Assembly (NCBI RefSeq): GCF_014842995.1
Contig: NZ_JACYXL010000017.1
Coordinates: 1 to 50,614 of the forward strand
From: Rhodanobacter sp. 7MK24
GTDB lineage: Bacteria > Pseudomonadota > Gammaproteobacteria > Xanthomonadales > Rhodanobacteraceae
Direction: 5' to 3'
Length of the DNA: 50,614 bases
Positions within the stretch are counted from its first letter, which is position 1; every line of letters begins with the position of its first letter. Both the position numbers and the translations under genes were made by a program. The notes under the pieces are model-generated. The model saw nothing but the letters and a program-made list of their open reading frames with translations. It was not told the DNA's origin and ran no database searches. Below, in pieces: positions 1-50,614 of the stretch.

Positions 1-513
1 AGTGAGCGCCAGGCGATCCAGCACGCGCGTGACGCCCGTGCCGGAGATCGCTCGTTCGACCTCGATGACGACGGCCTCGTGAGTGGCGTCGTCAACGACC
101 GTCAGGCACTTGATGACGCGACCCTCGGCCGTGCGATCGAATACGAAGTCCATCGACCATACCTCGTTGGGGGCCACGGGCCGGAACAAGGGTTGCCGCT
201 CACCTGCGGGCACCTTCTTGCGTTTGCGCCGACGCACCTGCAGCTTCGCGTCCTGATACAGCCGCTCCACGCGCTTGTAATTCACGAGCATCCCTTCTTG
301 CCTAAGCTTGAGGTAGATCATCCCGACGCCGTGGCGCTTGTGTCGCTGCGCCAAGGCCAGGATCCGCTGTCGAAGTTCCACATTGCGGTCCGCGCGCGGC
401 GCGTAACGCAGGGCACTGGCACTCATGCGCAGCACCGTCAACGCGCGGCGCTCGCTGAGTCCTTGGCTCGTCATCTCCCGCACCAGCAACCGTCGCGCCG
501 GTGCGGTCACCAC
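1..513 (-). CDS. IS3-family transposase OrfB (DDE integrase domain), partial
   Basis: The minus-strand frame starts at a GTG-GTG pair at 513-508 and runs off the window. It reads VVTAPARRLLVREMTSQGLS, then the HTH_21-like stretch, a Lys/Arg-rich block (RRRKRKK) and the start of the rve/DDE core with SMDFVFD, which should hold the first catalytic Asp. OrfB is normally made as an OrfAB fusion by -1 slippage; AAAAAAG at 519-513 sits exactly where orfA ends and this frame opens. The C-terminal catalytic residues are beyond the edge, so activity cannot be judged. Confidence 0.88.
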   Translation of the reverse strand, partial: MVTAPARRLLVREMTSQGLSERRALTVLRMSASALRYAPRADRNVELRQRILALAQRHKRHGVGMIYLKLRQEGMLVNYKRVERLYQDAKLQVRRRKRKKVPAGERQPLFRPVAPNEVWSMDFVFDRTAEGRVIKCLTVVDDATHEAVVIEVERAISGTGVTRVLDRLALT

Positions 514-776
514 TTTTTTCGCAATGCCTCGCGGGTGATCTCGTTCTCCAGCATTGACTCGGCCAGGAGCTTCTTCAGCCGGGCGTTCTCCGCCTCCAAC
601 TCCTTAAGCCGTTTGGCCTCAGGCACCGTCATGCCGCCGAACTTGCTGCGCCACAGGTAGTACGAGGCTTCGCTGAAGCCGTGCTTGCGGCACAGCTCCT
701 TGATCGGCAGGCCGGCGTCCGCCTCGCGCAGGAAGCCGATGATCTGTTCTTCGAAAAAGCGCTTCTTCACGTCCAA
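507..776 (-). CDS. IS3-family transposase OrfA (helix-turn-helix protein)
   Basis: An 89-aa protein beginning MDVKKRFFEEQIIGFLREA. It has the HTH_Tnp_1 pattern (PIKELCRKHGFSEASYYLWR, about residues 24-43) followed by a leucine-zipper-like helix (LKELEAENARLKKLLAE, about 57-73), as in OrfA proteins of the IS407-type IS3 subgroup. It binds the terminal inverted repeats and supplies the N-terminal part of the OrfAB transposase. Full length for the family, with no visible damage. It overlaps orfB by 7 bases at the A6G slippery site. Confidence 0.92.
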   Translation of the reverse strand: MDVKKRFFEEQIIGFLREADAGLPIKELCRKHGFSEASYYLWRSKFGGMTVPEAKRLKELEAENARLKKLLAESMLENEITREALRKKW

Positions 777-927
777 TCTCCTTCGGCTGGGGGATTGGAC
801 TCCAAACGGCCGTGCTACTCAAAACCGGGGGGACGTCGGCCTTAGCCTACGAGAAAATGAAGCCTCCAGGTGGACTTCGGGCGATGCGCGTACGAGTGTC
901 GGATTCAGGCGACTGAGGATCCAAACA

Positions 928-983
928 CCAAAGTTTGTGGGCTGCCGGTTCCCCAAAGTTTGCGTTTGATCCACAAACATTGG
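928..983. repeat. cluster of three CCAAAGTTTG-type 10-13-mers
   Basis: CCAAAGTTTGTGG (928-940) is repeated directly as CCAAAGTTTGCG (953-964) and in inverted orientation as CCACAAACATTGG (971-983; its complement matches the first copy at 12 of 13 positions). The cluster lies between the IS end and the PadR gene. It could be an operator array or a small hairpin; nothing in the sequence decides which. Confidence 0.45.
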
Positions 984-1009
984 AGTTCTGTCCAACCCTG
1001 CCAGTAGCG

Positions 1010-1041
1010 CTGACTATGACTTCCGGCGCATGTACTAGTAC
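1010..1041 (+). promoter_or_regulatory. candidate promoter with overlapping palindromic operator for the padR operon
   Basis: CTGACT (1010-1015), a 17-base spacer and TACTAG (1033-1038) make a weak sigma-70-like pair. The -10 lies inside a perfect 10-base palindrome, GTACTAGTAC (1032-1041), 12 bases before the padR ATG. PadR proteins usually repress their own operons through dyads in this position, so autoregulation is a reasonable inference. Confidence 0.4.
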
Positions 1042-1053
1042 GAAGTCAACACT

Positions 1054-1455
1054 ATGCTTCCCTTCAAGCTATGCAGCAGGGCGGGCAAGCACGTGGACGA
1101 GATCGACGGCCAACTGAAGAAGTTCCAGAAGGAGCTTTCCGCCGGCACGGTGTCGCTGGTGTTGCTGGCCGTGCTGGGACAGTCGCGCCAGCCGCTGTAC
1201 GGCTACCAGATCGCCAAGCGGCTGGAGCAGGCGGGCGAGGGCGTGCTGGCCGGCAAGCAGAGCGCGCTGTACCCGGTGCTGCGCAACCTAGAGGGCGCGG
1301 GCCTGCTGGACAGCGAAGTGGAGCCCTCGGTAAGCGGGCCGCCGCGCCGCTATTACCGCATCACGAAATTCGGCCGCGAGGTGTTGCGCGCGTGGATTGC
1401 CGCGTGGAACGCCAGCCGCGACTCTGTCGACAAGGTTCTGCAAGGGGAAGTGTGA
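1054..1455 (+). CDS. PadR family transcriptional regulator
   Basis: A winged-helix regulator of 133 aa. The PadR signature is clear: LVLLAVLGQSRQPLYGYQIA, then LAGKQSALYPVLRNLEGAGLL (recognition helix), and PRRYYRITKFGREVL (wing). The ATG at 1054 has no clear Shine-Dalgarno; an in-frame GTG at 1093 would give VDEIDGQLKKF and fits typical homologue lengths better. The stop overlaps the next gene's ATG by one base, so the two are translationally coupled. PadR genes beside a DUF1700/sensor membrane gene are a common pair; the effector is unknown. Confidence 0.92.
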   Translation: MLPFKLCSRAGKHVDEIDGQLKKFQKELSAGTVSLVLLAVLGQSRQPLYGYQIAKRLEQAGEGVLAGKQSALYPVLRNLEGAGLLDSEVEPSVSGPPRRYYRITKFGREVLRAWIAAWNASRDSVDKVLQGEV

Positions 1456-2384
1456 TGACCAAGCCACGCACCATCAACGAATACCTCGAACAACTGCGCG
1501 TCGCCTTGCGCGGTGCCGATCCCGCGCTAATCCAGGATGCGCTGTACGACGCCGAGGAGCACCTGCGCGCCGAACTCTACGAGCGCCCTGGCCGCGACGA
1601 GGTTGCCATGCTCGAGCACGTGGTGGAGAGCTACGGTGCGCCCGAGGAAGTGGCCGAGATCTACCGCGACCAGGAAATCAAGATCCAGCGCGCGATCCGC
1701 CCGCCGCCGCCGCCCAAGCGGCGCTCGGTTGCCGGCCGCTTCTTCGGCGTGATTGCCGATCCGCGCGCGTGGGGCGCCTTGTTCTATCTGCTGTTCGGAC
1801 TGGTCACCGGCATCGCGTACTTCACCTGGGTGGTCGCCGGCCTTTCGATGTCGGCAGGCTTCTCGGTGCTCATCATCGGCCTGCCGTTTATCGTGCTGTT
1901 CTTCGGCAGCGTGCGCGGGCTCGCATTGCTGGAAGGGCGCCTGGTGGAAACCATGCTGGGCGTGCGCATGCCGCGCCGGCCGCCGTATCCGCCGAAGGAC
2001 ATGACGCTGTTCCAGCGCATCGGCGCGATGTTCACCGACCCGCGCAGCTGGAGCTCGATGCTGTACGCGCTGCTGCTGCTGCCGCTGGGCATCTTCTACT
2101 TCACGCTGATCGTGACCTGGCTCACCGTCTCGCTGGCTTTCGCTACCGCACCCGTGCTGAAGCTGATCGCCGTGCACGAGCAATGGGACATGGGTACCTG
2201 CAGCGGCCTGGCGGAATCGACTTGCCGCGGCATCGATTGGTTGAGCGGTTGGGGCGGCGCGGGCGTGCTGTGCGTGCTGGGCGTCTTGCTGTTCTTCACG
2301 CTGCTGCATGTGGTGCGCGGGCTCGGCCACCTGCATGGCGCCTTGGCCAAGGGGCTTCTGGTACGCGGTGTGGAGCGCGGTTGA
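1455..2384 (+). CDS. DUF1700-like / putative sensor-domain membrane protein
   Basis: A 309-aa protein coupled to padR (ATG overlaps its stop). Residues 1-80 form a cytoplasmic helical domain like the HAAS/DUF1700 region (INEYLEQLRVAL, then a glutamate-rich ALYDAEEHLRAEL). A proline-rich linker (RPPPPPKRR, about 82-90) leads to a membrane part with about four hydrophobic segments (107-129, 133-153, 203-235, 268-286) and two similar repeats beginning DPRAWGALFY and DPRSWSSMLY, matching the 'putative sensor' family. Such proteins accompany PadR regulators and may sense envelope stress or ligands; no catalytic residues are visible. Confidence 0.8.
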   Translation: MTKPRTINEYLEQLRVALRGADPALIQDALYDAEEHLRAELYERPGRDEVAMLEHVVESYGAPEEVAEIYRDQEIKIQRAIRPPPPPKRRSVAGRFFGVIADPRAWGALFYLLFGLVTGIAYFTWVVAGLSMSAGFSVLIIGLPFIVLFFGSVRGLALLEGRLVETMLGVRMPRRPPYPPKDMTLFQRIGAMFTDPRSWSSMLYALLLLPLGIFYFTLIVTWLTVSLAFATAPVLKLIAVHEQWDMGTCSGLAESTCRGIDWLSGWGGAGVLCVLGVLLFFTLLHVVRGLGHLHGALAKGLLVRGVERG

Positions 2385-2447
2385 CCCCGCAAGGCGGTGT
2401 TCCTACGCTGGACCGGCGCAGCTGTGCGCGGTCAATGGGGAGAAACC

Positions 2448-4250
2448 ATGCGCTTCCGTCGAACCGGGCTTGCGGCCCTCTTGCTGGCCTCGCTCGCGGC
2501 TGCCGCGGCGGATGCGCCGATCAAGGGCTTTCCGCCCGTGCTGCCCGCTGTCGACCTCGTGCTGCGCGACGCCAGCATAGCCACGCTCGATCCGCTGCAG
2601 CCCACCGCACAGGCCTTGGCGGTGAAGGACGGCAAGATCGCCGCGCTGGGCAGCGACGCCGACATCGCGCGCTACATCGGCCCGAACACCAAGGTGCTTG
2701 ACCTGCATGGCGCCTTCGTCGCGCCCGGCTTCATCGAGGGCCACGGTCATCTGCTGGACACCGGCGATTCGCTGACGCAGCTCAATGCTGGCACCGCGCC
2801 GAACTGGGATGCTGTCGTGGCAATGGTGAAGGCCGCGGTGGCCAAGGCCAAGCCGGGCGAATGGATCGTCGGCCAGGGCTGGCAGCAAAGCAAATGGGAC
2901 AAGGTGCCGCAGCCCAACATCGACGGTCTGCCGTTGCCGGCCAGCCTCGACGCGATCTCGCCGAACAACCCCGTGCTGCTCGCGCACACCAGCGGCCATG
3001 CGATCTACGCCAACGCCATGGCGCTGAAGCTCGCCGGCATCGGCCACGACACGCCCGACCCCGTCGGCGGCAGCATCGTGCGCGACGCCCAGGGCAACGC
3101 CATCGGCGCGCTGCGCGACACCGCGGGCGACGCGGTGTACGCCGCCTACAACCGTTACCTTGCCGGCCTGCCGCCGCAGGAACTGGCCGCGCGCAAGGAG
3201 CAGTCGCTGAAGCTCGCCATGCAGAACGAGGTGAGCAAGGGCATCACCGGCTTCGTCGACATGGGCGAGGACTTCCAGACGATAGACTGGCTCAAGCAGG
3301 AGGCGGCCAAGGGCTTCCCGCTGCGGCTGTACGTCAACGTCGGCGTACTGGACGTCGCCAGCCTCGACAAAAACCTCGCCAAGTACCGCACGATAGGTTT
3401 CGCGGACGACCACTTCACCGTGCGCGGCGTGGGCGAGGACGTTTCCGACGGCGCGCTGGGCACGCACAGCGCCTGGTTCCTGCAGCCGTACGACGATGCG
3501 CCGGGCGTTACCGGCAAGAACGTCACGCCAATGGCCACGCTCGAACAGATCGCAAGGATCGCCGCGCGCGACGGTTTTCAGGTGTCGATCCACGCGATCG
3601 GCGACCGCGCCAACCGCGAACTGCTCGACATGTACCAGAAAATCTTCAGCGAAGACCCGACTGCGCACGCGCTGCGCTGGCGTATCGAACACGCGCAGCA
3701 TCTGGCGCCGTCCGACATCCCGCGCTTCGCGCAGCTCGGTGTGATCGCCTCGATGCAGTCCATCCATGCGTGTTCGGATGCGCCCTACGTGGTGCCGCAC
3801 TTGGGCGAGCAGCGCGCGAAGGAGGGCGCCTACGTGTGGCATACGCTGATCGAGAGCGGCGCGATGGTGCTGGACGGCAGCGACACGCCGGTGGAGGACA
3901 CCAATCCCATCGCTGGCTTCTACTGTGCGGTGACGCGCGACAACGGCCGCGGCCAGCGCTTCTTTCCCGCCCAAGACAAGATGCGCATGCAGGCGCTGCG
4001 CTCCTACACCTGGAACAACGCCTACGCGCTGTTCGAGGACCACCAGCTTGGCTCACTCAGCCCCGGCAAACTCGCCGACCTAGTGGTGTTCTCCGGCAAC
4101 CTGCTGACCATCCCCGACGACCAGATCCTGCGCACTCGGGTGCTGTACACGGTGGTGGGCGGCAAGGTGGTGTATCAGCGCAAGGGTGCCGAGGCGTGGC
4201 GCAGCGGGCAGCTGTTCAAGGCCATGCCGGAGTTCGATCATGTGAATTGA
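2448..4250 (+). CDS. exported amidohydrolase (YtcJ-like)
   Basis: A 600-aa protein. The ATG at 2448 follows GGGGAGA and begins a signal peptide (MRFRRTGLAALLLASLAAAA). The metal-dependent amidohydrolase fold is shown by the H-x-H motif in FIEGHGHLLDTG (His99, His101), the later SIHAIGDRANRELLD and WRIEHAQHL motifs and the late Asp in LDGSDTPVEDTNP, followed by the family's C-terminal LGSLSPGKLADLVVFSGN. The substrate cannot be read; YtcJ relatives include N-substituted formamide deformylases. It stands alone, convergent with the graspetide ligase gene 36 bases downstream. Confidence 0.88.
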   Translation: MRFRRTGLAALLLASLAAAAADAPIKGFPPVLPAVDLVLRDASIATLDPLQPTAQALAVKDGKIAALGSDADIARYIGPNTKVLDLHGAFVAPGFIEGHGHLLDTGDSLTQLNAGTAPNWDAVVAMVKAAVAKAKPGEWIVGQGWQQSKWDKVPQPNIDGLPLPASLDAISPNNPVLLAHTSGHAIYANAMALKLAGIGHDTPDPVGGSIVRDAQGNAIGALRDTAGDAVYAAYNRYLAGLPPQELAARKEQSLKLAMQNEVSKGITGFVDMGEDFQTIDWLKQEAAKGFPLRLYVNVGVLDVASLDKNLAKYRTIGFADDHFTVRGVGEDVSDGALGTHSAWFLQPYDDAPGVTGKNVTPMATLEQIARIAARDGFQVSIHAIGDRANRELLDMYQKIFSEDPTAHALRWRIEHAQHLAPSDIPRFAQLGVIASMQSIHACSDAPYVVPHLGEQRAKEGAYVWHTLIESGAMVLDGSDTPVEDTNPIAGFYCAVTRDNGRGQRFFPAQDKMRMQALRSYTWNNAYALFEDHQLGSLSPGKLADLVVFSGNLLTIPDDQILRTRVLYTVVGGKVVYQRKGAEAWRSGQLFKAMPEFDHVN

Positions 4251-4286
4251 GCGGCGGTGGATCTGGCGTACTTGGGCTCGAACTGC

Positions 4287-5378
4287 TCAGGATTCGATGG
4301 CGATCTGGTGCCCTACGTTGCGCGGCACGCTGCCGATCTCGCGGTATTCGTCACCAGCTAGATAATCGCTCAACTTCAGGTCGACGCAATCGTTCAGACT
4401 GTAGTCAACCTTGCCTGCACTAAGCATCGCGGCCATGGCGCGCAGTATCGTGATGTCCGGGATGACCTCCTCGACGAACAGGAACTGGCCAGCTTGGTTG
4501 ACCTCCAGGAAATAGATATCGCCGTTGCGATCCACGACCAAGTCAATGCAGCCGAATACGATGCCCAGCCGTTTCATGGTCTCGCGCAATTTGGCTTCAA
4601 GCCAGGCATCGACCTCGAATAACTCGGTATGCATATCCTCGTCGTCGTAGTGCGCGCGCCAGTCAAAATAAGCGTCGCCGGATGCCTTCCTTAGCTTGAT
4701 AGCGAATAGTTTGCATCCGATCATCGTGACCCGAACATCGAAGGCCTTGTCGATGTAGCGCTGGTAAATGCCGGGACTCATCGCGATGGCCGGCTCCGGC
4801 AGTTCGCTGGTGGCGTCCAGGGGAACCACGCTCATTCGATAGGTGAGACCCTTGCTGGAGCTTTGCCAGTTTTGCGGATAGAAAGTCTTGAAGACGATCT
4901 TTCCCCAGCGCCGGATAAGTGCGGCCACATCGGGCGCATGGTTACCGATGACGGTGTCGGGAATCCGCAGACCCGACGCGCGCGCGGCCTGCAACTGGAC
5001 GAGCTTGCTTTCAGCCTGCTCGGCGGCACGTGGACGGTTTACCCACAAGGCGGGCAGGAGCTGGTCCGCGGCATCGAACACGCTCCGTTGCAGGCACTTC
5101 CATTGGCCTTCGATGAAAGCGCGATCAGCCTCTTGGCACAGGCCTGCTTCGGGAAATGCCGGGCGGCGATACCATACGGAGCGGATGTTCGCGCCATCGA
5201 TAGCGTCGATTGTCGTGTGATCTTCCGTTCCGCCCAGGAGAATCGAAAAACGGGTGTCGCCATCAACGCGTAACGATGGATTGAATCGGTACGGCACACC
5301 ATTGCGCCGTAATGCCCATGCAAGTGCCGAGGCGTGCGGGTCGTACGCCTGCGAAAGAATGAACACGGATGCTTCCAC
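4287..5378 (-). CDS. MvdD-like ATP-grasp peptide ligase (graspetide maturase)
   Basis: This enzyme would use ATP to join Ser/Thr (or Lys) side chains to Asp/Glu side chains in the precursor encoded just upstream. The N-terminal part (EASVFILSQAYDPHASALAW, then IRSVWYRRPAFPE) matches the MvdC/MvdD pre-ATP-grasp domain. The ATP-grasp core shows KIVFKTFYPQNW, YQRYIDKAFDVRVTMIG, FGCIDLVVDRNGDIYFLEVN and the closing EVNQAGQFLFVEE. I prefer the GTG at 5378, which has GGGAG five bases upstream; ATG at 5390 and a longer frame from 5507 are alternatives. There is one ligase only, and no acetyltransferase, transporter or protease nearby. Confidence 0.86.
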   Translation of the reverse strand: MEASVFILSQAYDPHASALAWALRRNGVPYRFNPSLRVDGDTRFSILLGGTEDHTTIDAIDGANIRSVWYRRPAFPEAGLCQEADRAFIEGQWKCLQRSVFDAADQLLPALWVNRPRAAEQAESKLVQLQAARASGLRIPDTVIGNHAPDVAALIRRWGKIVFKTFYPQNWQSSSKGLTYRMSVVPLDATSELPEPAIAMSPGIYQRYIDKAFDVRVTMIGCKLFAIKLRKASGDAYFDWRAHYDDEDMHTELFEVDAWLEAKLRETMKRLGIVFGCIDLVVDRNGDIYFLEVNQAGQFLFVEEVIPDITILRAMAAMLSAGKVDYSLNDCVDLKLSDYLAGDEYREIGSVPRNVGHQIAIES

Positions 5379-5403
5379 ACAGTCTCCCATGCCCGGATCA
5401 TGA

Positions 5404-5433
5404 GAAGCCGCCAGGGCGAACCGTGGCGGCTTC
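5404..5433 (-). terminator. hairpin between graspetide precursor and ligase genes
   Basis: A perfect 10-bp stem (GAAGCCGCCA/TGGCGGCTTC) with a 10-base loop lies 46 bases after the precursor stop and 25 bases before the ligase start. There is no T-run, so it is more likely an attenuator or an mRNA 3'-end stabiliser than a full terminator. It could raise the precursor-to-enzyme ratio. Confidence 0.6.
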
Positions 5434-5479
5434 CTGGTTACAAACGGAAATATCGATTGGGTTGCTTGACCGGGAACAA

Positions 5480-5641
5480 TCAGCCGCCGAAGAAGCCATC
5501 TGGCCAATCATTAATGACCTGCCCGGATGGCAGTGAGCGGAGCACGCCGTTTTCCGCCATCAACTCGATGCTCTCGGTGGGGGCTTCAATGGCCATCATG
5601 CGTGCAAAGGGGCGGATGCTTTCTACTTGATCGTTCTGCAT
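5480..5641 (-). CDS. graspetide-type RiPP precursor peptide
   Basis: A 53-aa peptide starting MQNDQVESIRPFARMM. The ATG at 5641 has AGAGAGG seven bases upstream and is preferred over the longer 76-aa frame from 5710. The leader carries IRPFARMM (residues 9-16), resembling the PFFARFL motif that MvdD-type ligases bind in microviridin leaders. The likely core is the C-terminal stretch from Gly32, with Ser36, Ser39, Asp45 and Asp48 as possible ester partners and an unusual aromatic-glycine end (WPDGFFGG). The standard microviridin TxKxPSD core is absent. The gene precedes the ATP-grasp ligase on the same strand. Role assigned from context and leader motif. Confidence 0.75.
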   Translation of the reverse strand: MQNDQVESIRPFARMMAIEAPTESIELMAENGVLRSLPSGQVINDWPDGFFGG

Positions 5642-5910
5642 GAGTATTACCTCTCTGTAGTCGCTGTTATGGCGAGCGGCCATCGCGCTTCCTGCTGGCG
5701 CAGAAACCATGCGTACAAAGACACGTCGTAGAGCTTATGTCTGCTTTCCGAGGCAGCAATACTTAATCTCTCTGATGATGGTTTCGATGGTGTGAAGAAT
5801 TTGTATGCGCGTTGCACCTCACGACATCGGCCACCACGGCAAGGGGCTTGAGTCGTTGTGAAAAGGGCTCTCCTGTGCGAGGCGAAGCCGCCAGAAACGC
5901 TGGGGGAGAA

Positions 5911-5993
5911 TCATGCGGAACCTGACAGCCAGTGCAGTTCGGACGTCAGAGCTTCGCGCTGCAGTGCCGACTCGCTGGCCGCCGGAGCTGCTC
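5911..5993 (-). pseudogene. 3'-end remnant of a duplicate of the neighbouring DUF6348-like gene
   Basis: Directly downstream of the 5996-6646 gene, the minus strand encodes ESALQREALTSELHWL followed by a few residues and a stop (TGA at 5913-5911). The intact gene has ESALQREALTPELHWL near residues 145-160. The DNA is similar over about 65 bases and then diverges. There is no start and no room for the rest of the domain, so this is a degraded tandem copy. Confidence 0.72.
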
Positions 5994-5995
5994 AT

Positions 5996-6646
5996 TCAGT
6001 AATCGCACACGTCCAGCAGCATGAGGCCGTGGACGCTGTAGTCGCCGTGCGGAGACCACGCCAAGGTGGCCAGCGCCTTGCTCTCCGCCGTCCACAGCTC
6101 ATTTCCGAGCAGGACTTCGCAGCGCGCTTCGCCTTCGGTCGTCTTGCGGCACACCAGCCGTAGCCAATGCAGCTCGGGAGTCAATGCCTCGCGCTGCAGC
6201 GCGGATTCGATGACTGCCGGTACCTGTTCCAGCACCTCGAGGTCGGTGATGCCCGCGCCGTGCGGAGTGAACGGGCCGGCGAGCACGTTCCAGGTGCGCA
6301 CGCCAATCTCCCATGCCGTGTACGTCAGCTTGCGCTCGTCGGTGACGTACCAGCACACGGTCAGCAGCGGGTGCAGCGCGCATTGCCCGAACGCGCGCAA
6401 GGTGGTCATGCAGGCGTCCGCGCCGCTGCCGTGGCCTGCGAAGCTTTCCTCGATGCAGCGTTCTTCGCTCAGCACGACGTCGATGTCAAGGTGGCCGGGT
6501 TCGTTGGCCGTGCCGGCGTCCCATTGGGCGCGCACGGAGGGGAAGTCGCCGTCGGTGGTGAGCCAGCCGTCCTCGTCGGTGTCGAGTTTCACGCCGTTTC
6601 GCTCGAACAGCCGCAACAGGTGTTTCTGCAGTGCCACGCCATCCAT
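5996..6646 (-). CDS. uncharacterised protein, possibly DUF6348 family
   Basis: A 216-aa acidic, soluble protein with no signal peptide or membrane segment. Recognisable stretches include LRAFGQCALHPLLTVCWYV, WEIGVRTWNVLAGPF and the C-terminal WSPHGDYSVHGLMLLDVCDY. These recall a small family of bacterial hypotheticals (DUF6348), an assignment from memory with modest certainty; no function is known. The start codon lies two bases after the stop of the YgjP-like gene, so the two are probably co-transcribed. A fragment of a second copy follows immediately downstream. Confidence 0.75.
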   Translation of the reverse strand: MDGVALQKHLLRLFERNGVKLDTDEDGWLTTDGDFPSVRAQWDAGTANEPGHLDIDVVLSEERCIEESFAGHGSGADACMTTLRAFGQCALHPLLTVCWYVTDERKLTYTAWEIGVRTWNVLAGPFTPHGAGITDLEVLEQVPAVIESALQREALTPELHWLRLVCRKTTEGEARCEVLLGNELWTAESKALATLAWSPHGDYSVHGLMLLDVCDY

Positions 6647-6648
6647 CG

Positions 6649-7167
6649 TTATTCCCGGTGGTCGGTGTCGTTAGGCGCAGGCAGCTCGCGCCAGGTGAGG
6701 TACAGGCGCAGGTCGAATTCCCGCTGGTGGTAGTCCGGCTGCATGTACTCGCACAACTGGTAGAACGCCTTGTTGTGCTCGGTTTCCTTCAGGTGCGCCA
6801 GTTCGTGCACCACGATCATCTGCAGGAACTCCGGGGCGGCAGCCTTGAACAGGCTGGCCACGCGGATCTCCTTTTTCGCCTTGAGCCGCGTGCCCTGCAC
6901 GCGCGCGATCGCGGTGTGCAGGCCCAGCGCCCGTTGCACCACGTCGAGCTTGCTGTCGTACAGCACCTTGTCGATGCCTGGCGCGGTCTTCAGGTGCTGC
7001 TGTTTCAGCGCGGCCACGTAGGCGTACAGCGCCTTGTCGCTCTGCACGTCATGGCGATCCGGGTAGCGCGTAGCCAGGTGTTCGCCGAGGCGCTGCTGCG
7101 CGATCAGATGACGCACCTTGTCCTGCAGGGCCGGCGGATACGCCTGGAGATACTTGAGCGGGGTCAT
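6649..7167 (-). CDS. YgjP-like M48-type metallopeptidase domain protein
   Basis: A 172-aa protein starting MTPLKYLQAYPPALQ at 7167; the longer frame from 7278 would overlap the DUF1800 gene end and is not supported. The zinc-binding motif is HELAHLKETEHNKAF (HExxH, with Glu and a third His downstream), as in the YgjP/WLM-related family. Some relatives are annotated as UTP pyrophosphatases, but the motif is that of a metalloprotease. It is soluble and probably forms an operon with the following gene (2-base gap). Confidence 0.87.
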   Translation of the reverse strand: MTPLKYLQAYPPALQDKVRHLIAQQRLGEHLATRYPDRHDVQSDKALYAYVAALKQQHLKTAPGIDKVLYDSKLDVVQRALGLHTAIARVQGTRLKAKKEIRVASLFKAAAPEFLQMIVVHELAHLKETEHNKAFYQLCEYMQPDYHQREFDLRLYLTWRELPAPNDTDHRE

Positions 7168-7232
7168 CGACGCATTCTCGCATTGCGCGGCGCGCAGGCA
7201 TCGGGTGAACGCCGTCACTCCGATGCGAAACC

Positions 7233-8777
7233 TCATCGGTAATTGAAGTCCGGCGAAGCCAGCAGAAAAGTATTCCACTCCTGCTGCGAATTCGCCTTGG
7301 CCAGCGCATCGCGCGTGACCGCGGACAGGTGCGGCTCGATGGCGTCGTAGTACAGCCGCGTGGTCAGCATGGGAAAGCCGGCCTGCCGCGTCTTGCTGCC
7401 GGGCGGCGTGAACAGCTGGGTGTTGCCGTTGCCGATCGCGGCGGCGATGTCGAAGCGGGTGGAGAGCTGGCCCGAACCGGTCCAGCTGGCGCCATCCAGC
7501 GGCCAGCCATCCGGCGTGATGCGGCCGTACAACGGTTCTCCCAGCTGGTCCAGCCAGTACACCAGCGGCAGGGCGTTGGCGATGGGTTTGCCGTCGTAGG
7601 CCAGGCGCACCGAGGACATCACGAAGCGCGTGGGGTCCATGAATTGCCTGCCGCTGGTCAACAGTTCACGCGAGTCGAGCAGTGTGTGCAGCACGGCGGC
7701 GATGTCACCGCCGGTCTGGCGGAAGGTTTGTGCCATGCGGGCCACCAGCGCGGGCGGCGGATTGTCGGCCACGAAGTACTGCGCCAGCTGACGCGAAATG
7801 AACTGTGCGCAGGCCGGCTGGCGCACGATGATGTCCACCGCCTGCTTCACCTCGTCGAAGCCGCGCCCCTTGATGCGCTGGCCGAGGAAGACCTTGTCGC
7901 TGAAGTCGTGCCGGTTCGGGTTGAACTGGAACAGGCCGTGTTGCACCACCAGCGGCGCTGCCTTCGCGTCGAAGTGTTGCGGTTTGCCGTCCATCGGCGC
8001 GATGCCCACGCCGGTGAGGATCAACGCCAGCTGCTGCACGTCCTGCTGGGTGTAGCCCGAGCCCACGCCCAGCGTGTGCAGTTCCATCAGTTCGCGCGCG
8101 TAGTTCTCGTTGACGTGGCCCTTGGCGTTCTGCGCGTTGTCGAGGAACTCCAGCATTGCCGGGCTTTCCAGCGTGGCCATCACCAGATCTCTGAACTTGC
8201 CCAGCGCGTGCGCGCGGATCACTTCCTGCTGGTAATCGGCCAACTCCCAGCGGATGCGGCCCTTGGGCGCATACACGCTGAAGTGGTTGAGCCAGAACCA
8301 CACCAGTTGTTCCTTGAGCTGGTTCGGCCCGTATACCGCCTGCAGCAGCTCGGCCTGCCGCGCCTGCTGCATCAGCTCGTTGCCGTGTTGTTGCCACGCC
8401 TTGTTTGCGGCGTCTTTCTCCGGTCCCGCGGGCAGTGCCTTGGCCTGCTGCTGTGCGTTGTACAGGTCGCCTAGCAATTGGGGCATCGATGTGTTCGTTG
8501 CCTCGAAGCCGTGGATCGCCTCCGCGATCTGCGGTGGCAACGAGCCCGGCACGCGGTCGGCCAGCTGTGCATTGAGCAGGCCTTCGCGGCCAAGCTTCCG
8601 ATAGCGCGCCACGTCCGCGCTGTCCACGCCGAAGCCGTCGCGGCGCAGCCAGGTGAGGTCGTTGCCGTTGAATACGCCATGCGCTGTCGGCGCTCCGGCC
8701 TGCGTAGGCTGGCTGGCGCAGGCGGCGAGCAGCAGGGTCGCGGTCGTGAGCAGGGAGACAAGTGCGCGGCAATGCAT
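7233..8777 (-). CDS. DUF1800 family lipoprotein
   Basis: A 514-aa protein. The start at 8777 gives MHCRALVSLLTTATLLLAAC, a signal peptide ending in a lipobox (LLAAC), so it is probably anchored to the outer membrane. DUF1800 hallmarks are LKEQLVWFWLNHFSVYA, HALGKFRDLVMATLESPAML, NYARELMELHTLGVGSGYT and GRITPDGWPLDGASWTGSGQ. Its biochemical function is unknown; DUF1800 genes are typically paired with DUF1501 genes, as here. It is paralogous to the 10204-11781 protein, and the two flank one DUF1501 gene. Confidence 0.9.
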   Translation of the reverse strand: MHCRALVSLLTTATLLLAACASQPTQAGAPTAHGVFNGNDLTWLRRDGFGVDSADVARYRKLGREGLLNAQLADRVPGSLPPQIAEAIHGFEATNTSMPQLLGDLYNAQQQAKALPAGPEKDAANKAWQQHGNELMQQARQAELLQAVYGPNQLKEQLVWFWLNHFSVYAPKGRIRWELADYQQEVIRAHALGKFRDLVMATLESPAMLEFLDNAQNAKGHVNENYARELMELHTLGVGSGYTQQDVQQLALILTGVGIAPMDGKPQHFDAKAAPLVVQHGLFQFNPNRHDFSDKVFLGQRIKGRGFDEVKQAVDIIVRQPACAQFISRQLAQYFVADNPPPALVARMAQTFRQTGGDIAAVLHTLLDSRELLTSGRQFMDPTRFVMSSVRLAYDGKPIANALPLVYWLDQLGEPLYGRITPDGWPLDGASWTGSGQLSTRFDIAAAIGNGNTQLFTPPGSKTRQAGFPMLTTRLYYDAIEPHLSAVTRDALAKANSQQEWNTFLLASPDFNYR

Positions 8778-8798
8778 GGCGGCTATCCGTGCGGTGGT

Positions 8799-8875
8799 GT
8801 AGGAGCGCACCTTGTGCGCGATTGCTTTTGCCTTGACCGAAGCTTAAGGCAATGGCGCACAGAGGGCGCCCCTAC
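8799..8875. repeat. GTAG-ended REP (SMAG-like) inverted-repeat element
   Basis: GTAGGAGCGCACCTTGTGCG opens the element; an imperfect complementary arm ends CCCCTAC at 8875. GTAG at each end and the GCGCAC...GTGCGC core are typical of REPs first described in Stenotrophomonas. The right end contains the stop codon (TAG, 8874-8872) of the DUF1501 gene. A close second copy is at 36809-36886. Confidence 0.85.
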
Positions 8876-10074
8876 ACAAGCCGCAGATCCTTCGGTCTGG
8901 CCTGCGGAAACACCGCCTGCAGCTGGTTGCCGTTCAAACCCCACAGCCGCGCGAACATGCCGCCCAGCACGTCGCGGTAATCGTTGAGCACCTGGTAGTC
9001 GCGGTTCTGCAGCAGGTTGGTCTGGGTTACCGCGAGCTGTTCGCCGGCGATGCGACCGCCGGCCACCTTGCCGCCCAGCACCCAGTGTACGGTGCCGTGG
9101 CCGTGGTCGGTGCCATGGTCGCCGTTCTCGCGGAAGGTGCGGCCAAATTCGGAGAGCACCACCACGGTGGTGTCGTTCCATGCATCGCCCATCGCATCGG
9201 CGTAGGCGGCGAGGCCTTCGCCAAGGTTCTTCAGATTGTTGGCGAGGCCGCCCTTGGTATTGCCCTGGTTGACGTGGGTGTCCCAGCCGCCGATATCGAC
9301 GAAGCCGAGACGGTACTGGTCGCGCATCAGGGTGGCGATGCGGCGCGTCTCCGCGGCGAAGTTGTGCGCGCTGGGTGCGCCGCGGCTGGCCGCCACCATC
9401 TCGTTGCGCAGGTCGTCGGACACGGTCTTGGGCAGGGCGAGGCCGTCGGCGCTGGCCTGCGCCAGCGCGGTGCCCTTGTACATGCCGGCCAGGATGGCCG
9501 ATTGCCGATCGTCGAAATGCGCCTTGGGATCGCCCTTCAACGAGATGTTGGGAATGTCGCGGCCCGCGCCCTGGAAGCTCAGCGGCAGGTTGTTGGTGAA
9601 GGCGATGGCCGGGGTGTCGTTGTTGAGCACGCCGGAGAGCCGCGCGAGGAAGCCGGAGCGGTAGTTGGCCACCGGGCCGAGCGGCTCGCCGCGTTCGATA
9701 TGGTCCTGTGTCTCGAAGTGGCTGCGCGAGAGGTCGTTGGTGCCGGCGAAGGGGATGAAGGCGAGCTGCTTCTTCTGCCACAGCGGGTAAAGCGAATCGC
9801 GCACCACCGGGCTCAACGCCCAGTTGGCGTCCAGCGGCAGCGCGCTGTCCGGATTGTTCGTGTCGGGCTTGGCGATGGCCAGCGTGGGGCGCGATTCGTA
9901 GTAGAAGTCGCTGCCGCAGGGCACCAGCAGGTTGTTGCAGTCGTAGCCGCCGCGCAGGAACACCAGCAGGAAGCGTGGCGTGCCTGCCGGAGCCGCGAAC
10001 AGCCGGCTGGAGAACGACAGCGTGGACGCGGCGGCGGCGCCGGCGGCGGCAAGCAGGAATTCGCGGCGGTTCAT
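8872..10074 (-). CDS. DUF1501 family protein with Tat signal
   Basis: A 400-aa protein. MNRREFLLAAAGAAAASTLS is a twin-arginine-type signal (NRREFLL), implying export in folded form. The body shows DUF1501 features of the alkaline phosphatase/sulfatase superfamily: PRFLLVFLRGGYDCNNLLVP near the mature start, FVDIGGWDTHVNQG and VVVLSEFGRTFRENGDHGTD, with the His/Asp residues that would bind metal. The substrate is unknown. It lies between two DUF1800 genes on the same strand (94 and 129 bases away). The stop codon lies within a REP element. Confidence 0.92.
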   Translation of the reverse strand: MNRREFLLAAAGAAAASTLSFSSRLFAAPAGTPRFLLVFLRGGYDCNNLLVPCGSDFYYESRPTLAIAKPDTNNPDSALPLDANWALSPVVRDSLYPLWQKKQLAFIPFAGTNDLSRSHFETQDHIERGEPLGPVANYRSGFLARLSGVLNNDTPAIAFTNNLPLSFQGAGRDIPNISLKGDPKAHFDDRQSAILAGMYKGTALAQASADGLALPKTVSDDLRNEMVAASRGAPSAHNFAAETRRIATLMRDQYRLGFVDIGGWDTHVNQGNTKGGLANNLKNLGEGLAAYADAMGDAWNDTTVVVLSEFGRTFRENGDHGTDHGHGTVHWVLGGKVAGGRIAGEQLAVTQTNLLQNRDYQVLNDYRDVLGGMFARLWGLNGNQLQAVFPQARPKDLRLV

Positions 10075-10106
10075 AGCAGATACCTCGACGGTGGCGTGGC
10101 ACGATT

Positions 10107-10187
10107 CGTCATTCCGGCGAAGGCTGGAATCCAGCGCCTTGCGACTTGGCCTGAAGTCGCTGGGCCCCGGCTTTCGCCGGGATGACG
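10107..10187. repeat. CCGGCGAAAGCCGG-type intergenic repeat
   Basis: The left arm CGTCATTCCGGCGAAGGCTG and the right arm CCCCGGCTTTCGCCGGGATG are complementary across a short spacer. It lies between the DUF1800 and DUF1501 genes. Related copies are at 18111-18194 and, in part, at 16392-16425. It is a dispersed, probably non-autonomous repeat that can fold as a hairpin between genes. Confidence 0.8.
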
Positions 10188-10203
10188 GTCAAAAATCAGG
10201 ACA

Positions 10204-11781
10204 TCAGCGATAGTTGAAGTCGGGCGAGGACAGCAGGAAGGTGTTCCATTCCGTGGGCGACTTCGCCTTGGCGAGTGCGTCGCGGGTGGCGTCGGAAAGC
10301 GTGGGCGCGATGGCGTCACGATACAGCGCCGAGCCTTGCAGATCGGGAGCGTCGTGCGCCGCGGATTTGGCGTCGCCATCGACAAACAGCCGGTTGCGTC
10401 CGCTGCCGATCACCCGCGCGAAGTCGAAGCGCTTGCTCAACTGGCCCGAACCGGTCCAGCTTGCCGAATCCAGCGGCCAGCCATCCGGCGTGATGCGGCC
10501 GTACAGCGGCTCGTCCATCTGCCGCAGCCAGTTTTGCAGCGGCGCGGCGTTCGGAATGGGTTGGCCGTCATAGGCCAGCCGCATCGACGAAACGACAAAG
10601 CGCATCGGATCCTTGAACTTGCGGCCGTCCACGGCGGCGGCCTCCTTCGACAGCATCATGGTGCGCATCACCGCGGCAATGTCGCCATCGGTATTCCGGA
10701 ACGTGCGCGCCATCGCGTCCACCAGCGCGGCCGGAGGCTCGTCGGCGATGAAGTACTCGGCGAGCTGGCGCGAGACGAATTGCGCGCAGGCGGGCTGGCG
10801 CACGATTAGGTCCACCGCCTGTGCGATCTCGGCGTAGCCGCTGCCTGGGATGGTCTGGCCGAGGAAGGTCTTGTCGCCGTCGTCGTGCTTGGCCGGGTTG
10901 AACAGGAACAGGCCATCGCGCACGACGCCGGGGCGCGCCAGCCCGAAGCGGCCGAGGCGTTGCGCCACCTTCGGCGGAGCGATGCCGGCGCCGGTAAGCA
11001 CGCGCATCAGTTGCTGCACGTCGGCCTGCGTATAACCCGAGCCTACGCCCAGCGTATGCAGCTCCATCAGCTCGCGGGCGTAGTTCTCGTTGGTCTTGCC
11101 CTTGACGTTCTGCGCGTTGTCGAGGAACACCAGCATGGCCGGGCTGGTCAGCGTGGCCATCACCAGGTCCTTGAACTTGCCCAATGCGTGCGGGCGGATC
11201 GCCTGTTCCTCGTAGTTCGCGGCGAACACGCGCACCGCACCCTTGTTCGCGTACACGCTGAAGTGGTTGAGCCAGAACCACACCAGCTGTTCCTTGAGCT
11301 GGTCGCCGCCATACACCGCATGCAGCAGCTCGGCCTGCGCGGCCTGTTGCTCAAGGTCGCGGCGATACTGTTGCAGCGCTTTCTTAGCCGCGTCTTTTCC
11401 GGGGCCGGCGGGCATGTCCTTGAAACGTCGCTGGCTGTCGCGGAAATCCGCCAGCAGGTCGGGCAGCGGCGTGTTCACCACCGACAGCGCGTTGATCTGC
11501 GCGGCGACCTGCGGCGGCAGCGTGTCGTCGGTGCCGGCCAGCTGTTCATCGAGGAAACGCGTGCGGCCGAGCTGTCGGTAGCTCGCCAGGGTGGCGCTGT
11601 CCAGGCCGAAACCATCGCGACGCAGCCAGGCGATGTCGGCGAGCGAAAGCCCATCCACCTGGGCCGTCACCGTGGCGGGGGCCATGCGTTGAGGCGCGGC
11701 CTGGCCTGCGCAGACCAGCACGGGCAGGCAACCGAGCAGCAGGCCAAGTGCATGGCGGCGACGTATCGGTGCGGCGGGCAT
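10204..11781 (-). CDS. DUF1800 family exported protein (second paralogue)
   Basis: A 525-aa protein with a signal peptide (RRHALGLLLGCLPVLVCAGQ, about residues 8-27), no clear lipobox at its end. It shares most hallmark blocks with the 7233-8777 protein: LKEQLVWFWLNHFSVYANKG, HALGKFKDLVMATLTSPAML, NYARELMELHTLGVGSGYT and GRITPDGWPLDSASWTGSGQ. Both end in LLxSPDFNYR. It is the first gene of the minus-strand trio DUF1800-DUF1501-DUF1800, probably one transcription unit. The duplication looks old, since the middles of the proteins differ considerably. Confidence 0.9.
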   Translation of the reverse strand: MPAAPIRRRHALGLLLGCLPVLVCAGQAAPQRMAPATVTAQVDGLSLADIAWLRRDGFGLDSATLASYRQLGRTRFLDEQLAGTDDTLPPQVAAQINALSVVNTPLPDLLADFRDSQRRFKDMPAGPGKDAAKKALQQYRRDLEQQAAQAELLHAVYGGDQLKEQLVWFWLNHFSVYANKGAVRVFAANYEEQAIRPHALGKFKDLVMATLTSPAMLVFLDNAQNVKGKTNENYARELMELHTLGVGSGYTQADVQQLMRVLTGAGIAPPKVAQRLGRFGLARPGVVRDGLFLFNPAKHDDGDKTFLGQTIPGSGYAEIAQAVDLIVRQPACAQFVSRQLAEYFIADEPPAALVDAMARTFRNTDGDIAAVMRTMMLSKEAAAVDGRKFKDPMRFVVSSMRLAYDGQPIPNAAPLQNWLRQMDEPLYGRITPDGWPLDSASWTGSGQLSKRFDFARVIGSGRNRLFVDGDAKSAAHDAPDLQGSALYRDAIAPTLSDATRDALAKAKSPTEWNTFLLSSPDFNYR

Positions 11782-11949
11782 GCGTCCATTCTCCGGCGAA
11801 GGGGTCGGACGGGTTCAACGTCGAAGGGGCCCCGGAAGATGACCGCCGTGTCGCGATGCACGGCACGGATTCGCTGGCGATTCATGTTTCGCATCAACTT
11901 GCGTCCGGGTGGTGGCGGTTACCATGCACCGTCCTGCCGGAGCCATGCG

Positions 11950-12558
11950 ATGCCCAAGACCTACGACCGCGCCTATTTCGACAAGTGGTACCGCGACCCC
12001 GCGCATGCGGTGGGCTCGGCCGCCGAACTCCGGCGCAAGGTGGCGATGGTGGTGGCGCAGGCGGAGTACTACCTCGGTCGGCCGCTGCGCAACGTGCTCG
12101 ACGTGGGCTGTGGCGAAGCCACCTGGCGCGCGCCGCTGCGCGCCCTGCGGCCCGGCATCGACTACCGCGGGCTGGATGCCAGCGAGTACGTGGTGGCGCG
12201 CTACGGCCGCAGCCGCAACATCGGCCTGGCGCGTTTCGGCCAGCTCGAACACCTGCGCTTTGACACCCGCTTCGACCTGATCGTGTGCACCGACGTGCTG
12301 CATTACCTCAAGCCTGCGGAAATCCGCGCCGGTCTCGCCGGCATCGTCGAGATGCTGGAAGGCATCGCCTTCCTCGAACTGTTCACTAGCCGCGACGATG
12401 TGGATGGTGACCATCACGGTTTCGTATCGCGGGCGCCGGGCTGGTATCTGCGCGCATTCGGCAATGCCGGGTTGTTGCCGTGCGGCTCGCATTGCTACCT
12501 GGGGCCGCGATTGGAACGGCGCATCGCGGCGTTGGAGCGGGCGCAGATGCCGGCGTAG
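11950..12558 (+). CDS. class I SAM-dependent methyltransferase
   Basis: A 202-aa protein starting MPKTYDRAYFDKWYRDPAHA. The SAM-binding motif I is VLDVGCGEATWRAPLRAL; the acidic residue of motif II is in YRGLDASEYVV, and motif IV is FDLIVCTDVLHYL. The substrate is not evident. The longer upstream frame overlaps the divergent DUF1800 gene and has no support. The gene is followed 58 bases later by the aspartyl-protease gene on the same strand and may be co-transcribed with it. Confidence 0.88.
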   Translation: MPKTYDRAYFDKWYRDPAHAVGSAAELRRKVAMVVAQAEYYLGRPLRNVLDVGCGEATWRAPLRALRPGIDYRGLDASEYVVARYGRSRNIGLARFGQLEHLRFDTRFDLIVCTDVLHYLKPAEIRAGLAGIVEMLEGIAFLELFTSRDDVDGDHHGFVSRAPGWYLRAFGNAGLLPCGSHCYLGPRLERRIAALERAQMPA

Positions 12559-12616
12559 TTGCATTGCGATCCGCGCACAATCCGGCGCGACTCGGCCGAA
12601 CCACAAGGGGGGGAAC

Positions 12617-14365
12617 ATGCTTCGGAAAGCGCACGTTCTGTTTTTAGGCATTGCCATGTTGCTGCAAGGCCGTGCGTTTGCGGGTACTTGCCAAGTGGCC
12701 GACTACGGCGCATTGCCGGTGGAGATGGTGGGGAATCGGGCTACCACCGAGGTGTCGATCAACGGCCAGAACACGCGCCTGTTCCTCGATACCGGCGCGT
12801 GGTTCAACACCATGTCGCGGGCCAACGCGGCTGACCTGAAGTTGCGCACGTCGATGCTGCCCTTCGGCATGCGCGGCTCAGGCATCGGCGGCACCTTCAG
12901 CGAGGAACTGGCGCGTATCAAGGACTTCAGCATGCTTGGTGCCACGCTGCACAACGTCGAGTTTCTGGTCGGCGGCTCGGACACCGGTTCGGGCCTCATC
13001 GGCGCCAATTTCCTCGACGTGGTCGATCTCGACATCGACCTTGCGCACGGCAAATTGCATTTGATGAAGCCCAACGGCTGCGGCGCGATGGCAATGGCCT
13101 ACTGGGTCACGGACGGCAACTTCCGCATGGCGGATTTGCTGCCCTCCAGAAACGAGCGTGATCGCCGCAGCTTCGTCAATGTTGTCATCAACGGCAAGAA
13201 GATTCGTGCCTTGCTCGACAGTGGTGCCGAGACGACGATGATGACGCGTGAAGCAGCGGAGCGCGTGGGCATCGACCTGTCCGCACCCGACGTGAAAGCT
13301 TCCGGGCACATGAGTGGCTTGGGCGCGAAAACCTTCCAGAGCTGGCTGGTGCCCATCGACAGCTATTCCATCGGCACCGAAACCATCAGCCACAGCAAGG
13401 TGCTGGTGATGGATGGCAACATCGGCTTTGGCAACGATGCGCCCGACATGCTGCTTGGCGTGGATTTTTTCCTTGCGCATCACATCTACGTCGCCAACAG
13501 CCAGGGCCGGATTTACTTCACCTACAACGGCGGGCGCGTGTTCTCGCTGGGGCAGGCCCCCAGTGGCACGGATACCGTAGCGGCGAGTGCCGCGGACGCG
13601 CCCAAGACAGCGGACGATTACGCGCTGCGTGGGCAAGCCGATCTCTCACGCGGTGAAACGGCAGCGGCGCTGGATGATTTGAACAAGGCCATCAGCATGG
13701 GGCCGGCCAAGGCGGACTGGTATGCCACGCGTGGGCGCGTGCATCTGGCGATGAAGCAGCCGGATGCTGCGATGGACGACCTCGATCAAGCCATCAAGCT
13801 CGATCCGAATGACGTCGGAAATCTTCTGCAGCGTGCGAGGCTGAAACTGACCCGCAAGGACAAGGCTGGTGCGGAGAGCGACGTGGCAGCAGCGCAGAAT
13901 CTGGCGCAGCCGGGGTCGCAGCAGTCCCGCGTGATCGCGCAGTTCTACTACACGACCGGCCAGCCCGCCGAGGCGTTGCCTCTGCTCGATGAATGGATTC
14001 GCCTGCACGGCAACGATCACGGCCTGGGTGTCGCGCTCAACGAACGCTGCCGCGCGCGCGCCTTGGCCAATGTGCTGCCCGACAAGGCGCTGAAGGATTG
14101 CCGCAAGGCGATCAGTCTCGACGGCGCCACTCCAGCCTATCTCGAAAGCATGGGGCTGGCGCAGTTGCGGATGCAGGACTATGCCGATGCCATCACCAGT
14201 TTCCAGCAGGTGGTGTCGCAGCAGCCGCACTGGGCATGGGCGCGTTATGGCCTGGGTCTGGCGAGGATACGCAGCGGGCAGCCCGACGCGGGTAATGCCG
14301 ATCTTGCTGCGGCCAAGGCGATCAACTCGCAGATCGCCGCGAAGTTCGAGAAGTACGGCATTTGA
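12617..14365 (+). CDS. exported double aspartyl-protease (retropepsin-like) protein with TPR domain
   Basis: A 582-aa protein with a strong ribosome site (GGGGGGGAA) before the ATG and a signal peptide ending near FAG (residues 21-23). Two retropepsin-like halves are fused: FLDTGAWFN (Asp58-Thr-Gly) and LLDSGAETTMM (Asp201-Ser-Gly). Retropepsins need two such lobes, so a single chain could form a complete active site. From about residue 330 there are several TPR repeats (LRGQADLSRGETAAALDDLN and following units), suggesting peptide or protein binding in the periplasm. The substrate is unknown. Confidence 0.85.
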   Translation: MLRKAHVLFLGIAMLLQGRAFAGTCQVADYGALPVEMVGNRATTEVSINGQNTRLFLDTGAWFNTMSRANAADLKLRTSMLPFGMRGSGIGGTFSEELARIKDFSMLGATLHNVEFLVGGSDTGSGLIGANFLDVVDLDIDLAHGKLHLMKPNGCGAMAMAYWVTDGNFRMADLLPSRNERDRRSFVNVVINGKKIRALLDSGAETTMMTREAAERVGIDLSAPDVKASGHMSGLGAKTFQSWLVPIDSYSIGTETISHSKVLVMDGNIGFGNDAPDMLLGVDFFLAHHIYVANSQGRIYFTYNGGRVFSLGQAPSGTDTVAASAADAPKTADDYALRGQADLSRGETAAALDDLNKAISMGPAKADWYATRGRVHLAMKQPDAAMDDLDQAIKLDPNDVGNLLQRARLKLTRKDKAGAESDVAAAQNLAQPGSQQSRVIAQFYYTTGQPAEALPLLDEWIRLHGNDHGLGVALNERCRARALANVLPDKALKDCRKAISLDGATPAYLESMGLAQLRMQDYADAITSFQQVVSQQPHWAWARYGLGLARIRSGQPDAGNADLAAAKAINSQIAAKFEKYGI

Positions 14366-14477
14366 GCGTACGGACCGCTTTTCTCTGTCATGTCGTGGAT
14401 GCGCTGGCGCGTACAAGCGTGCGTCCAGCGTGCGGCTGACGGAGAGCTTGCCGCAGCCGGACGCATCGGCGACGCAC

Positions 14478-14891
14478 TCATCGTCGCTCTTTGCGCACGA
14501 CGAGCTTGAGCCCGGACCATGTCTCCGTGACCGCGCAAACCTTGACGTCGACAAGGTCGAGCGGGAAGGCCAGTTCACGGATCGTGTCTTCGGTCACCGT
14601 GGTGGGAACCTTGGAGGCCTTCTTGGGCCAGGACACCCAGATCGTTGCGTGGGGAGCGAGCTTTTGGCGCAGGGCGATCAACTGCCTTGCAAGGTCGGCT
14701 TTTTGCGTTGCGAAGACGTGTGCCACTTGGGTCAGCGGACCCGGGCGATGTTCGAATTCGACGCCATTGGGCAAGGGTGCGAGTAGCTCGACGTAATTGT
14801 CTGGCGCACCGATCGCACAGACGCGGCTTCCGGGCTTTATGCCTAGTTTCTGCGCCAATGGTGTCCCGGAGTAGCCAGGGCTGGATGGCAT
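14478..14891 (-). CDS. DUF3052 domain-containing protein
   Basis: A 137-aa protein, MPSSPGYSGTPLAQKLGIKP at the start, which is the family signature (GYSGTPLxxKLGIKxG). It continues with PDNYVELLAPLPNGVEF, ATIWVSWPKKASKVPTTVTE and ends DVKVCAVTETWSGLKLVVRK, covering the whole short domain. It is cytosolic and of unknown function. It stands alone, convergent with the aspartyl-protease gene. The 138 bases downstream of its start towards the porin gene show no further gene. Confidence 0.9.
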   Translation of the reverse strand: MPSSPGYSGTPLAQKLGIKPGSRVCAIGAPDNYVELLAPLPNGVEFEHRPGPLTQVAHVFATQKADLARQLIALRQKLAPHATIWVSWPKKASKVPTTVTEDTIRELAFPLDLVDVKVCAVTETWSGLKLVVRKERR

Positions 14892-15029
14892 GGGAGCGGC
14901 TTGGCCGTCGATCGAGCCCCGGTTCGGGCGGTACGCGGCATGCTGGGCGTACCGGTCTACCTGGTCAAGCGGTTTGCCGGTATGTGTTTTCGGAGCATCG
15001 AGGGCGACGAGGAACGGCCTCGGCGCAAC

Positions 15030-16382
15030 TCAAAACTCCACATGCGCCCGCACCCCGGCAAACGCCGCCGGCCCGCGATCTCGGTTATAGCCGGGGTTGC
15101 GGATCCACTGGAAATCCGGGCTGAGCGTGAGGTGCGCGAAGGGCACGTAGCTGTAGTACAGCTCGGTGATTTCCTCGTGCACGTAATTCAGCGCGCCGTC
15201 GCCGAGCACGAAACCGCTGCCACCCATTTCAAGGTATTCGCGGTGCAGGGGTGACAGCGCATTGAGCGCGAAGCCGATGCCGATGTGATCGTCGCCGCGG
15301 CCCCAGTGCACGCCGGAAAGCTGGAAGCCGCCGTTGACCGTGCGATCCACTTCGGTGAACACGAAGGATTCGGTGTGGCCGTCGTTCCAGCCGGCGCGCA
15401 TGAACAGGCCCGTCTCTCCGCCATCTGCCAGCGGCAGCTCACCGTTGGCGACGAAGCCGAATTTGTGCCGGCCAGGGGCGTCGGTGGCTTGCACGTCCGG
15501 CACTTCACCGGTGGCGATAGCCTGCGCAATGGCTTCGCTGTAGCTCCCCATGCGCGCGATGTTGCGGAAAGCCAGCAGGCGCAGCACCCAGCCACCCGGT
15601 TGCGGATGAAGACTCAGTTGCAACTGTTCGCCGCGTGCGTGGGAGAGATCGCTCTCCAGCCGCGGGCCGTTGGCCTGGTACGGCATGCGATAGACACCGT
15701 AGCGCAAGGTCCACGCCGGATTGACCCAGGCCAGCATCAGGCCTTCGGTGTAGCCGCGCGTGTCGGCGGCGAAATCCCACGGCGTGGCGTTGAACAGATC
15801 CCAGTTCATGAACTGGGTGCGCGTGCCGTTGGCGTAGCGGTTGGTGTCGAAGTCGTCGTTCACCGCCATCTTGCCTAGCTTGGCCACCAGGCGCTGCGTG
15901 GTTTGCGTGCTGGGCAGGTGATCCTGGCTGCGCTCCACGGGTTCGCTCTCGCCGCCCAGCGGCAGCGACCACTGCAGGTAACGGCGCGCCACGTAGGCAT
16001 GGTTGCTCAGTCCGGCCACGCCGGCGCGTATCACGTCGCCGTTGGTCAGGCCGCCCAGTCCGGTTGCACCGCTGACGCCGCCGCCGCGAAACATTTCCAC
16101 GTCGAAGTAGAAAGCCAGATGCCAGGGCAGCGCCACGCCGAAATAGGCGCCGAAGGTATCCGAGCGCCTGGTATCGCCTTGCGGTCGCAGGCTCAGCGGA
16201 CCGGAGTAGGGCGAATGCACGCGACCCTGGTGCTGGTCGACGAAGGTGTATTGCGCGCCCAGCCACTGCGGCACGAACAACGGTGCGGAGGATGGCGCGT
16301 CGTCGGCGCACGCATTGCCCGCCAGCGCGAGGGCGCCGGCGAGCAGGATGCAAGGTGTTCGTCGCTTGCGAGAGCCTCGCAA
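15030..16382 (-). CDS. OprB-like carbohydrate-selective porin
   Basis: Outer-membrane beta-barrel protein with alternating amphipathic strands and a terminal Phe (RAHVEF). Recognisable OprB-family blocks are FDTNRYANGTRTQFMNWDLF, TPWDFAADTRGYTEGLMLAW and, near the end, ITELYYSYVPFAHLTLSPDF. The start is doubtful: a TTG at 16382 preceded by GGGGGGA gives a normal signal peptide (RKRRTPCILLAGALALAG), length 450 aa. An ATG at 16568 overlapping the upstream gene's stop would add 62 residues translated through an intergenic repeat, which I consider unlikely. Confidence 0.8.
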   Translation of the reverse strand: MRGSRKRRTPCILLAGALALAGNACADDAPSSAPLFVPQWLGAQYTFVDQHQGRVHSPYSGPLSLRPQGDTRRSDTFGAYFGVALPWHLAFYFDVEMFRGGGVSGATGLGGLTNGDVIRAGVAGLSNHAYVARRYLQWSLPLGGESEPVERSQDHLPSTQTTQRLVAKLGKMAVNDDFDTNRYANGTRTQFMNWDLFNATPWDFAADTRGYTEGLMLAWVNPAWTLRYGVYRMPYQANGPRLESDLSHARGEQLQLSLHPQPGGWVLRLLAFRNIARMGSYSEAIAQAIATGEVPDVQATDAPGRHKFGFVANGELPLADGGETGLFMRAGWNDGHTESFVFTEVDRTVNGGFQLSGVHWGRGDDHIGIGFALNALSPLHREYLEMGGSGFVLGDGALNYVHEEITELYYSYVPFAHLTLSPDFQWIRNPGYNRDRGPAAFAGVRAHVEF

Positions 16383-16391
16383 AGCTTTCGT

Positions 16392-16425
16392 CCCCCCAGC
16401 GAAAGCCGGGGTCCGGTGACTTTGA
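16392..16425. repeat. partial CCGGCGAAAGCCGG-type repeat
   Basis: CCCCCAGCGAAAGCCGGGGT followed by CCGGTGAC is one arm of the repeat seen complete at 10107 and 18111; the second arm is missing. It overlaps the region just upstream of the proposed porin TTG start, so it may form part of that gene's leader. Confidence 0.55.
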
Positions 16426-16564
16426 CTCCTTGAGTACGACGGCGCTGGATGACTCGCTGCGCCCGCCTCGCCGGGACCAGCCTTCGGCTGTTCAACGCGC
16501 GCACAACGCGCCTTTGTCAGGCTTTTGCTGGAACGACGGGCTGAGAAGCAGCTGCGTGGAGAAA

Positions 16565-18046
16565 TCATTTGGCGCCGGCTTCCTCGTCGTGCTGGTCTTG
16601 CCACCAGCCGCCGCCCAAGGCCTGAAACAACGCAGCAGTGTCGCTGTAGCGCGCAACCCGTGCCTGCACGAGCGTGACCTCGGCCTGCTGCCACGTCTGT
16701 TCGGCCTGCAGCACGGCGAGACGATTCACGTCACCCAGGTCGAACTGGCGGCGGTTGATGTCGAGGCTGTGCTTGGCGGCCTGTTCGGCGACCTGGGCGG
16801 CTTGCAGCGCATCGGCATCGGCCTTCAGTGCATACAGCGTGTCCGCCACGTTCTGCATGGCGGCGACCACCGCGCCGCGATACTGCGCCTTGGCCTCGTC
16901 CAGCGCGGCTTCGGCGGCGCGCTGCTGGTGCTTGAGCGTACCGGCGTTGAAAACCGGTTCGCTGACGTCCGCGGCGAGGTTCCAGAATGCCGAGCCGTCC
17001 TTGAACAAATCGTCGATGTTCATGGGCGAGCTGCCGGCATTCGCGCTGAGCGTGAATTTCGGCAGGCGGTTGGCCACGGCTATGCCCACCTGTGCACTGG
17101 CCGCGTGCAACTGCGCCTCCGCGGCACGCACGTCCGGGCGCTGTGCCACCAGTTGCGCAGGCAGGCTGAGCGGCAGTGTATCGGGCAGATGCAGATCGGT
17201 GAGGTTGAAGCTGGTTACCGACGCATCGGCGGCCGACTGGCCGAGGAGGGCGGCGATGGCGTCGTTCTGCTGGTTGAGTTGCTTCTGCAGCGGTGGCAGC
17301 GTGGCCTGCGTCTGCGCCAGCGTGGCCGTTTGCGCGGTCACGTCCGATGGCGCGAGCTGTCCCAGCTTGAGCTGGCGCTGGAAGGAATCCAGCGTTTCCT
17401 GCTGCATGGCGATGATCTTCTGCGTGGCTTCGACCTGCGCACGCAATCCGGCCTGTTGGATCGCGGCAACCACCACGTTGGAGGTCAGGCTGAGCCGCGC
17501 CGCTTCCAACTGGAAGCGCTGCACGTCGGTCTGCGCGCGCAATGCTTCCAGCTGGCGGCGATTGCCGCCGAACAGGTCCGGTGCCCACGATACTTCGAGC
17601 TGCGCGGTATGCAGCGTGTAGTAGTAGGCGTTGGACGCGGCGGGGCTGGCCAGCGTGCTGGCCACGCGCTGACGGTTCACGTTGTAATCGGCCGTGACCT
17701 GCGGAAACAGGGCGCCCTTGCCGGCAGCCTGTGCCTCCTGTGCCTGGCGCAGAGCAGCTTGCGCGGCGTCCAGCCCGGGGTTGGCCTTGAGCGATTGCCT
17801 GATGAGTGCGTCGAGTTGCGGCGACCGGAACAGCGTCCACCACTGCGCCGGTACGTCCATGCCGGCGACGAGGTGCTGCGCGTCACCGCTCTGGCCGATG
17901 GTGGCCGGTATCGGTTGTGCGGTGTAGCGGTCGTCCTTCGGTGCGTCGGGGCGGTGATAGTCGGGCCCGACCATGCAGCCGGCGAGCAAGGCGGCGCCGG
18001 CCAGCAGAGGCAGCGTGCGGAATGTGCAGAGAATGAGTGTCTTCAT
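16565..18046 (-). CDS. RND efflux outer-membrane lipoprotein (NodT/OprM-type)
   Basis: A 493-aa protein. The start at 18046 gives MKTLILCTFRTLPLLAGAAL followed by LAGCMVGPDYHRP, a lipobox and the usual OMF opening. Two OEP repeats with long coiled coils follow (LKANPGLDAAQAALRQAQEA and LHAASAQVGIAVANRLPKF), and there is the typical QWWTLFRSPQLDALI. It forms the trimeric outer-membrane channel of the tripartite pump with the two genes upstream on the same strand. A repeat at 18111-18194 separates it from the pump gene, so it may have partly independent expression. Confidence 0.92.
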   Translation of the reverse strand: MKTLILCTFRTLPLLAGAALLAGCMVGPDYHRPDAPKDDRYTAQPIPATIGQSGDAQHLVAGMDVPAQWWTLFRSPQLDALIRQSLKANPGLDAAQAALRQAQEAQAAGKGALFPQVTADYNVNRQRVASTLASPAASNAYYYTLHTAQLEVSWAPDLFGGNRRQLEALRAQTDVQRFQLEAARLSLTSNVVVAAIQQAGLRAQVEATQKIIAMQQETLDSFQRQLKLGQLAPSDVTAQTATLAQTQATLPPLQKQLNQQNDAIAALLGQSAADASVTSFNLTDLHLPDTLPLSLPAQLVAQRPDVRAAEAQLHAASAQVGIAVANRLPKFTLSANAGSSPMNIDDLFKDGSAFWNLAADVSEPVFNAGTLKHQQRAAEAALDEAKAQYRGAVVAAMQNVADTLYALKADADALQAAQVAEQAAKHSLDINRRQFDLGDVNRLAVLQAEQTWQQAEVTLVQARVARYSDTAALFQALGGGWWQDQHDEEAGAK

Positions 18047-18110
18047 GCGAACACCTGTGGCGGCGCGCTGTACACGAGCGCGACGCATGTACGGGATTTT
18101 TGTTTTTGTT

Positions 18111-18194
18111 CGTCAATCCGGCGAAAGCCGGAATCCAGTGTCTTTGCATTCAAGAGATCGCAGGCGCTGGATCCCAGCTTTCGCTGGGATGACG
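18111..18194. repeat. CCGGCGAAAGCCGG-type intergenic repeat
   Basis: CGTCAATCCGGCGAAAGCCG opens the left arm; CAGCTTTCGCTGGGATGACG closes the right arm. It sits between the RND pump gene and the outer-membrane channel gene. The complementary arms would form a large hairpin in the operon mRNA. Same family as the 10107-10187 copy. Confidence 0.8.
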
Positions 18195-18230
18195 AGCAAA
18201 AAAAAGCGAGTTGATCTAGCCCCTCATGAG

Positions 18231-21200
18231 TCAGTGGACGATGCCTTGCGCGGGAACCGGGCTGGGGGTGCGCGGCGGATGCCGGCGTTCAACCCGGCTT
18301 TCCATCGCGAAGTACAGCGCGGGCAGCAGGTACAGGGTGAGCAGGGTGGCGATCGCAAGGCCGCCCACCACCACGGTGGCGAGGCCGCGCTGCACGTCGG
18401 TGCCGATGCCGGTGGCGAGTGCCGCGGGCAGCATGCCCATGGTGGCCACGGTGGCGGTCATCAGCACCGGGCGGAAGCGCTCCGAGGCGCCTTCCACCAC
18501 GGCCTGCGCCAGCGCGGTGCCCTGCGTGCGCAGGCGGTTGATGTTGGCCACCATGATGATGCCGTTCTGCACCGCCACGCCGAACAGCGCGATGAAGCCC
18601 ACCGCAGTGGCGATGTTCAAGGTCTCTCCGCGCAGGTGCAACGCGATCAGGCCGCCCAGCGTCGCCAGCGGCACCACGCCGAGGACCAGCAGCGCCTGGC
18701 GCAGCTTGCCGAATTCGCCGAACAGCAGCACGGCCATCAGCGCCATCACCATGCCGAGCACCACGATCAGCCGCGCCTGTGCACGTTCGGCCTCCTGGAA
18801 GGTGCCGGCCCATTCGAGCCGGTACGCCAGCGGGTCGTAATGCACCTTCTGCGCGATCAGCGCCTGTGCCTGCGATACCAGCTTGGACAGCGCGAGCCGG
18901 TCGTTGTCGACGGTGATCGACAGCTCGCGCTTGCCGCTCTCGTGGGCGATGGTGCCTTCGCCGGTCTTGTAGGCGATGTGTGCCACCAGCGACAGCGGAA
19001 TCTGCCCGCCGCTGGCCGTGGTGAGCGGCAGTCTGCCGATGGCTTCCGCATTGTTCGCCACCGTATCGGAGACGCGTGCGGTGACGTTGTAGATGCGGTC
19101 GGCCACGTACACCTGCGTGATCGGTGCGCCGCCGATGGCGGTCTGGATCAGGTTGCTGATGTCGGACACATTGACGCCGTAGCGCGCGGCGGCATCGCGG
19201 TCCGCCGCGATCACCAGTTGCGGGATCGGCGGGTCCTGGAAGATCGACGCCTCGGTACCGGGAATGGACTTCAGCGTATCCACGATCTGGCCACCGAGCT
19301 GGCGCATCTGCTTGAAGTCTTCGCCGTACACGTACAGCACCAGCGCGCTGTGCGCACCGCTGACCATGTCGTCCTCGCCGTCGCTGATCGGCTGGCTGAC
19401 GCCGATGGTCATGCCGGGCAGTTCGTGCGCCAGTTTCGCCTGGAACTTCTCCACAAAGGCAGCCTTGCTCTCGCCACCGGGCCAGCTGTCGTAGGGCTTG
19501 AGCCCCACCGCCACTTCGATGTGCGATGGCGTCCACGGATCGGTGCCGGTGTCGTTGCGGCCCATCTGGGTGACCACGTAGGACACCTCGGGGAAGCTGC
19601 GCACCACGCGGCGCAGGTCGCCGGCCATCGCGCTGGCCTTGTCCATCGACAGGCCGCTGGGCATCTGCACCTGCAGCCACAGCGAACCCTCGTCCAGCGT
19701 GGGCAGGAAGGCGCGGCCCAGCGTGGCACCCAGCACGATCACCGCCAGCAGCGCCACGCCCGCGGCGATGTAGGCGACGCGCAGGTGCTGCAGCAGTCGG
19801 CCAAGGCTGGACTTGAAGCCGGCATGCAGCCGCTCCAGCGGCTTGTTGTGGAACGGCTTGCGCGGCTTGCGCAGGGCGAGCCACGCCAGGCTGGGGATCA
19901 GCGTGATCGTGCACAGCAAGGCGGCCAGCAGCGCATAGCCCACGGTGAATGCCATCGGCCGGAACAGCTTGCCTTCCGCATGCTCGAAGGCGAACAGCGG
20001 CAGGTAGGCGGTAACGATGATCAGCGTGGCGAAGAAGATCGGCTTGCCCACCTGTGCGGTGGCGGCCATCACGTCGGCGCTGGCCAGCTCCTCGTCCGGC
20101 TTGGCTTCGCGGCGCAGCAGGATCGCCTCGGTCACCACGATGGCGCCGTCCACGATCACGCCGAAGTCGATCGCGCCGATGGAGAACAGGTTCACGCTCA
20201 TGCCGGTGAGGTGCATCAGGATGAACACCGTCACCAGCGACAGCGGGATCACGGTGGCCGTCACCAGTGCCGCGCGCGGGCTGCCGAGGAACAGGATCAG
20301 CACCAGGCACACCAGGCCCACGCCTTCCATCACGGTGTGGAACACCTTGTCGGTGGTGGCGTGCACCAGGTCGTCGCGGTCGAGGTAGGGCACGATCTTC
20401 ACGCCCTTCAACGCGAGCTGCTTGTTCAACTCGTCGACCTTGGCATGCAGGTCCACCAGCACCTCGGACGGGTTCTGGTACTTCAGCAGGTCGACGATGC
20501 CCTCGACGGTGTCGGGGTTGCTGTCCTTGCCGAGGATGCCTTCGCGCACCTGGTGGCCGTAGCGCAGCTGGCCGAGGTCGCGCACCTTCACCGGCTGGCC
20601 GTTCGACTGGCTGACCAGGATGTCGCCCATGTCCTTCAGCGAGTGCACCATGCCGATGCCGCGCACGATGTAGCTCTGCTCGCCGCGCGCGATGCGCCCG
20701 CCGCCGGCGTTGGCGGTGTTGGCGGTGATCGCCTGCATCACCTGGCTCACGCTCACGCCGTAGCGCAGCAGGCTGGCCGGGTCGAGCACCAGCTGGAATT
20801 CCTTGGTGTAGCCGCCGAAGTTGTCCACGTTGGCCACGCCGGGCACGCTTTCCAGCGCAGGGATCACCACCCAGTCGTTGAGCTCGGACAACTGCATCAG
20901 GTTCTGCGTGTCCGATTCCAGCGTGTAGCGGTAGATCTCGCCGGCCGGTCCGGAAACGGGGTCGAGGCTGGGCGTGATGCCGGTCGGCAGCTGTGCCTGC
21001 CCGATGCGTTCGGTCACGCGCTGGCGCTCCCAGTAATCCTCACTGCCGTCCTTGAACACCAGGGTGATCAGCGACAGGCCGAAGGTGCTGCTGGAGCGCA
21101 TGTGCATCAGCCCTGGCGTGCCGGCCAGCGCACGTTCCAGCGGCGTGGTGATCTGCTGCTCGATCTCCTCGGCGGCGAGGCCGGGCACCTGCGTGGTGAC

Positions 21201-21344
21201 CTGTGCGGTGACGGCACTGAGTTCGGGATAGGCCTCGATGGAAAGCTGCGTCCACGAGTACCAGCCGAAGATCGCGACGAGGATGGCGACCACGAAGCAC
21301 AACGAGCGCTTGTGGAAGCAGAATTCGATAATGCGGTTAATCAT
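18231..21344 (-). CDS. RND efflux pump, CusA/CzcA (heavy-metal efflux) type
   Basis: A 1037-aa inner-membrane transporter. It begins MINRIIEFCFHKRSLCFVVA, with TM1 and a first periplasmic loop (SIEAYPELSAVTAQVTTQVP) typical of the HME branch of RND. TM4 carries SIGAIDFGVIVDGAIVVTEA, with acidic residues for proton relay, and the second half has FGVAVQNGIIMVANINRLR. Length is usual for HME-RND. The substrate is probably a divalent metal, but no specificity can be read. The ATG overlaps the stop of the membrane-fusion gene by 8 bases, so translation is coupled. Confidence 0.92.
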   Translation of the reverse strand: MINRIIEFCFHKRSLCFVVAILVAIFGWYSWTQLSIEAYPELSAVTAQVTTQVPGLAAEEIEQQITTPLERALAGTPGLMHMRSSSTFGLSLITLVFKDGSEDYWERQRVTERIGQAQLPTGITPSLDPVSGPAGEIYRYTLESDTQNLMQLSELNDWVVIPALESVPGVANVDNFGGYTKEFQLVLDPASLLRYGVSVSQVMQAITANTANAGGGRIARGEQSYIVRGIGMVHSLKDMGDILVSQSNGQPVKVRDLGQLRYGHQVREGILGKDSNPDTVEGIVDLLKYQNPSEVLVDLHAKVDELNKQLALKGVKIVPYLDRDDLVHATTDKVFHTVMEGVGLVCLVLILFLGSPRAALVTATVIPLSLVTVFILMHLTGMSVNLFSIGAIDFGVIVDGAIVVTEAILLRREAKPDEELASADVMAATAQVGKPIFFATLIIVTAYLPLFAFEHAEGKLFRPMAFTVGYALLAALLCTITLIPSLAWLALRKPRKPFHNKPLERLHAGFKSSLGRLLQHLRVAYIAAGVALLAVIVLGATLGRAFLPTLDEGSLWLQVQMPSGLSMDKASAMAGDLRRVVRSFPEVSYVVTQMGRNDTGTDPWTPSHIEVAVGLKPYDSWPGGESKAAFVEKFQAKLAHELPGMTIGVSQPISDGEDDMVSGAHSALVLYVYGEDFKQMRQLGGQIVDTLKSIPGTEASIFQDPPIPQLVIAADRDAAARYGVNVSDISNLIQTAIGGAPITQVYVADRIYNVTARVSDTVANNAEAIGRLPLTTASGGQIPLSLVAHIAYKTGEGTIAHESGKRELSITVDNDRLALSKLVSQAQALIAQKVHYDPLAYRLEWAGTFQEAERAQARLIVVLGMVMALMAVLLFGEFGKLRQALLVLGVVPLATLGGLIALHLRGETLNIATAVGFIALFGVAVQNGIIMVANINRLRTQGTALAQAVVEGASERFRPVLMTATVATMGMLPAALATGIGTDVQRGLATVVVGGLAIATLLTLYLLPALYFAMESRVERRHPPRTPSPVPAQGIVH

Positions 21345-22476
21345 TGAGGAGCACTCCGCCGGCGACGACCACGCGGTCGCCAGCCTTGAGGCCCTTCAGC
21401 ACGCGGGCGCCATCGTTCTCGTCGTAGCTCAGTTCCACCGCGCGGCGCTCGAACGTCCACGGCGCCACTTCCACGAACACGGTGGTGCTGTCGTTGTTCA
21501 TCAGCAGTGCGGACTCCGGCACAAACACCTGCGCCGGTTGCGCCGCGGCGAGGCTGGCGGTGGCGTACATGCCGGGCTTCAGCGCGTGGTCGGCGTTGTC
21601 GATCGCGATGCGCACCGGGTCGCGGCGGCTGGCAGGATCGAGCACGGCACCCACGGAATACACGGTGCCGTGGAATACGCGGCCCGGATACGCCGGCACG
21701 CTGGCCGTGGCGGGCTGGCCCTGTTTCACCAGACCCAGCGCATCTTCCGGCACCTCGGCGGTGATCCACAGCTTGTCGATGTTGGCGATGGTCATCATCG
21801 ATGCGGTGGCGTCGTTGACGAAGGCGCCGGGAGCGATGGACAGCACGGTGATCGTGCCGTCGATCGGGGCGCGCACCTGCATCGGGCGCGATGCACCCTT
21901 GGCGTCGGCGTTGCCGCCCAGTGCGTCGAGGCGTGTCTGCGCGCGCCGGTATTCCGCCTCGGCCTGCACGTAGCCGCTCTGCGCGGCTTCCAGATCCTTC
22001 ACCGCTGCGCCGCCGGCCTGCTGCACGCCGTGCGCACGGTCCAGCGCTTTCTTCGCGAGGTTCAGGGCGTCGCGCGCCTTGTCCACGTCGGCGTAGGCCT
22101 GCGCGAGATCGCCGGAGTCGATCACCGCCAGCAGTTGGCCGCGTTGCACGTGATCGCCTAGGTTCACGTCCAGCGAGACCACGCGGCCGGTGAGCGCGGG
22201 CAGCACGTTGGCCATGTGCGCGGGGTCGGCTTCGACGTTGGCGGGGAAGGCGAGTTCGTGCGGCGCCTGGTGCATGTCCACCGGCGCGATCTTCAGGCGC
22301 TTGCGCAATGGCGAATCGGCGGGTACTTCGAGTTGCTGGCCGTGGACGACGAAGGCGGCCGCCGCTTCCTGCGCTGATTCGTCGTGCGAGCAACCGCCAA
22401 GCAGGCAGGCGAGGGTGAAAGCGAGTGTGCAGGCGGCAGCGCGCGGACGGGAGAACGTGTTGAACATGACTGGCAT
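21337..22476 (-). CDS. RND efflux periplasmic adaptor (CusB/CzcB-type lipoprotein)
   Basis: A 379-aa protein. The start at 22476 (MPVMFNTFSRPRAAA; alternative ATG at 22467) gives a signal peptide with lipobox LLGGC. It shows the adaptor architecture: lipoyl half (GRVVSLDVNLGDHVQRGQLL), an alpha-helical hairpin (ALNLAKKALDRAHGVQQAGG), the second lipoyl half (VRAPIDGTITVLSIAPGAFV), a beta-barrel (LWITAEVPEDALGLVKQGQP) and a membrane-proximal end. It bridges the pump and the outer-membrane channel and is the first gene of the efflux operon. No metal-binding His-rich tail is seen. Confidence 0.9.
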   Translation of the reverse strand: MPVMFNTFSRPRAAACTLAFTLACLLGGCSHDESAQEAAAAFVVHGQQLEVPADSPLRKRLKIAPVDMHQAPHELAFPANVEADPAHMANVLPALTGRVVSLDVNLGDHVQRGQLLAVIDSGDLAQAYADVDKARDALNLAKKALDRAHGVQQAGGAAVKDLEAAQSGYVQAEAEYRRAQTRLDALGGNADAKGASRPMQVRAPIDGTITVLSIAPGAFVNDATASMMTIANIDKLWITAEVPEDALGLVKQGQPATASVPAYPGRVFHGTVYSVGAVLDPASRRDPVRIAIDNADHALKPGMYATASLAAAQPAQVFVPESALLMNNDSTTVFVEVAPWTFERRAVELSYDENDGARVLKGLKAGDRVVVAGGVLLND

Positions 22477-22696
22477 CCGATGCAGCCCGGTCGGGCGAGG
22501 GCGGATGCAAGCAGGCATCAGCCCTGCATCGCGCCGGACGCGTCGATCCGGTGTGGTGTGGAATCGTTTGAGACGGAACCGCTCTGAACGGAACCGTTTT
22601 GAACCGCGCCGGCATGGGGCGCAGAGGGAGGTCTACTGTCGTCAGGCATGGTGGCCTCCATGATCCATCACGAAGCAGGCCGGAGCTTGAGCGTTC

Positions 22697-22951
22697 GTGT
22701 GCGATCCCCAAACACCCCGCGTTGTCATCGAGTGGCCGTCAGGTGGTGGCGCGTGGCGCAGCGCCTGCCTGGCTGGCAGGTGAAGCCACGCGCTGCCGCG
22801 TGGTGGCCACTCGATGGCAACCCTTCGGGCCGGGTCTGTTTGCCCGCATGCCTGCGTCATCACTCGGTCGTGGACGGACGACCACTCCGTCGCTCTTCCT
22901 TGGCCTGCGCGCAAACAGCTTCCCGGCGCGGGGTGCTTGGGGATCGCACAC
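22697..22951. repeat. 255-bp structured dispersed repeat, copy 1 (possible ncRNA or MITE-like element)
   Basis: Bounded by 25-base inverted repeats (22697-22721 and 22927-22951, 24 of 25 complementary). Inside are a second pair (22722-22737 with 22805-22820), a third (CTGTTTGC at 22836-22843 with GCAAACAG at 22911-22918) and small hairpins (for example CACGCG/CGCGTG, GGTCGT/ACGACC). A second copy in opposite orientation is at 43977-44234. The internal sequence is shared while the arms differ but remain paired. Open reading frames across it are not kept in the second copy, so it is probably not protein-coding. Confidence 0.7.
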
Positions 22952-23099
22952 GGACTCTGAAGTGCCCGCATGTCGAAACGATGACAGGCGCGCTCAAACA
23001 CCCGGCGCGGATGCGTCGGGCGCGATGTTCTTGAAGTGAAGCGGTGAAACATGGGCTCGCCTCTGCATGCGCACGCGGCGCACGGCGGCGGCCCGTCTC

Positions 23100-23216
23100 T
23101 CAGTCGAGAAAGACGAAAGCCGACCGCAGGCGGTCGCGTACGCTCATCGGGTTGTTGAACGCCAGCGTCCGCAAATGCTTGCGGTTGCCGGCGCGTCGAC
23201 TGGGATAACTGTCCAT
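23100..23216 (-). CDS. possible 38-aa small protein or leader peptide
   Basis: A minus-strand frame from ATG (23216) to TGA (23102-23100) encoding a basic peptide beginning MDSYPSRRAGNRKHLRTLAF and ending SAFVFLD. It has a weak ribosome site (AGCGAG) and lies about 45 bases downstream of a near-consensus promoter. A hairpin CCGCAA-GCAT-TTGCGG falls inside the frame and a terminator-like hairpin falls in its last codons. The RNA itself may be the product (a small RNA), or this could be a leader for the efflux operon about 0.6 kb downstream. Not recognised as any known family. Confidence 0.35.
   Translation of the reverse strand: MDSYPSRRAGNRKHLRTLAFNNPMSVRDRLRSAFVFLD
23105..23136 (-). terminator. 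candidate intrinsic terminator of small transcript
   Basis: On the minus strand CGACCG-CCTG-CGGTCG (23136-23121) is followed by GCTTTCGTCTTTCTC, a moderate T-rich tail. With the promoter at 23296-23268 it would define a transcript of about 155 bases. Confidence 0.5.
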
Positions 23217-23267
23217 TTCTCGCTGGGAGTGGCCAAAGGAGCCATCAGTCGGACTGAGGGCGGGCGC

Positions 23268-23296
23268 ACTGTAGTTGCGGGCTGCAGGGCTGTCAA
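23268..23296 (-). promoter_or_regulatory. near-consensus sigma-70 promoter, minus strand
   Basis: Minus strand: TTGACA (23296-23291), a 17-base spacer, TACAGT (23273-23268). This is the best sigma-70 match noticed in the window. Transcription would start near 23261 and run through the 38-aa frame towards the efflux operon. Confidence 0.65.
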
Positions 23297-23417
23297 CGCA
23301 TCTGGACGGCTGGGTTTGCGGGTTCAGCCAGACTGCGCAAGGCGCTTTGCACAGCAGCAGGCTTACGCGCCTGAATCACTGCTGATGCGAAGCGGTCGAG
23401 TCGGGACCATGACGCAT

Positions 23418-23441
23418 GAAGGCCGCCTCGCGGCGGCCTTC
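23418..23441 (-). terminator. hairpin downstream of AIM24 gene
   Basis: GAAGGCCGCC-TCGC-GGCGGCCTTC, a perfect 10-bp stem, lies about 90 bases after the AIM24-family stop on the minus strand. There is only a short T tract, so termination strength is uncertain. Confidence 0.6.
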
Positions 23442-23532
23442 GATCGAGGCGACAGAACGGCGTGGCGTGATCGTCGCGTCGCTATTTCGTGCGATCTTCC
23501 GCGGCAAAGCCCTGCGTGCCCTCGGTGCAGCC

Positions 23533-24303
23533 CTAGTTGTTGTCGCCGCCCAGCATCGAACCGATGACTCCGCCAAGCAGGCCGGCACCGATGCCGGTCG
23601 ATGCCGCGCGATTGCCTTCGCCCGGCATGTATTCGGCGATCTGGTGGGCGAGGCGCGAAATAGGCAGGGTCTGCAGCCATATCGTGCCGGGTCCGGTGAG
23701 CGATGCCAGGAAGATGCCGTCGCCGCCGAAGATGGCATTGCGGATGCCAGGCACGGTCGTGATCTGGAAGTTCACCGAAGCCTGGAAGGCGCCGACGTGT
23801 CCAGGATGCACGCGCAACGTTTCGCCGGGGACAAGGTCTTTCCGGATGAGTTCGCCGGACAGTTCCAGCCAGGCCGTACCGGTACCGCTGATCCGCTGCA
23901 GCAGCAAACCGGAGCCGCCGAAGATGCCCGCTCCCAGCGACTGCTGGAAACCCACGCCGATGCTGACCTGCGATGTGGCGCAGAGGAAGCCGTGGCGATG
24001 CACCATGTATTCGTTGCCGGGCCCAACCGGCACGGGCACGATATGGCCGGGCACCTTGGTGGCGAAAGCCACCATGCCAGGGGATTGCACGGCGCGGTAG
24101 TCCGTCATGAACAGGCTGCCGCCGCCGGCCACGCGCTTGAACATGCCGAGCAGGCCACCGCCGCCGCCCATCTGGGTGTGGGTGGTCATCTGCACCGAGG
24201 CGCTCATCCACGACAACTCGCCGCTTTCGGCAAACACGCTTTCGCCGGGATCGAGCTGCACTTCGAGCACCGGCATGGTGGTGCCCTGGATATGTGTCTG
24301 CAT
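23533..24303 (-). CDS. AIM24 / TIGR00266 family protein
   Basis: A 256-aa protein with the family's glycine-rich beta-repeat character: VLEVQLDPGESVFAESGELS, MGGGGGLLGMFKRVAGGGSL, GIFGGSGLLLQRISGTGTAW and a C-terminal GAGLLGGVIGSMLGGDNN. The family is related to yeast Aim24; its bacterial function is unknown, and the tail may associate with membranes. No signal peptide. It is monocistronic, bounded by hairpins on both sides (23418 and 24421). Confidence 0.92.
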   Translation of the reverse strand: MQTHIQGTTMPVLEVQLDPGESVFAESGELSWMSASVQMTTHTQMGGGGGLLGMFKRVAGGGSLFMTDYRAVQSPGMVAFATKVPGHIVPVPVGPGNEYMVHRHGFLCATSQVSIGVGFQQSLGAGIFGGSGLLLQRISGTGTAWLELSGELIRKDLVPGETLRVHPGHVGAFQASVNFQITTVPGIRNAIFGGDGIFLASLTGPGTIWLQTLPISRLAHQIAEYMPGEGNRAASTGIGAGLLGGVIGSMLGGDNN

Positions 24304-24420
24304 GGCGGGTTCTCCTGGTGAGGATGGGGTGGGCGGACTTGTCCACGACGAGCAGATGCCGGCGTGCGATCCGCTGAAGATACGCTTTCGAAAAGCAGGT
24401 CGTAAGCCCTCCCATCATGC

Positions 24421-24446
24421 AAAAGGCCGCCTTACGGCGGCCTTTT
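24421..24446. terminator. strong bidirectional intrinsic terminator after typA
   Basis: AAAAGGCCGCC-TTAC-GGCGGCCTTTT: an 11-bp perfect stem with A and T tracts on either side, 24 bases after the typA stop on the minus strand. Confidence 0.9.
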
Positions 24447-24470
24447 GCATCAGCATGTTGACCAACTCGC

Positions 24471-26315
24471 TCAGCCGCGCGAAGCCCGCTTGCGATCGTT
24501 CTCGGTGAGGTGCTTCTTGCGCATGCGGATTTCCTTCGGCGTGACTTCGACCAGTTCGTCGTCGTCGATGAAGTCCAGCGCCTGCTCCAGCGAGAACTTG
24601 GTCGCCGGGGTCAGCTGGATCGCATCGTCCTTGCCGGAAGCGCGCATATTGGTCAGCGGCTTGGGCTTGATCGCATTGACGGTGAGGTCGTTGTCCTTGG
24701 CGTGGATGCCGACCAGCTGGCCTTCATAGACCGAGTCGCCTTCCGCCGCGAAAAGCTTGCCGCGTTCCTGCAGCGGCCCCAGCGAGTAGGCGGGAGTGGT
24801 GCCGGCGGCGTTGGCGATCATCACGCCGTTGAGGCGCTTGGCGATCGCGACCGGCGTGTACGGACCGTAATGGTCGAACACGTGGAACAGCAGGCCGGAG
24901 CCCTGGGTGAGGGTCTTGAACTGGTTCTGGAAACCGATCAGGCCGCGCGCCGGGATCAGGTACTCGAGGCGCACGCGGCCCTTGCCGTCCGACACCATGT
25001 TCTTCAGGTCGCCCTTGCGGATGCCCAGGCGCTCCATCACGCCACCCTGGTGCTGCTCTTCGATGTCGACCACCAACTGCTCGATCGGCTCCATCTTCTG
25101 GCCGTCGATCTCCTTGATGATCACTTCCGGACGCGACACGGCCAGCTCGTAGCCTTCGCGGCGCATGTTTTCAATCAGCACCGAGAGATGCAGCTCGCCA
25201 CGGCCCGAGACCAGGAACTTGTCGGCGTCGGAACCGTCTTCCACGCGCAATGCCACGTTGTGGACCTTCTCGCGATCCAGGCGCTCACGCAGCTGGCGGC
25301 TGGTGAGGAACTTGCCGCCCGACAGATCCTTGTTGCCGACGAACGGCGAGTTGTTGACCTGGAAGGTCATGCTGATCATCGGCTCGTCGACGCTCAGCGC
25401 TGGCAGCGCTTCGGGCACGTCCAGCGAGGTGACGGTGTCGGAAATGGTCAGCTCGGGGATGCCCGAGATGGCAACGATGTCGCCGGCTTCGGCGGAATCC
25501 TGCTCGATGCGCTCGAGACCAAGGAAACCCAGCACCTGGCCGATCTTACCCTGGCGCTTCTTGCCATGGCGATCGATCACGGCGACCGGCATGCCCTTCT
25601 TCAGGGTGCCGCGCTGGATGCGGCCGATGCCGATGACGCCGACGAAGTTGTTGTGGTCCAACTGGCTGATACGCATCTGGAACGGACCTTCCGGATCGAC
25701 GTCCGGCTTGGGCGCGTGCTGCATGATCGCTTCGTACAACGGGGTCATGTCGCCTTCGCGGGCGTTCTCGTCCAGTGAGGCGTAACCGTTCAGCGCCGAC
25801 GCGTAGACGATCGGGAATTCCATCTGCTCGTCGTTGGCGCCGAGCTTCTCGAACAGATCCCACACCTGTTCGACCACCCACTCCGGACGGGCGCCCGGAC
25901 GGTCGACCTTGTTGACGACGACGATCGGCCTGAAGCCCATCGCGAACGCCTTCTGCGTCACGAAGCGCGTCTGCGGCATCGGGCCGTCCATCGCATCGAC
26001 CAGGATCAGCACCGTGTCCACCATCGACAGCACGCGCTCCACCTCGCCGCCGAAGTCGGCGTGTCCGGGGGTGTCGACGATGTTGATGCGGTTCTTGGTG
26101 CCGGTCTTCTTGTTTTCCCAGGTGATGGCGGTGTTCTTCGCCAGGATGGTGATACCGCGCTCCTTTTCCTGGTCGTTGCTGTCCATCACGCGTTCGGCCA
26201 GCACGGTGCGCTCGTTGAGCGTGCCGGACTGCTTGAGCAGCTGGTCGACGAGAGTGGTCTTGCCATGGTCGACGTGGGCGACGATGGCGATGTTGCGCAG
26301 GTTTTCGATGGACAT
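24471..26315 (-). CDS. typA: translational GTPase TypA/BipA
   Basis: A 614-aa ribosome-associated GTPase, the usual length. G1 is [16 protein letters not shown]2 the [12 protein letters not shown] segment, G3 [15 protein letters not shown] and G4 [13 protein letters not shown]. Domains 3 and 5 ([40 protein letters not shown]) and the BipA-specific C-terminal domain are present. It acts in 50S assembly and in growth at low temperature or under stress. It is divergent from the cyclophilin gene and ends at a strong terminator. Confidence 0.97.
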
Positions 26316-26483
26316 GGGCGGGGCTCGGGCGACGCGGGGTCGTCACGCAGGTTTCGGTAAGGGGAACTGGCGGATTATACGCGCTTGGGCCGCATTCCGC
26401 TCGCGCTTCCGACCTGCGCTATTCTTCGCGACCCACGTGCCGCGCGGCGGCACATCGATTCCGAAACCCAGCCGAGGAACGCC

Positions 26484-26993
26484 ATGGCCATCCAAGTCAC
26501 CCTGCACACCAACCGCGGCCCGATCCGCCTGAACCTGCACGACGACAAGGCGCCGCTGACCGTGGCGAACTTCGTGAACCTGGCAAAGCGCGGCTACTAC
26601 GACGGCCTGTCGTTCCACCGCGTGATCGCCGACTTCATGGTCCAGGGCGGTTGCCCGGAGGGCAGCGGCCGCGGCGGCCCGGGCTACCGTTTCGAGGATG
26701 AGTTCCACCCCTCGCTGCGCCACGACAAGCCGGGAGTGCTGTCCATGGCCAACGCCGGCCCACGCACCAATGGCAGCCAGTTCTTCATCACCCATGGCCC
26801 CACGCCGTGGCTCGACGGCAAGCACAGCGTATTCGGTGAAGTGGTGGATGCGAACGACCAGCAGGTGGTCGATGCGATCCGCCAGAACGACACCATCGAA
26901 AAGGTCACGGTGGAAGGCGACGTGGACACGCTGCTCGCTGCCAAGGCCGACCGTGTGCAGGAATGGAACGAGACGCTGGACGCGCGCGGCTGA
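26484..26993 (+). CDS. cytoplasmic peptidyl-prolyl cis-trans isomerase (cyclophilin, PpiB-like)
   Basis: A 169-aa protein. The ATG at 26484 (GAGGAA upstream) opens [20 protein letters not shown] with no signal peptide. The active-site blocks [20 protein letters not shown] (catalytic Arg), [20 protein letters not shown] and [13 protein letters not shown] are intact. It accelerates proline isomerisation in protein folding. A little longer than E. coli PpiB at its C-terminus. The YidB-like gene starts about 100 bases downstream and may share its transcript. Confidence 0.95.
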
Positions 26994-27095
26994 TCCCCAC
27001 GCGTGGGCCCCCGCCGGGTGCCCGCGTTCTTGCTCCACGCCGGCACGGCGTCTTTGTCCGGCTCCTCATCAAACCTCAACGAAAGGAGATCAGCG

Positions 27096-27527
27096 GTGTC
27101 CCTACTCGACAATTTGAGCAGCTTGCTTGGCGGTGGTCAGGGTGAGGCAGGCGGTGCATCGTCGCTGGTCAACGTGGCCGGCCAGTTGATCCAGCAGGCC
27201 GGTGGCGTGCAGGGTCTGGCCAACACCTTGCAGCAGCATGGTCTTGGCGAAGCAGTGCAGTCGTGGATCGGCAACGGCGCGAACCAGCCGGTGTCGGCCG
27301 AGCAGCTGGGGCAGGCGCTGCAGAACGGTGGCCTGGGCTCGGTGGTGCAGGACGCGGCAGGCAAGCTGGGTGTGGATCCGGGCCAGTTGATCGGCCAACT
27401 GGCGCAGGTGTTGCCGCATGCGGTGGATCACGTCACTCCCGACGGCCAGGCCCCGGCAGGCGGCGGCTTCGATCTCTCAGCGCTGGGCGGCCTGGCCGAG
27501 CGGCTGCTCGCAGCACACGGTGGGTGA
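27096..27527 (+). CDS. YidB family (DUF937) protein
   Basis: A 143-aa protein starting at GTG (27096) after AAAGGAGA, which decides the start. Composition is Gln/Gly/Leu-rich with small repeated helices: VSLLDNLSSLLGGGQGEAGG, LANTLQQHGLGEAVQSWIGN, ISAEQ-like VSAEQLGQALQNGG and KLGVDPGQLIGQLAQVLPHA. This is the YidB/DUF937 pattern (helical, soluble, function unknown). It ends before a shared bidirectional terminator facing the GlsB gene. Confidence 0.9.
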   Translation: MSLLDNLSSLLGGGQGEAGGASSLVNVAGQLIQQAGGVQGLANTLQQHGLGEAVQSWIGNGANQPVSAEQLGQALQNGGLGSVVQDAAGKLGVDPGQLIGQLAQVLPHAVDHVTPDGQAPAGGGFDLSALGGLAERLLAAHGG

Positions 27528-27604
27528 TCTTTGCGATCGTCCCTGATCGCATGGATCACACGGGCGGCCATCCGTGGCCACACTCCTCATAAGGATGGAA
27601 ATGA

Positions 27605-27636
27605 AAAAGCGCGGCAGGGCAGCCTGCCGCGCTTTT
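27605..27636. terminator. bidirectional intrinsic terminator
   Basis: AAAAGCGCGGCAGG-GCAG-CCTGCCGCGCTTTT: a 14-bp stem between the convergent yidB-like and glsB-like genes, serving both strands. Confidence 0.92.
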
Positions 27637-27650
27637 CCTTTGTGGCGTGC

Positions 27651-27911
27651 TCAGACGCTGACGAAGCGCAGCAGGTAGACCAGGATGCACGCGCCGACGA
27701 TCGACATGAGGAACCCGGCGGTGTGGAACTTCGAGCCAGGCTCCGGCTTGCTGAACAGCGTGGCAATGAAGCCGCCGATGAGCGAGCCCACGATGCCCAC
27801 CACGGTGGTCATGATGAACCCGTAGTGCTCGGCACCAGGCACGATCCAGCGTGCGATCACGCCAACGATGAAGCCGACGATGATGGACCATATGATATGG
27901 AACATGCGCAT
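27651..27911 (-). CDS. GlsB/YeaQ/YmgE family stress-response membrane protein
   Basis: An 86-aa inner-membrane protein with three hydrophobic segments: IIWSIIVGFIVGVIARWIVP, FIMTTVVGIVGSLIGGFIAT and FLMSIVGACILVYLLRF. The glycine-zipper GxxxG patterns and the RWIVPG motif are characteristic of the transglycosylase-associated (Tag1/YeaQ) family. It is thought to act in the envelope stress response. The start could be ATG 27911 or 27905. Single gene, convergent with yidB. Confidence 0.92.
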   Translation of the reverse strand: MRMFHIIWSIIVGFIVGVIARWIVPGAEHYGFIMTTVVGIVGSLIGGFIATLFSKPEPGSKFHTAGFLMSIVGACILVYLLRFVSV

Positions 27912-28057
27912 TACCCCTCAGGCAGTCTGAATCTTCGAGTGGAAAGGCCGGATGCTGTCCACCGCCGGTTGGTCTGGCGGCGCCGGCATCATGCCAGCAG
28001 GATCAGACGAGGGCGATAGGACGAATTCCTGCCGCAAGCGATTGATGCGGCGCCGCA

Positions 28058-28066
28058 TGCTAAAAT
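28058..28066 (+). promoter_or_regulatory. extended -10 promoter element upstream of aminotransferase gene
   Basis: TGCTAAAAT at 28058-28066 is an extended -10 (TGN-TAAAAT), 57 bases before the ATG. No convincing -35 at the proper distance. The same GCTAAAAT core recurs before prpB (35886) and acnD (44259). Confidence 0.4.
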
Positions 28067-28123
28067 CGCAGGGTTCGCTGCATCGAAATCCGACGATCCC
28101 CTCCCCACGATCCAGAGGAAGCC

Positions 28124-29323
28124 ATGCCCCAGCTTGCCAAGCGTGTCGGCCGCGCCAAACCCAGCGCGATCATGGTCATCGCCACCAAGGCGAAGCAGCT
28201 CAAGGCCGCCGGCCGCGACATCATCAGCTTCTCCATCGGCGTGCCGAACTTCCTGCCCGGCGAACACGTGTATGCCGCCGCGCGCGAGGCGCTCAAGCAC
28301 GACAGCGGCCAGTACGGCAGCAACCGCGGCGCGGATGCGCTGCTGGACGCCTTCCTCAGGCACATCGAAGCCCTGGGTTTCGGCGGATACAGTCATGCCA
28401 ACCTTTCGGTGGGCATCGGCGCCAAGCAGGTGCTGTACAACCTGGCCGAGGCGATGCTGGACGAGGGCGACGAGATCGCCTTCGCCGCGCCGTACTGGAC
28501 CACCTACCACGACATCGCCGACATCGTGGGCGCGAAGGTCAACGTGCTGCATTGCGGCCCGGCGCAGAACTACAAGCTCACGCCGTCGCAGCTCGACGCC
28601 GCGCTGGCGCGCAAGCCCAAGGTGTTCCTGTTCAACAACCCGTCCAACCCCACGGGCATGGTCTATACGCGCGAGGAAATCGCCGCGCTGGCCGACGTGC
28701 TGGCGAAGCATCCCGATACGTGGATCATCACGGACGACATCTACAACACGATGGTGTTCGACGGCATCGGCTACCACAACTTCGTGTTCGCGAAGCCGGA
28801 GCTGAAGGACCGCCTGGTCTTTGTCGATTCCGTTTCCAAGACCTATGGCATGCCGGGCTGGCGCGTGGGCCTGATCGCCGGCCCCGAAAGCGTGGCCAAG
28901 GCCATCACCACGCTCAATTCCAACCACATCACCAGCGTGCCGGAAGTGATCACCGCCGCCGCCGTGGCCGCGCTCAGCGGCCCGCAGGATATCCCGCACG
29001 AGAAGTGCGTCGAGTTCGCCAGGCGGCGCGACATCGTGATGGACGGGCTCAACGCGATCCCGGGCGTCAGCTGCCCGCGACCGCAGGGCGCGTTCTACGC
29101 GTTCCCGGACATTTCCGTGGCATTCGGCAAGAGCCATTCCGGCACGAAGATCACCAACGACGTGGAATTCTGCGCCGCGCTGCTGGACGCCAAGGGCGTG
29201 GCCTGCGTGCCGGGTTCGGCCTTCGGCGAACCGCGTGCGCTGCGCATTTCCTACACCTGTCCGTTCGAGCAGCTGCAACCCGGCATCGAACGCATCCAGG
29301 AGTTCTTCGCCGAACTCGCCTGA
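28124..29323 (+). CDS. pyridoxal phosphate-dependent class I aminotransferase (aspartate aminotransferase type)
   Basis: A 399-aa protein. Class I fold markers: [55 protein letters not shown], the PLP-contact D/Y in [13 protein letters not shown], the Schiff-base lysine in [15 protein letters not shown], and the C-terminal Arg in [16 protein letters not shown]. It transfers amino groups between amino acids and 2-oxoacids, most likely aspartate/2-oxoglutarate, giving oxaloacetate. The mdh gene follows 107 bases downstream on the same strand with a degenerate repeat between. Confidence 0.93.
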
Positions 29324-29330
29324 CCAAACC

Positions 29331-29390
29331 CTGTGGAAGCGCGCCATTTGCGCGACCAGCCGTGAGCTACCGCGCATGGGGCGCTTCCGC
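29331..29390. repeat. degenerate GCGC-rich inverted repeat (REP-like)
   Basis: CTGTGGAAGCGCGCCATTTG and the approximate complement CGCATGGGGCGCTTCCGCG lie between the aminotransferase and mdh genes. The arms resemble the GTAG-type REPs but the GTAG ends are lost. Confidence 0.55.
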
Positions 29391-29430
29391 GAAAGATGTA
29401 CTGCAAGTCCCACCTGAGGAGTCATCGTCC

Positions 29431-30417
29431 ATGAAAGCCCCCGTTCGAGTTGCCGTTACCGGCGCCGCTGGCCAGATCGGCTACGCCTTGCTGTTCCGCA
29501 TTGCCGCCGGCGACATGCTGGGCCCCGACCAGCCGGTGATCCTGCACCTGCTGGAAATCACCCCGGCGCTGCCCGCATTGCAGGGCGTGGTGATGGAACT
29601 CAACGACTGCGCGTTCCCGACCCTGGCCGGCGTCGTCGCCACCGATGACGTCAACGTGGCCTTCAAGGACGTCGACTACGCGCTGCTGGTCGGCGCCCGT
29701 CCGCGCGGCCCGGGCATGGAGCGCAAGGATCTGCTGGAAGCCAACGGCGCGATCTTCGCTCCGCAGGGCAAGGCGCTGAACGATCACGCCAAGCGCGACG
29801 TGAAGGTGCTGGTGGTGGGCAATCCGGCCAACACCAATGCGCTGATCGCCCAGCAGAACGCCCCGAGCCTGGATCCGAAGTGCTTCACCGCGATGGTGCG
29901 CCTGGACCACAACCGCGCCATGAGCCAGCTGGCCGAGAAGACCGGCAAGCACAACACCGACGTCAAGAAGATGACGATCTGGGGCAACCACAGCTCCACC
30001 CAGTACCCGGACCTGCACCACGCCACCGTGGACGGCAAGCCGGCGCTGTCGCTGGTCGACCAGGCCTGGTACGAAGGCGACTTCATCCCCACCGTGCAGC
30101 AGCGCGGCGCGGCCATCATCAAGGCGCGCGGTGCCTCGTCGGCGGCTTCCGCCGCTTCCGCCGCGATCGACCACATGCGCACCTGGGCGCTGGGCACGGC
30201 CGAGGGCGACTGGGTGTCGATGGGCATCCCGTCCGACGGCTCCTACGGCATCGAGCCCGGCGTGATCTTCGGCTACCCGGTAACGGTGAAGGACGGCAAG
30301 TACGCCATCGTGCAGGGGCTGGCGATCAACGCGTTCTCGCAGGCGCGCATCGACGTCACCAACAAGGAACTGCGCGAGGAGCGCGCAGGCGTGGAGCATC
30401 TGTTTGCGAAGAAGTGA
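29431..30417 (+). CDS. mdh: malate dehydrogenase (NAD-dependent)
   Basis: A 328-aa protein of the cytosolic-MDH-like group found in many proteobacteria. NAD-binding [40 protein letters not shown] (active-site loop Arg), [33 protein letters not shown] and the catalytic His in [14 protein letters not shown] are intact. It oxidises malate to oxaloacetate in the TCA cycle; oxaloacetate is also co-substrate of the PrpC citrate-synthase homologue encoded later. It ends at a strong terminator. Confidence 0.97.
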
Positions 30418-30442
30418 GTGACCTACGCGCATCGGGACCGCG

Positions 30443-31039
30443 ATGTGCGTGTTTACCAAGCTGCTCCCCTCAAGGGGAGCAGCTTTCTTTTTGCTCACGG
30501 GGCTTGGGTTGGCGGTGGCAGACGAAGCGCCACGCAGTTTCGATCCCATCCGCATGTTTCTTGGCCCTGAGTTGCATCGTCAGATGCAGCAACCCGAAGT
30601 CCTGGCGTCGGATGGCAGAGGGGGGCATTACAGGATGTTCCTGCTACCGAATTTTCAAAAGAGTGAATTGACCACGCTGGATGTCCTGCCGGACGGCTCC
30701 GGCGATGTCCATTACCGCGTCAGTCCGTGTAGTCCGGAGCTGTCGTGTGGTGGTGTTGCCTCGGACCAGCACATTCATGTCACCCGAATTCAGGTAGATG
30801 CATTCCGCCAGGAACTTGCCGTTATCGGCTTCTGGCATCGGCTGCGTGTCATCCATGACGACGTCGCTGACGGTGCGGAAATACTCGTCGATGGTGTGAG
30901 ATCCGGGAAGCGTGTCCAGTTCATGCGTAGCAGTATTTGCCCTGGCCGTGGCAAGTCGATGAGCACCTATGAACAAGTGATGCATGCGTTCGGTCGGCTA
31001 CGGGGCATTTCTCCGGAGCCGACGTGCATTTATCTATAG
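30443..31039 (+). CDS. hypothetical exported protein
   Basis: A 198-aa protein, not recognised. With the ATG at 30443 the N-terminus reads as a signal peptide: basic start, hydrophobic core AAFFLLTGLGLAVA and an A-V-A cleavage site before DEAPRS. The mature part has four cysteines (two near residues 90-97, one near 168, one near 196), possible disulfides in the periplasm. The mdh terminator hairpin (30458-30492) lies inside the first 17 codons, so it may instead start at GTG 30515 or ATG 30554 and be cytosolic. Local base composition is somewhat less GC-rich than the neighbours. Confidence 0.55.
   Translation: MCVFTKLLPSRGAAFFLLTGLGLAVADEAPRSFDPIRMFLGPELHRQMQQPEVLASDGRGGHYRMFLLPNFQKSELTTLDVLPDGSGDVHYRVSPCSPELSCGGVASDQHIHVTRIQVDAFRQELAVIGFWHRLRVIHDDVADGAEILVDGVRSGKRVQFMRSSICPGRGKSMSTYEQVMHAFGRLRGISPEPTCIYL
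30458..30492 (+). terminator. intrinsic terminator of mdh
   Basis: AAGCTGCTCCCC-TCAA-GGGGAGCAGCTT followed by TCTTTTT: a 12-bp perfect stem and a T-run, 40 bases after the mdh stop. It overlaps the 5' end of the following hypothetical reading frame. Confidence 0.93.
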
Positions 31040-31245
31040 CAGACGGTTTTGTCTGTGACGCGCAACGCGTTGGTCTTTCGTATGCGCGCATCGCTGACGT
31101 GAGCTAATAGAGCGTCATTGGACGAGGCTATGGCGTCTGCGCCAATGGTTCGACGATGCCAGCGCCGGGACACCTGCGACCATGGTCGCGATGTCGTGGT
31201 GACCTTGCCGGTCTAGGCTTGAGTGAAGCAGGCTTGGGAGGGGAC

Positions 31246-33141
31246 ATGAATTACGAGTCGTTCTACCGGCAATCGGTCGAGCAACCGGAATTGTTCTGGG
31301 CCGAGCAGGCGCGGCGCATCCACTGGGAGGTTCCGCCGCAGCGGATCCTTGATCATTCCAACCCGCCGTTCCGCCGCTGGTTCGTGGGCGGCACCACCAA
31401 CCTCTGCTACAACGCGGTGGACCGGCATCTTGCCGAGCGCGCCGACCAACTGGCGCTGGTAGCCGTATCCGGCGAGACAGGCATCACGCACGAGTACAGC
31501 TATCGCGAGCTGCATCGCGAGGTGAATGTTTTTGCAGCGACACTGCAAGCGCTGAATGTGCGGCGTGGCGACCGCGTGGTGATCTATCTGCCGAACATCG
31601 CCGAGGCGGTATTCGCGATGCTGGCCTGCGCACGCATCGGCGCGATCCATTCGGTGGTATTTGGTGGCTTCGCGGCGCACAACCTCGCATTGCGCATCGA
31701 CGATGCGCAGCCGAAGCTGCTGGTCTGCGCCGATGCCGGCATGCGCGCGGGCAAGATGATTCCCTACAAGCCGCTGGTGGACGCCGCGCTGAACGAGGCC
31801 TCGGCGCCACCGCCCAGCGTACTGGTGGTAGATCGCGGGCTCGATACGCAGATGAACCTGACGCCAGGTCGCGATGTGGATTACGCCGAACTGCGTGTGC
31901 GGCACGAGGGTGCCGAGGTGCCGGTGGCATGGCTGGAATCGAACGAGCCGAGCTACCTGCTCTACACCTCGGGCACCACGGGCAAGCCCAAGGGCGTGCA
32001 GCGCGATACAGGCGGCTATGCGGTGGCGATGGCGATGTCGATCCGCTGCATTTTCGACATCGCGCCGGGGCAGGTGATGTTCTCGACCTCCGATGTGGGT
32101 TGGGCGGTGGGGCATTCCTACAACGTCTACGGCCCGCTGATCGGCGGCGCCACGTCGCTGCTCTATGAAGGCCTGCCTACCCGGCCCGACCCTGGCGTGT
32201 GGTGGGGGCTGTGCGAAAAATATGGCGTGCGCAGCATGTTCTCCTCGCCCACCGCGATCCGGGTGCTGAAGAAACAGGATGCGGGCTGGCTGCAATCGCA
32301 CGATCTGTCGACGCTGAAGTGGCTGTTCCTCGCCGGCGAGCCGCTGGACGAACCCACCTCGCAATGGATCAACACCGAACTTGGCGTGCCGGTGATCGAC
32401 AACTACTGGCAGACCGAAACCGGCTGGCCGGCGATCACCTTGATGCCGGGTCTGGACCTGAAGCCAGCCAAGCCGGGTTCGCCCGGCCTGCCTGCGCCCG
32501 GATACCGCATGAAGGTGGTCGATGAGAACAGTGGCAGAGAAGTGCCGACAGGCAGCAAGGGCGTATTGGTGCTCGAACCGCCGCTGCCACCGGGCTGCCT
32601 CAGCACCGTCTGGCGCGATGACGATCGCTATGTGCACAGCTACTTCAGCCATTTCCGCGAGTTGCTGTACAGCTCGCTGGATTGGGCGATCCGTGATGCG
32701 GACGGCTACACCTTCATCCTCGGTCGCACCGATGACGTGATCAACGTGGCGGGACACCGGCTGGGTACGCGCGAGATCGAGGAATCCGTCGCTGGCCACC
32801 CCGCCGTGGCCGAGACGGCGGTGATCGGCGTACGCGACGAATTGAAAGGCCAGGTGCCGGTAGTGTTCGCCACGTTGAAGCAAGAGACAGGTGCGAGCGT
32901 CGCCGAAGTTGCGCGCGGCATGCAGCAGCGCGTGGTGGACCAGCTCGGCAGCGTGGCGAAGCCGGCGCGGGTGTACGTGGTCAATGCGCTGCCCAAGACG
33001 CGCTCAGGCAAACTGTTGCGGCGTTCGCTGCAGGCACTGGCCGAACAGCGCGACCCGGGCGATCTCTCCACGCTGGACGATCCGGCGGCACTGGAGGAAA
33101 TCCGCAAGGCGCTGGAGCGCGGGCCGGACCAGGGAAGTTGA
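31246..33141 (+). CDS. prpE: propionate--CoA ligase
   Basis: A 631-aa ANL-superfamily acyl-CoA synthetase. The ATG at 31246 follows GGGAGGGGA. It opens MNYESFYRQSVEQPELFWAE with the acetyl-CoA-synthetase N-terminal domain; motifs are YLLYTSGTTGKPKGVQRDTG (P-loop), YWQTETGWPAITLMPG, TDDVINVAGHRLGTREIEE (hinge) and LPKTRSGKLLRR with the catalytic, acetylatable lysine. It makes propionyl-CoA via the adenylate. The PrpE assignment rests on overall resemblance and on the prp genes in the window; a generic short-chain acyl-CoA synthetase is the alternative. The gene is monocistronic, about 2.8 kb before prpB. Confidence 0.87.
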   Translation: MNYESFYRQSVEQPELFWAEQARRIHWEVPPQRILDHSNPPFRRWFVGGTTNLCYNAVDRHLAERADQLALVAVSGETGITHEYSYRELHREVNVFAATLQALNVRRGDRVVIYLPNIAEAVFAMLACARIGAIHSVVFGGFAAHNLALRIDDAQPKLLVCADAGMRAGKMIPYKPLVDAALNEASAPPPSVLVVDRGLDTQMNLTPGRDVDYAELRVRHEGAEVPVAWLESNEPSYLLYTSGTTGKPKGVQRDTGGYAVAMAMSIRCIFDIAPGQVMFSTSDVGWAVGHSYNVYGPLIGGATSLLYEGLPTRPDPGVWWGLCEKYGVRSMFSSPTAIRVLKKQDAGWLQSHDLSTLKWLFLAGEPLDEPTSQWINTELGVPVIDNYWQTETGWPAITLMPGLDLKPAKPGSPGLPAPGYRMKVVDENSGREVPTGSKGVLVLEPPLPPGCLSTVWRDDDRYVHSYFSHFRELLYSSLDWAIRDADGYTFILGRTDDVINVAGHRLGTREIEESVAGHPAVAETAVIGVRDELKGQVPVVFATLKQETGASVAEVARGMQQRVVDQLGSVAKPARVYVVNALPKTRSGKLLRRSLQALAEQRDPGDLSTLDDPAALEEIRKALERGPDQGS

Positions 33142-33179
33142 GGCGGTACCGTTCAGATAATCGTTGGTGTACATGAGGG

Positions 33180-33370
33180 AATCCCTCTCCCTTCGGGAGA
33201 GGGTGCCGACCTGCAGGCGCTGAAGCGCCTGCGCAACGTCGACGCTGGCCCCGCAGGGGAGGGCGTCAAGGATGGCGCGAATCTAGGCGGGTGAGGGGTG
33301 CGGGCGGAGCACAACGCTTTGCTCTGCCCAAACCCGTACCCCAACTCATCTCCCGTAGGGAGAGGGGCTC
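33180..33370. repeat. CTCTCCC-type intergenic repeat pair between prpE and ahpF
   Basis: CTCTCCCTTCGGGAGAGG on the left and ATCTCCCGTAGGGAGAGGGG on the right, with GGGTGAGGGGTGCGGG and ACCCGTACCCC facing each other between. This is a long, imperfect inverted-repeat region without a gene. It may serve as a terminator for the convergent prpE and ahpF genes. Confidence 0.65.
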
Positions 33371-33382
33371 AATCAAGAGCCG

Positions 33383-34978
33383 TCAGGCTGCAGCAGTCTC
33401 GGCCGCCGGTGCCGACGAGCGGATCAGATGGTCGAATGCACCCAGCGCGGCGGTGGAGCCCGCCCCCATCGCGATCACGATCTGCTTGTACGGCACCGTG
33501 GTGGCGTCGCCGGCGGCGAACACGCCGGGCAGCGAGGTCTGGCCGCGCGCGTCGATCACGATCTCGCCGCGAGGGCTGAGTTCCAGCGTGTCCTTCAGCC
33601 ATTCCGTGTTCGGCAGCAGGCCGATCTGCACGAAGATGCCTTCCAGCGAAAGGCTGTGCATGCTGCTGTCGCTGCGGTCCTTGTAGACCAGACCGCTGAC
33701 TCTCTGACCGTCGCCCAGCACTTCGGTGCTTTGCGCGCTGACGATCACGTCCACGTTCGGCAGGCTGCGCAACTTGCGCTGCAACACCTCGTCGGCGCGC
33801 AGCTTGCCGTCGAACTCGACCAGGGTGACATGGGCCACGATGCCGGCCAGGTCGATGGCTGCCTCCACGCCGGAGTTGCCGCCGCCGATCACCGCCACGC
33901 GCTTGCCCTTGAACAACGGGCCGTCGCAGTGCGGGCAGTAGGCCACGCCCTTGTTGCGGTATTCGTTCTCGCCGGGCACGCCCATCTGCCGCCAGCGCGC
34001 GCCGGTGGAGAGCACCACCGATTTCGCCTTCAGGCTGGCGCCGTTTTCCAAAGCGATCTCGATCAGGCCACTGGCCGATTCGTTGGCCGGCACAAGCCTG
34101 CTCGCGCGCTGCAGATTCATGATGTCGACGTCGTAGTTACGGACGTGCTGTTCGAGGGCGGCGCCCAGTTTGGGGCCTTCGGTGTAGTCGACCGAGATGA
34201 AGTTCTCGATGGCCATGGTGTCCAGCACCTGGCCGCCGAAACGCTCGGCGGCGATGCCGGTGCGTATGCCCTTGCGCGCGGCATAGATCGCCGCCGCCGC
34301 GCCGGCCGGGCCGCCGCCGACCACCAGTACGTCGAAGGCATCCTTGGTCTTGATCGTTTCGGCGGCGCGCGCGGTGGCGCCGGTATCCAGCCTGGCCACG
34401 ATCTGTTCCAGGCTCATGCGGCCCTGGTCGAACACTTCGCCGTTCAAATACACGGTGGGCACCGACATGATCTGACGACGATCCACTTCGTCCTGGTACA
34501 GCGCACCGTCGATGGCGACGTGCTTGATGTTGGGATTCAGCACGCTCATCAGGTTGAGCGCCTGCACGACGTCCGGGCAGTTCTGGCAGGACAGCGAGAA
34601 GTAGGTTTCGAAGCGGAACTCGCCTTCCAGGTTCTGCACCTGCGCGATGGTTTCCTCGGCGGCCTTGGACGGATGACCACCCACCTGCAGCAGCGCCAGC
34701 ACCAGCGAGGTGAATTCGTGGCCCAACGGGATGCCGGCGAAGCGCACGCCGATGTCGGTACCCAGGCGATTGATTGCGAACGAGGGCTTGCGCGGCTCGC
34801 TGTCGTCGCGACGCAGGGCGATCTTGTCGCTCATCGCGGCGATCTCCGCCAGCAGCTCCTCCAGTTCGCGCGACTTCGCGCCTTCGTCCAGCGCCGCGAC
34901 CAGTTCGATCGGCTGGGTGAGCCTCTCCAGGTAGCCCTTCAGCTGGGCCTTGATGGCTTCGTCGAGCATGGCGAACAC
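33383..34978 (-). CDS. ahpF: alkyl hydroperoxide reductase subunit F
   Basis: A 531-aa flavoprotein. The N-terminal double-thioredoxin domain carries [12 protein letters not shown] (CxxC), joined to a thioredoxin-reductase module with [20 protein letters not shown] (FAD), the redox CPHC in [16 protein letters not shown] and [19 protein letters not shown] (NADH). The C-terminal [20 protein letters not shown] is complete. It passes electrons from NADH to AhpC for peroxide removal. It follows ahpC on the same strand with a hairpin in the 182-base gap. Confidence 0.96.
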
Positions 34979-35108
34979 TCCTGCGTGGATGCGGGAAATC
35001 GAATCGGAAAGGAACGCTTGTGAAAGCGGCCTGCGTCAGCGGGGAGGGGACGGCAGGCGGGGAGCGATGCCGGGCGCAAGCCGCTGGCACAAGCATCCTG
35101 GGGAGGGT

Positions 35109-35135
35109 GGAACCGGGCGGCCTGCGCCCGGTTCC
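35109..35135 (-). terminator. hairpin between ahpC and ahpF
   Basis: GGAACCGGGCG-GCCTG-CGCCCGGTTCC: an 11-bp perfect stem 26 bases after the ahpC stop, without a T-run. It may lower ahpF expression relative to ahpC, which is needed in excess. Confidence 0.6.
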
Positions 35136-35160
35136 GGTACGGCGTGCGGCGGTATCGCGA

Positions 35161-35724
35161 TCAGATCTTGCCGACCAGGTCCAACGAGGGGGCCAGGGTC
35201 TTTTCGCCTTCCTTCCACTTGGCCGGGCACACCTCGCCCGGGTGGCTGGCGACGTACTGCGCAGCCTTCACCTTGCGCAGCAGTTCCTTGGCGTCGCGGC
35301 CGATGCCGCCGGCGGTGATCTCGACGATCTGGATCTTGCCGTCCGGATCGACCACGAAGGTGCCGCGATCAGCCAGGCCGGCTTCCTCGATCAGCACCTC
35401 GAAGTTGCGGCTGATCACGTGGGTGGGATCGCCAACCATGGTGTAGCCGATCTTCTTCACTGCGTCCGAGGTGTCGTGCCATGCCTTGTGCGAGAAGTGC
35501 GTATCGGTCGAGACGCTGTAGATCTCCACGCCCAGCTTCTGGAACTCGGCGTAGTTGTCGGCGAGATCTTCCAGCTCGGTCGGGCAGACAAAGGTGAAGT
35601 CGGCGGGGTAGAAGAACACCACGGACCACTTGCCCTTGAGGCTGGCCTCGCTCACTTCGATGAACTTGCCGGCCTTGAGCGCCTGCGCCTTGAACGGCTT
35701 CACTTCGGTATTGATCAAAGACAT
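35161..35724 (-). CDS. ahpC: alkyl hydroperoxide reductase subunit C (peroxiredoxin)
   Basis: A 187-aa typical 2-Cys peroxiredoxin, the usual AhpC length when started at [20 protein letters not shown] (35724); the longer frame from 35820 is unsupported. The peroxidatic Cys lies in [20 protein letters not shown] and the resolving Cys in [19 protein letters not shown]. It reduces organic hydroperoxides and H2O2, recycled by AhpF encoded downstream. It is divergent from prpB across a 189-base region with a candidate OxyR-like dyad. Confidence 0.97.
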
Positions 35725-35793
35725 TTCGTGGTCTCCGTTGCGGGTGGTTGAGTGAGTCGATGGGGTCCATTCTAGGCTGCTGATACGATTCGT

Positions 35794-35808
35794 CCAATTG
35801 ATTGTTGG
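35794..35808 (-). promoter_or_regulatory. candidate LysR/OxyR-like dyad upstream of ahpC
   Basis: CCAA-N7-TTGG (35794-35808) has the 4-7-4 spacing of OxyR half-sites, though not the ATAG/CTAT bases. Position (70 bases before the ahpC start) fits activation. Weak evidence; no oxyR gene in the window. Confidence 0.25.
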
Positions 35809-35885
35809 CATGGACATCATCGTTCGTGGCTATGGCTGGCGGGCGGATCGCTGTGCTGCAGCAAGAGCTGCAGGGGAGGCGTGGG

Positions 35886-35892
35886 CTAAAAT
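35886..35892 (+). promoter_or_regulatory. candidate -10 element of prpB promoter
   Basis: CTAAAAT (35886-35892) in the context GGGCTAAAATGAGCG lies 22 bases before the prpB ATG, implying a short leader. No good -35 is visible, which would suit an activated promoter. Related cores occur before acnD and the aminotransferase gene. Confidence 0.35.
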
Positions 35893-35913
35893 GAGCGTTT
35901 TGACGGAGGCCAT

Positions 35914-36798
35914 ATGACTCAATCAGCCACCGCAGGCGCCCGCTTCCGCGCCGCGCTCGCCGCCGACTCCCCGCTGCAGGTCATGGGCGCCATCACCGCC
36001 TATGCCGGCCTGATGGCCAAGCGTGTCGGCTACAAGGCGTTGTACCTCTCCGGTGGCGGCGTGGCCGCCAACTCGCTGGGCATGCCCGACCTCGGCATCT
36101 CCACCATGGAAGACGTGCTTACCGACGCGCGCCGCATCGTGGACGCCACCGGATTGCCGTTGCTGGTGGACATCGACACCGGCTGGGGCGGCGCCTTCAA
36201 CATCGCGCGCACCATTCGCAACTTCGAGCGCATCGGCGTCGCTGCGGTGCACATGGAGGATCAGGTCGGCCAGAAGCGTTGTGGCCATCGTCCCGGCAAG
36301 GAAGTGGTATCGAAGGGCGAGATGGTCGATCGCGTGAAGGCTGCGGTGGATGCGAAGACCGATGCGGGCTTCGTGCTGATGGCACGTACGGACGCCGCGG
36401 CAGTGGAGGGCATCGATGCCGCCATCGACCGCGCCTGCGCCTACGTCGAGGCTGGCGCTGACATGATCTTTCCCGAAGCGATGAAGACGCTGGACGATTA
36501 CCGGAAGTTCAAGGCCGCGGTAAAGGTGCCCATCCTCGCCAACCTTACCGAGTTTGGCTCCACGCCGTTCTTCACCACAGCGGAACTCAAAGATGCCAAC
36601 GTGGACATCGCGCTGTACTGCTGCGGCGCCTACCGCGCCATGAACAAGGCCGCGCTGAATTTCTACGAGACGGTGCGCCGCGAGGGCACCCAGAAGAACA
36701 TCATCGACACCTTGCAGACGCGCGAGGAGTTGTACGACTTCCTGGGCTACCACACCTACGAAGACAAGCTCGACGCGCTGTTCGCCCAGAAGGGCTGA
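35914..36798 (+). CDS. prpB: 2-methylisocitrate lyase
   Basis: A 294-aa TIM-barrel enzyme of the isocitrate lyase/PEP mutase superfamily. The signature catalytic loop [17 protein letters not shown] contains the essential Cys. Substrate and Mg-binding stretches [40 protein letters not shown] and VHMEDQVGQ are intact. It splits 2-methylisocitrate into pyruvate and succinate, the last step of the methylcitrate cycle. GGAGG precedes the ATG. It is followed by prpC with a REP element between. Confidence 0.97.
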
Positions 36799-36808
36799 CG
36801 CCAACCAT

Positions 36809-36886
36809 GTAGGAGCGCACCCTGTGCGCGACTGTCTTTTGCCTTGATCGAAGCGTGAGGCAATCGCGCACAGGGTGCGCTTCTAC
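36809..36886. repeat. GTAG-ended REP (SMAG-like) element
   Basis: GTAGGAGCGCACCCTGTGCG at the left, CGCACAGGGTGCGCTTCTAC at the right; the inner part (TTTTGCCTTGATCGAAGCGT) closely matches that of the 8799-8875 copy. It is placed between prpB and prpC and would form a large hairpin in their shared mRNA. Confidence 0.88.
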
Positions 36887-36936
36887 AGAAATTTCGTTTC
36901 ACCGTTCGAACTTCCCTGCATCACAGGAGACACCCG

Positions 36937-38082
36937 ATGAGCGAGCAAGTCCTTCCCAAGGCCAAGAAGTCCGTGGCGCTGTCCGGCGTAGCCGCCGGCA
37001 ACACCGCGCTGTGCACGGTGGGCCGCAGCGGCAACGACCTGCACTACCGCGGCTACGACATCCACGACCTGGCCACCAAGGGCTGCTTCGAGGAAGTGGC
37101 CTATCTGCTGGTGCACGGCGTGTTGCCGAACTGGACGGAGCTGCAGAACTACAGGGCCAAGCTCAAGCGCCTGCGCGGCCTGCCGGCGCCGGTGAAGGCA
37201 GCACTGGAACTGTTGCCCGCCGCCACCCATCCGATGGACGTGATGCGCACCGGCTGCTCGGCACTGGGCACGGTGCTGCCGGAGAAGGACGACCACAACG
37301 TCACCGGCGCGCGCGACATCGCCGATCGCCTGATGGCCAGCTTCGGCTCCATGCTGCTGTACTGGTACCACTTCAGCCACAACGGCAAGCGGGTAGAGAC
37401 TCAGACCGACGACGAGACGATCGCCGCGCACTTCCTGCACGTGCTGCACGGCAAGGCACCCAGCGAACTGCATGCGAACGCGCTGGACAAGTCGCTGGTG
37501 CTTTACGCGGAGCATGAATTCAACGCCAGCACCTTCACCGCCCGCGTGATCGCAGGTACCGGTTCGGACATGTATTCCGCCATCACCGGCGCCATCGGCG
37601 CGCTGCGCGGCCCCAAGCACGGCGGCGCGAACGAAGTGGCGATGGAGATCATCGCGCGCTATCGCAACGCCAGCGATGCGGAGGCCGACATCCGCGCCCG
37701 CGTCGAGCGCAAGGAAATCGTGATCGGCTTCGGCCATCCGGTGTACACGGTGTCCGATCCGCGCAACGTGATCATCAAGGAAATCTCGCGCAAGCTCTGC
37801 ACCGAAGGCGGCAACCCGACCTTGTTTGACGTGTCCGAGCGCATCGAGAAGGTGATGTGGGAAATCAAGAAGATGTTCCCCAACCTCGATTGGTACTCGG
37901 CCAGCGCCTACCACATGATGGGCGTGCCCACGGCGATGTTCACGCCGTTGTTCGTGATCGCACGCACCTCCGGCTGGAGTGCACACGTGATCGAGCAACG
38001 CGAGGACGGCAAGATCATCCGCCCCAGCGCCAATTACACCGGCCCGGAAGACCTGGCCTACATGCCAATCGACAAGCGCTGA
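36937..38082 (+). CDS. prpC: 2-methylcitrate synthase
   Basis: A 381-aa citrate-synthase-fold enzyme. Characteristic stretches are [20 protein letters not shown] (PrpC-type N-terminus), the catalytic His in [18 protein letters not shown], the oxaloacetate-binding [17 protein letters not shown] and the Asp-containing [20 protein letters not shown]. Length and the short N-terminus separate it from GltA-type citrate synthases. It joins propionyl-CoA and oxaloacetate. CAGGAGA precedes the ATG. A strong terminator follows. Confidence 0.96.
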
Positions 38083-38110
38083 TGCGCCGGTAGACCAACG
38101 CAAATAATAA

Positions 38111-38139
38111 GGAAAGGGGCCGCAAGGCCCCTTTCCTTT
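38111..38139 (+). terminator. intrinsic terminator after prpC
   Basis: GGAAAGGGGCC-GCAA-GGCCCCTTTCC followed by TTT: an 11-bp stem with GNRA-like loop, 28 bases after the prpC stop. It separates the prpBC unit from the secretion cluster. Confidence 0.88.
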
Positions 38140-38422
38140 GGGAGATGCGAAAGCCGGCCTTTAGCGGGTGTTTCGCAGCCGTGGTGGTTGTAACAGCAAC
38201 GATACAGTCTTGAATAATTGATCGATTTTCGTGTAACTAATTGATATTTAATTGTAATTGGCATGTGATGGCCGGCTCGAATCGGGAGCGGCCGAGAAGG
38301 GTGTATCAGAAATGCATCACCCGGAATCCGTTACGCCCCCATTATGCGGGGGCGAGGCGGAAAGCCTTTCTCCAATTGATTGATTGGTAGGGCTTTGTTT
38401 TCGGATTGCCGGGTGCCTGGCG
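38140..38422 (+). promoter_or_regulatory. AT-rich, hairpin-rich control region before the Fap-like cluster
   Basis: No gene is seen in this region. It holds a strikingly AT-rich stretch (about 38205-38265) with several TAATTG/AATTGAT units, then hairpins: GGCC..GGCC (38271-38294), GGGTG..CACCC (38300-38322) and CGCCCCC-ATTATGC-GGGGGCG (38334-38354). The AT-rich part could bind H-NS-like proteins or enhancer proteins for the sigma-54 site downstream. No known riboswitch motif was recognised. Confidence 0.45.
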
Positions 38423-38423
38423 G

Positions 38424-38439
38424 CTGGCATGCAGTTTGC
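38424..38439 (+). promoter_or_regulatory. sigma-54 (RpoN) promoter candidate
   Basis: TGGCATG-CAGT-TTGCC fits the -24/-12 consensus TGGCACG-N4-TTGCW with both invariant GG and GC dinucleotides in phase. Transcription would start near 38451, 62 bases before the first gene of the cluster. CTGGCA/TGCCAG also makes this an inverted repeat, so an operator is an alternative. Confidence 0.55.
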
Positions 38440-38512
38440 CAGTCATGAAAGCTTGCTGAACAAGCAATGCAAAAAAGCAGGGGGTCAATTCGGCATTCCG
38501 GGAGAAATCCAT

Positions 38513-39481
38513 ATGCGCAAGACACTTCTTTTCACGGCACTGGCGCTTGGCTTGGGACTAGCCCTCCCGGCCATGGCTAACAACAATTCCAACCAGCACA
38601 ACAACAACTCGTCGAACGAGCACAACAACAGCTCGGTCAATCATTCGGGCAATACCAACACCAACTCGAGCACCAACACCAAGACCGTCACCAAGAACCT
38701 GAGCCTGAGCGATGTCCAAAGTTCCGGTTTCGGAACGGCGGCGGCGGACAACGGTGGAATGGCCAGCGCTTCGGTCAGCGATGCATTCAACAAGAGCATC
38801 GCGGTTGCCAACACCGATCTTGAAGGAGCCGTGAGCAACGTCAAGGTATTCGGTATCGGCAACAGCGCCGATAACCTCGGCAACGCGAATGGTGCACGCG
38901 GCGGCAATGGTGGCAGCGGCAGTGGCGGCCGTGGCGGCAATGCCAACGGCGGATCGGGCGGCGACGGTGGGAATTCCTCCGCGCACAGCGGCTTCGCAGG
39001 CGGCTCAGGTTCGAGCAGCGGCGATTCGGCAGCCGGTAGTGGCGCGTTTGGCGCCAATGGCTGGGGCGCTGGCGGCAATGCCACGGCCAATGCCGACAAT
39101 CACGCCGGGACAGACGGCGCCAAGGGCGGTGCCGGTAGTGCGGATGGCGGCAGCAACAAGGCCGGTGCGGCGACTTCGACCAGCGGCGACAGCTCGTCGA
39201 TGGGCGGCTCCAGCGGCTACGCCGCGAGTGCTGGCGGCCACGGTGGCGCCGGTGGCGCCGGTGGCATGAGCACGGGCGGCAACGGCAGTGGCGGTGCGGC
39301 CGGCAACGGTGGCAATGGCGGTACGGCTGCCGCGGATGCTGGCTCCTTCGACATGGCTAACAGCATGAACAACGCCGCGGAGGGCGCGGCGGGCATCACG
39401 ACGATCGCCCAGAACAGCGGTGCGGCGTCGTTGATCCAGCAAGGCGTGACTGTCCAGGCCAACCTGAGCGTAGGTCACTGA
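38513..39481 (+). CDS. Gly/Ser/Asn-rich secreted protein, candidate Fap-like fibre subunit
   Basis: A 322-aa protein with a classic signal peptide (MRKTLLFTALALGLGLALPA, cleavage after AMA) and GGGAGAAA upstream. After an Asn/Ser/His-rich segment (about 24-60) comes a structured-looking part (NLSLSDVQSSGFGTAAADNG, about 62-110), then a long Gly/Ala/Ser low-complexity region (about 120-285) and a conserved-looking end, TTIAQNSGAASLIQQGVTVQ. It has no cysteine. Composition and the neighbours (C39 peptidase, coiled-coil porin) suggest an amyloid or fibre subunit comparable to FapB/FapC, though clear Fap repeats are not seen. First gene after the sigma-54 site; a 15-bp hairpin follows. Confidence 0.7.
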   Translation: MRKTLLFTALALGLGLALPAMANNNSNQHNNNSSNEHNNSSVNHSGNTNTNSSTNTKTVTKNLSLSDVQSSGFGTAAADNGGMASASVSDAFNKSIAVANTDLEGAVSNVKVFGIGNSADNLGNANGARGGNGGSGSGGRGGNANGGSGGDGGNSSAHSGFAGGSGSSSGDSAAGSGAFGANGWGAGGNATANADNHAGTDGAKGGAGSADGGSNKAGAATSTSGDSSSMGGSSGYAASAGGHGGAGGAGGMSTGGNGSGGAAGNGGNGGTAAADAGSFDMANSMNNAAEGAAGITTIAQNSGAASLIQQGVTVQANLSVGH

Positions 39482-39493
39482 GCGACGATCACC

Positions 39494-39528
39494 CGACACG
39501 ATGGGGCGCGCATCGCCCCATCGTGTCG
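39494..39528 (+). terminator. 15-bp hairpin after the fibre-subunit gene
   Basis: CGACACGATGGGGCG-CGCAT-CGCCCCATCGTGTCG is a perfect 15-bp stem starting 12 bases after the stop, with no T-run. It probably stabilises the upstream message or attenuates the downstream genes, giving excess subunit. Confidence 0.7.
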
Positions 39529-39604
39529 CTGGTGTTGGCCGATCGCCGTGGGCGATCGGCACTTGCGTCGTTTTCGACGCGCAGAGCGCTTGAGGAGCGG
39601 TGTC

Positions 39605-39991
39605 ATGCCTTTGATGAGAGCTTCGCTTGGAGCGTTGCTGCTGGGGCTTGCGGGAACGCCCGCGTGGACGGTGGCTGCGACCGCGCCGAATCACGCTGGC
39701 CAGCAACCGCAAACAGCCGCGACGTCGCCTCCCGTCTATGTCGGCGGATTGGGGCAGGCAGTGAGTGCCGAGACGCTGGATCGCTACAGCGGCGGTACCA
39801 GCGTTCGCAACAACCAGAACCTCAGCGGCACGGTGTCGAACAACAGCGCGACGAAGGTGAACACCGGATCGAATGTGATCAGCGCCAATTCGTTCAGCGG
39901 CGCAACGGGTTTGCCGACGGTCATCCAGAACACCGGCAACAACGTGCTGATCCAGAACGGCGTCATCGTCAACGTGCAGTTCAAGCCATGA
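39605..39991 (+). CDS. small secreted protein of the Fap-like cluster
   Basis: A 128-aa protein with GAGGAG ahead of the ATG and a signal peptide (MPLMRASLGALLLGLAGTPA). The mature protein is Asn/Ser/Thr-rich (GGTSVRNNQNLSGTVSNNSA) and ends GLPTVIQNTGNNVLIQNGVI plus a few residues. The VIQN..N..IQ.GV block recurs at the C-termini of the 38513 and 40688 proteins, suggesting a shared secretion or polymerisation signal. Not recognised beyond this; it could be a nucleator or minor fibre component. Its stop overlaps the start of the C39 peptidase gene (ATGA). Confidence 0.65.
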   Translation: MPLMRASLGALLLGLAGTPAWTVAATAPNHAGQQPQTAATSPPVYVGGLGQAVSAETLDRYSGGTSVRNNQNLSGTVSNNSATKVNTGSNVISANSFSGATGLPTVIQNTGNNVLIQNGVIVNVQFKP

Positions 39992-40677
39992 AGAGGTGGC
40001 TGCCAGTGCTGGCGATCCTGGCTGCCGTGGCGAATCCCGTCAGCCTGCAGGCCGCATCGGCACTGATCAACAACAGCTCGCAACAGGCCGTTGTGCTGCA
40101 TCTGACCACGCTCAAGGAAGCCAAATTCAGGAACACCATCCGGCAGAAATACGATTTCAGCTGCGGCTCCGCGGCCGTGGCGACCTTGCTGACCTATCAG
40201 TACGGCTATCCGGTCAGTGAGCAGACCGCCTTCGAGCAGATGTACGTACATGGCGACCGCGCCAAGATCAACAAGGAAGGGTTCTCGCTGCTGGACATCA
40301 AGCGTTTTCTGGCGGCCAACGGTTTCCAGGCCGACGGCTTCCACGCGTCGCTGGAAAAGCTGCAGGAGGAGCACCTCCCGGCAATCGTGCTGATCGAAGA
40401 GAAGAAGTACCACCACTTCGTGGTGATCAAGGGGCTGGCCTACGGACGCGTGCTGATCGGCGATCCCGCCTTGGGCACACGCACGATTCCACGCGATCGC
40501 TTCGACCAGCTGTGGAAGAACAAATTGCTGTTCGTCATCTATAACCGGCGCGATTTTGCCCAGTTCAACACGGTCGACGATTGGAAGGCCGCACCGTACG
40601 CGCCGCTGACGGCAGGCGTCGATCGGCGCCCGCTGTACTACCTCACCATGCCCAAGTTCGGGCCTGGCCAGTACTGA
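39988..40677 (+). CDS. periplasmic C39-family peptidase (FapD-like)
   Basis: A 229-aa protein with a signal peptide (MKRWLPVLAILAAVANPVSL). The C39 cysteine-protease core is complete: catalytic Cys59 in QKYDFSCGSAAVATLLTYQY, His143 in KKYHHFVVIKGL, and Asp159 in VLIGDPALGTRTIPRDRF. Stand-alone exported C39 proteases of this type (FapD) belong to Fap functional-amyloid systems, where they are needed for processing or secretion of the fibre proteins. Its start overlaps the preceding gene and it lies 10 bases from the next, inside the same operon. Confidence 0.87.
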   Translation: MKRWLPVLAILAAVANPVSLQAASALINNSSQQAVVLHLTTLKEAKFRNTIRQKYDFSCGSAAVATLLTYQYGYPVSEQTAFEQMYVHGDRAKINKEGFSLLDIKRFLAANGFQADGFHASLEKLQEEHLPAIVLIEEKKYHHFVVIKGLAYGRVLIGDPALGTRTIPRDRFDQLWKNKLLFVIYNRRDFAQFNTVDDWKAAPYAPLTAGVDRRPLYYLTMPKFGPGQY

Positions 40678-40687
40678 GGTGATCGAA

Positions 40688-41527
40688 ATGAAAAAGCTCT
40701 TGCGCGCGGTACGCATCACATTGCCGCTGTGCCTGTTCGGTGGCACAGGGATCGTGCATGCGATGACAGGGACGGCGCCCGCGGATCCGGACGCCAGGGC
40801 GCTGCTCCCGGCCGACGCGAATGCGAGCCAGAGCGTGGCACCTGCCGACCGGCGGGAGGGCGGCTCCGACTTCGGCGCGCCGGTGGACGACGCGGGGCTC
40901 GACTCGGTACGCGGTGGTTTCGATCTAGGCAACGACCTGCAGGCGTCACTCGGTATCGAACAGGTCACCTACATCAACGGCAAGCTGGTGACCTCCACCG
41001 ACATCAATATCCCGGACATCGCCCAGATCACCCAGCAGCAGGCAGTGGCCTTGGCAACCGCGCTCAGCAACCTCAATGTGGTGGTCCAGAACGGGCCGGG
41101 CAACAGTGCCGACTCGTCCGCGGCGGTGCGCGACGATGTCGCGACGATGCTGGGCCAGGGTGCATCAGGCAGCTCGCCGGCTTCGACGGGACAGGGTGCT
41201 GTTGCAACGGGACAGGGGGCTGTTGCGACCACCTCGGTTCAAGGTGCATCGGGTAACACGAACACTCCGGTTTCGGTGACGCAGGCGTCTTCGGTGCCGC
41301 TGGCCAGCATATCGTCAACGAACGCGGGCGCATCGAATGGCGTAGCGACAGTCTCCCTGCCTGGATTGAACGGCGGCCTGGCGACGGTCATCCAGAATTC
41401 GTTGAACAACCAGTCCATCCGCACGCTCACCACGCTCAACATTTCGCTGAATACCTTGCAGATCCTGCGCAACATGAATCTGCAGAGCACCCTGCAGTCG
41501 GCACAGATGCTGTCGCTCGGGCATTGA
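40688..41527 (+). CDS. secreted protein of the Fap-like cluster (possible minor fibre component)
   Basis: A 279-aa protein; the ATG at 40688 has AGGTGA upstream and opens MKKLLRAVRITLPLCLFGGT, a signal peptide. Around residue 75 is DAGLDSVRGGFDLGNDLQAS followed by GIEQVTYINGKLVTSTDIN, a motif pair I associate with proteins next to FapD/FapF-like genes. The middle contains a Gly/Ala/Ser/Thr-rich tract with the repeat GQGAVAT twice in tandem. The end has GLATVIQNSLNNQSIRTLTT, the same C-terminal motif as the other two secreted proteins, and finishes SLGH, close to the SVGH end of the 38513 protein. No cysteine in the mature part. Confidence 0.7.
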   Translation: MKKLLRAVRITLPLCLFGGTGIVHAMTGTAPADPDARALLPADANASQSVAPADRREGGSDFGAPVDDAGLDSVRGGFDLGNDLQASLGIEQVTYINGKLVTSTDINIPDIAQITQQQAVALATALSNLNVVVQNGPGNSADSSAAVRDDVATMLGQGASGSSPASTGQGAVATGQGAVATTSVQGASGNTNTPVSVTQASSVPLASISSTNAGASNGVATVSLPGLNGGLATVIQNSLNNQSIRTLTTLNISLNTLQILRNMNLQSTLQSAQMLSLGH

Positions 41528-41597
41528 GCGCCCGCTCAGATGCCAACTCCTGCGGTGGGCACCAATCTCCTACATCTCGGTTTCGCAAGGAGCTGAC

Positions 41598-42977
41598 ATG
41601 GATCGCAAAAGGTCGCGATGGGTGTGTTCGGCGGGTTGTGCCGGATTCCTTTTCCTCGGCGGCTGGGCTGGGGCACAAGAGGGGCCGGCACCAGCCACTC
41701 CGGCATCCGGCGACGCATCGGCATCTTCCGCGGCGATACGCAAGCAGTTGCAGGAGCAGGACGAACGCATCAATGCGCTGCGCCAGCAGATCGATGCGCA
41801 GTTGGTGCAACTGGGGGCGATGCGCAAGGAGCTCGCGCAGCAGCAGTCCGATTACCGGGCCTTGCGTCACGCAGTAGGCGTGCAGGAGCTGGAGCAGCAG
41901 CGTGGCGGCAACCTGGGTGCCTCTGGCACCAGTGCATCGACCGAGCCGATGCCGGCGCCTGATGCCATGCAGTCGGTCGCTGCCGCACAGCAGCCGGTCG
42001 GGGTGGCGCCGCCGAAGGACGCCCGTCCGCCGGAAGTCGCGCCGATCTCCAATCAGCCGGGCGTGCTGACTCCCAAGGGCAAGCTTGTCATCGAGCCCTC
42101 CTACCAGTTCGGCTATTCCTCCGCCAGCCAGGTCGATCTGGTCGGTTACACCGTCATTCCGGCCATCCTTATCGGTCTCATCGACGTACGTACCGTGCGG
42201 ACCACCACTCAGACGACCACGCTCACCGCACGCTATGGCATCACCAATCGCCTCGAGCTGGAATTGCGCGTGCCTTACGTGTGGACGGGCAGCAACATCG
42301 TCAGTCGTGAGATCTTCACAGGGACGGCGACCAACAACGTGCTGAGTTCGAGTGGCAGCGGTCTGGGCGATATCGAGGCCACCGCGCGCTACCAGTTCAA
42401 CGACGGCGGCGCGGACAAGCCGTATTTCATCGGGTGGTTCCGCTTCAAGTCGCGCACCGGCACGGATCCGTTCGACGTGACCACCGACTGCGTGACGCGT
42501 TGCGTGGAGAACGTCACCGGTACCGGACTTCCGCTGCAACTGCCCACCGGTTCCGGCTTCTATTCCGCACAGCCCGGCATGACCTGGCTGCTGCCCTCCG
42601 ACCCGGTGGTGTTCTTCGGCAACCTGAGCTACCTGTACAACTTCGAGCGGCACGGCGTGTGGGAAGACCTGGTGCTAGGCAGGCAATACCTGGGCACTGT
42701 GAGAGTCGGCAATGTCGGCGACGCGAGCCTTGGCATGGGTTTCGCCCTGAACGACAAGGCCACGCTCAGCATCGGTTACGACCAGAGCATCATCGGTGTC
42801 ACCAAGGAGATGGGCCAGACGGTGCCCGGCTCGACCAAGGTCTGGCTGGGGCAGTTGCTGATCGGCGGCGCTTATCGACTGAGTCCGACCCGCACGGTCA
42901 ACTTCACGCTGGCCGCTGGCGTCACCCACGACACGCCCGACGTGCTGGTGACGGTGCGTGTGCCGATGACATTTTGA
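41598..42977 (+). CDS. FapF-like outer-membrane porin/transporter with coiled coil
   Basis: A 459-aa protein: signal peptide (to about residue 26), a heptad-rich coiled coil (SAAIRKQLQEQDERINALRQ and onward, about 44-100), a Pro/Ala linker, then a beta-barrel from about 150 (KLVIEPSYQFGYSSASQVDL) to a C-terminal Phe (VRVPMTF), the signal for BAM. This order matches FapF, whose helical plug controls a trimeric barrel that exports amyloid subunits. It is the last gene of the cluster. A generic transporter of the meta-pathway phenol-degradation porin family is the alternative. Confidence 0.75.
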   Translation: MDRKRSRWVCSAGCAGFLFLGGWAGAQEGPAPATPASGDASASSAAIRKQLQEQDERINALRQQIDAQLVQLGAMRKELAQQQSDYRALRHAVGVQELEQQRGGNLGASGTSASTEPMPAPDAMQSVAAAQQPVGVAPPKDARPPEVAPISNQPGVLTPKGKLVIEPSYQFGYSSASQVDLVGYTVIPAILIGLIDVRTVRTTTQTTTLTARYGITNRLELELRVPYVWTGSNIVSREIFTGTATNNVLSSSGSGLGDIEATARYQFNDGGADKPYFIGWFRFKSRTGTDPFDVTTDCVTRCVENVTGTGLPLQLPTGSGFYSAQPGMTWLLPSDPVVFFGNLSYLYNFERHGVWEDLVLGRQYLGTVRVGNVGDASLGMGFALNDKATLSIGYDQSIIGVTKEMGQTVPGSTKVWLGQLLIGGAYRLSPTRTVNFTLAAGVTHDTPDVLVTVRVPMTF

Positions 42978-43070
42978 TTTGTGACCCGAAGTCACCCGAC
43001 CCGCCATGACCGTCTGTGCCTAAGGCCGTTGGACGAGGAGGGCGATTGTCGTGCGTCGGACATGGCGGTC

Positions 43071-43739
43071 TCAGTCGACCGGCGGTCGCCGGTGTCGCCG
43101 CCACCATCCGACGGCGCAGACGCACACGGCCACCAGCAACCCAAGCGCGTGCGTCAGGCCGTGGTGCGCATCGAAGAGCTCATGCAGCAGATGGTCGTGC
43201 GCGATCATGCGGACAGCCGTCCAGGTGATCGTGCCGGCGCCTAGGTAGACGATGACTGGGAAGCGCTCGATCAGCCTGAGGATCAGGGTCGAGCCCCATA
43301 CCACCAGGGGCACGCTGATCAGCAGGCCCAGCGTGAGCAGAGGCAGGTTGCCGTGCGATGCGCCGGCGATCGCCAGCACATTGTCCACGCCCATCAGCGC
43401 GTCGGCGACGATGATGGTACGCAGCGCCGACCAGAAACCGTCAGCGGCGGAAACTTCATGCGCAGCGTCGTTCTGCTTCAGCAATTTCCAGGCGATCGGC
43501 AACAGCAGTACGCCGCCCAGCAGCATCAAGCCAGGCAATCTCAGCAGCCAGATCAGCAAGGCGCTGAGCACGATGCGCACCGCCACGGCACCGACCGTAC
43601 CCCAGAGCACCGCACGCTTCCGCAGCGTTCCTGGCAGGTTGCGAGCGGCCAGTGCGATCACGATGGCGTTGTCGCCGGCCAGAACCAGGTCGAGCAGGAC
43701 GATGGCCATCAGGCCGGAGAGGAAGCTGGTGGGTGCCAT
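43071..43739 (-). CDS. TerC family membrane protein, probable Mn2+ exporter
   Basis: A 222-aa protein with seven or so hydrophobic helices. TerC signature: LMAIVLLDLVLAGDNAIVIA with acidic residues in TM1 and IIVADALMGVDNVLAIAGAS in the symmetric second half. A His-rich loop follows (HDHLLHELFDAHHGLTHALG, about 177-196). Family members (E. coli Alx, Bacillus MeeF/MeeY) export manganese. A yybP-ykoY riboswitch directly upstream supports this role. It is convergent with the porin gene of the Fap-like cluster. Confidence 0.9.
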   Translation of the reverse strand: MAPTSFLSGLMAIVLLDLVLAGDNAIVIALAARNLPGTLRKRAVLWGTVGAVAVRIVLSALLIWLLRLPGLMLLGGVLLLPIAWKLLKQNDAAHEVSAADGFWSALRTIIVADALMGVDNVLAIAGASHGNLPLLTLGLLISVPLVVWGSTLILRLIERFPVIVYLGAGTITWTAVRMIAHDHLLHELFDAHHGLTHALGLLVAVCVCAVGWWRRHRRPPVD

Positions 43740-43765
43740 GTGTCGGTTCCTGCGCGTAGGACAAA

Positions 43766-43804
43766 TGCAGTGACGACGGACACGCGCGGTCCGTCATGAC
43801 TGCA
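43766..43804 (-). terminator. expression-platform hairpin of the manganese riboswitch
   Basis: Minus strand: TGCAGTCATGACGGAC pairs imperfectly with GTCCGTCGTCACTGCA and is followed by TTTG. The upstream arm overlaps the last bases of riboswitch P1 (CAAAAG/CTTTTG), so the two may be mutually exclusive. It lies 27 bases before the terC start. Confidence 0.5.
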
Positions 43805-43915
43805 AAAGTCTCGTTCGCGGCAGAGCCGCTGCAGCGACCGGAGCGGTGCTCCGCTCGTGATGACGACCGCTGCAAGGACACCCGAAGAAACGGTGTCCGG
43901 AACTACTCCCTTTTG
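43803..43915 (-). ncRNA. yybP-ykoY manganese riboswitch
   Basis: On the minus strand the P1 strands CAAAAG (43915-43910) and CTTTTG (43808-43803) enclose the conserved CAAAAGGGAGTAG at the 5' side and CGAACGAGACTTTTG at the 3' side. Between are hairpins GGACACC...GGTGTCC and GAGCGGAGCACCGCTC within GCAGCG...CGCTGC. GGGAGTAG and ACGAGAC are the cross-docked loops that bind Mn2+ in this class. It precedes a TerC gene, a usual target, and should switch it on at high manganese. Confidence 0.85.
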
Positions 43916-43976
43916 GGATCAGTACGCATCCATTGTCGATGCCGTCATGCATGGCCGTCAAACCATAACCTTTGGA

Positions 43977-44234
43977 GGCTGCTCACGATCTCCCCATGGC
44001 CTGCGCCGGGAGCTGTTTGCGCGCACGCCAAGGAGGAACGAAGAAGTGGACGCCTGTCCATGACGGAGCGATGACGCCATGCAGGCAAACAGACCCGACT
44101 CTTCGGGTGCGTTGCCGTGGCCGCCATGCGGCAGCGCGCGGCTTGATCTGTCTGTCAGGCGGGTGCTGCGCCACGTACTACCGTCTGACAGCCACGGCGA
44201 AGCAACGCTGGCTGCGGGGAGATCGTGAGCAGGC
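43977..44234. repeat. 258-bp structured dispersed repeat, copy 2
   Basis: Inverted relative to copy 1 (22697-22951). The end arms are GGCTGCTCACGATCTCCCC (43977-43995) and GGGGAGATCGTGAGCAGGC (44216-44234), complementary but unlike the arms of copy 1. CTGTTTGC (44013-44020) and GCAAACAG (44085-44092) are kept, as is the middle part (for example GCGCGCAAACAG and CGGGTCTGTTTGC on the minus strand). It lies between the TerC riboswitch and the acnD promoter. Frames readable in copy 1 are shifted here. Confidence 0.7.
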
Positions 44235-44258
44235 TCTTAAGGAAGAGGCCTCCACCCG

Positions 44259-44265
44259 CTAAAAT
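44259..44265 (+). promoter_or_regulatory. candidate -10 element of acnD promoter
   Basis: CTAAAAT in CCCGCTAAAATGTACGG lies 52 bases before the acnD ATG and about 25 bases beyond the structured repeat. It resembles the core before prpB, consistent with shared control of the two halves of the pathway. No clear -35. Confidence 0.35.
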
Positions 44266-44316
44266 GTACGGTAAACACGTCAGTCGGGCGTTTCTCCCCA
44301 GGGTTCCTGAATTCCT

Positions 44317-46911
44317 ATGAATACTGTCTACCGTCAATCCCTTCCCGGCACGTCGCTGGATTACTTCGATGCGCGCGCCGCCGTGGAGGCGATCCAGCCG
44401 GGCGCCTACGACACCCTGCCGTATACCTCGCGCGTGCTCGCCGAAAACCTGGTGCGCCGTTGCGATCCGGCGATCCTCGCCGAGTCGCTCAAGCAGATCA
44501 TCGAGCGCAGGCGCGATCGCGATTTCCCATGGTTCCCGGCGCGCGTGGTGTGCCATGACATCCTCGGCCAGACGGCCCTGGTCGACCTGGCCGGCTTGCG
44601 CGATGCGATCGCCGACCGCGGCGGCGACCCGGCCAAGGTGAATCCCGTGGTGCCGGTGCAGCTGATCGTCGACCATTCGTTGGCGGTGGAGTGCGGCGGC
44701 TTCGACCCGGACGCGTTCGCCAAGAACCGCGCGATCGAGGATCGCCGCAACGAGGATCGCTTCCACTTCATCGAGTGGACCAAGAAGGCATTCGAGAACG
44801 TCGACGTGATCCCGCCGGGTAACGGCATCATGCACCAGATCAACCTGGAGAAGATGTCGCCGGTGATCCAGGTGCAGGATGGTGTCGCGTATCCGGATAC
44901 CTGCGTGGGCACCGACAGCCACACGCCGCACGTAGACGCGCTCGGTGTGATTGCCATCGGCGTCGGTGGCCTGGAAGCCGAGAACGTGATGCTCGGCCGC
45001 GCGTCGTGGATGCGCCTGCCGGACATCGTCGGCGTCGAGCTCACCGGCAGGCGCCAGCCCGGCATCACCGCCACCGACATCGTGCTGGCGCTCACCGAAT
45101 TTCTGCGCAAGGAAAAGGTGGTCGGCGCTTACCTGGAATTCCGCGGTGAAGGTGCGGCGAGCCTCACGCTCGGCGATCGCGCGACGATCTCGAACATGGC
45201 GCCCGAATACGGTGCAACGGCTGCGATGTTCTTCATCGACGGCCAGACGACCGACTACCTGCGCCTCACGGGCCGCAGCGACGAGCAGGTGAAACTGGTC
45301 GAGACCTACGCGAAGGCGGCCGGCCTGTGGGCCGATACGCTGAGCAACGCGCAATACGAGCGCACGCTGACGTTCGACCTGTCGAGCGTCGTGCGCAACA
45401 TGGCTGGCCCATCGAACCCGCACAAGCGGCTGCCGACGTCCGATCTCGCCGCGCGAGGGATCGCCGGCCAGTGGGAAGAGAAAGCGGGCGAGATGCCCGA
45501 CGGCGCGGTGATCATCGCGGCGATCACCAGCTGCACGAACACCAGCAACCCGCGCAACGTGATCGCGGCTGGCCTGCTCGCGCGCAACGCGAATGCGAAG
45601 GGCCTCGTGCGCAAGCCGTGGGTGAAGAGCTCGCTCGCGCCTGGCTCGAAGGCGGTCCGGCTATATCTGGAAGAAGCGAACCTGCTGCCCGAACTCGAGA
45701 AGCTCGGCTTCGGCATCGTCGCGTTCGCGTGCACGACCTGCAACGGGATGTCGGGTGCGCTCGACCCGAAGATTCAACAGGAGATCGTCGAGCGCGACCT
45801 GTACGCGACAGCCGTGCTGTCCGGCAACCGCAACTTCGACGGCCGCATCCATCCGTATGCGAAGCAGGCGTTTCTCGCATCGCCGCCGCTCGTCGTCGCG
45901 TATGCGATCGCCGGTACGATCCGCTTCGACATCGAGAAGGATGTGCTCGGTCACGACCAGGACGGCAAGCCGGTCACGCTGAAGGACATCTGGCCGACCG
46001 ACGAGGAGATCGATGCGATCGTCGCGACTAGCGTGAAGCCCGAACAGTTCCGCAGGGTCTACGAACCGATGTTCGCGCGCCCCGCCGGCGCGGGCGAGCG
46101 CGCGGCGCCGCTGTACGACTGGCGGGCGCAGAGCACGTACATCCGTCGTCCGCCGTACTGGGAGGGTGCGCTGGCCGGTGAGCGCACACTGAAGGGCATG
46201 CGTCCGCTTGCGGTGCTCGGCGACAACATCACGACCGATCACCTGTCGCCGTCGAACGCGATCCTCGCGAACAGCGCGGCCGGCGAATACCTGACGAAGA
46301 TGGGCTTGCCGGAAGAAGACTTCAACTCGTATGCGACACACCGGGGAGACCACCTGACCGCGCAGCGCGCGACTTTCGCGAACCCGACGCTCATCAACGA
46401 GATGGCAGTTGTCGACGGCGCGGTGAAGAAGGGCTCGCTCGCGCGTGTCGAGCCGGAGGGCAAGGTCATGCGGATGTGGGAGGCGATCGAGACGTACATG
46501 GATCGCAAGCAGCCGCTGATCGTGATCGCCGGCGCCGACTACGGCCAGGGCTCGTCGCGCGACTGGGCGGCGAAGGGCGTGCGGCTCGCGGGCGTCGAGG
46601 CGATCGTCGCCGAAGGGTTCGAGCGGATCCACCGCACGAACCTGATTGGGATGGGCGTGCTGCCGCTCGAGTTCAAGCCGGGCACGAACCGCACGACGCT
46701 GGGCATCGACGGCACCGAGATCTTCGACGTCGTTGGCCAACCGACGCCGGGCGGCGTGCTCAGCCTCGTCGTGCACCGGCGCAACGGTGAGACTTTCGAG
46801 GTCCCGGTGCGCTGCCGCCTCGACTCCGACGAGGAAGTCTCGATCTATGAGGCCGGCGGCGTGCTGCAACGCTTCGCGCAAGACTTTCTCGCATCGAACG
46901 CGGCGGCATGA
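44317..46911 (+). CDS. acnD: Fe/S-dependent 2-methylisocitrate dehydratase AcnD
   Basis: An 864-aa aconitase-superfamily enzyme, the AcnD size. The 4Fe-4S cysteines are in ITSCTNTSNPRNVIAAGLLA and AFACTTCNGMSGALDP; substrate loops include VCHDILGQTALVDLAGLRDA, TDSHTPHVDALGVIAIGVGG and the swivel-domain GADYGQGSSRDWAAKGVRLA. With PrpF it converts 2-methylcitrate towards 2-methylisocitrate. Codon use changes near 45.2-45.4 kb: the first part favours ACC for Thr, the rest favours ACG and is rich in CTC/TCG/GCG, suggesting a recombinant gene. The stop overlaps the next ATG (ATGA). Confidence 0.95.
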   Translation: MNTVYRQSLPGTSLDYFDARAAVEAIQPGAYDTLPYTSRVLAENLVRRCDPAILAESLKQIIERRRDRDFPWFPARVVCHDILGQTALVDLAGLRDAIADRGGDPAKVNPVVPVQLIVDHSLAVECGGFDPDAFAKNRAIEDRRNEDRFHFIEWTKKAFENVDVIPPGNGIMHQINLEKMSPVIQVQDGVAYPDTCVGTDSHTPHVDALGVIAIGVGGLEAENVMLGRASWMRLPDIVGVELTGRRQPGITATDIVLALTEFLRKEKVVGAYLEFRGEGAASLTLGDRATISNMAPEYGATAAMFFIDGQTTDYLRLTGRSDEQVKLVETYAKAAGLWADTLSNAQYERTLTFDLSSVVRNMAGPSNPHKRLPTSDLAARGIAGQWEEKAGEMPDGAVIIAAITSCTNTSNPRNVIAAGLLARNANAKGLVRKPWVKSSLAPGSKAVRLYLEEANLLPELEKLGFGIVAFACTTCNGMSGALDPKIQQEIVERDLYATAVLSGNRNFDGRIHPYAKQAFLASPPLVVAYAIAGTIRFDIEKDVLGHDQDGKPVTLKDIWPTDEEIDAIVATSVKPEQFRRVYEPMFARPAGAGERAAPLYDWRAQSTYIRRPPYWEGALAGERTLKGMRPLAVLGDNITTDHLSPSNAILANSAAGEYLTKMGLPEEDFNSYATHRGDHLTAQRATFANPTLINEMAVVDGAVKKGSLARVEPEGKVMRMWEAIETYMDRKQPLIVIAGADYGQGSSRDWAAKGVRLAGVEAIVAEGFERIHRTNLIGMGVLPLEFKPGTNRTTLGIDGTEIFDVVGQPTPGGVLSLVVHRRNGETFEVPVRCRLDSDEEVSIYEAGGVLQRFAQDFLASNAAA

Positions 46912-47492
46912 GTCGGATTGCGGGGCCGCGTTTGTTCTTCTTGGCCATGCCTCCGCCGGCATGGGTGGATGACACGCTCGTTCGGCTGGCGCGGCTTGGG
47001 GTGGACAAACATCTGCGAAGCGCCCTGTTTGCACCGGCGAATTGGCATCAGTCGTTTTCCGAGCGCATTTTTTCGCCGACCGAGGAAGAACGCGCTGCGC
47101 TGCTGCAGGTTGGCTCGGCCGTTTCCGCATCCGCGTGCACGCTGCATTTCAACCGCATCGATGGATCGGGCGACATGCCAGGCCGGATCCATTGGACAAT
47201 GCGCGCGCGTGGCGTGCCGAAAGCGTTTGCCGCCTTGTTGCAGGAGGTTCGTGGCCGCCTTTGCGACGCTGGATTCGATCGCATCGCCACCGGCGTGACG
47301 CCGCACATGACCTTGAGCTATTGCGCGCGCGATACGCTGGACAAGATCGTGCTCGAACCGCCCGTCGCGTGGACCATCGACGCGTTGTGCCTCGCCATCG
47401 GTGGCGGCGATCCATACCGCTACGACATCATCGGCCGCTGGCCATTGCTGCCTGAAATTGATCCACCCGCCACGCAACCCGGCTTGTTTTGA
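46908..47492 (+). CDS. 2'-5' RNA ligase/cyclic phosphodiesterase (LigT/ThpR-like)
   Basis: A 194-aa protein of the 2H phosphoesterase type. It opens MSRIAGPRLFFLAMPPPAWV; the first motif is degenerate (NWHQSF, H-x-S near residue 46) and the second is VTPHMTLSYCARDTL (H-x-T). The fold-specific LHFNRIDGSGDMPGRIHW lies between. Relatives hydrolyse RNA 2',3'-cyclic phosphodiesters. Its start overlaps the acnD stop by four bases and prpF follows 29 bases later, so it is embedded in the acnD-prpF transcription unit without an obvious metabolic link. Confidence 0.85.
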   Translation: MSRIAGPRLFFLAMPPPAWVDDTLVRLARLGVDKHLRSALFAPANWHQSFSERIFSPTEEERAALLQVGSAVSASACTLHFNRIDGSGDMPGRIHWTMRARGVPKAFAALLQEVRGRLCDAGFDRIATGVTPHMTLSYCARDTLDKIVLEPPVAWTIDALCLAIGGGDPYRYDIIGRWPLLPEIDPPATQPGLF

Positions 47493-47521
47493 GGCGGCGG
47501 CGAACACTTCCGGAGATTCCC

Positions 47522-48706
47522 ATGTCGCATGCTGCACAAATCCGCATTCCCGCCACCTATATGCGCGGCGGTACCAGCAAGGGCGTGTTCTTCCGTCTTG
47601 AGGACTTGCCCGAAGCGGCACGGGCGCCGGGCGCCGCGCGCGATGCGCTTCTGCTGCGGGTGATCGGCAGCCCCGATCCCTACGGCAAGCAGATCGACGG
47701 CATGGGCGGCGCCACCTCCAGCACCAGCAAGACGGTGATCGTGTCCAAAAGCAGTCGACCGGACCACGACGTGGATTACCTGTTCGGCCAGGTGGCGATC
47801 GATAAGGCCTTCGTCGACTGGAGCGGCAACTGCGGCAACCTGTCCGCGGCGGTCGGCCCGTTCGCCATCGCCGGCGGCCTGGTCGATCCTGCATGCGTGC
47901 CGCACGACGGCGTCGCCATCGTGCGCATCTGGCAGGCGAACATCGGCAAGACCATCATCGCGCACGTGCCGATGACCAACGGCGAGGTGCAGGAAACCGG
48001 TGATTTCGAGCTGGACGGCGTGACGTTCCCCGCCGCCGAAGTGCAGCTGGAATTCATGGACCCGGCCGCCGAGGAAGATGGCGCGGGCGGGGCGATGTTC
48101 CCGACCGGCAAGCTGGTGGACGATCTGGAGGTGCCGGGCGTCGGCACGCTCAAGGCGACCATGATCAACGCCGGCATTCCCACGATCTTCGTCGAGGCCG
48201 CCGCGATCGGCTACACCGGCACGGAACTGCAGGACGCCATCAACGGTGATGCGAAGGCGCTGGCGATGTTCGAGACCATCCGCGCACATGGTGCGCTGCG
48301 CATGGGCCTGATCGCATCGCTGGACGAGATCGCCACGCGCCAGCACACGCCCAAGGTGGCTTTCGTCGCCGCGCCGGTCGACTACGTCGCTTCAAGCGGC
48401 AAGCCCGTGAAGGCCGGTGACGTCGACCTGCTCGTGCGCGCCATGTCGATGGGCAAGCTCCATCACGCCATGATGGGTACGGCGGCAGTGGCCATCGGCA
48501 CTGCGGCGGCGATTCCGGGCACGCTGGTGAACCTCGCGGCTGGCGGTGGTGAGCGCCAGGCAGTGCGTTTCGGCCATCCGTCGGGGACGTTGCGGGTAGG
48601 CGCCGAGGCGGCGCTCATTGACGGCACATGGACTGTCACCAAGGCGATCATGAGCCGAAGCGCGCGCGTGTTGATGGAAGGCTGGGTGCGCGTGCCCGCG
48701 GGTTGA
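47522..48706 (+). CDS. prpF: 2-methylaconitate cis-trans isomerase PrpF
   Basis: A 394-aa protein. PrpF family markers: IPATYMRGGTSKGVFFRLED at the N-terminus, IGSPDPYGKQIDGMGGATSS, the Cys in VDWSGNCGNLSAAVGPFAIA and VRFGHPSGTLRVGAEAAL near the C-terminus. The fold is diaminopimelate-epimerase-like with two pseudo-symmetric halves. It isomerises the 2-methylaconitate made by AcnD so that hydration can proceed. It follows acnD and the LigT-like gene, the order expected apart from that insertion. Confidence 0.96.
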   Translation: MSHAAQIRIPATYMRGGTSKGVFFRLEDLPEAARAPGAARDALLLRVIGSPDPYGKQIDGMGGATSSTSKTVIVSKSSRPDHDVDYLFGQVAIDKAFVDWSGNCGNLSAAVGPFAIAGGLVDPACVPHDGVAIVRIWQANIGKTIIAHVPMTNGEVQETGDFELDGVTFPAAEVQLEFMDPAAEEDGAGGAMFPTGKLVDDLEVPGVGTLKATMINAGIPTIFVEAAAIGYTGTELQDAINGDAKALAMFETIRAHGALRMGLIASLDEIATRQHTPKVAFVAAPVDYVASSGKPVKAGDVDLLVRAMSMGKLHHAMMGTAAVAIGTAAAIPGTLVNLAAGGGERQAVRFGHPSGTLRVGAEAALIDGTWTVTKAIMSRSARVLMEGWVRVPAG

Positions 48707-48839
48707 GTCATTGGCAGGGGCTGGCCTCCATTCATCCTGGGGGCACCGGCAGGCAGCTTCGAGAAGGTCTTGCGTCAGGCTGCAGGGTGGAACCTCATTG
48801 CGCGGCGGCAGGTTCCTCGTTGCTCTGGAGGTGACACCC

Positions 48840-50291
48840 ATGAGTGTGCATGACATCCGCTCCGCTGTTCGCCCAGATCCTGATCAGCCGATGGTTGATA
48901 TCGCCAATTACGTGGCCGACTACCGGATCGAGTCGGAGGAGGCCTATGACACCGCGCGCTACATGCTGCTGGATTCGCTGGCCACCGCGATGATGGCGAT
49001 GAAATTCCCCGAATGCGTCAAGCACCTGGGGCCGCTGGTGCCAGGTGCCACGCTGCCCGGTGGTGCGCGCGTGCCCGGCACCAGCTACGAGCTGGATCCG
49101 GCGCAGGCAGCGTTCGCGATCGGCACGCAGATCCGCTGGCTGGATTTCAACGACACCTGGCTGGCTGCCGAATGGGGCCACCCGTCGGACAACCTCGGTG
49201 CGATTCTGGCCGCGGCCGACTGGCTGGGTCGCAAGGCGGAGCGTGAAGGCGGTCATGCGCTGACGGTGCGCGACGTGCTGGGTTATGCCATCAAGGCGCA
49301 CGAGATCCAGGGCTGTTACGCGCTGAAGAACAGCTTCAACCGCGTGGGTCAGGACCACGTGATCCTGGTGCGTCTGGCGTCCACTGCCGTAGCCACGCAT
49401 ATGTTGGGTGGCGACAAGGAACAGATCGTCACCGCCATCTCGCACAGCTGGATCGACAACGGCTCGCTGCGGACCTACCGCCACGCCCCCAACACCGGTC
49501 CGCGCAAAAGCTGGGCGGCAGGAGATGCGTGCCGTCGAGCCATGATCCACGCCATCAACGCCGTGTACCGTGGCGTGCTCGGCTACCCGTCGGCATTGAG
49601 CGCCAAGACCTGGGGCTATTACGACGTCGCTTTCGGGGGCAAGGCATTCCAGTTCGAGCGCCCGTTCGGCAGCTATGTGATGGAGAACGTGCTGTTCAAG
49701 ATCAGCTTCCCGGCCGAGTTCCACGCGCAGACCGCGGTGGAGTGCGCAATGAAGCTGCATGGCGAGGTCGCCGGCAGGATCGAGCAGATCGAGAAGGTGG
49801 TGATCGAGACCCAGGAAGCGGGCATGCGCATCATCGACAAAACCGGCCCGCTGGCAAACTACGCCGATCGTGACCACTGCATCCAGTACATGGTTGCGGT
49901 GCCGCTGATCTTCGGTCGCCTTACCGCTGCCGACTACAGCGATGACATCGCTTCCGACCCACGCATCGACATGCTGCGCGAGACGATGGTGGTCAGCGAG
50001 AATCCGCAGTTCACCAGGGACTATTTCGACCCGGAGAAGCGCTACATCGGCAACTCCGTGCAAGTGTTCTTCAAGGGCGGTGGCAGTACGGAGAAAATAT
50101 CCATCGATTGTCCGATCGGCCACCGCACGCGTCGCGCGGAAGGTATCCCCGTATTGCTGAAGAAGTTCGAGGCAGCCATGCGCGGCCATCTGCCGGCAAA
50201 CAAGGTCAAGGTCATTCTTGAGGCCACAGGCAATCCCGCGGAGCTTGAGGGGATGCCGATCCAGCAGTTCCTGGACATGTTCACGCTTTGA
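48840..50291 (+). CDS. prpD: 2-methylcitrate dehydratase PrpD
   Basis: A 483-aa MmgE/PrpD-family protein, cofactor-independent. The ATG at 48840 follows TGGAGGTGA. Diagnostic stretches: YMLLDSLATAMMAMKFPECV, IRWLDFNDTWLAAEWGHPSD (active-site region), AYALKAHEIQG-like YAIKAHEIQGCYALKNSFNR, RHAPNTGPRKSWAAGDACRR and LANYADRDHCIQYMVAVPLI. It dehydrates 2-methylcitrate, the same step covered by AcnD/PrpF, so the window encodes both versions. It ends the prp region. Confidence 0.96.
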   Translation: MSVHDIRSAVRPDPDQPMVDIANYVADYRIESEEAYDTARYMLLDSLATAMMAMKFPECVKHLGPLVPGATLPGGARVPGTSYELDPAQAAFAIGTQIRWLDFNDTWLAAEWGHPSDNLGAILAAADWLGRKAEREGGHALTVRDVLGYAIKAHEIQGCYALKNSFNRVGQDHVILVRLASTAVATHMLGGDKEQIVTAISHSWIDNGSLRTYRHAPNTGPRKSWAAGDACRRAMIHAINAVYRGVLGYPSALSAKTWGYYDVAFGGKAFQFERPFGSYVMENVLFKISFPAEFHAQTAVECAMKLHGEVAGRIEQIEKVVIETQEAGMRIIDKTGPLANYADRDHCIQYMVAVPLIFGRLTAADYSDDIASDPRIDMLRETMVVSENPQFTRDYFDPEKRYIGNSVQVFFKGGGSTEKISIDCPIGHRTRRAEGIPVLLKKFEAAMRGHLPANKVKVILEATGNPAELEGMPIQQFLDMFTL

Positions 50292-50475
50292 ATGCGCCGT
50301 GGTGGCAAATCTAGTCGCCATGCTCGTGATGGCCTGGGGAGTCTGGTGTTGCAAATTGTCACGACGAACCGAATATGTTAGTTTTGCGTAAATACGCGTC
50401 ATCGGCTGGGTTCGTGCAAGCGCTGCCGCATCCGAAAAGCGGTGCGATTTCAAATACCGAAAAGGGAGAGACTGG

Positions 50476-50614
50476 ATGAAGCACAAGGGCCTTTATTTCA
50501 TGGTTGCGCTGGCGTTGGGCGGCGTAGGTGCCGTTCATGCGCAGGACAACGCAGCAACCACGGGCAGCAGCGACAGCACCGCGGCTCCGGCGTGGCCGAA
50601 TGGCTTCGATGACC
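50476..50614 (+). CDS. exported protein, partial at window end
   Basis: The first 46 codons of a gene. GGGAGA precedes the ATG at 50476. The N-terminus MKHKGLYFMVALALGGVGAV is a signal peptide with cleavage after HAQ or VHA, followed by a Ser/Thr/Ala-rich mature start (AATTGSSDSTAAPAWPNGFD). Too little is present to name it. Confidence 0.75.
   Translation, partial: MKHKGLYFMVALALGGVGAVHAQDNAATTGSSDSTAAPAWPNGFDD

Follow-up and report, generated by a model that had tools for sequence, protein, structure and literature searches.

A cluster of five genes in the window, the 50,614-nucleotide stretch of Rhodanobacter sp. 7MK24 DNA that was analysed, appears to encode a second Fap-type secretion lineage, which would export proteins of a fibre or matrix that carry one amyloid-type module each, and would be under RpoN-type control in Rhodanobacteraceae. 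We put the probability of this reading at about 75%. No description of the five-gene system was found in the titles and abstract openings of the open-licence literature.

The genes, P1 to P5, occupy positions 38513-42977 of the + strand, and the ORF coordinates place them between prpC (36937-38082) and acnD (44317-46911), as the sequence-only reading had it. P1 (38513-39481) encodes a predicted exported protein of 322 aa, rich in Gly, Ala, Ser and Asn, and P2 (39605-39991) a small one of 128 aa; both are candidate FapB/C-type subunits. They are followed by genes for an exported FapD-type C39 cysteine peptidase (P3, 39988-40677, 229 aa), a FapE homologue (P4, 40688-41527, 279 aa) and a FapF-type outer-membrane exporter (P5, 41598-42977, 459 aa). 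Five genes on the same strand were thus borne out, with two refinements: P1 begins with the ATG at 38513, since 38424 is not a start codon, and the reading frames of P2 and P3 share 4 bases. A genome scan found homologues of all five in the order P1-P5 at 77 of its 80 best loci, in Rhodanobacteraceae, Lysobacteraceae and Burkholderiales. The cluster is therefore kept in other genomes, and P1-P5 are not chance ORFs. Two module proteins followed by the FapD, FapE and FapF homologues give the order fapB-C-D-E-F, and the earlier view that the order differs from that of Fap was wrong. Between prpC and P1 no + strand ORF of at least 80 aa, as a candidate fapA, starts and ends. After length filters, the distinct proteins numbered 108 of 124 for P1, 113 of 130 for P2, 116 of 132 for P3 and 111 of 126 for P4. 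The Rhodanobacteraceae group includes metagenome records placed by similarity (L114, labelled Eremiobacteraeota, and L129 and L143, labelled Lysobacterales). The five genes stay together in many bacteria that live in soil or in association with plants.

P3 matched the NCBIfam FapD profile with E 8e-38 and 129.9 bits, under the equivalog cut-off of 330, so that the proposed relationship of the 229-aa protein to FapD was upheld below the cut-off; the FilB profile matched nearly as well (E 4e-37, also under its cut-off). The catalytic residues Q53, C59, H143 and D159 are complete in all 116 distinct P3 proteins. By these sequence criteria P3 is a FapD-type exported C39 peptidase with a catalytic Cys. 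It consists of the C39 domain alone, without an ABC transporter part, and C39-ABC export was rejected on this ground. P4 is, by profile comparison, a FapE homologue: HHalign against 16 FapE sequences gave E 1e-9, probability 96.4 and a score of 66.6, against a maximum of 27.5 in 60 shuffles, in an alignment that takes in the signal peptide. The AF2 model of P4 was poor (pLDDT 55), and no Fap repeat was detected in P4 by profile (65 of 100 shuffles scored as high). Residues 75-77 of P4 (40910-40918, + strand) form an RGG motif, a predicted C39 cleavage site, which is invariant in the 34 aligned sequences and in 107/107 distinct proteins; 106 of these have LxxxRGG.

P5 matched the NCBIfam FapF profile with E 1.3e-44 and 152.6 bits, under the cut-off of 700, and the FilC profile far less well (E 2e-15, 56.9 bits, cut-off 630). 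A PDB profile search with P5 returned FapF (E 8e-40). The AF2 model (mean pLDDT 70.4) showed a helix at residues 42-103 followed by strands, in support of the coiled coil and barrel proposed earlier, which are placed here at about 42-103 and about 163-459, and the best Foldseek matches were FapF structures 5o67/5o65 (E 3e-19); the next best fold was a COG4313 channel, with 11% identity. These profile and model data indicate that P5 is a FapF homologue with a coiled coil and a barrel. All FapF profile matches in the genome searches fell under the equivalog cut-off of 700, and their scores fell into two ranges, separated by a gap from 171 to 307 bits. In an unrooted tree of 40 hand-picked rows from the 136 window-type barrels collected, comparison rows included no Pseudomonas sequence known by name, and the FilC-like L243 and L245 were left out. 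Window-type barrels formed a clade of their own (100/99), apart from the Fap clade (100/99), and three FilC-like barrels, candidate Fil proteins only (198-281 bits against the FilC cut-off of 630), formed a separate group (100/100). Profile, fold and tree thus place the 459-aa protein with FapF and not with unrelated transporters. Both the Fap-like parts and the divergence suggested by the sequence-only reading held up, in the homology of P3, P4 and P5 to FapD, FapE and FapF and in the separate barrel clade.

P1 and P2 each carry a single C-terminal module with the spacing of the Fap repeat, located by HHalign in P1 (39338-39478, + strand) and by spacing and HHalign in P2 (39869-39988, + strand). 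The two modules matched each other with E 3.6e-12, and the P1 module matched those of multi-copy P1 proteins with E 2e-11. Its spacing in P2, G-9-G-7, is present in 111 of 112 distinct proteins. Homology of the module to the Fap repeat has moderate direct support for P2 (HHalign probability 50, E 1.6e-4; 0/100 column shuffles as high) and weak direct support for P1 (3/100 shuffles as high). The P1/P2 module is tied to the Fap repeat because P1 relatives with four modules match Fap repeats with E 2.3e-7, a score reached by none of 150 shuffles. The pattern X15GX4NX3GX6NX7, of which canonical fap loci have three repeats per FapB/C, was absent from P2-P5, and P1 had only two overlapping matches, in Gly-rich sequence, a number reached by 2.6% of shuffles. 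The usual triple repeat is indeed missing, as first stated, and yet a Fap-type module is present at the C-terminus of each protein. Comparison of the P1 and P4 profiles was not significant. Curli was rejected, as P1, P2 and P4 gave no Pfam curlin (CsgA/B repeat) match at E 1. P2 also contains the double-glycine motif LDRYSGG (39776-39796, + strand), a predicted C39 cleavage site. L-x3-(x)-GG was found in 103 of 112 distinct P2 proteins; among those from more distant gamma families the double glycine was present in 3/11 and absent in 8/11.

Upstream of P1, the palindrome TGTAAC-N6-GATACA (38189-38206), a candidate activator-binding site, is the sole match in the 4.15 Mb genome. A promoter-like site of the sigma-54 -24/-12 type, TGGCATGCAGTTTGC (38425-38439, + strand), lies 88 bp upstream of the P1 ATG, judged by the sigma-54 consensus. 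The upstream set comprised 97 distinct sequences of 109, 14 of the 123 P1 loci having no usable start. The palindrome precedes P1 in 25 of the 54 distinct upstream sequences from Rhodanobacteraceae and is also present ahead of 11 of the 20 canonical fap operons (shuffles gave 0.00 expected in each case); among the matches listed, 76 of 97 forward sites were classified, and 49 of these 76 lie elsewhere in the genomes. The strict sigma-54 pattern occurred in 29 of the 54 (shuffle mean 0.06 over all 97) and in 15 of the 20 fap operons, 19 of which had the loose pattern (shuffle means 0.05 and 0.59). About half of the Rhodanobacteraceae sequences, and nearly all of the others, lack these two sites. 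No gene for a GAFTGA-type activator was found within the Rhodanobacteraceae or Lysobacteraceae cluster loci examined. The window's genome, in which P5 is the only FapF-family match, encodes at G000:C34:241527-242831 a close counterpart, 60% identical, of the activator found beside fap, with a VpsR domain. In P. fluorescens, fap is reported to have an RpoN promoter and to depend on BrfA, which is described as an enhancer-binding protein that senses c-di-GMP (PMC9207406, PMC13101488). The cluster is probably under c-di-GMP/RpoN control.

The cluster was first described as inserted in the methylcitrate locus. Its site beside prpC is confirmed; the recent event implied is not, as prpC lies upstream in 63/67 Rhodanobacteraceae loci and in 0/68 loci of other groups. 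The location is old and specific to the family, and does not reflect a fresh insertion. Since the prpC linkage ends at the family border, we rejected a tie to propionate metabolism. There is accordingly very little chance that P5 is a COG4313-type uptake channel serving that pathway: the family linkage and the second-best fold favour it, but FapF is clearly the better fold match, prpC does not adjoin the cluster in other groups, and the barrel has a C39 peptidase and exported proteins with modules as its partners. An equally slight chance attaches to the Fil putative pilus system of Acinetobacter, to which the near-equal FilB match of P3 points; Fil was rejected on the weak FilC match of P5 and the separate grouping of FilC-like barrels, each below its cut-off.

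Rapid divergence of canonical Fap within this lineage would account for the equal gene order and the homologous D, E and F components, and true Fap often lacks fapA too, according to the part of the survey consulted (PMC3792158). This is nevertheless quite improbable. Six of 117 family genomes carry both a window-type cluster and canonical Fap, the barrels form separate clades, FapF profile scores are split by the gap, and P1 and P2 lack the triple repeats of FapB/C. On co-occurrence, repeats and tree we reject canonical Fap as the whole answer. It is also unlikely, though somewhat less so, that the cluster makes no fibres, P1 and P2 being soluble proteins (matrix components or adhesins) or else peptides of a bacteriocin-like kind that mature at the double glycine. 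A C39 peptidase with GG motifs, and a single module per subunit in most species, would fit such proteins; the lone C39 domain of P3, the FapF-type pore, the Fap-type modules and the upstream sites common to fap argue against them.

Under the preferred reading of a second Fap-type lineage, P1, P2 and P4, putatively secreted, would enter the periplasm via Sec, as their signal-like N-termini suggest. There P3 would cleave P4 behind the conserved double glycine and, in most species, P2 at its own. P5, which presumably trimerises and has its coiled coil in the periplasm, would by analogy with its homologue FapF export the products. Outside the cell the single modules of P1 and P2 may let the two proteins co-assemble as a putative amyloid-type fibre or a matrix, on which the long stretch of P1 rich in Gly, Asn and Ser would be exposed as a brush. 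Transcription in Rhodanobacteraceae would probably start at the sigma-54 promoter, with an enhancer-binding protein of the VpsR/BrfA type as activator. The sites are shared and the window's genome has a counterpart of the activator; the protein would bind there and respond to c-di-GMP, and would also serve canonical fap operons. At rather below even odds, we tentatively propose a second, widespread and apparently undescribed Fap-type branch that combines single-module fibres (one with a Gly/Asn-rich brush), a periplasmic double-glycine peptidase and the c-di-GMP/RpoN activator of canonical Fap, so that genomes with both systems would make two fibres from one switch. The cluster may be an overlooked way to build surface fibres, since it is conserved as a unit and its fibre proteins are pared down.

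Table 1 of a Fap survey gives 70 of 1594 FapD and 68 of 217 FapF profile hits as correct, most being counted unspecific (PMC3792158), and the relevant passage of a review notes that homologues of fapD and fapF lie together in five more phyla, with partner genes unnamed (PMC6173800). Part of these matches can now be assigned to a defined five-gene system. The invariant RGG of the FapE-type P4 makes the substrate of FapD a testable question, as is the minimum number of repeats per Fap-type fibre, mostly one here and four in some relatives. A regulon common to two fibre systems is also indicated.

Compared with fapABCDEF of Pseudomonas, the cluster has the same order, a FapD-type C39 peptidase, a FapE homologue, a FapF-type coiled-coil barrel and the Fap-type module in exported proteins, and in Rhodanobacteraceae the sigma-54 site, the palindrome and the activator family. 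It differs in lacking fapA, in its separate barrel clade, in having one C-terminal module in P1 and P2 where Fap has three repeats, in the Gly/Asn-rich P1 and in the RGG of P4, where the 16 FapE compared show RGR. Fil (FilB C39 peptidase and FilC; NCBIfam) shares the peptidase and a barrel homologue, but P5 matches FilC far less well than FapF and FilC-like barrels group separately. The COG4313 outer-membrane channels (Pput2725, 4rl8) share the barrel fold, at 11% identity, whereas a C39 partner is not reported for them in the portion of the review cited (PMC6173800). With C39-containing ABC exporters of double-glycine peptides the cluster has in common the peptidase domain and GG sites; unlike theirs, P3 stands alone as an exported peptidase and has no transporter domains.

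The five + strand genes P1 (38513-39481), P2 (39605-39991), P3 (39988-40677), P4 (40688-41527) and P5 (41598-42977) lie between prpC and acnD, and those of P2 and P3 overlap at ATGA. A strong inverted repeat is present 3′ of prpC (38109-38138), listed as terminator-like for the - strand only, and the next gene after P5, of the TerC family (43071-43739), runs in the opposite direction to the cluster. Elsewhere in the window (7233-11781, - strand), two similar-looking 525-aa ORFs around a 400-aa ORF form an apparent tandem arrangement, as read from the ORF list only.

The sequence-only reading had called this cluster Fap-like, and profile searches of P3 and P5 bore this out. In NCBIfam, P3 matched FapD (E 8.1e-38) and FilB (E 4.3e-37), and P5 matched FapF (E 1.3e-44) and FilC (E 2.2e-15), all below the curated cut-offs; in the NCBIfam and domain profile search no family was matched by P1 or P4, and P2 gave weak matches only, all below cut-off. 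A search of solved structures with a profile of 45 P5 proteins hit FapF at E about 1e-39, with the next sequence at E 0.059. The AF2 model of P5 has a long helix (residues 42-103) followed by a barrel (mean pLDDT 70.4, pTM 0.56), and a Foldseek search with it returned FapF at the top (E 2.9e-19, TM by target 0.81) and a COG4313 channel second. Residues Gln53, Cys59, His143 and Asp159 of the peptidase P3 were kept in 116/116 distinct homologues. P4 aligned with FapE, as represented by 16 proteins of canonical fap loci (E 1e-9, probability 96.4), at a score of 66.6, which is raised by the signal peptide within the aligned part, against a maximum of 27.5 in 60 column shuffles. An RGG in P4 was invariant in 34/34 aligned sequences and found in 107/107 distinct proteins, whereas the 16 FapE proteins have RGR at this place. 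The window's genome has another C39 domain (G000:C12:4588-4971, 128.7 bits), within a 737-aa open frame.

The usual Fap repeats had been thought absent. The strict pattern indeed failed on P2-P5, and its two overlapping matches in the Gly-rich part of P1 were equalled by 2.6% of shuffles, but P1 and P2 share a C-terminal module (HHalign E 3.6e-12; 0/100 column shuffles as high) with the G-9-G-7 spacing of the Fap repeat. This spacing was found in 99/101 P1 proteins, with N or Q in the final position, and in 111/112 distinct P2 proteins, with N, Q, S, T or D there. The P2 module resembled 123 canonical Fap repeats (E 1.6e-4, probability 50; 0/100 shuffles as high); for the P1 module 3/100 shuffles scored as high, and P4 showed no likeness to these repeats (65/100). 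The P4 C-terminus was similar to P2 (E 1.3e-5; 0/100 shuffles) and not significantly to P1 (20/100). Relatives of P1 with four modules per protein occur in one other gamma family, at the loci L095 (3593-4504, +) and L102 (2258-3163 and 5658-6644, +). With 0/150 shuffles as high in each case, their modules matched the Fap repeats (E 2.3e-7, probability 93.5) and the C-termini of P1 (E 2e-11) and P2 (E 5e-9). At another locus, L096 (about 10908-14212, -), one C39 peptidase has two tandem P1-like genes alongside.

A genome scan gave at least 544 candidates whose encoded relative reached E 1e-3 or below, among which canonical Fap may be included. In the best 80 of these the cluster proved conserved, with P1-P2-P3-P4 followed by P5 at 77 loci, all on one strand at 65 and with P5 reversed at 12. 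The exceptions were two contig ends (L171, L186) and the rearranged L165. In this last locus, from Undibacterium, the barrel gene stands apart from the C39, P1 and P2 genes, with a GAFTGA-type gene in between. Of 15 loci taken from ten further gamma families, 13 have a C39 homologue close to the barrel and 11 have P2 there; neither P1 nor P2 was found at L094 and L106.

The cluster had been described as inserted in the methylcitrate locus. It does lie between prpC and acnD, but prpC is upstream at 63/67 Rhodanobacteraceae loci read, which does not fit a fresh insertion; the other four are contig ends (L085, L147) and Pinirhizobacter-type records (L086, L150). No prpC was found beside the cluster in 21 Lysobacteraceae, 32 Burkholderiales or 15 other gamma loci (some genomes enter these counts twice). 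The prpC-acnD gap is 6.2 kb in the window; in 20 regions from family genomes lacking the cluster it was 1.04-1.12 kb in three congeners and 3.6 kb in one more, acnD being outside the region taken in 16. The linkage within the family and its absence outside, together with the cluster-free gaps, therefore indicate that the site beside prpC is long established in this family, with gain or loss of the cluster at it, rather than a foreign place recently entered. One metagenome record, L114, bears the title Eremiobacteraeota but is probably misnamed or mis-binned, since it has the complete cluster next to prpB-prpC and its identity is Rhodanobacteraceae-like. A distant aconitase-family match (24-28% to acnD) stands some 4 kb ahead of P1, on the - strand in the first 1.5 kb, at eleven loci of Burkholderiaceae, mostly Cupriavidus (L160, L162, L164, L167, L172, L174, L175, L182, L184, L187, L191).

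Regions upstream of P1 (109 taken, 97 distinct) were searched for promoter-like signatures. The sigma-54 pattern TGGCAYRN4TTGC was found in 29/54 Rhodanobacteraceae, mostly near -80, and in 0/17 Lysobacteraceae, 0/21 Burkholderiales and 1/5 others (shuffle mean 0.06 over all 97). The palindrome TGTAWCN6GWTACA was found at about -190 to -350 in 25/54, 1/17, 0/21 and 1/5 respectively (shuffle mean 0.00), and occurs once in the window's genome, at 38189. The loose form of the sigma-54 pattern was present in the 1.7 kb ahead of the first FapB/C gene at 19 of 20 canonical fap loci (shuffle mean 0.59), the strict form at 15 (0.05); the palindrome was there at 11 (0.00). Among 76 classified palindrome sites in 117 family genomes, 18 precede the window-type cluster and 9 precede fap; the 49 elsewhere may mark further regulon members. 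The sigma-54 activator motif GAFTGA was found in a frame at 14/20 canonical fap loci, at 7/15 distant gamma loci (L093-L107) and, in the remaining window-type loci, at L165 only. For the fap-adjacent activator of L053, the window's genome encodes one clear counterpart (G000:C34:241527-242831; 60% identity over residues 10-444, next 47%), a sigma-54 activator with a VpsR domain, for which the L053 protein itself is below threshold. The sole FapF-family match in that genome is P5, and the palindrome may be the binding site of this activator. Two reports (PMC9207406, PMC13101488) describe an RpoN promoter for fap in P. fluorescens and its dependence on BrfA, a reported c-di-GMP sensor encoded by the reverse gene adjoining fapF.

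We propose that the signal-bearing products would be exported by Sec, with cleavage by P3, export through the P5 barrel and assembly outside the cell, probably under c-di-GMP control. The Fap-type reading draws on observed homology, gene order, catalytic residues, the constant RGG, shared modules and promoter-like signatures. The RGG is consistent with the predicted cleavage of a FapE-type protein; according to PMC5557850, FapE alone appeared N-terminally processed in Pseudomonas.

Homologues of P5 were present in 64/117 family genomes: the window's type in 45 (57-73% identity, a range that leaves out the window itself), a second type in 25 (24-29%), and both in six. The 20 second-type loci read are canonical Fap, with ORFs of exactly three repeats in all except L060 and, under other ORF settings, a FapB/C gene in 20/20. 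FapF profile scores in the order and class surveys left a gap from 171 to 307 bits. In an unrooted tree of 68 barrels, a single branch separates each of three groups from everything else: the window's type (40 rows, 100/99), Fap (21, 100/99) and FilC-like proteins (3, 100/100). The triple repeat that defines Fap is missing and the barrel lies outside the Fap clade, and the cluster is therefore not to be filed as a Fap system; it shares descent with Fap and appears to work like it.
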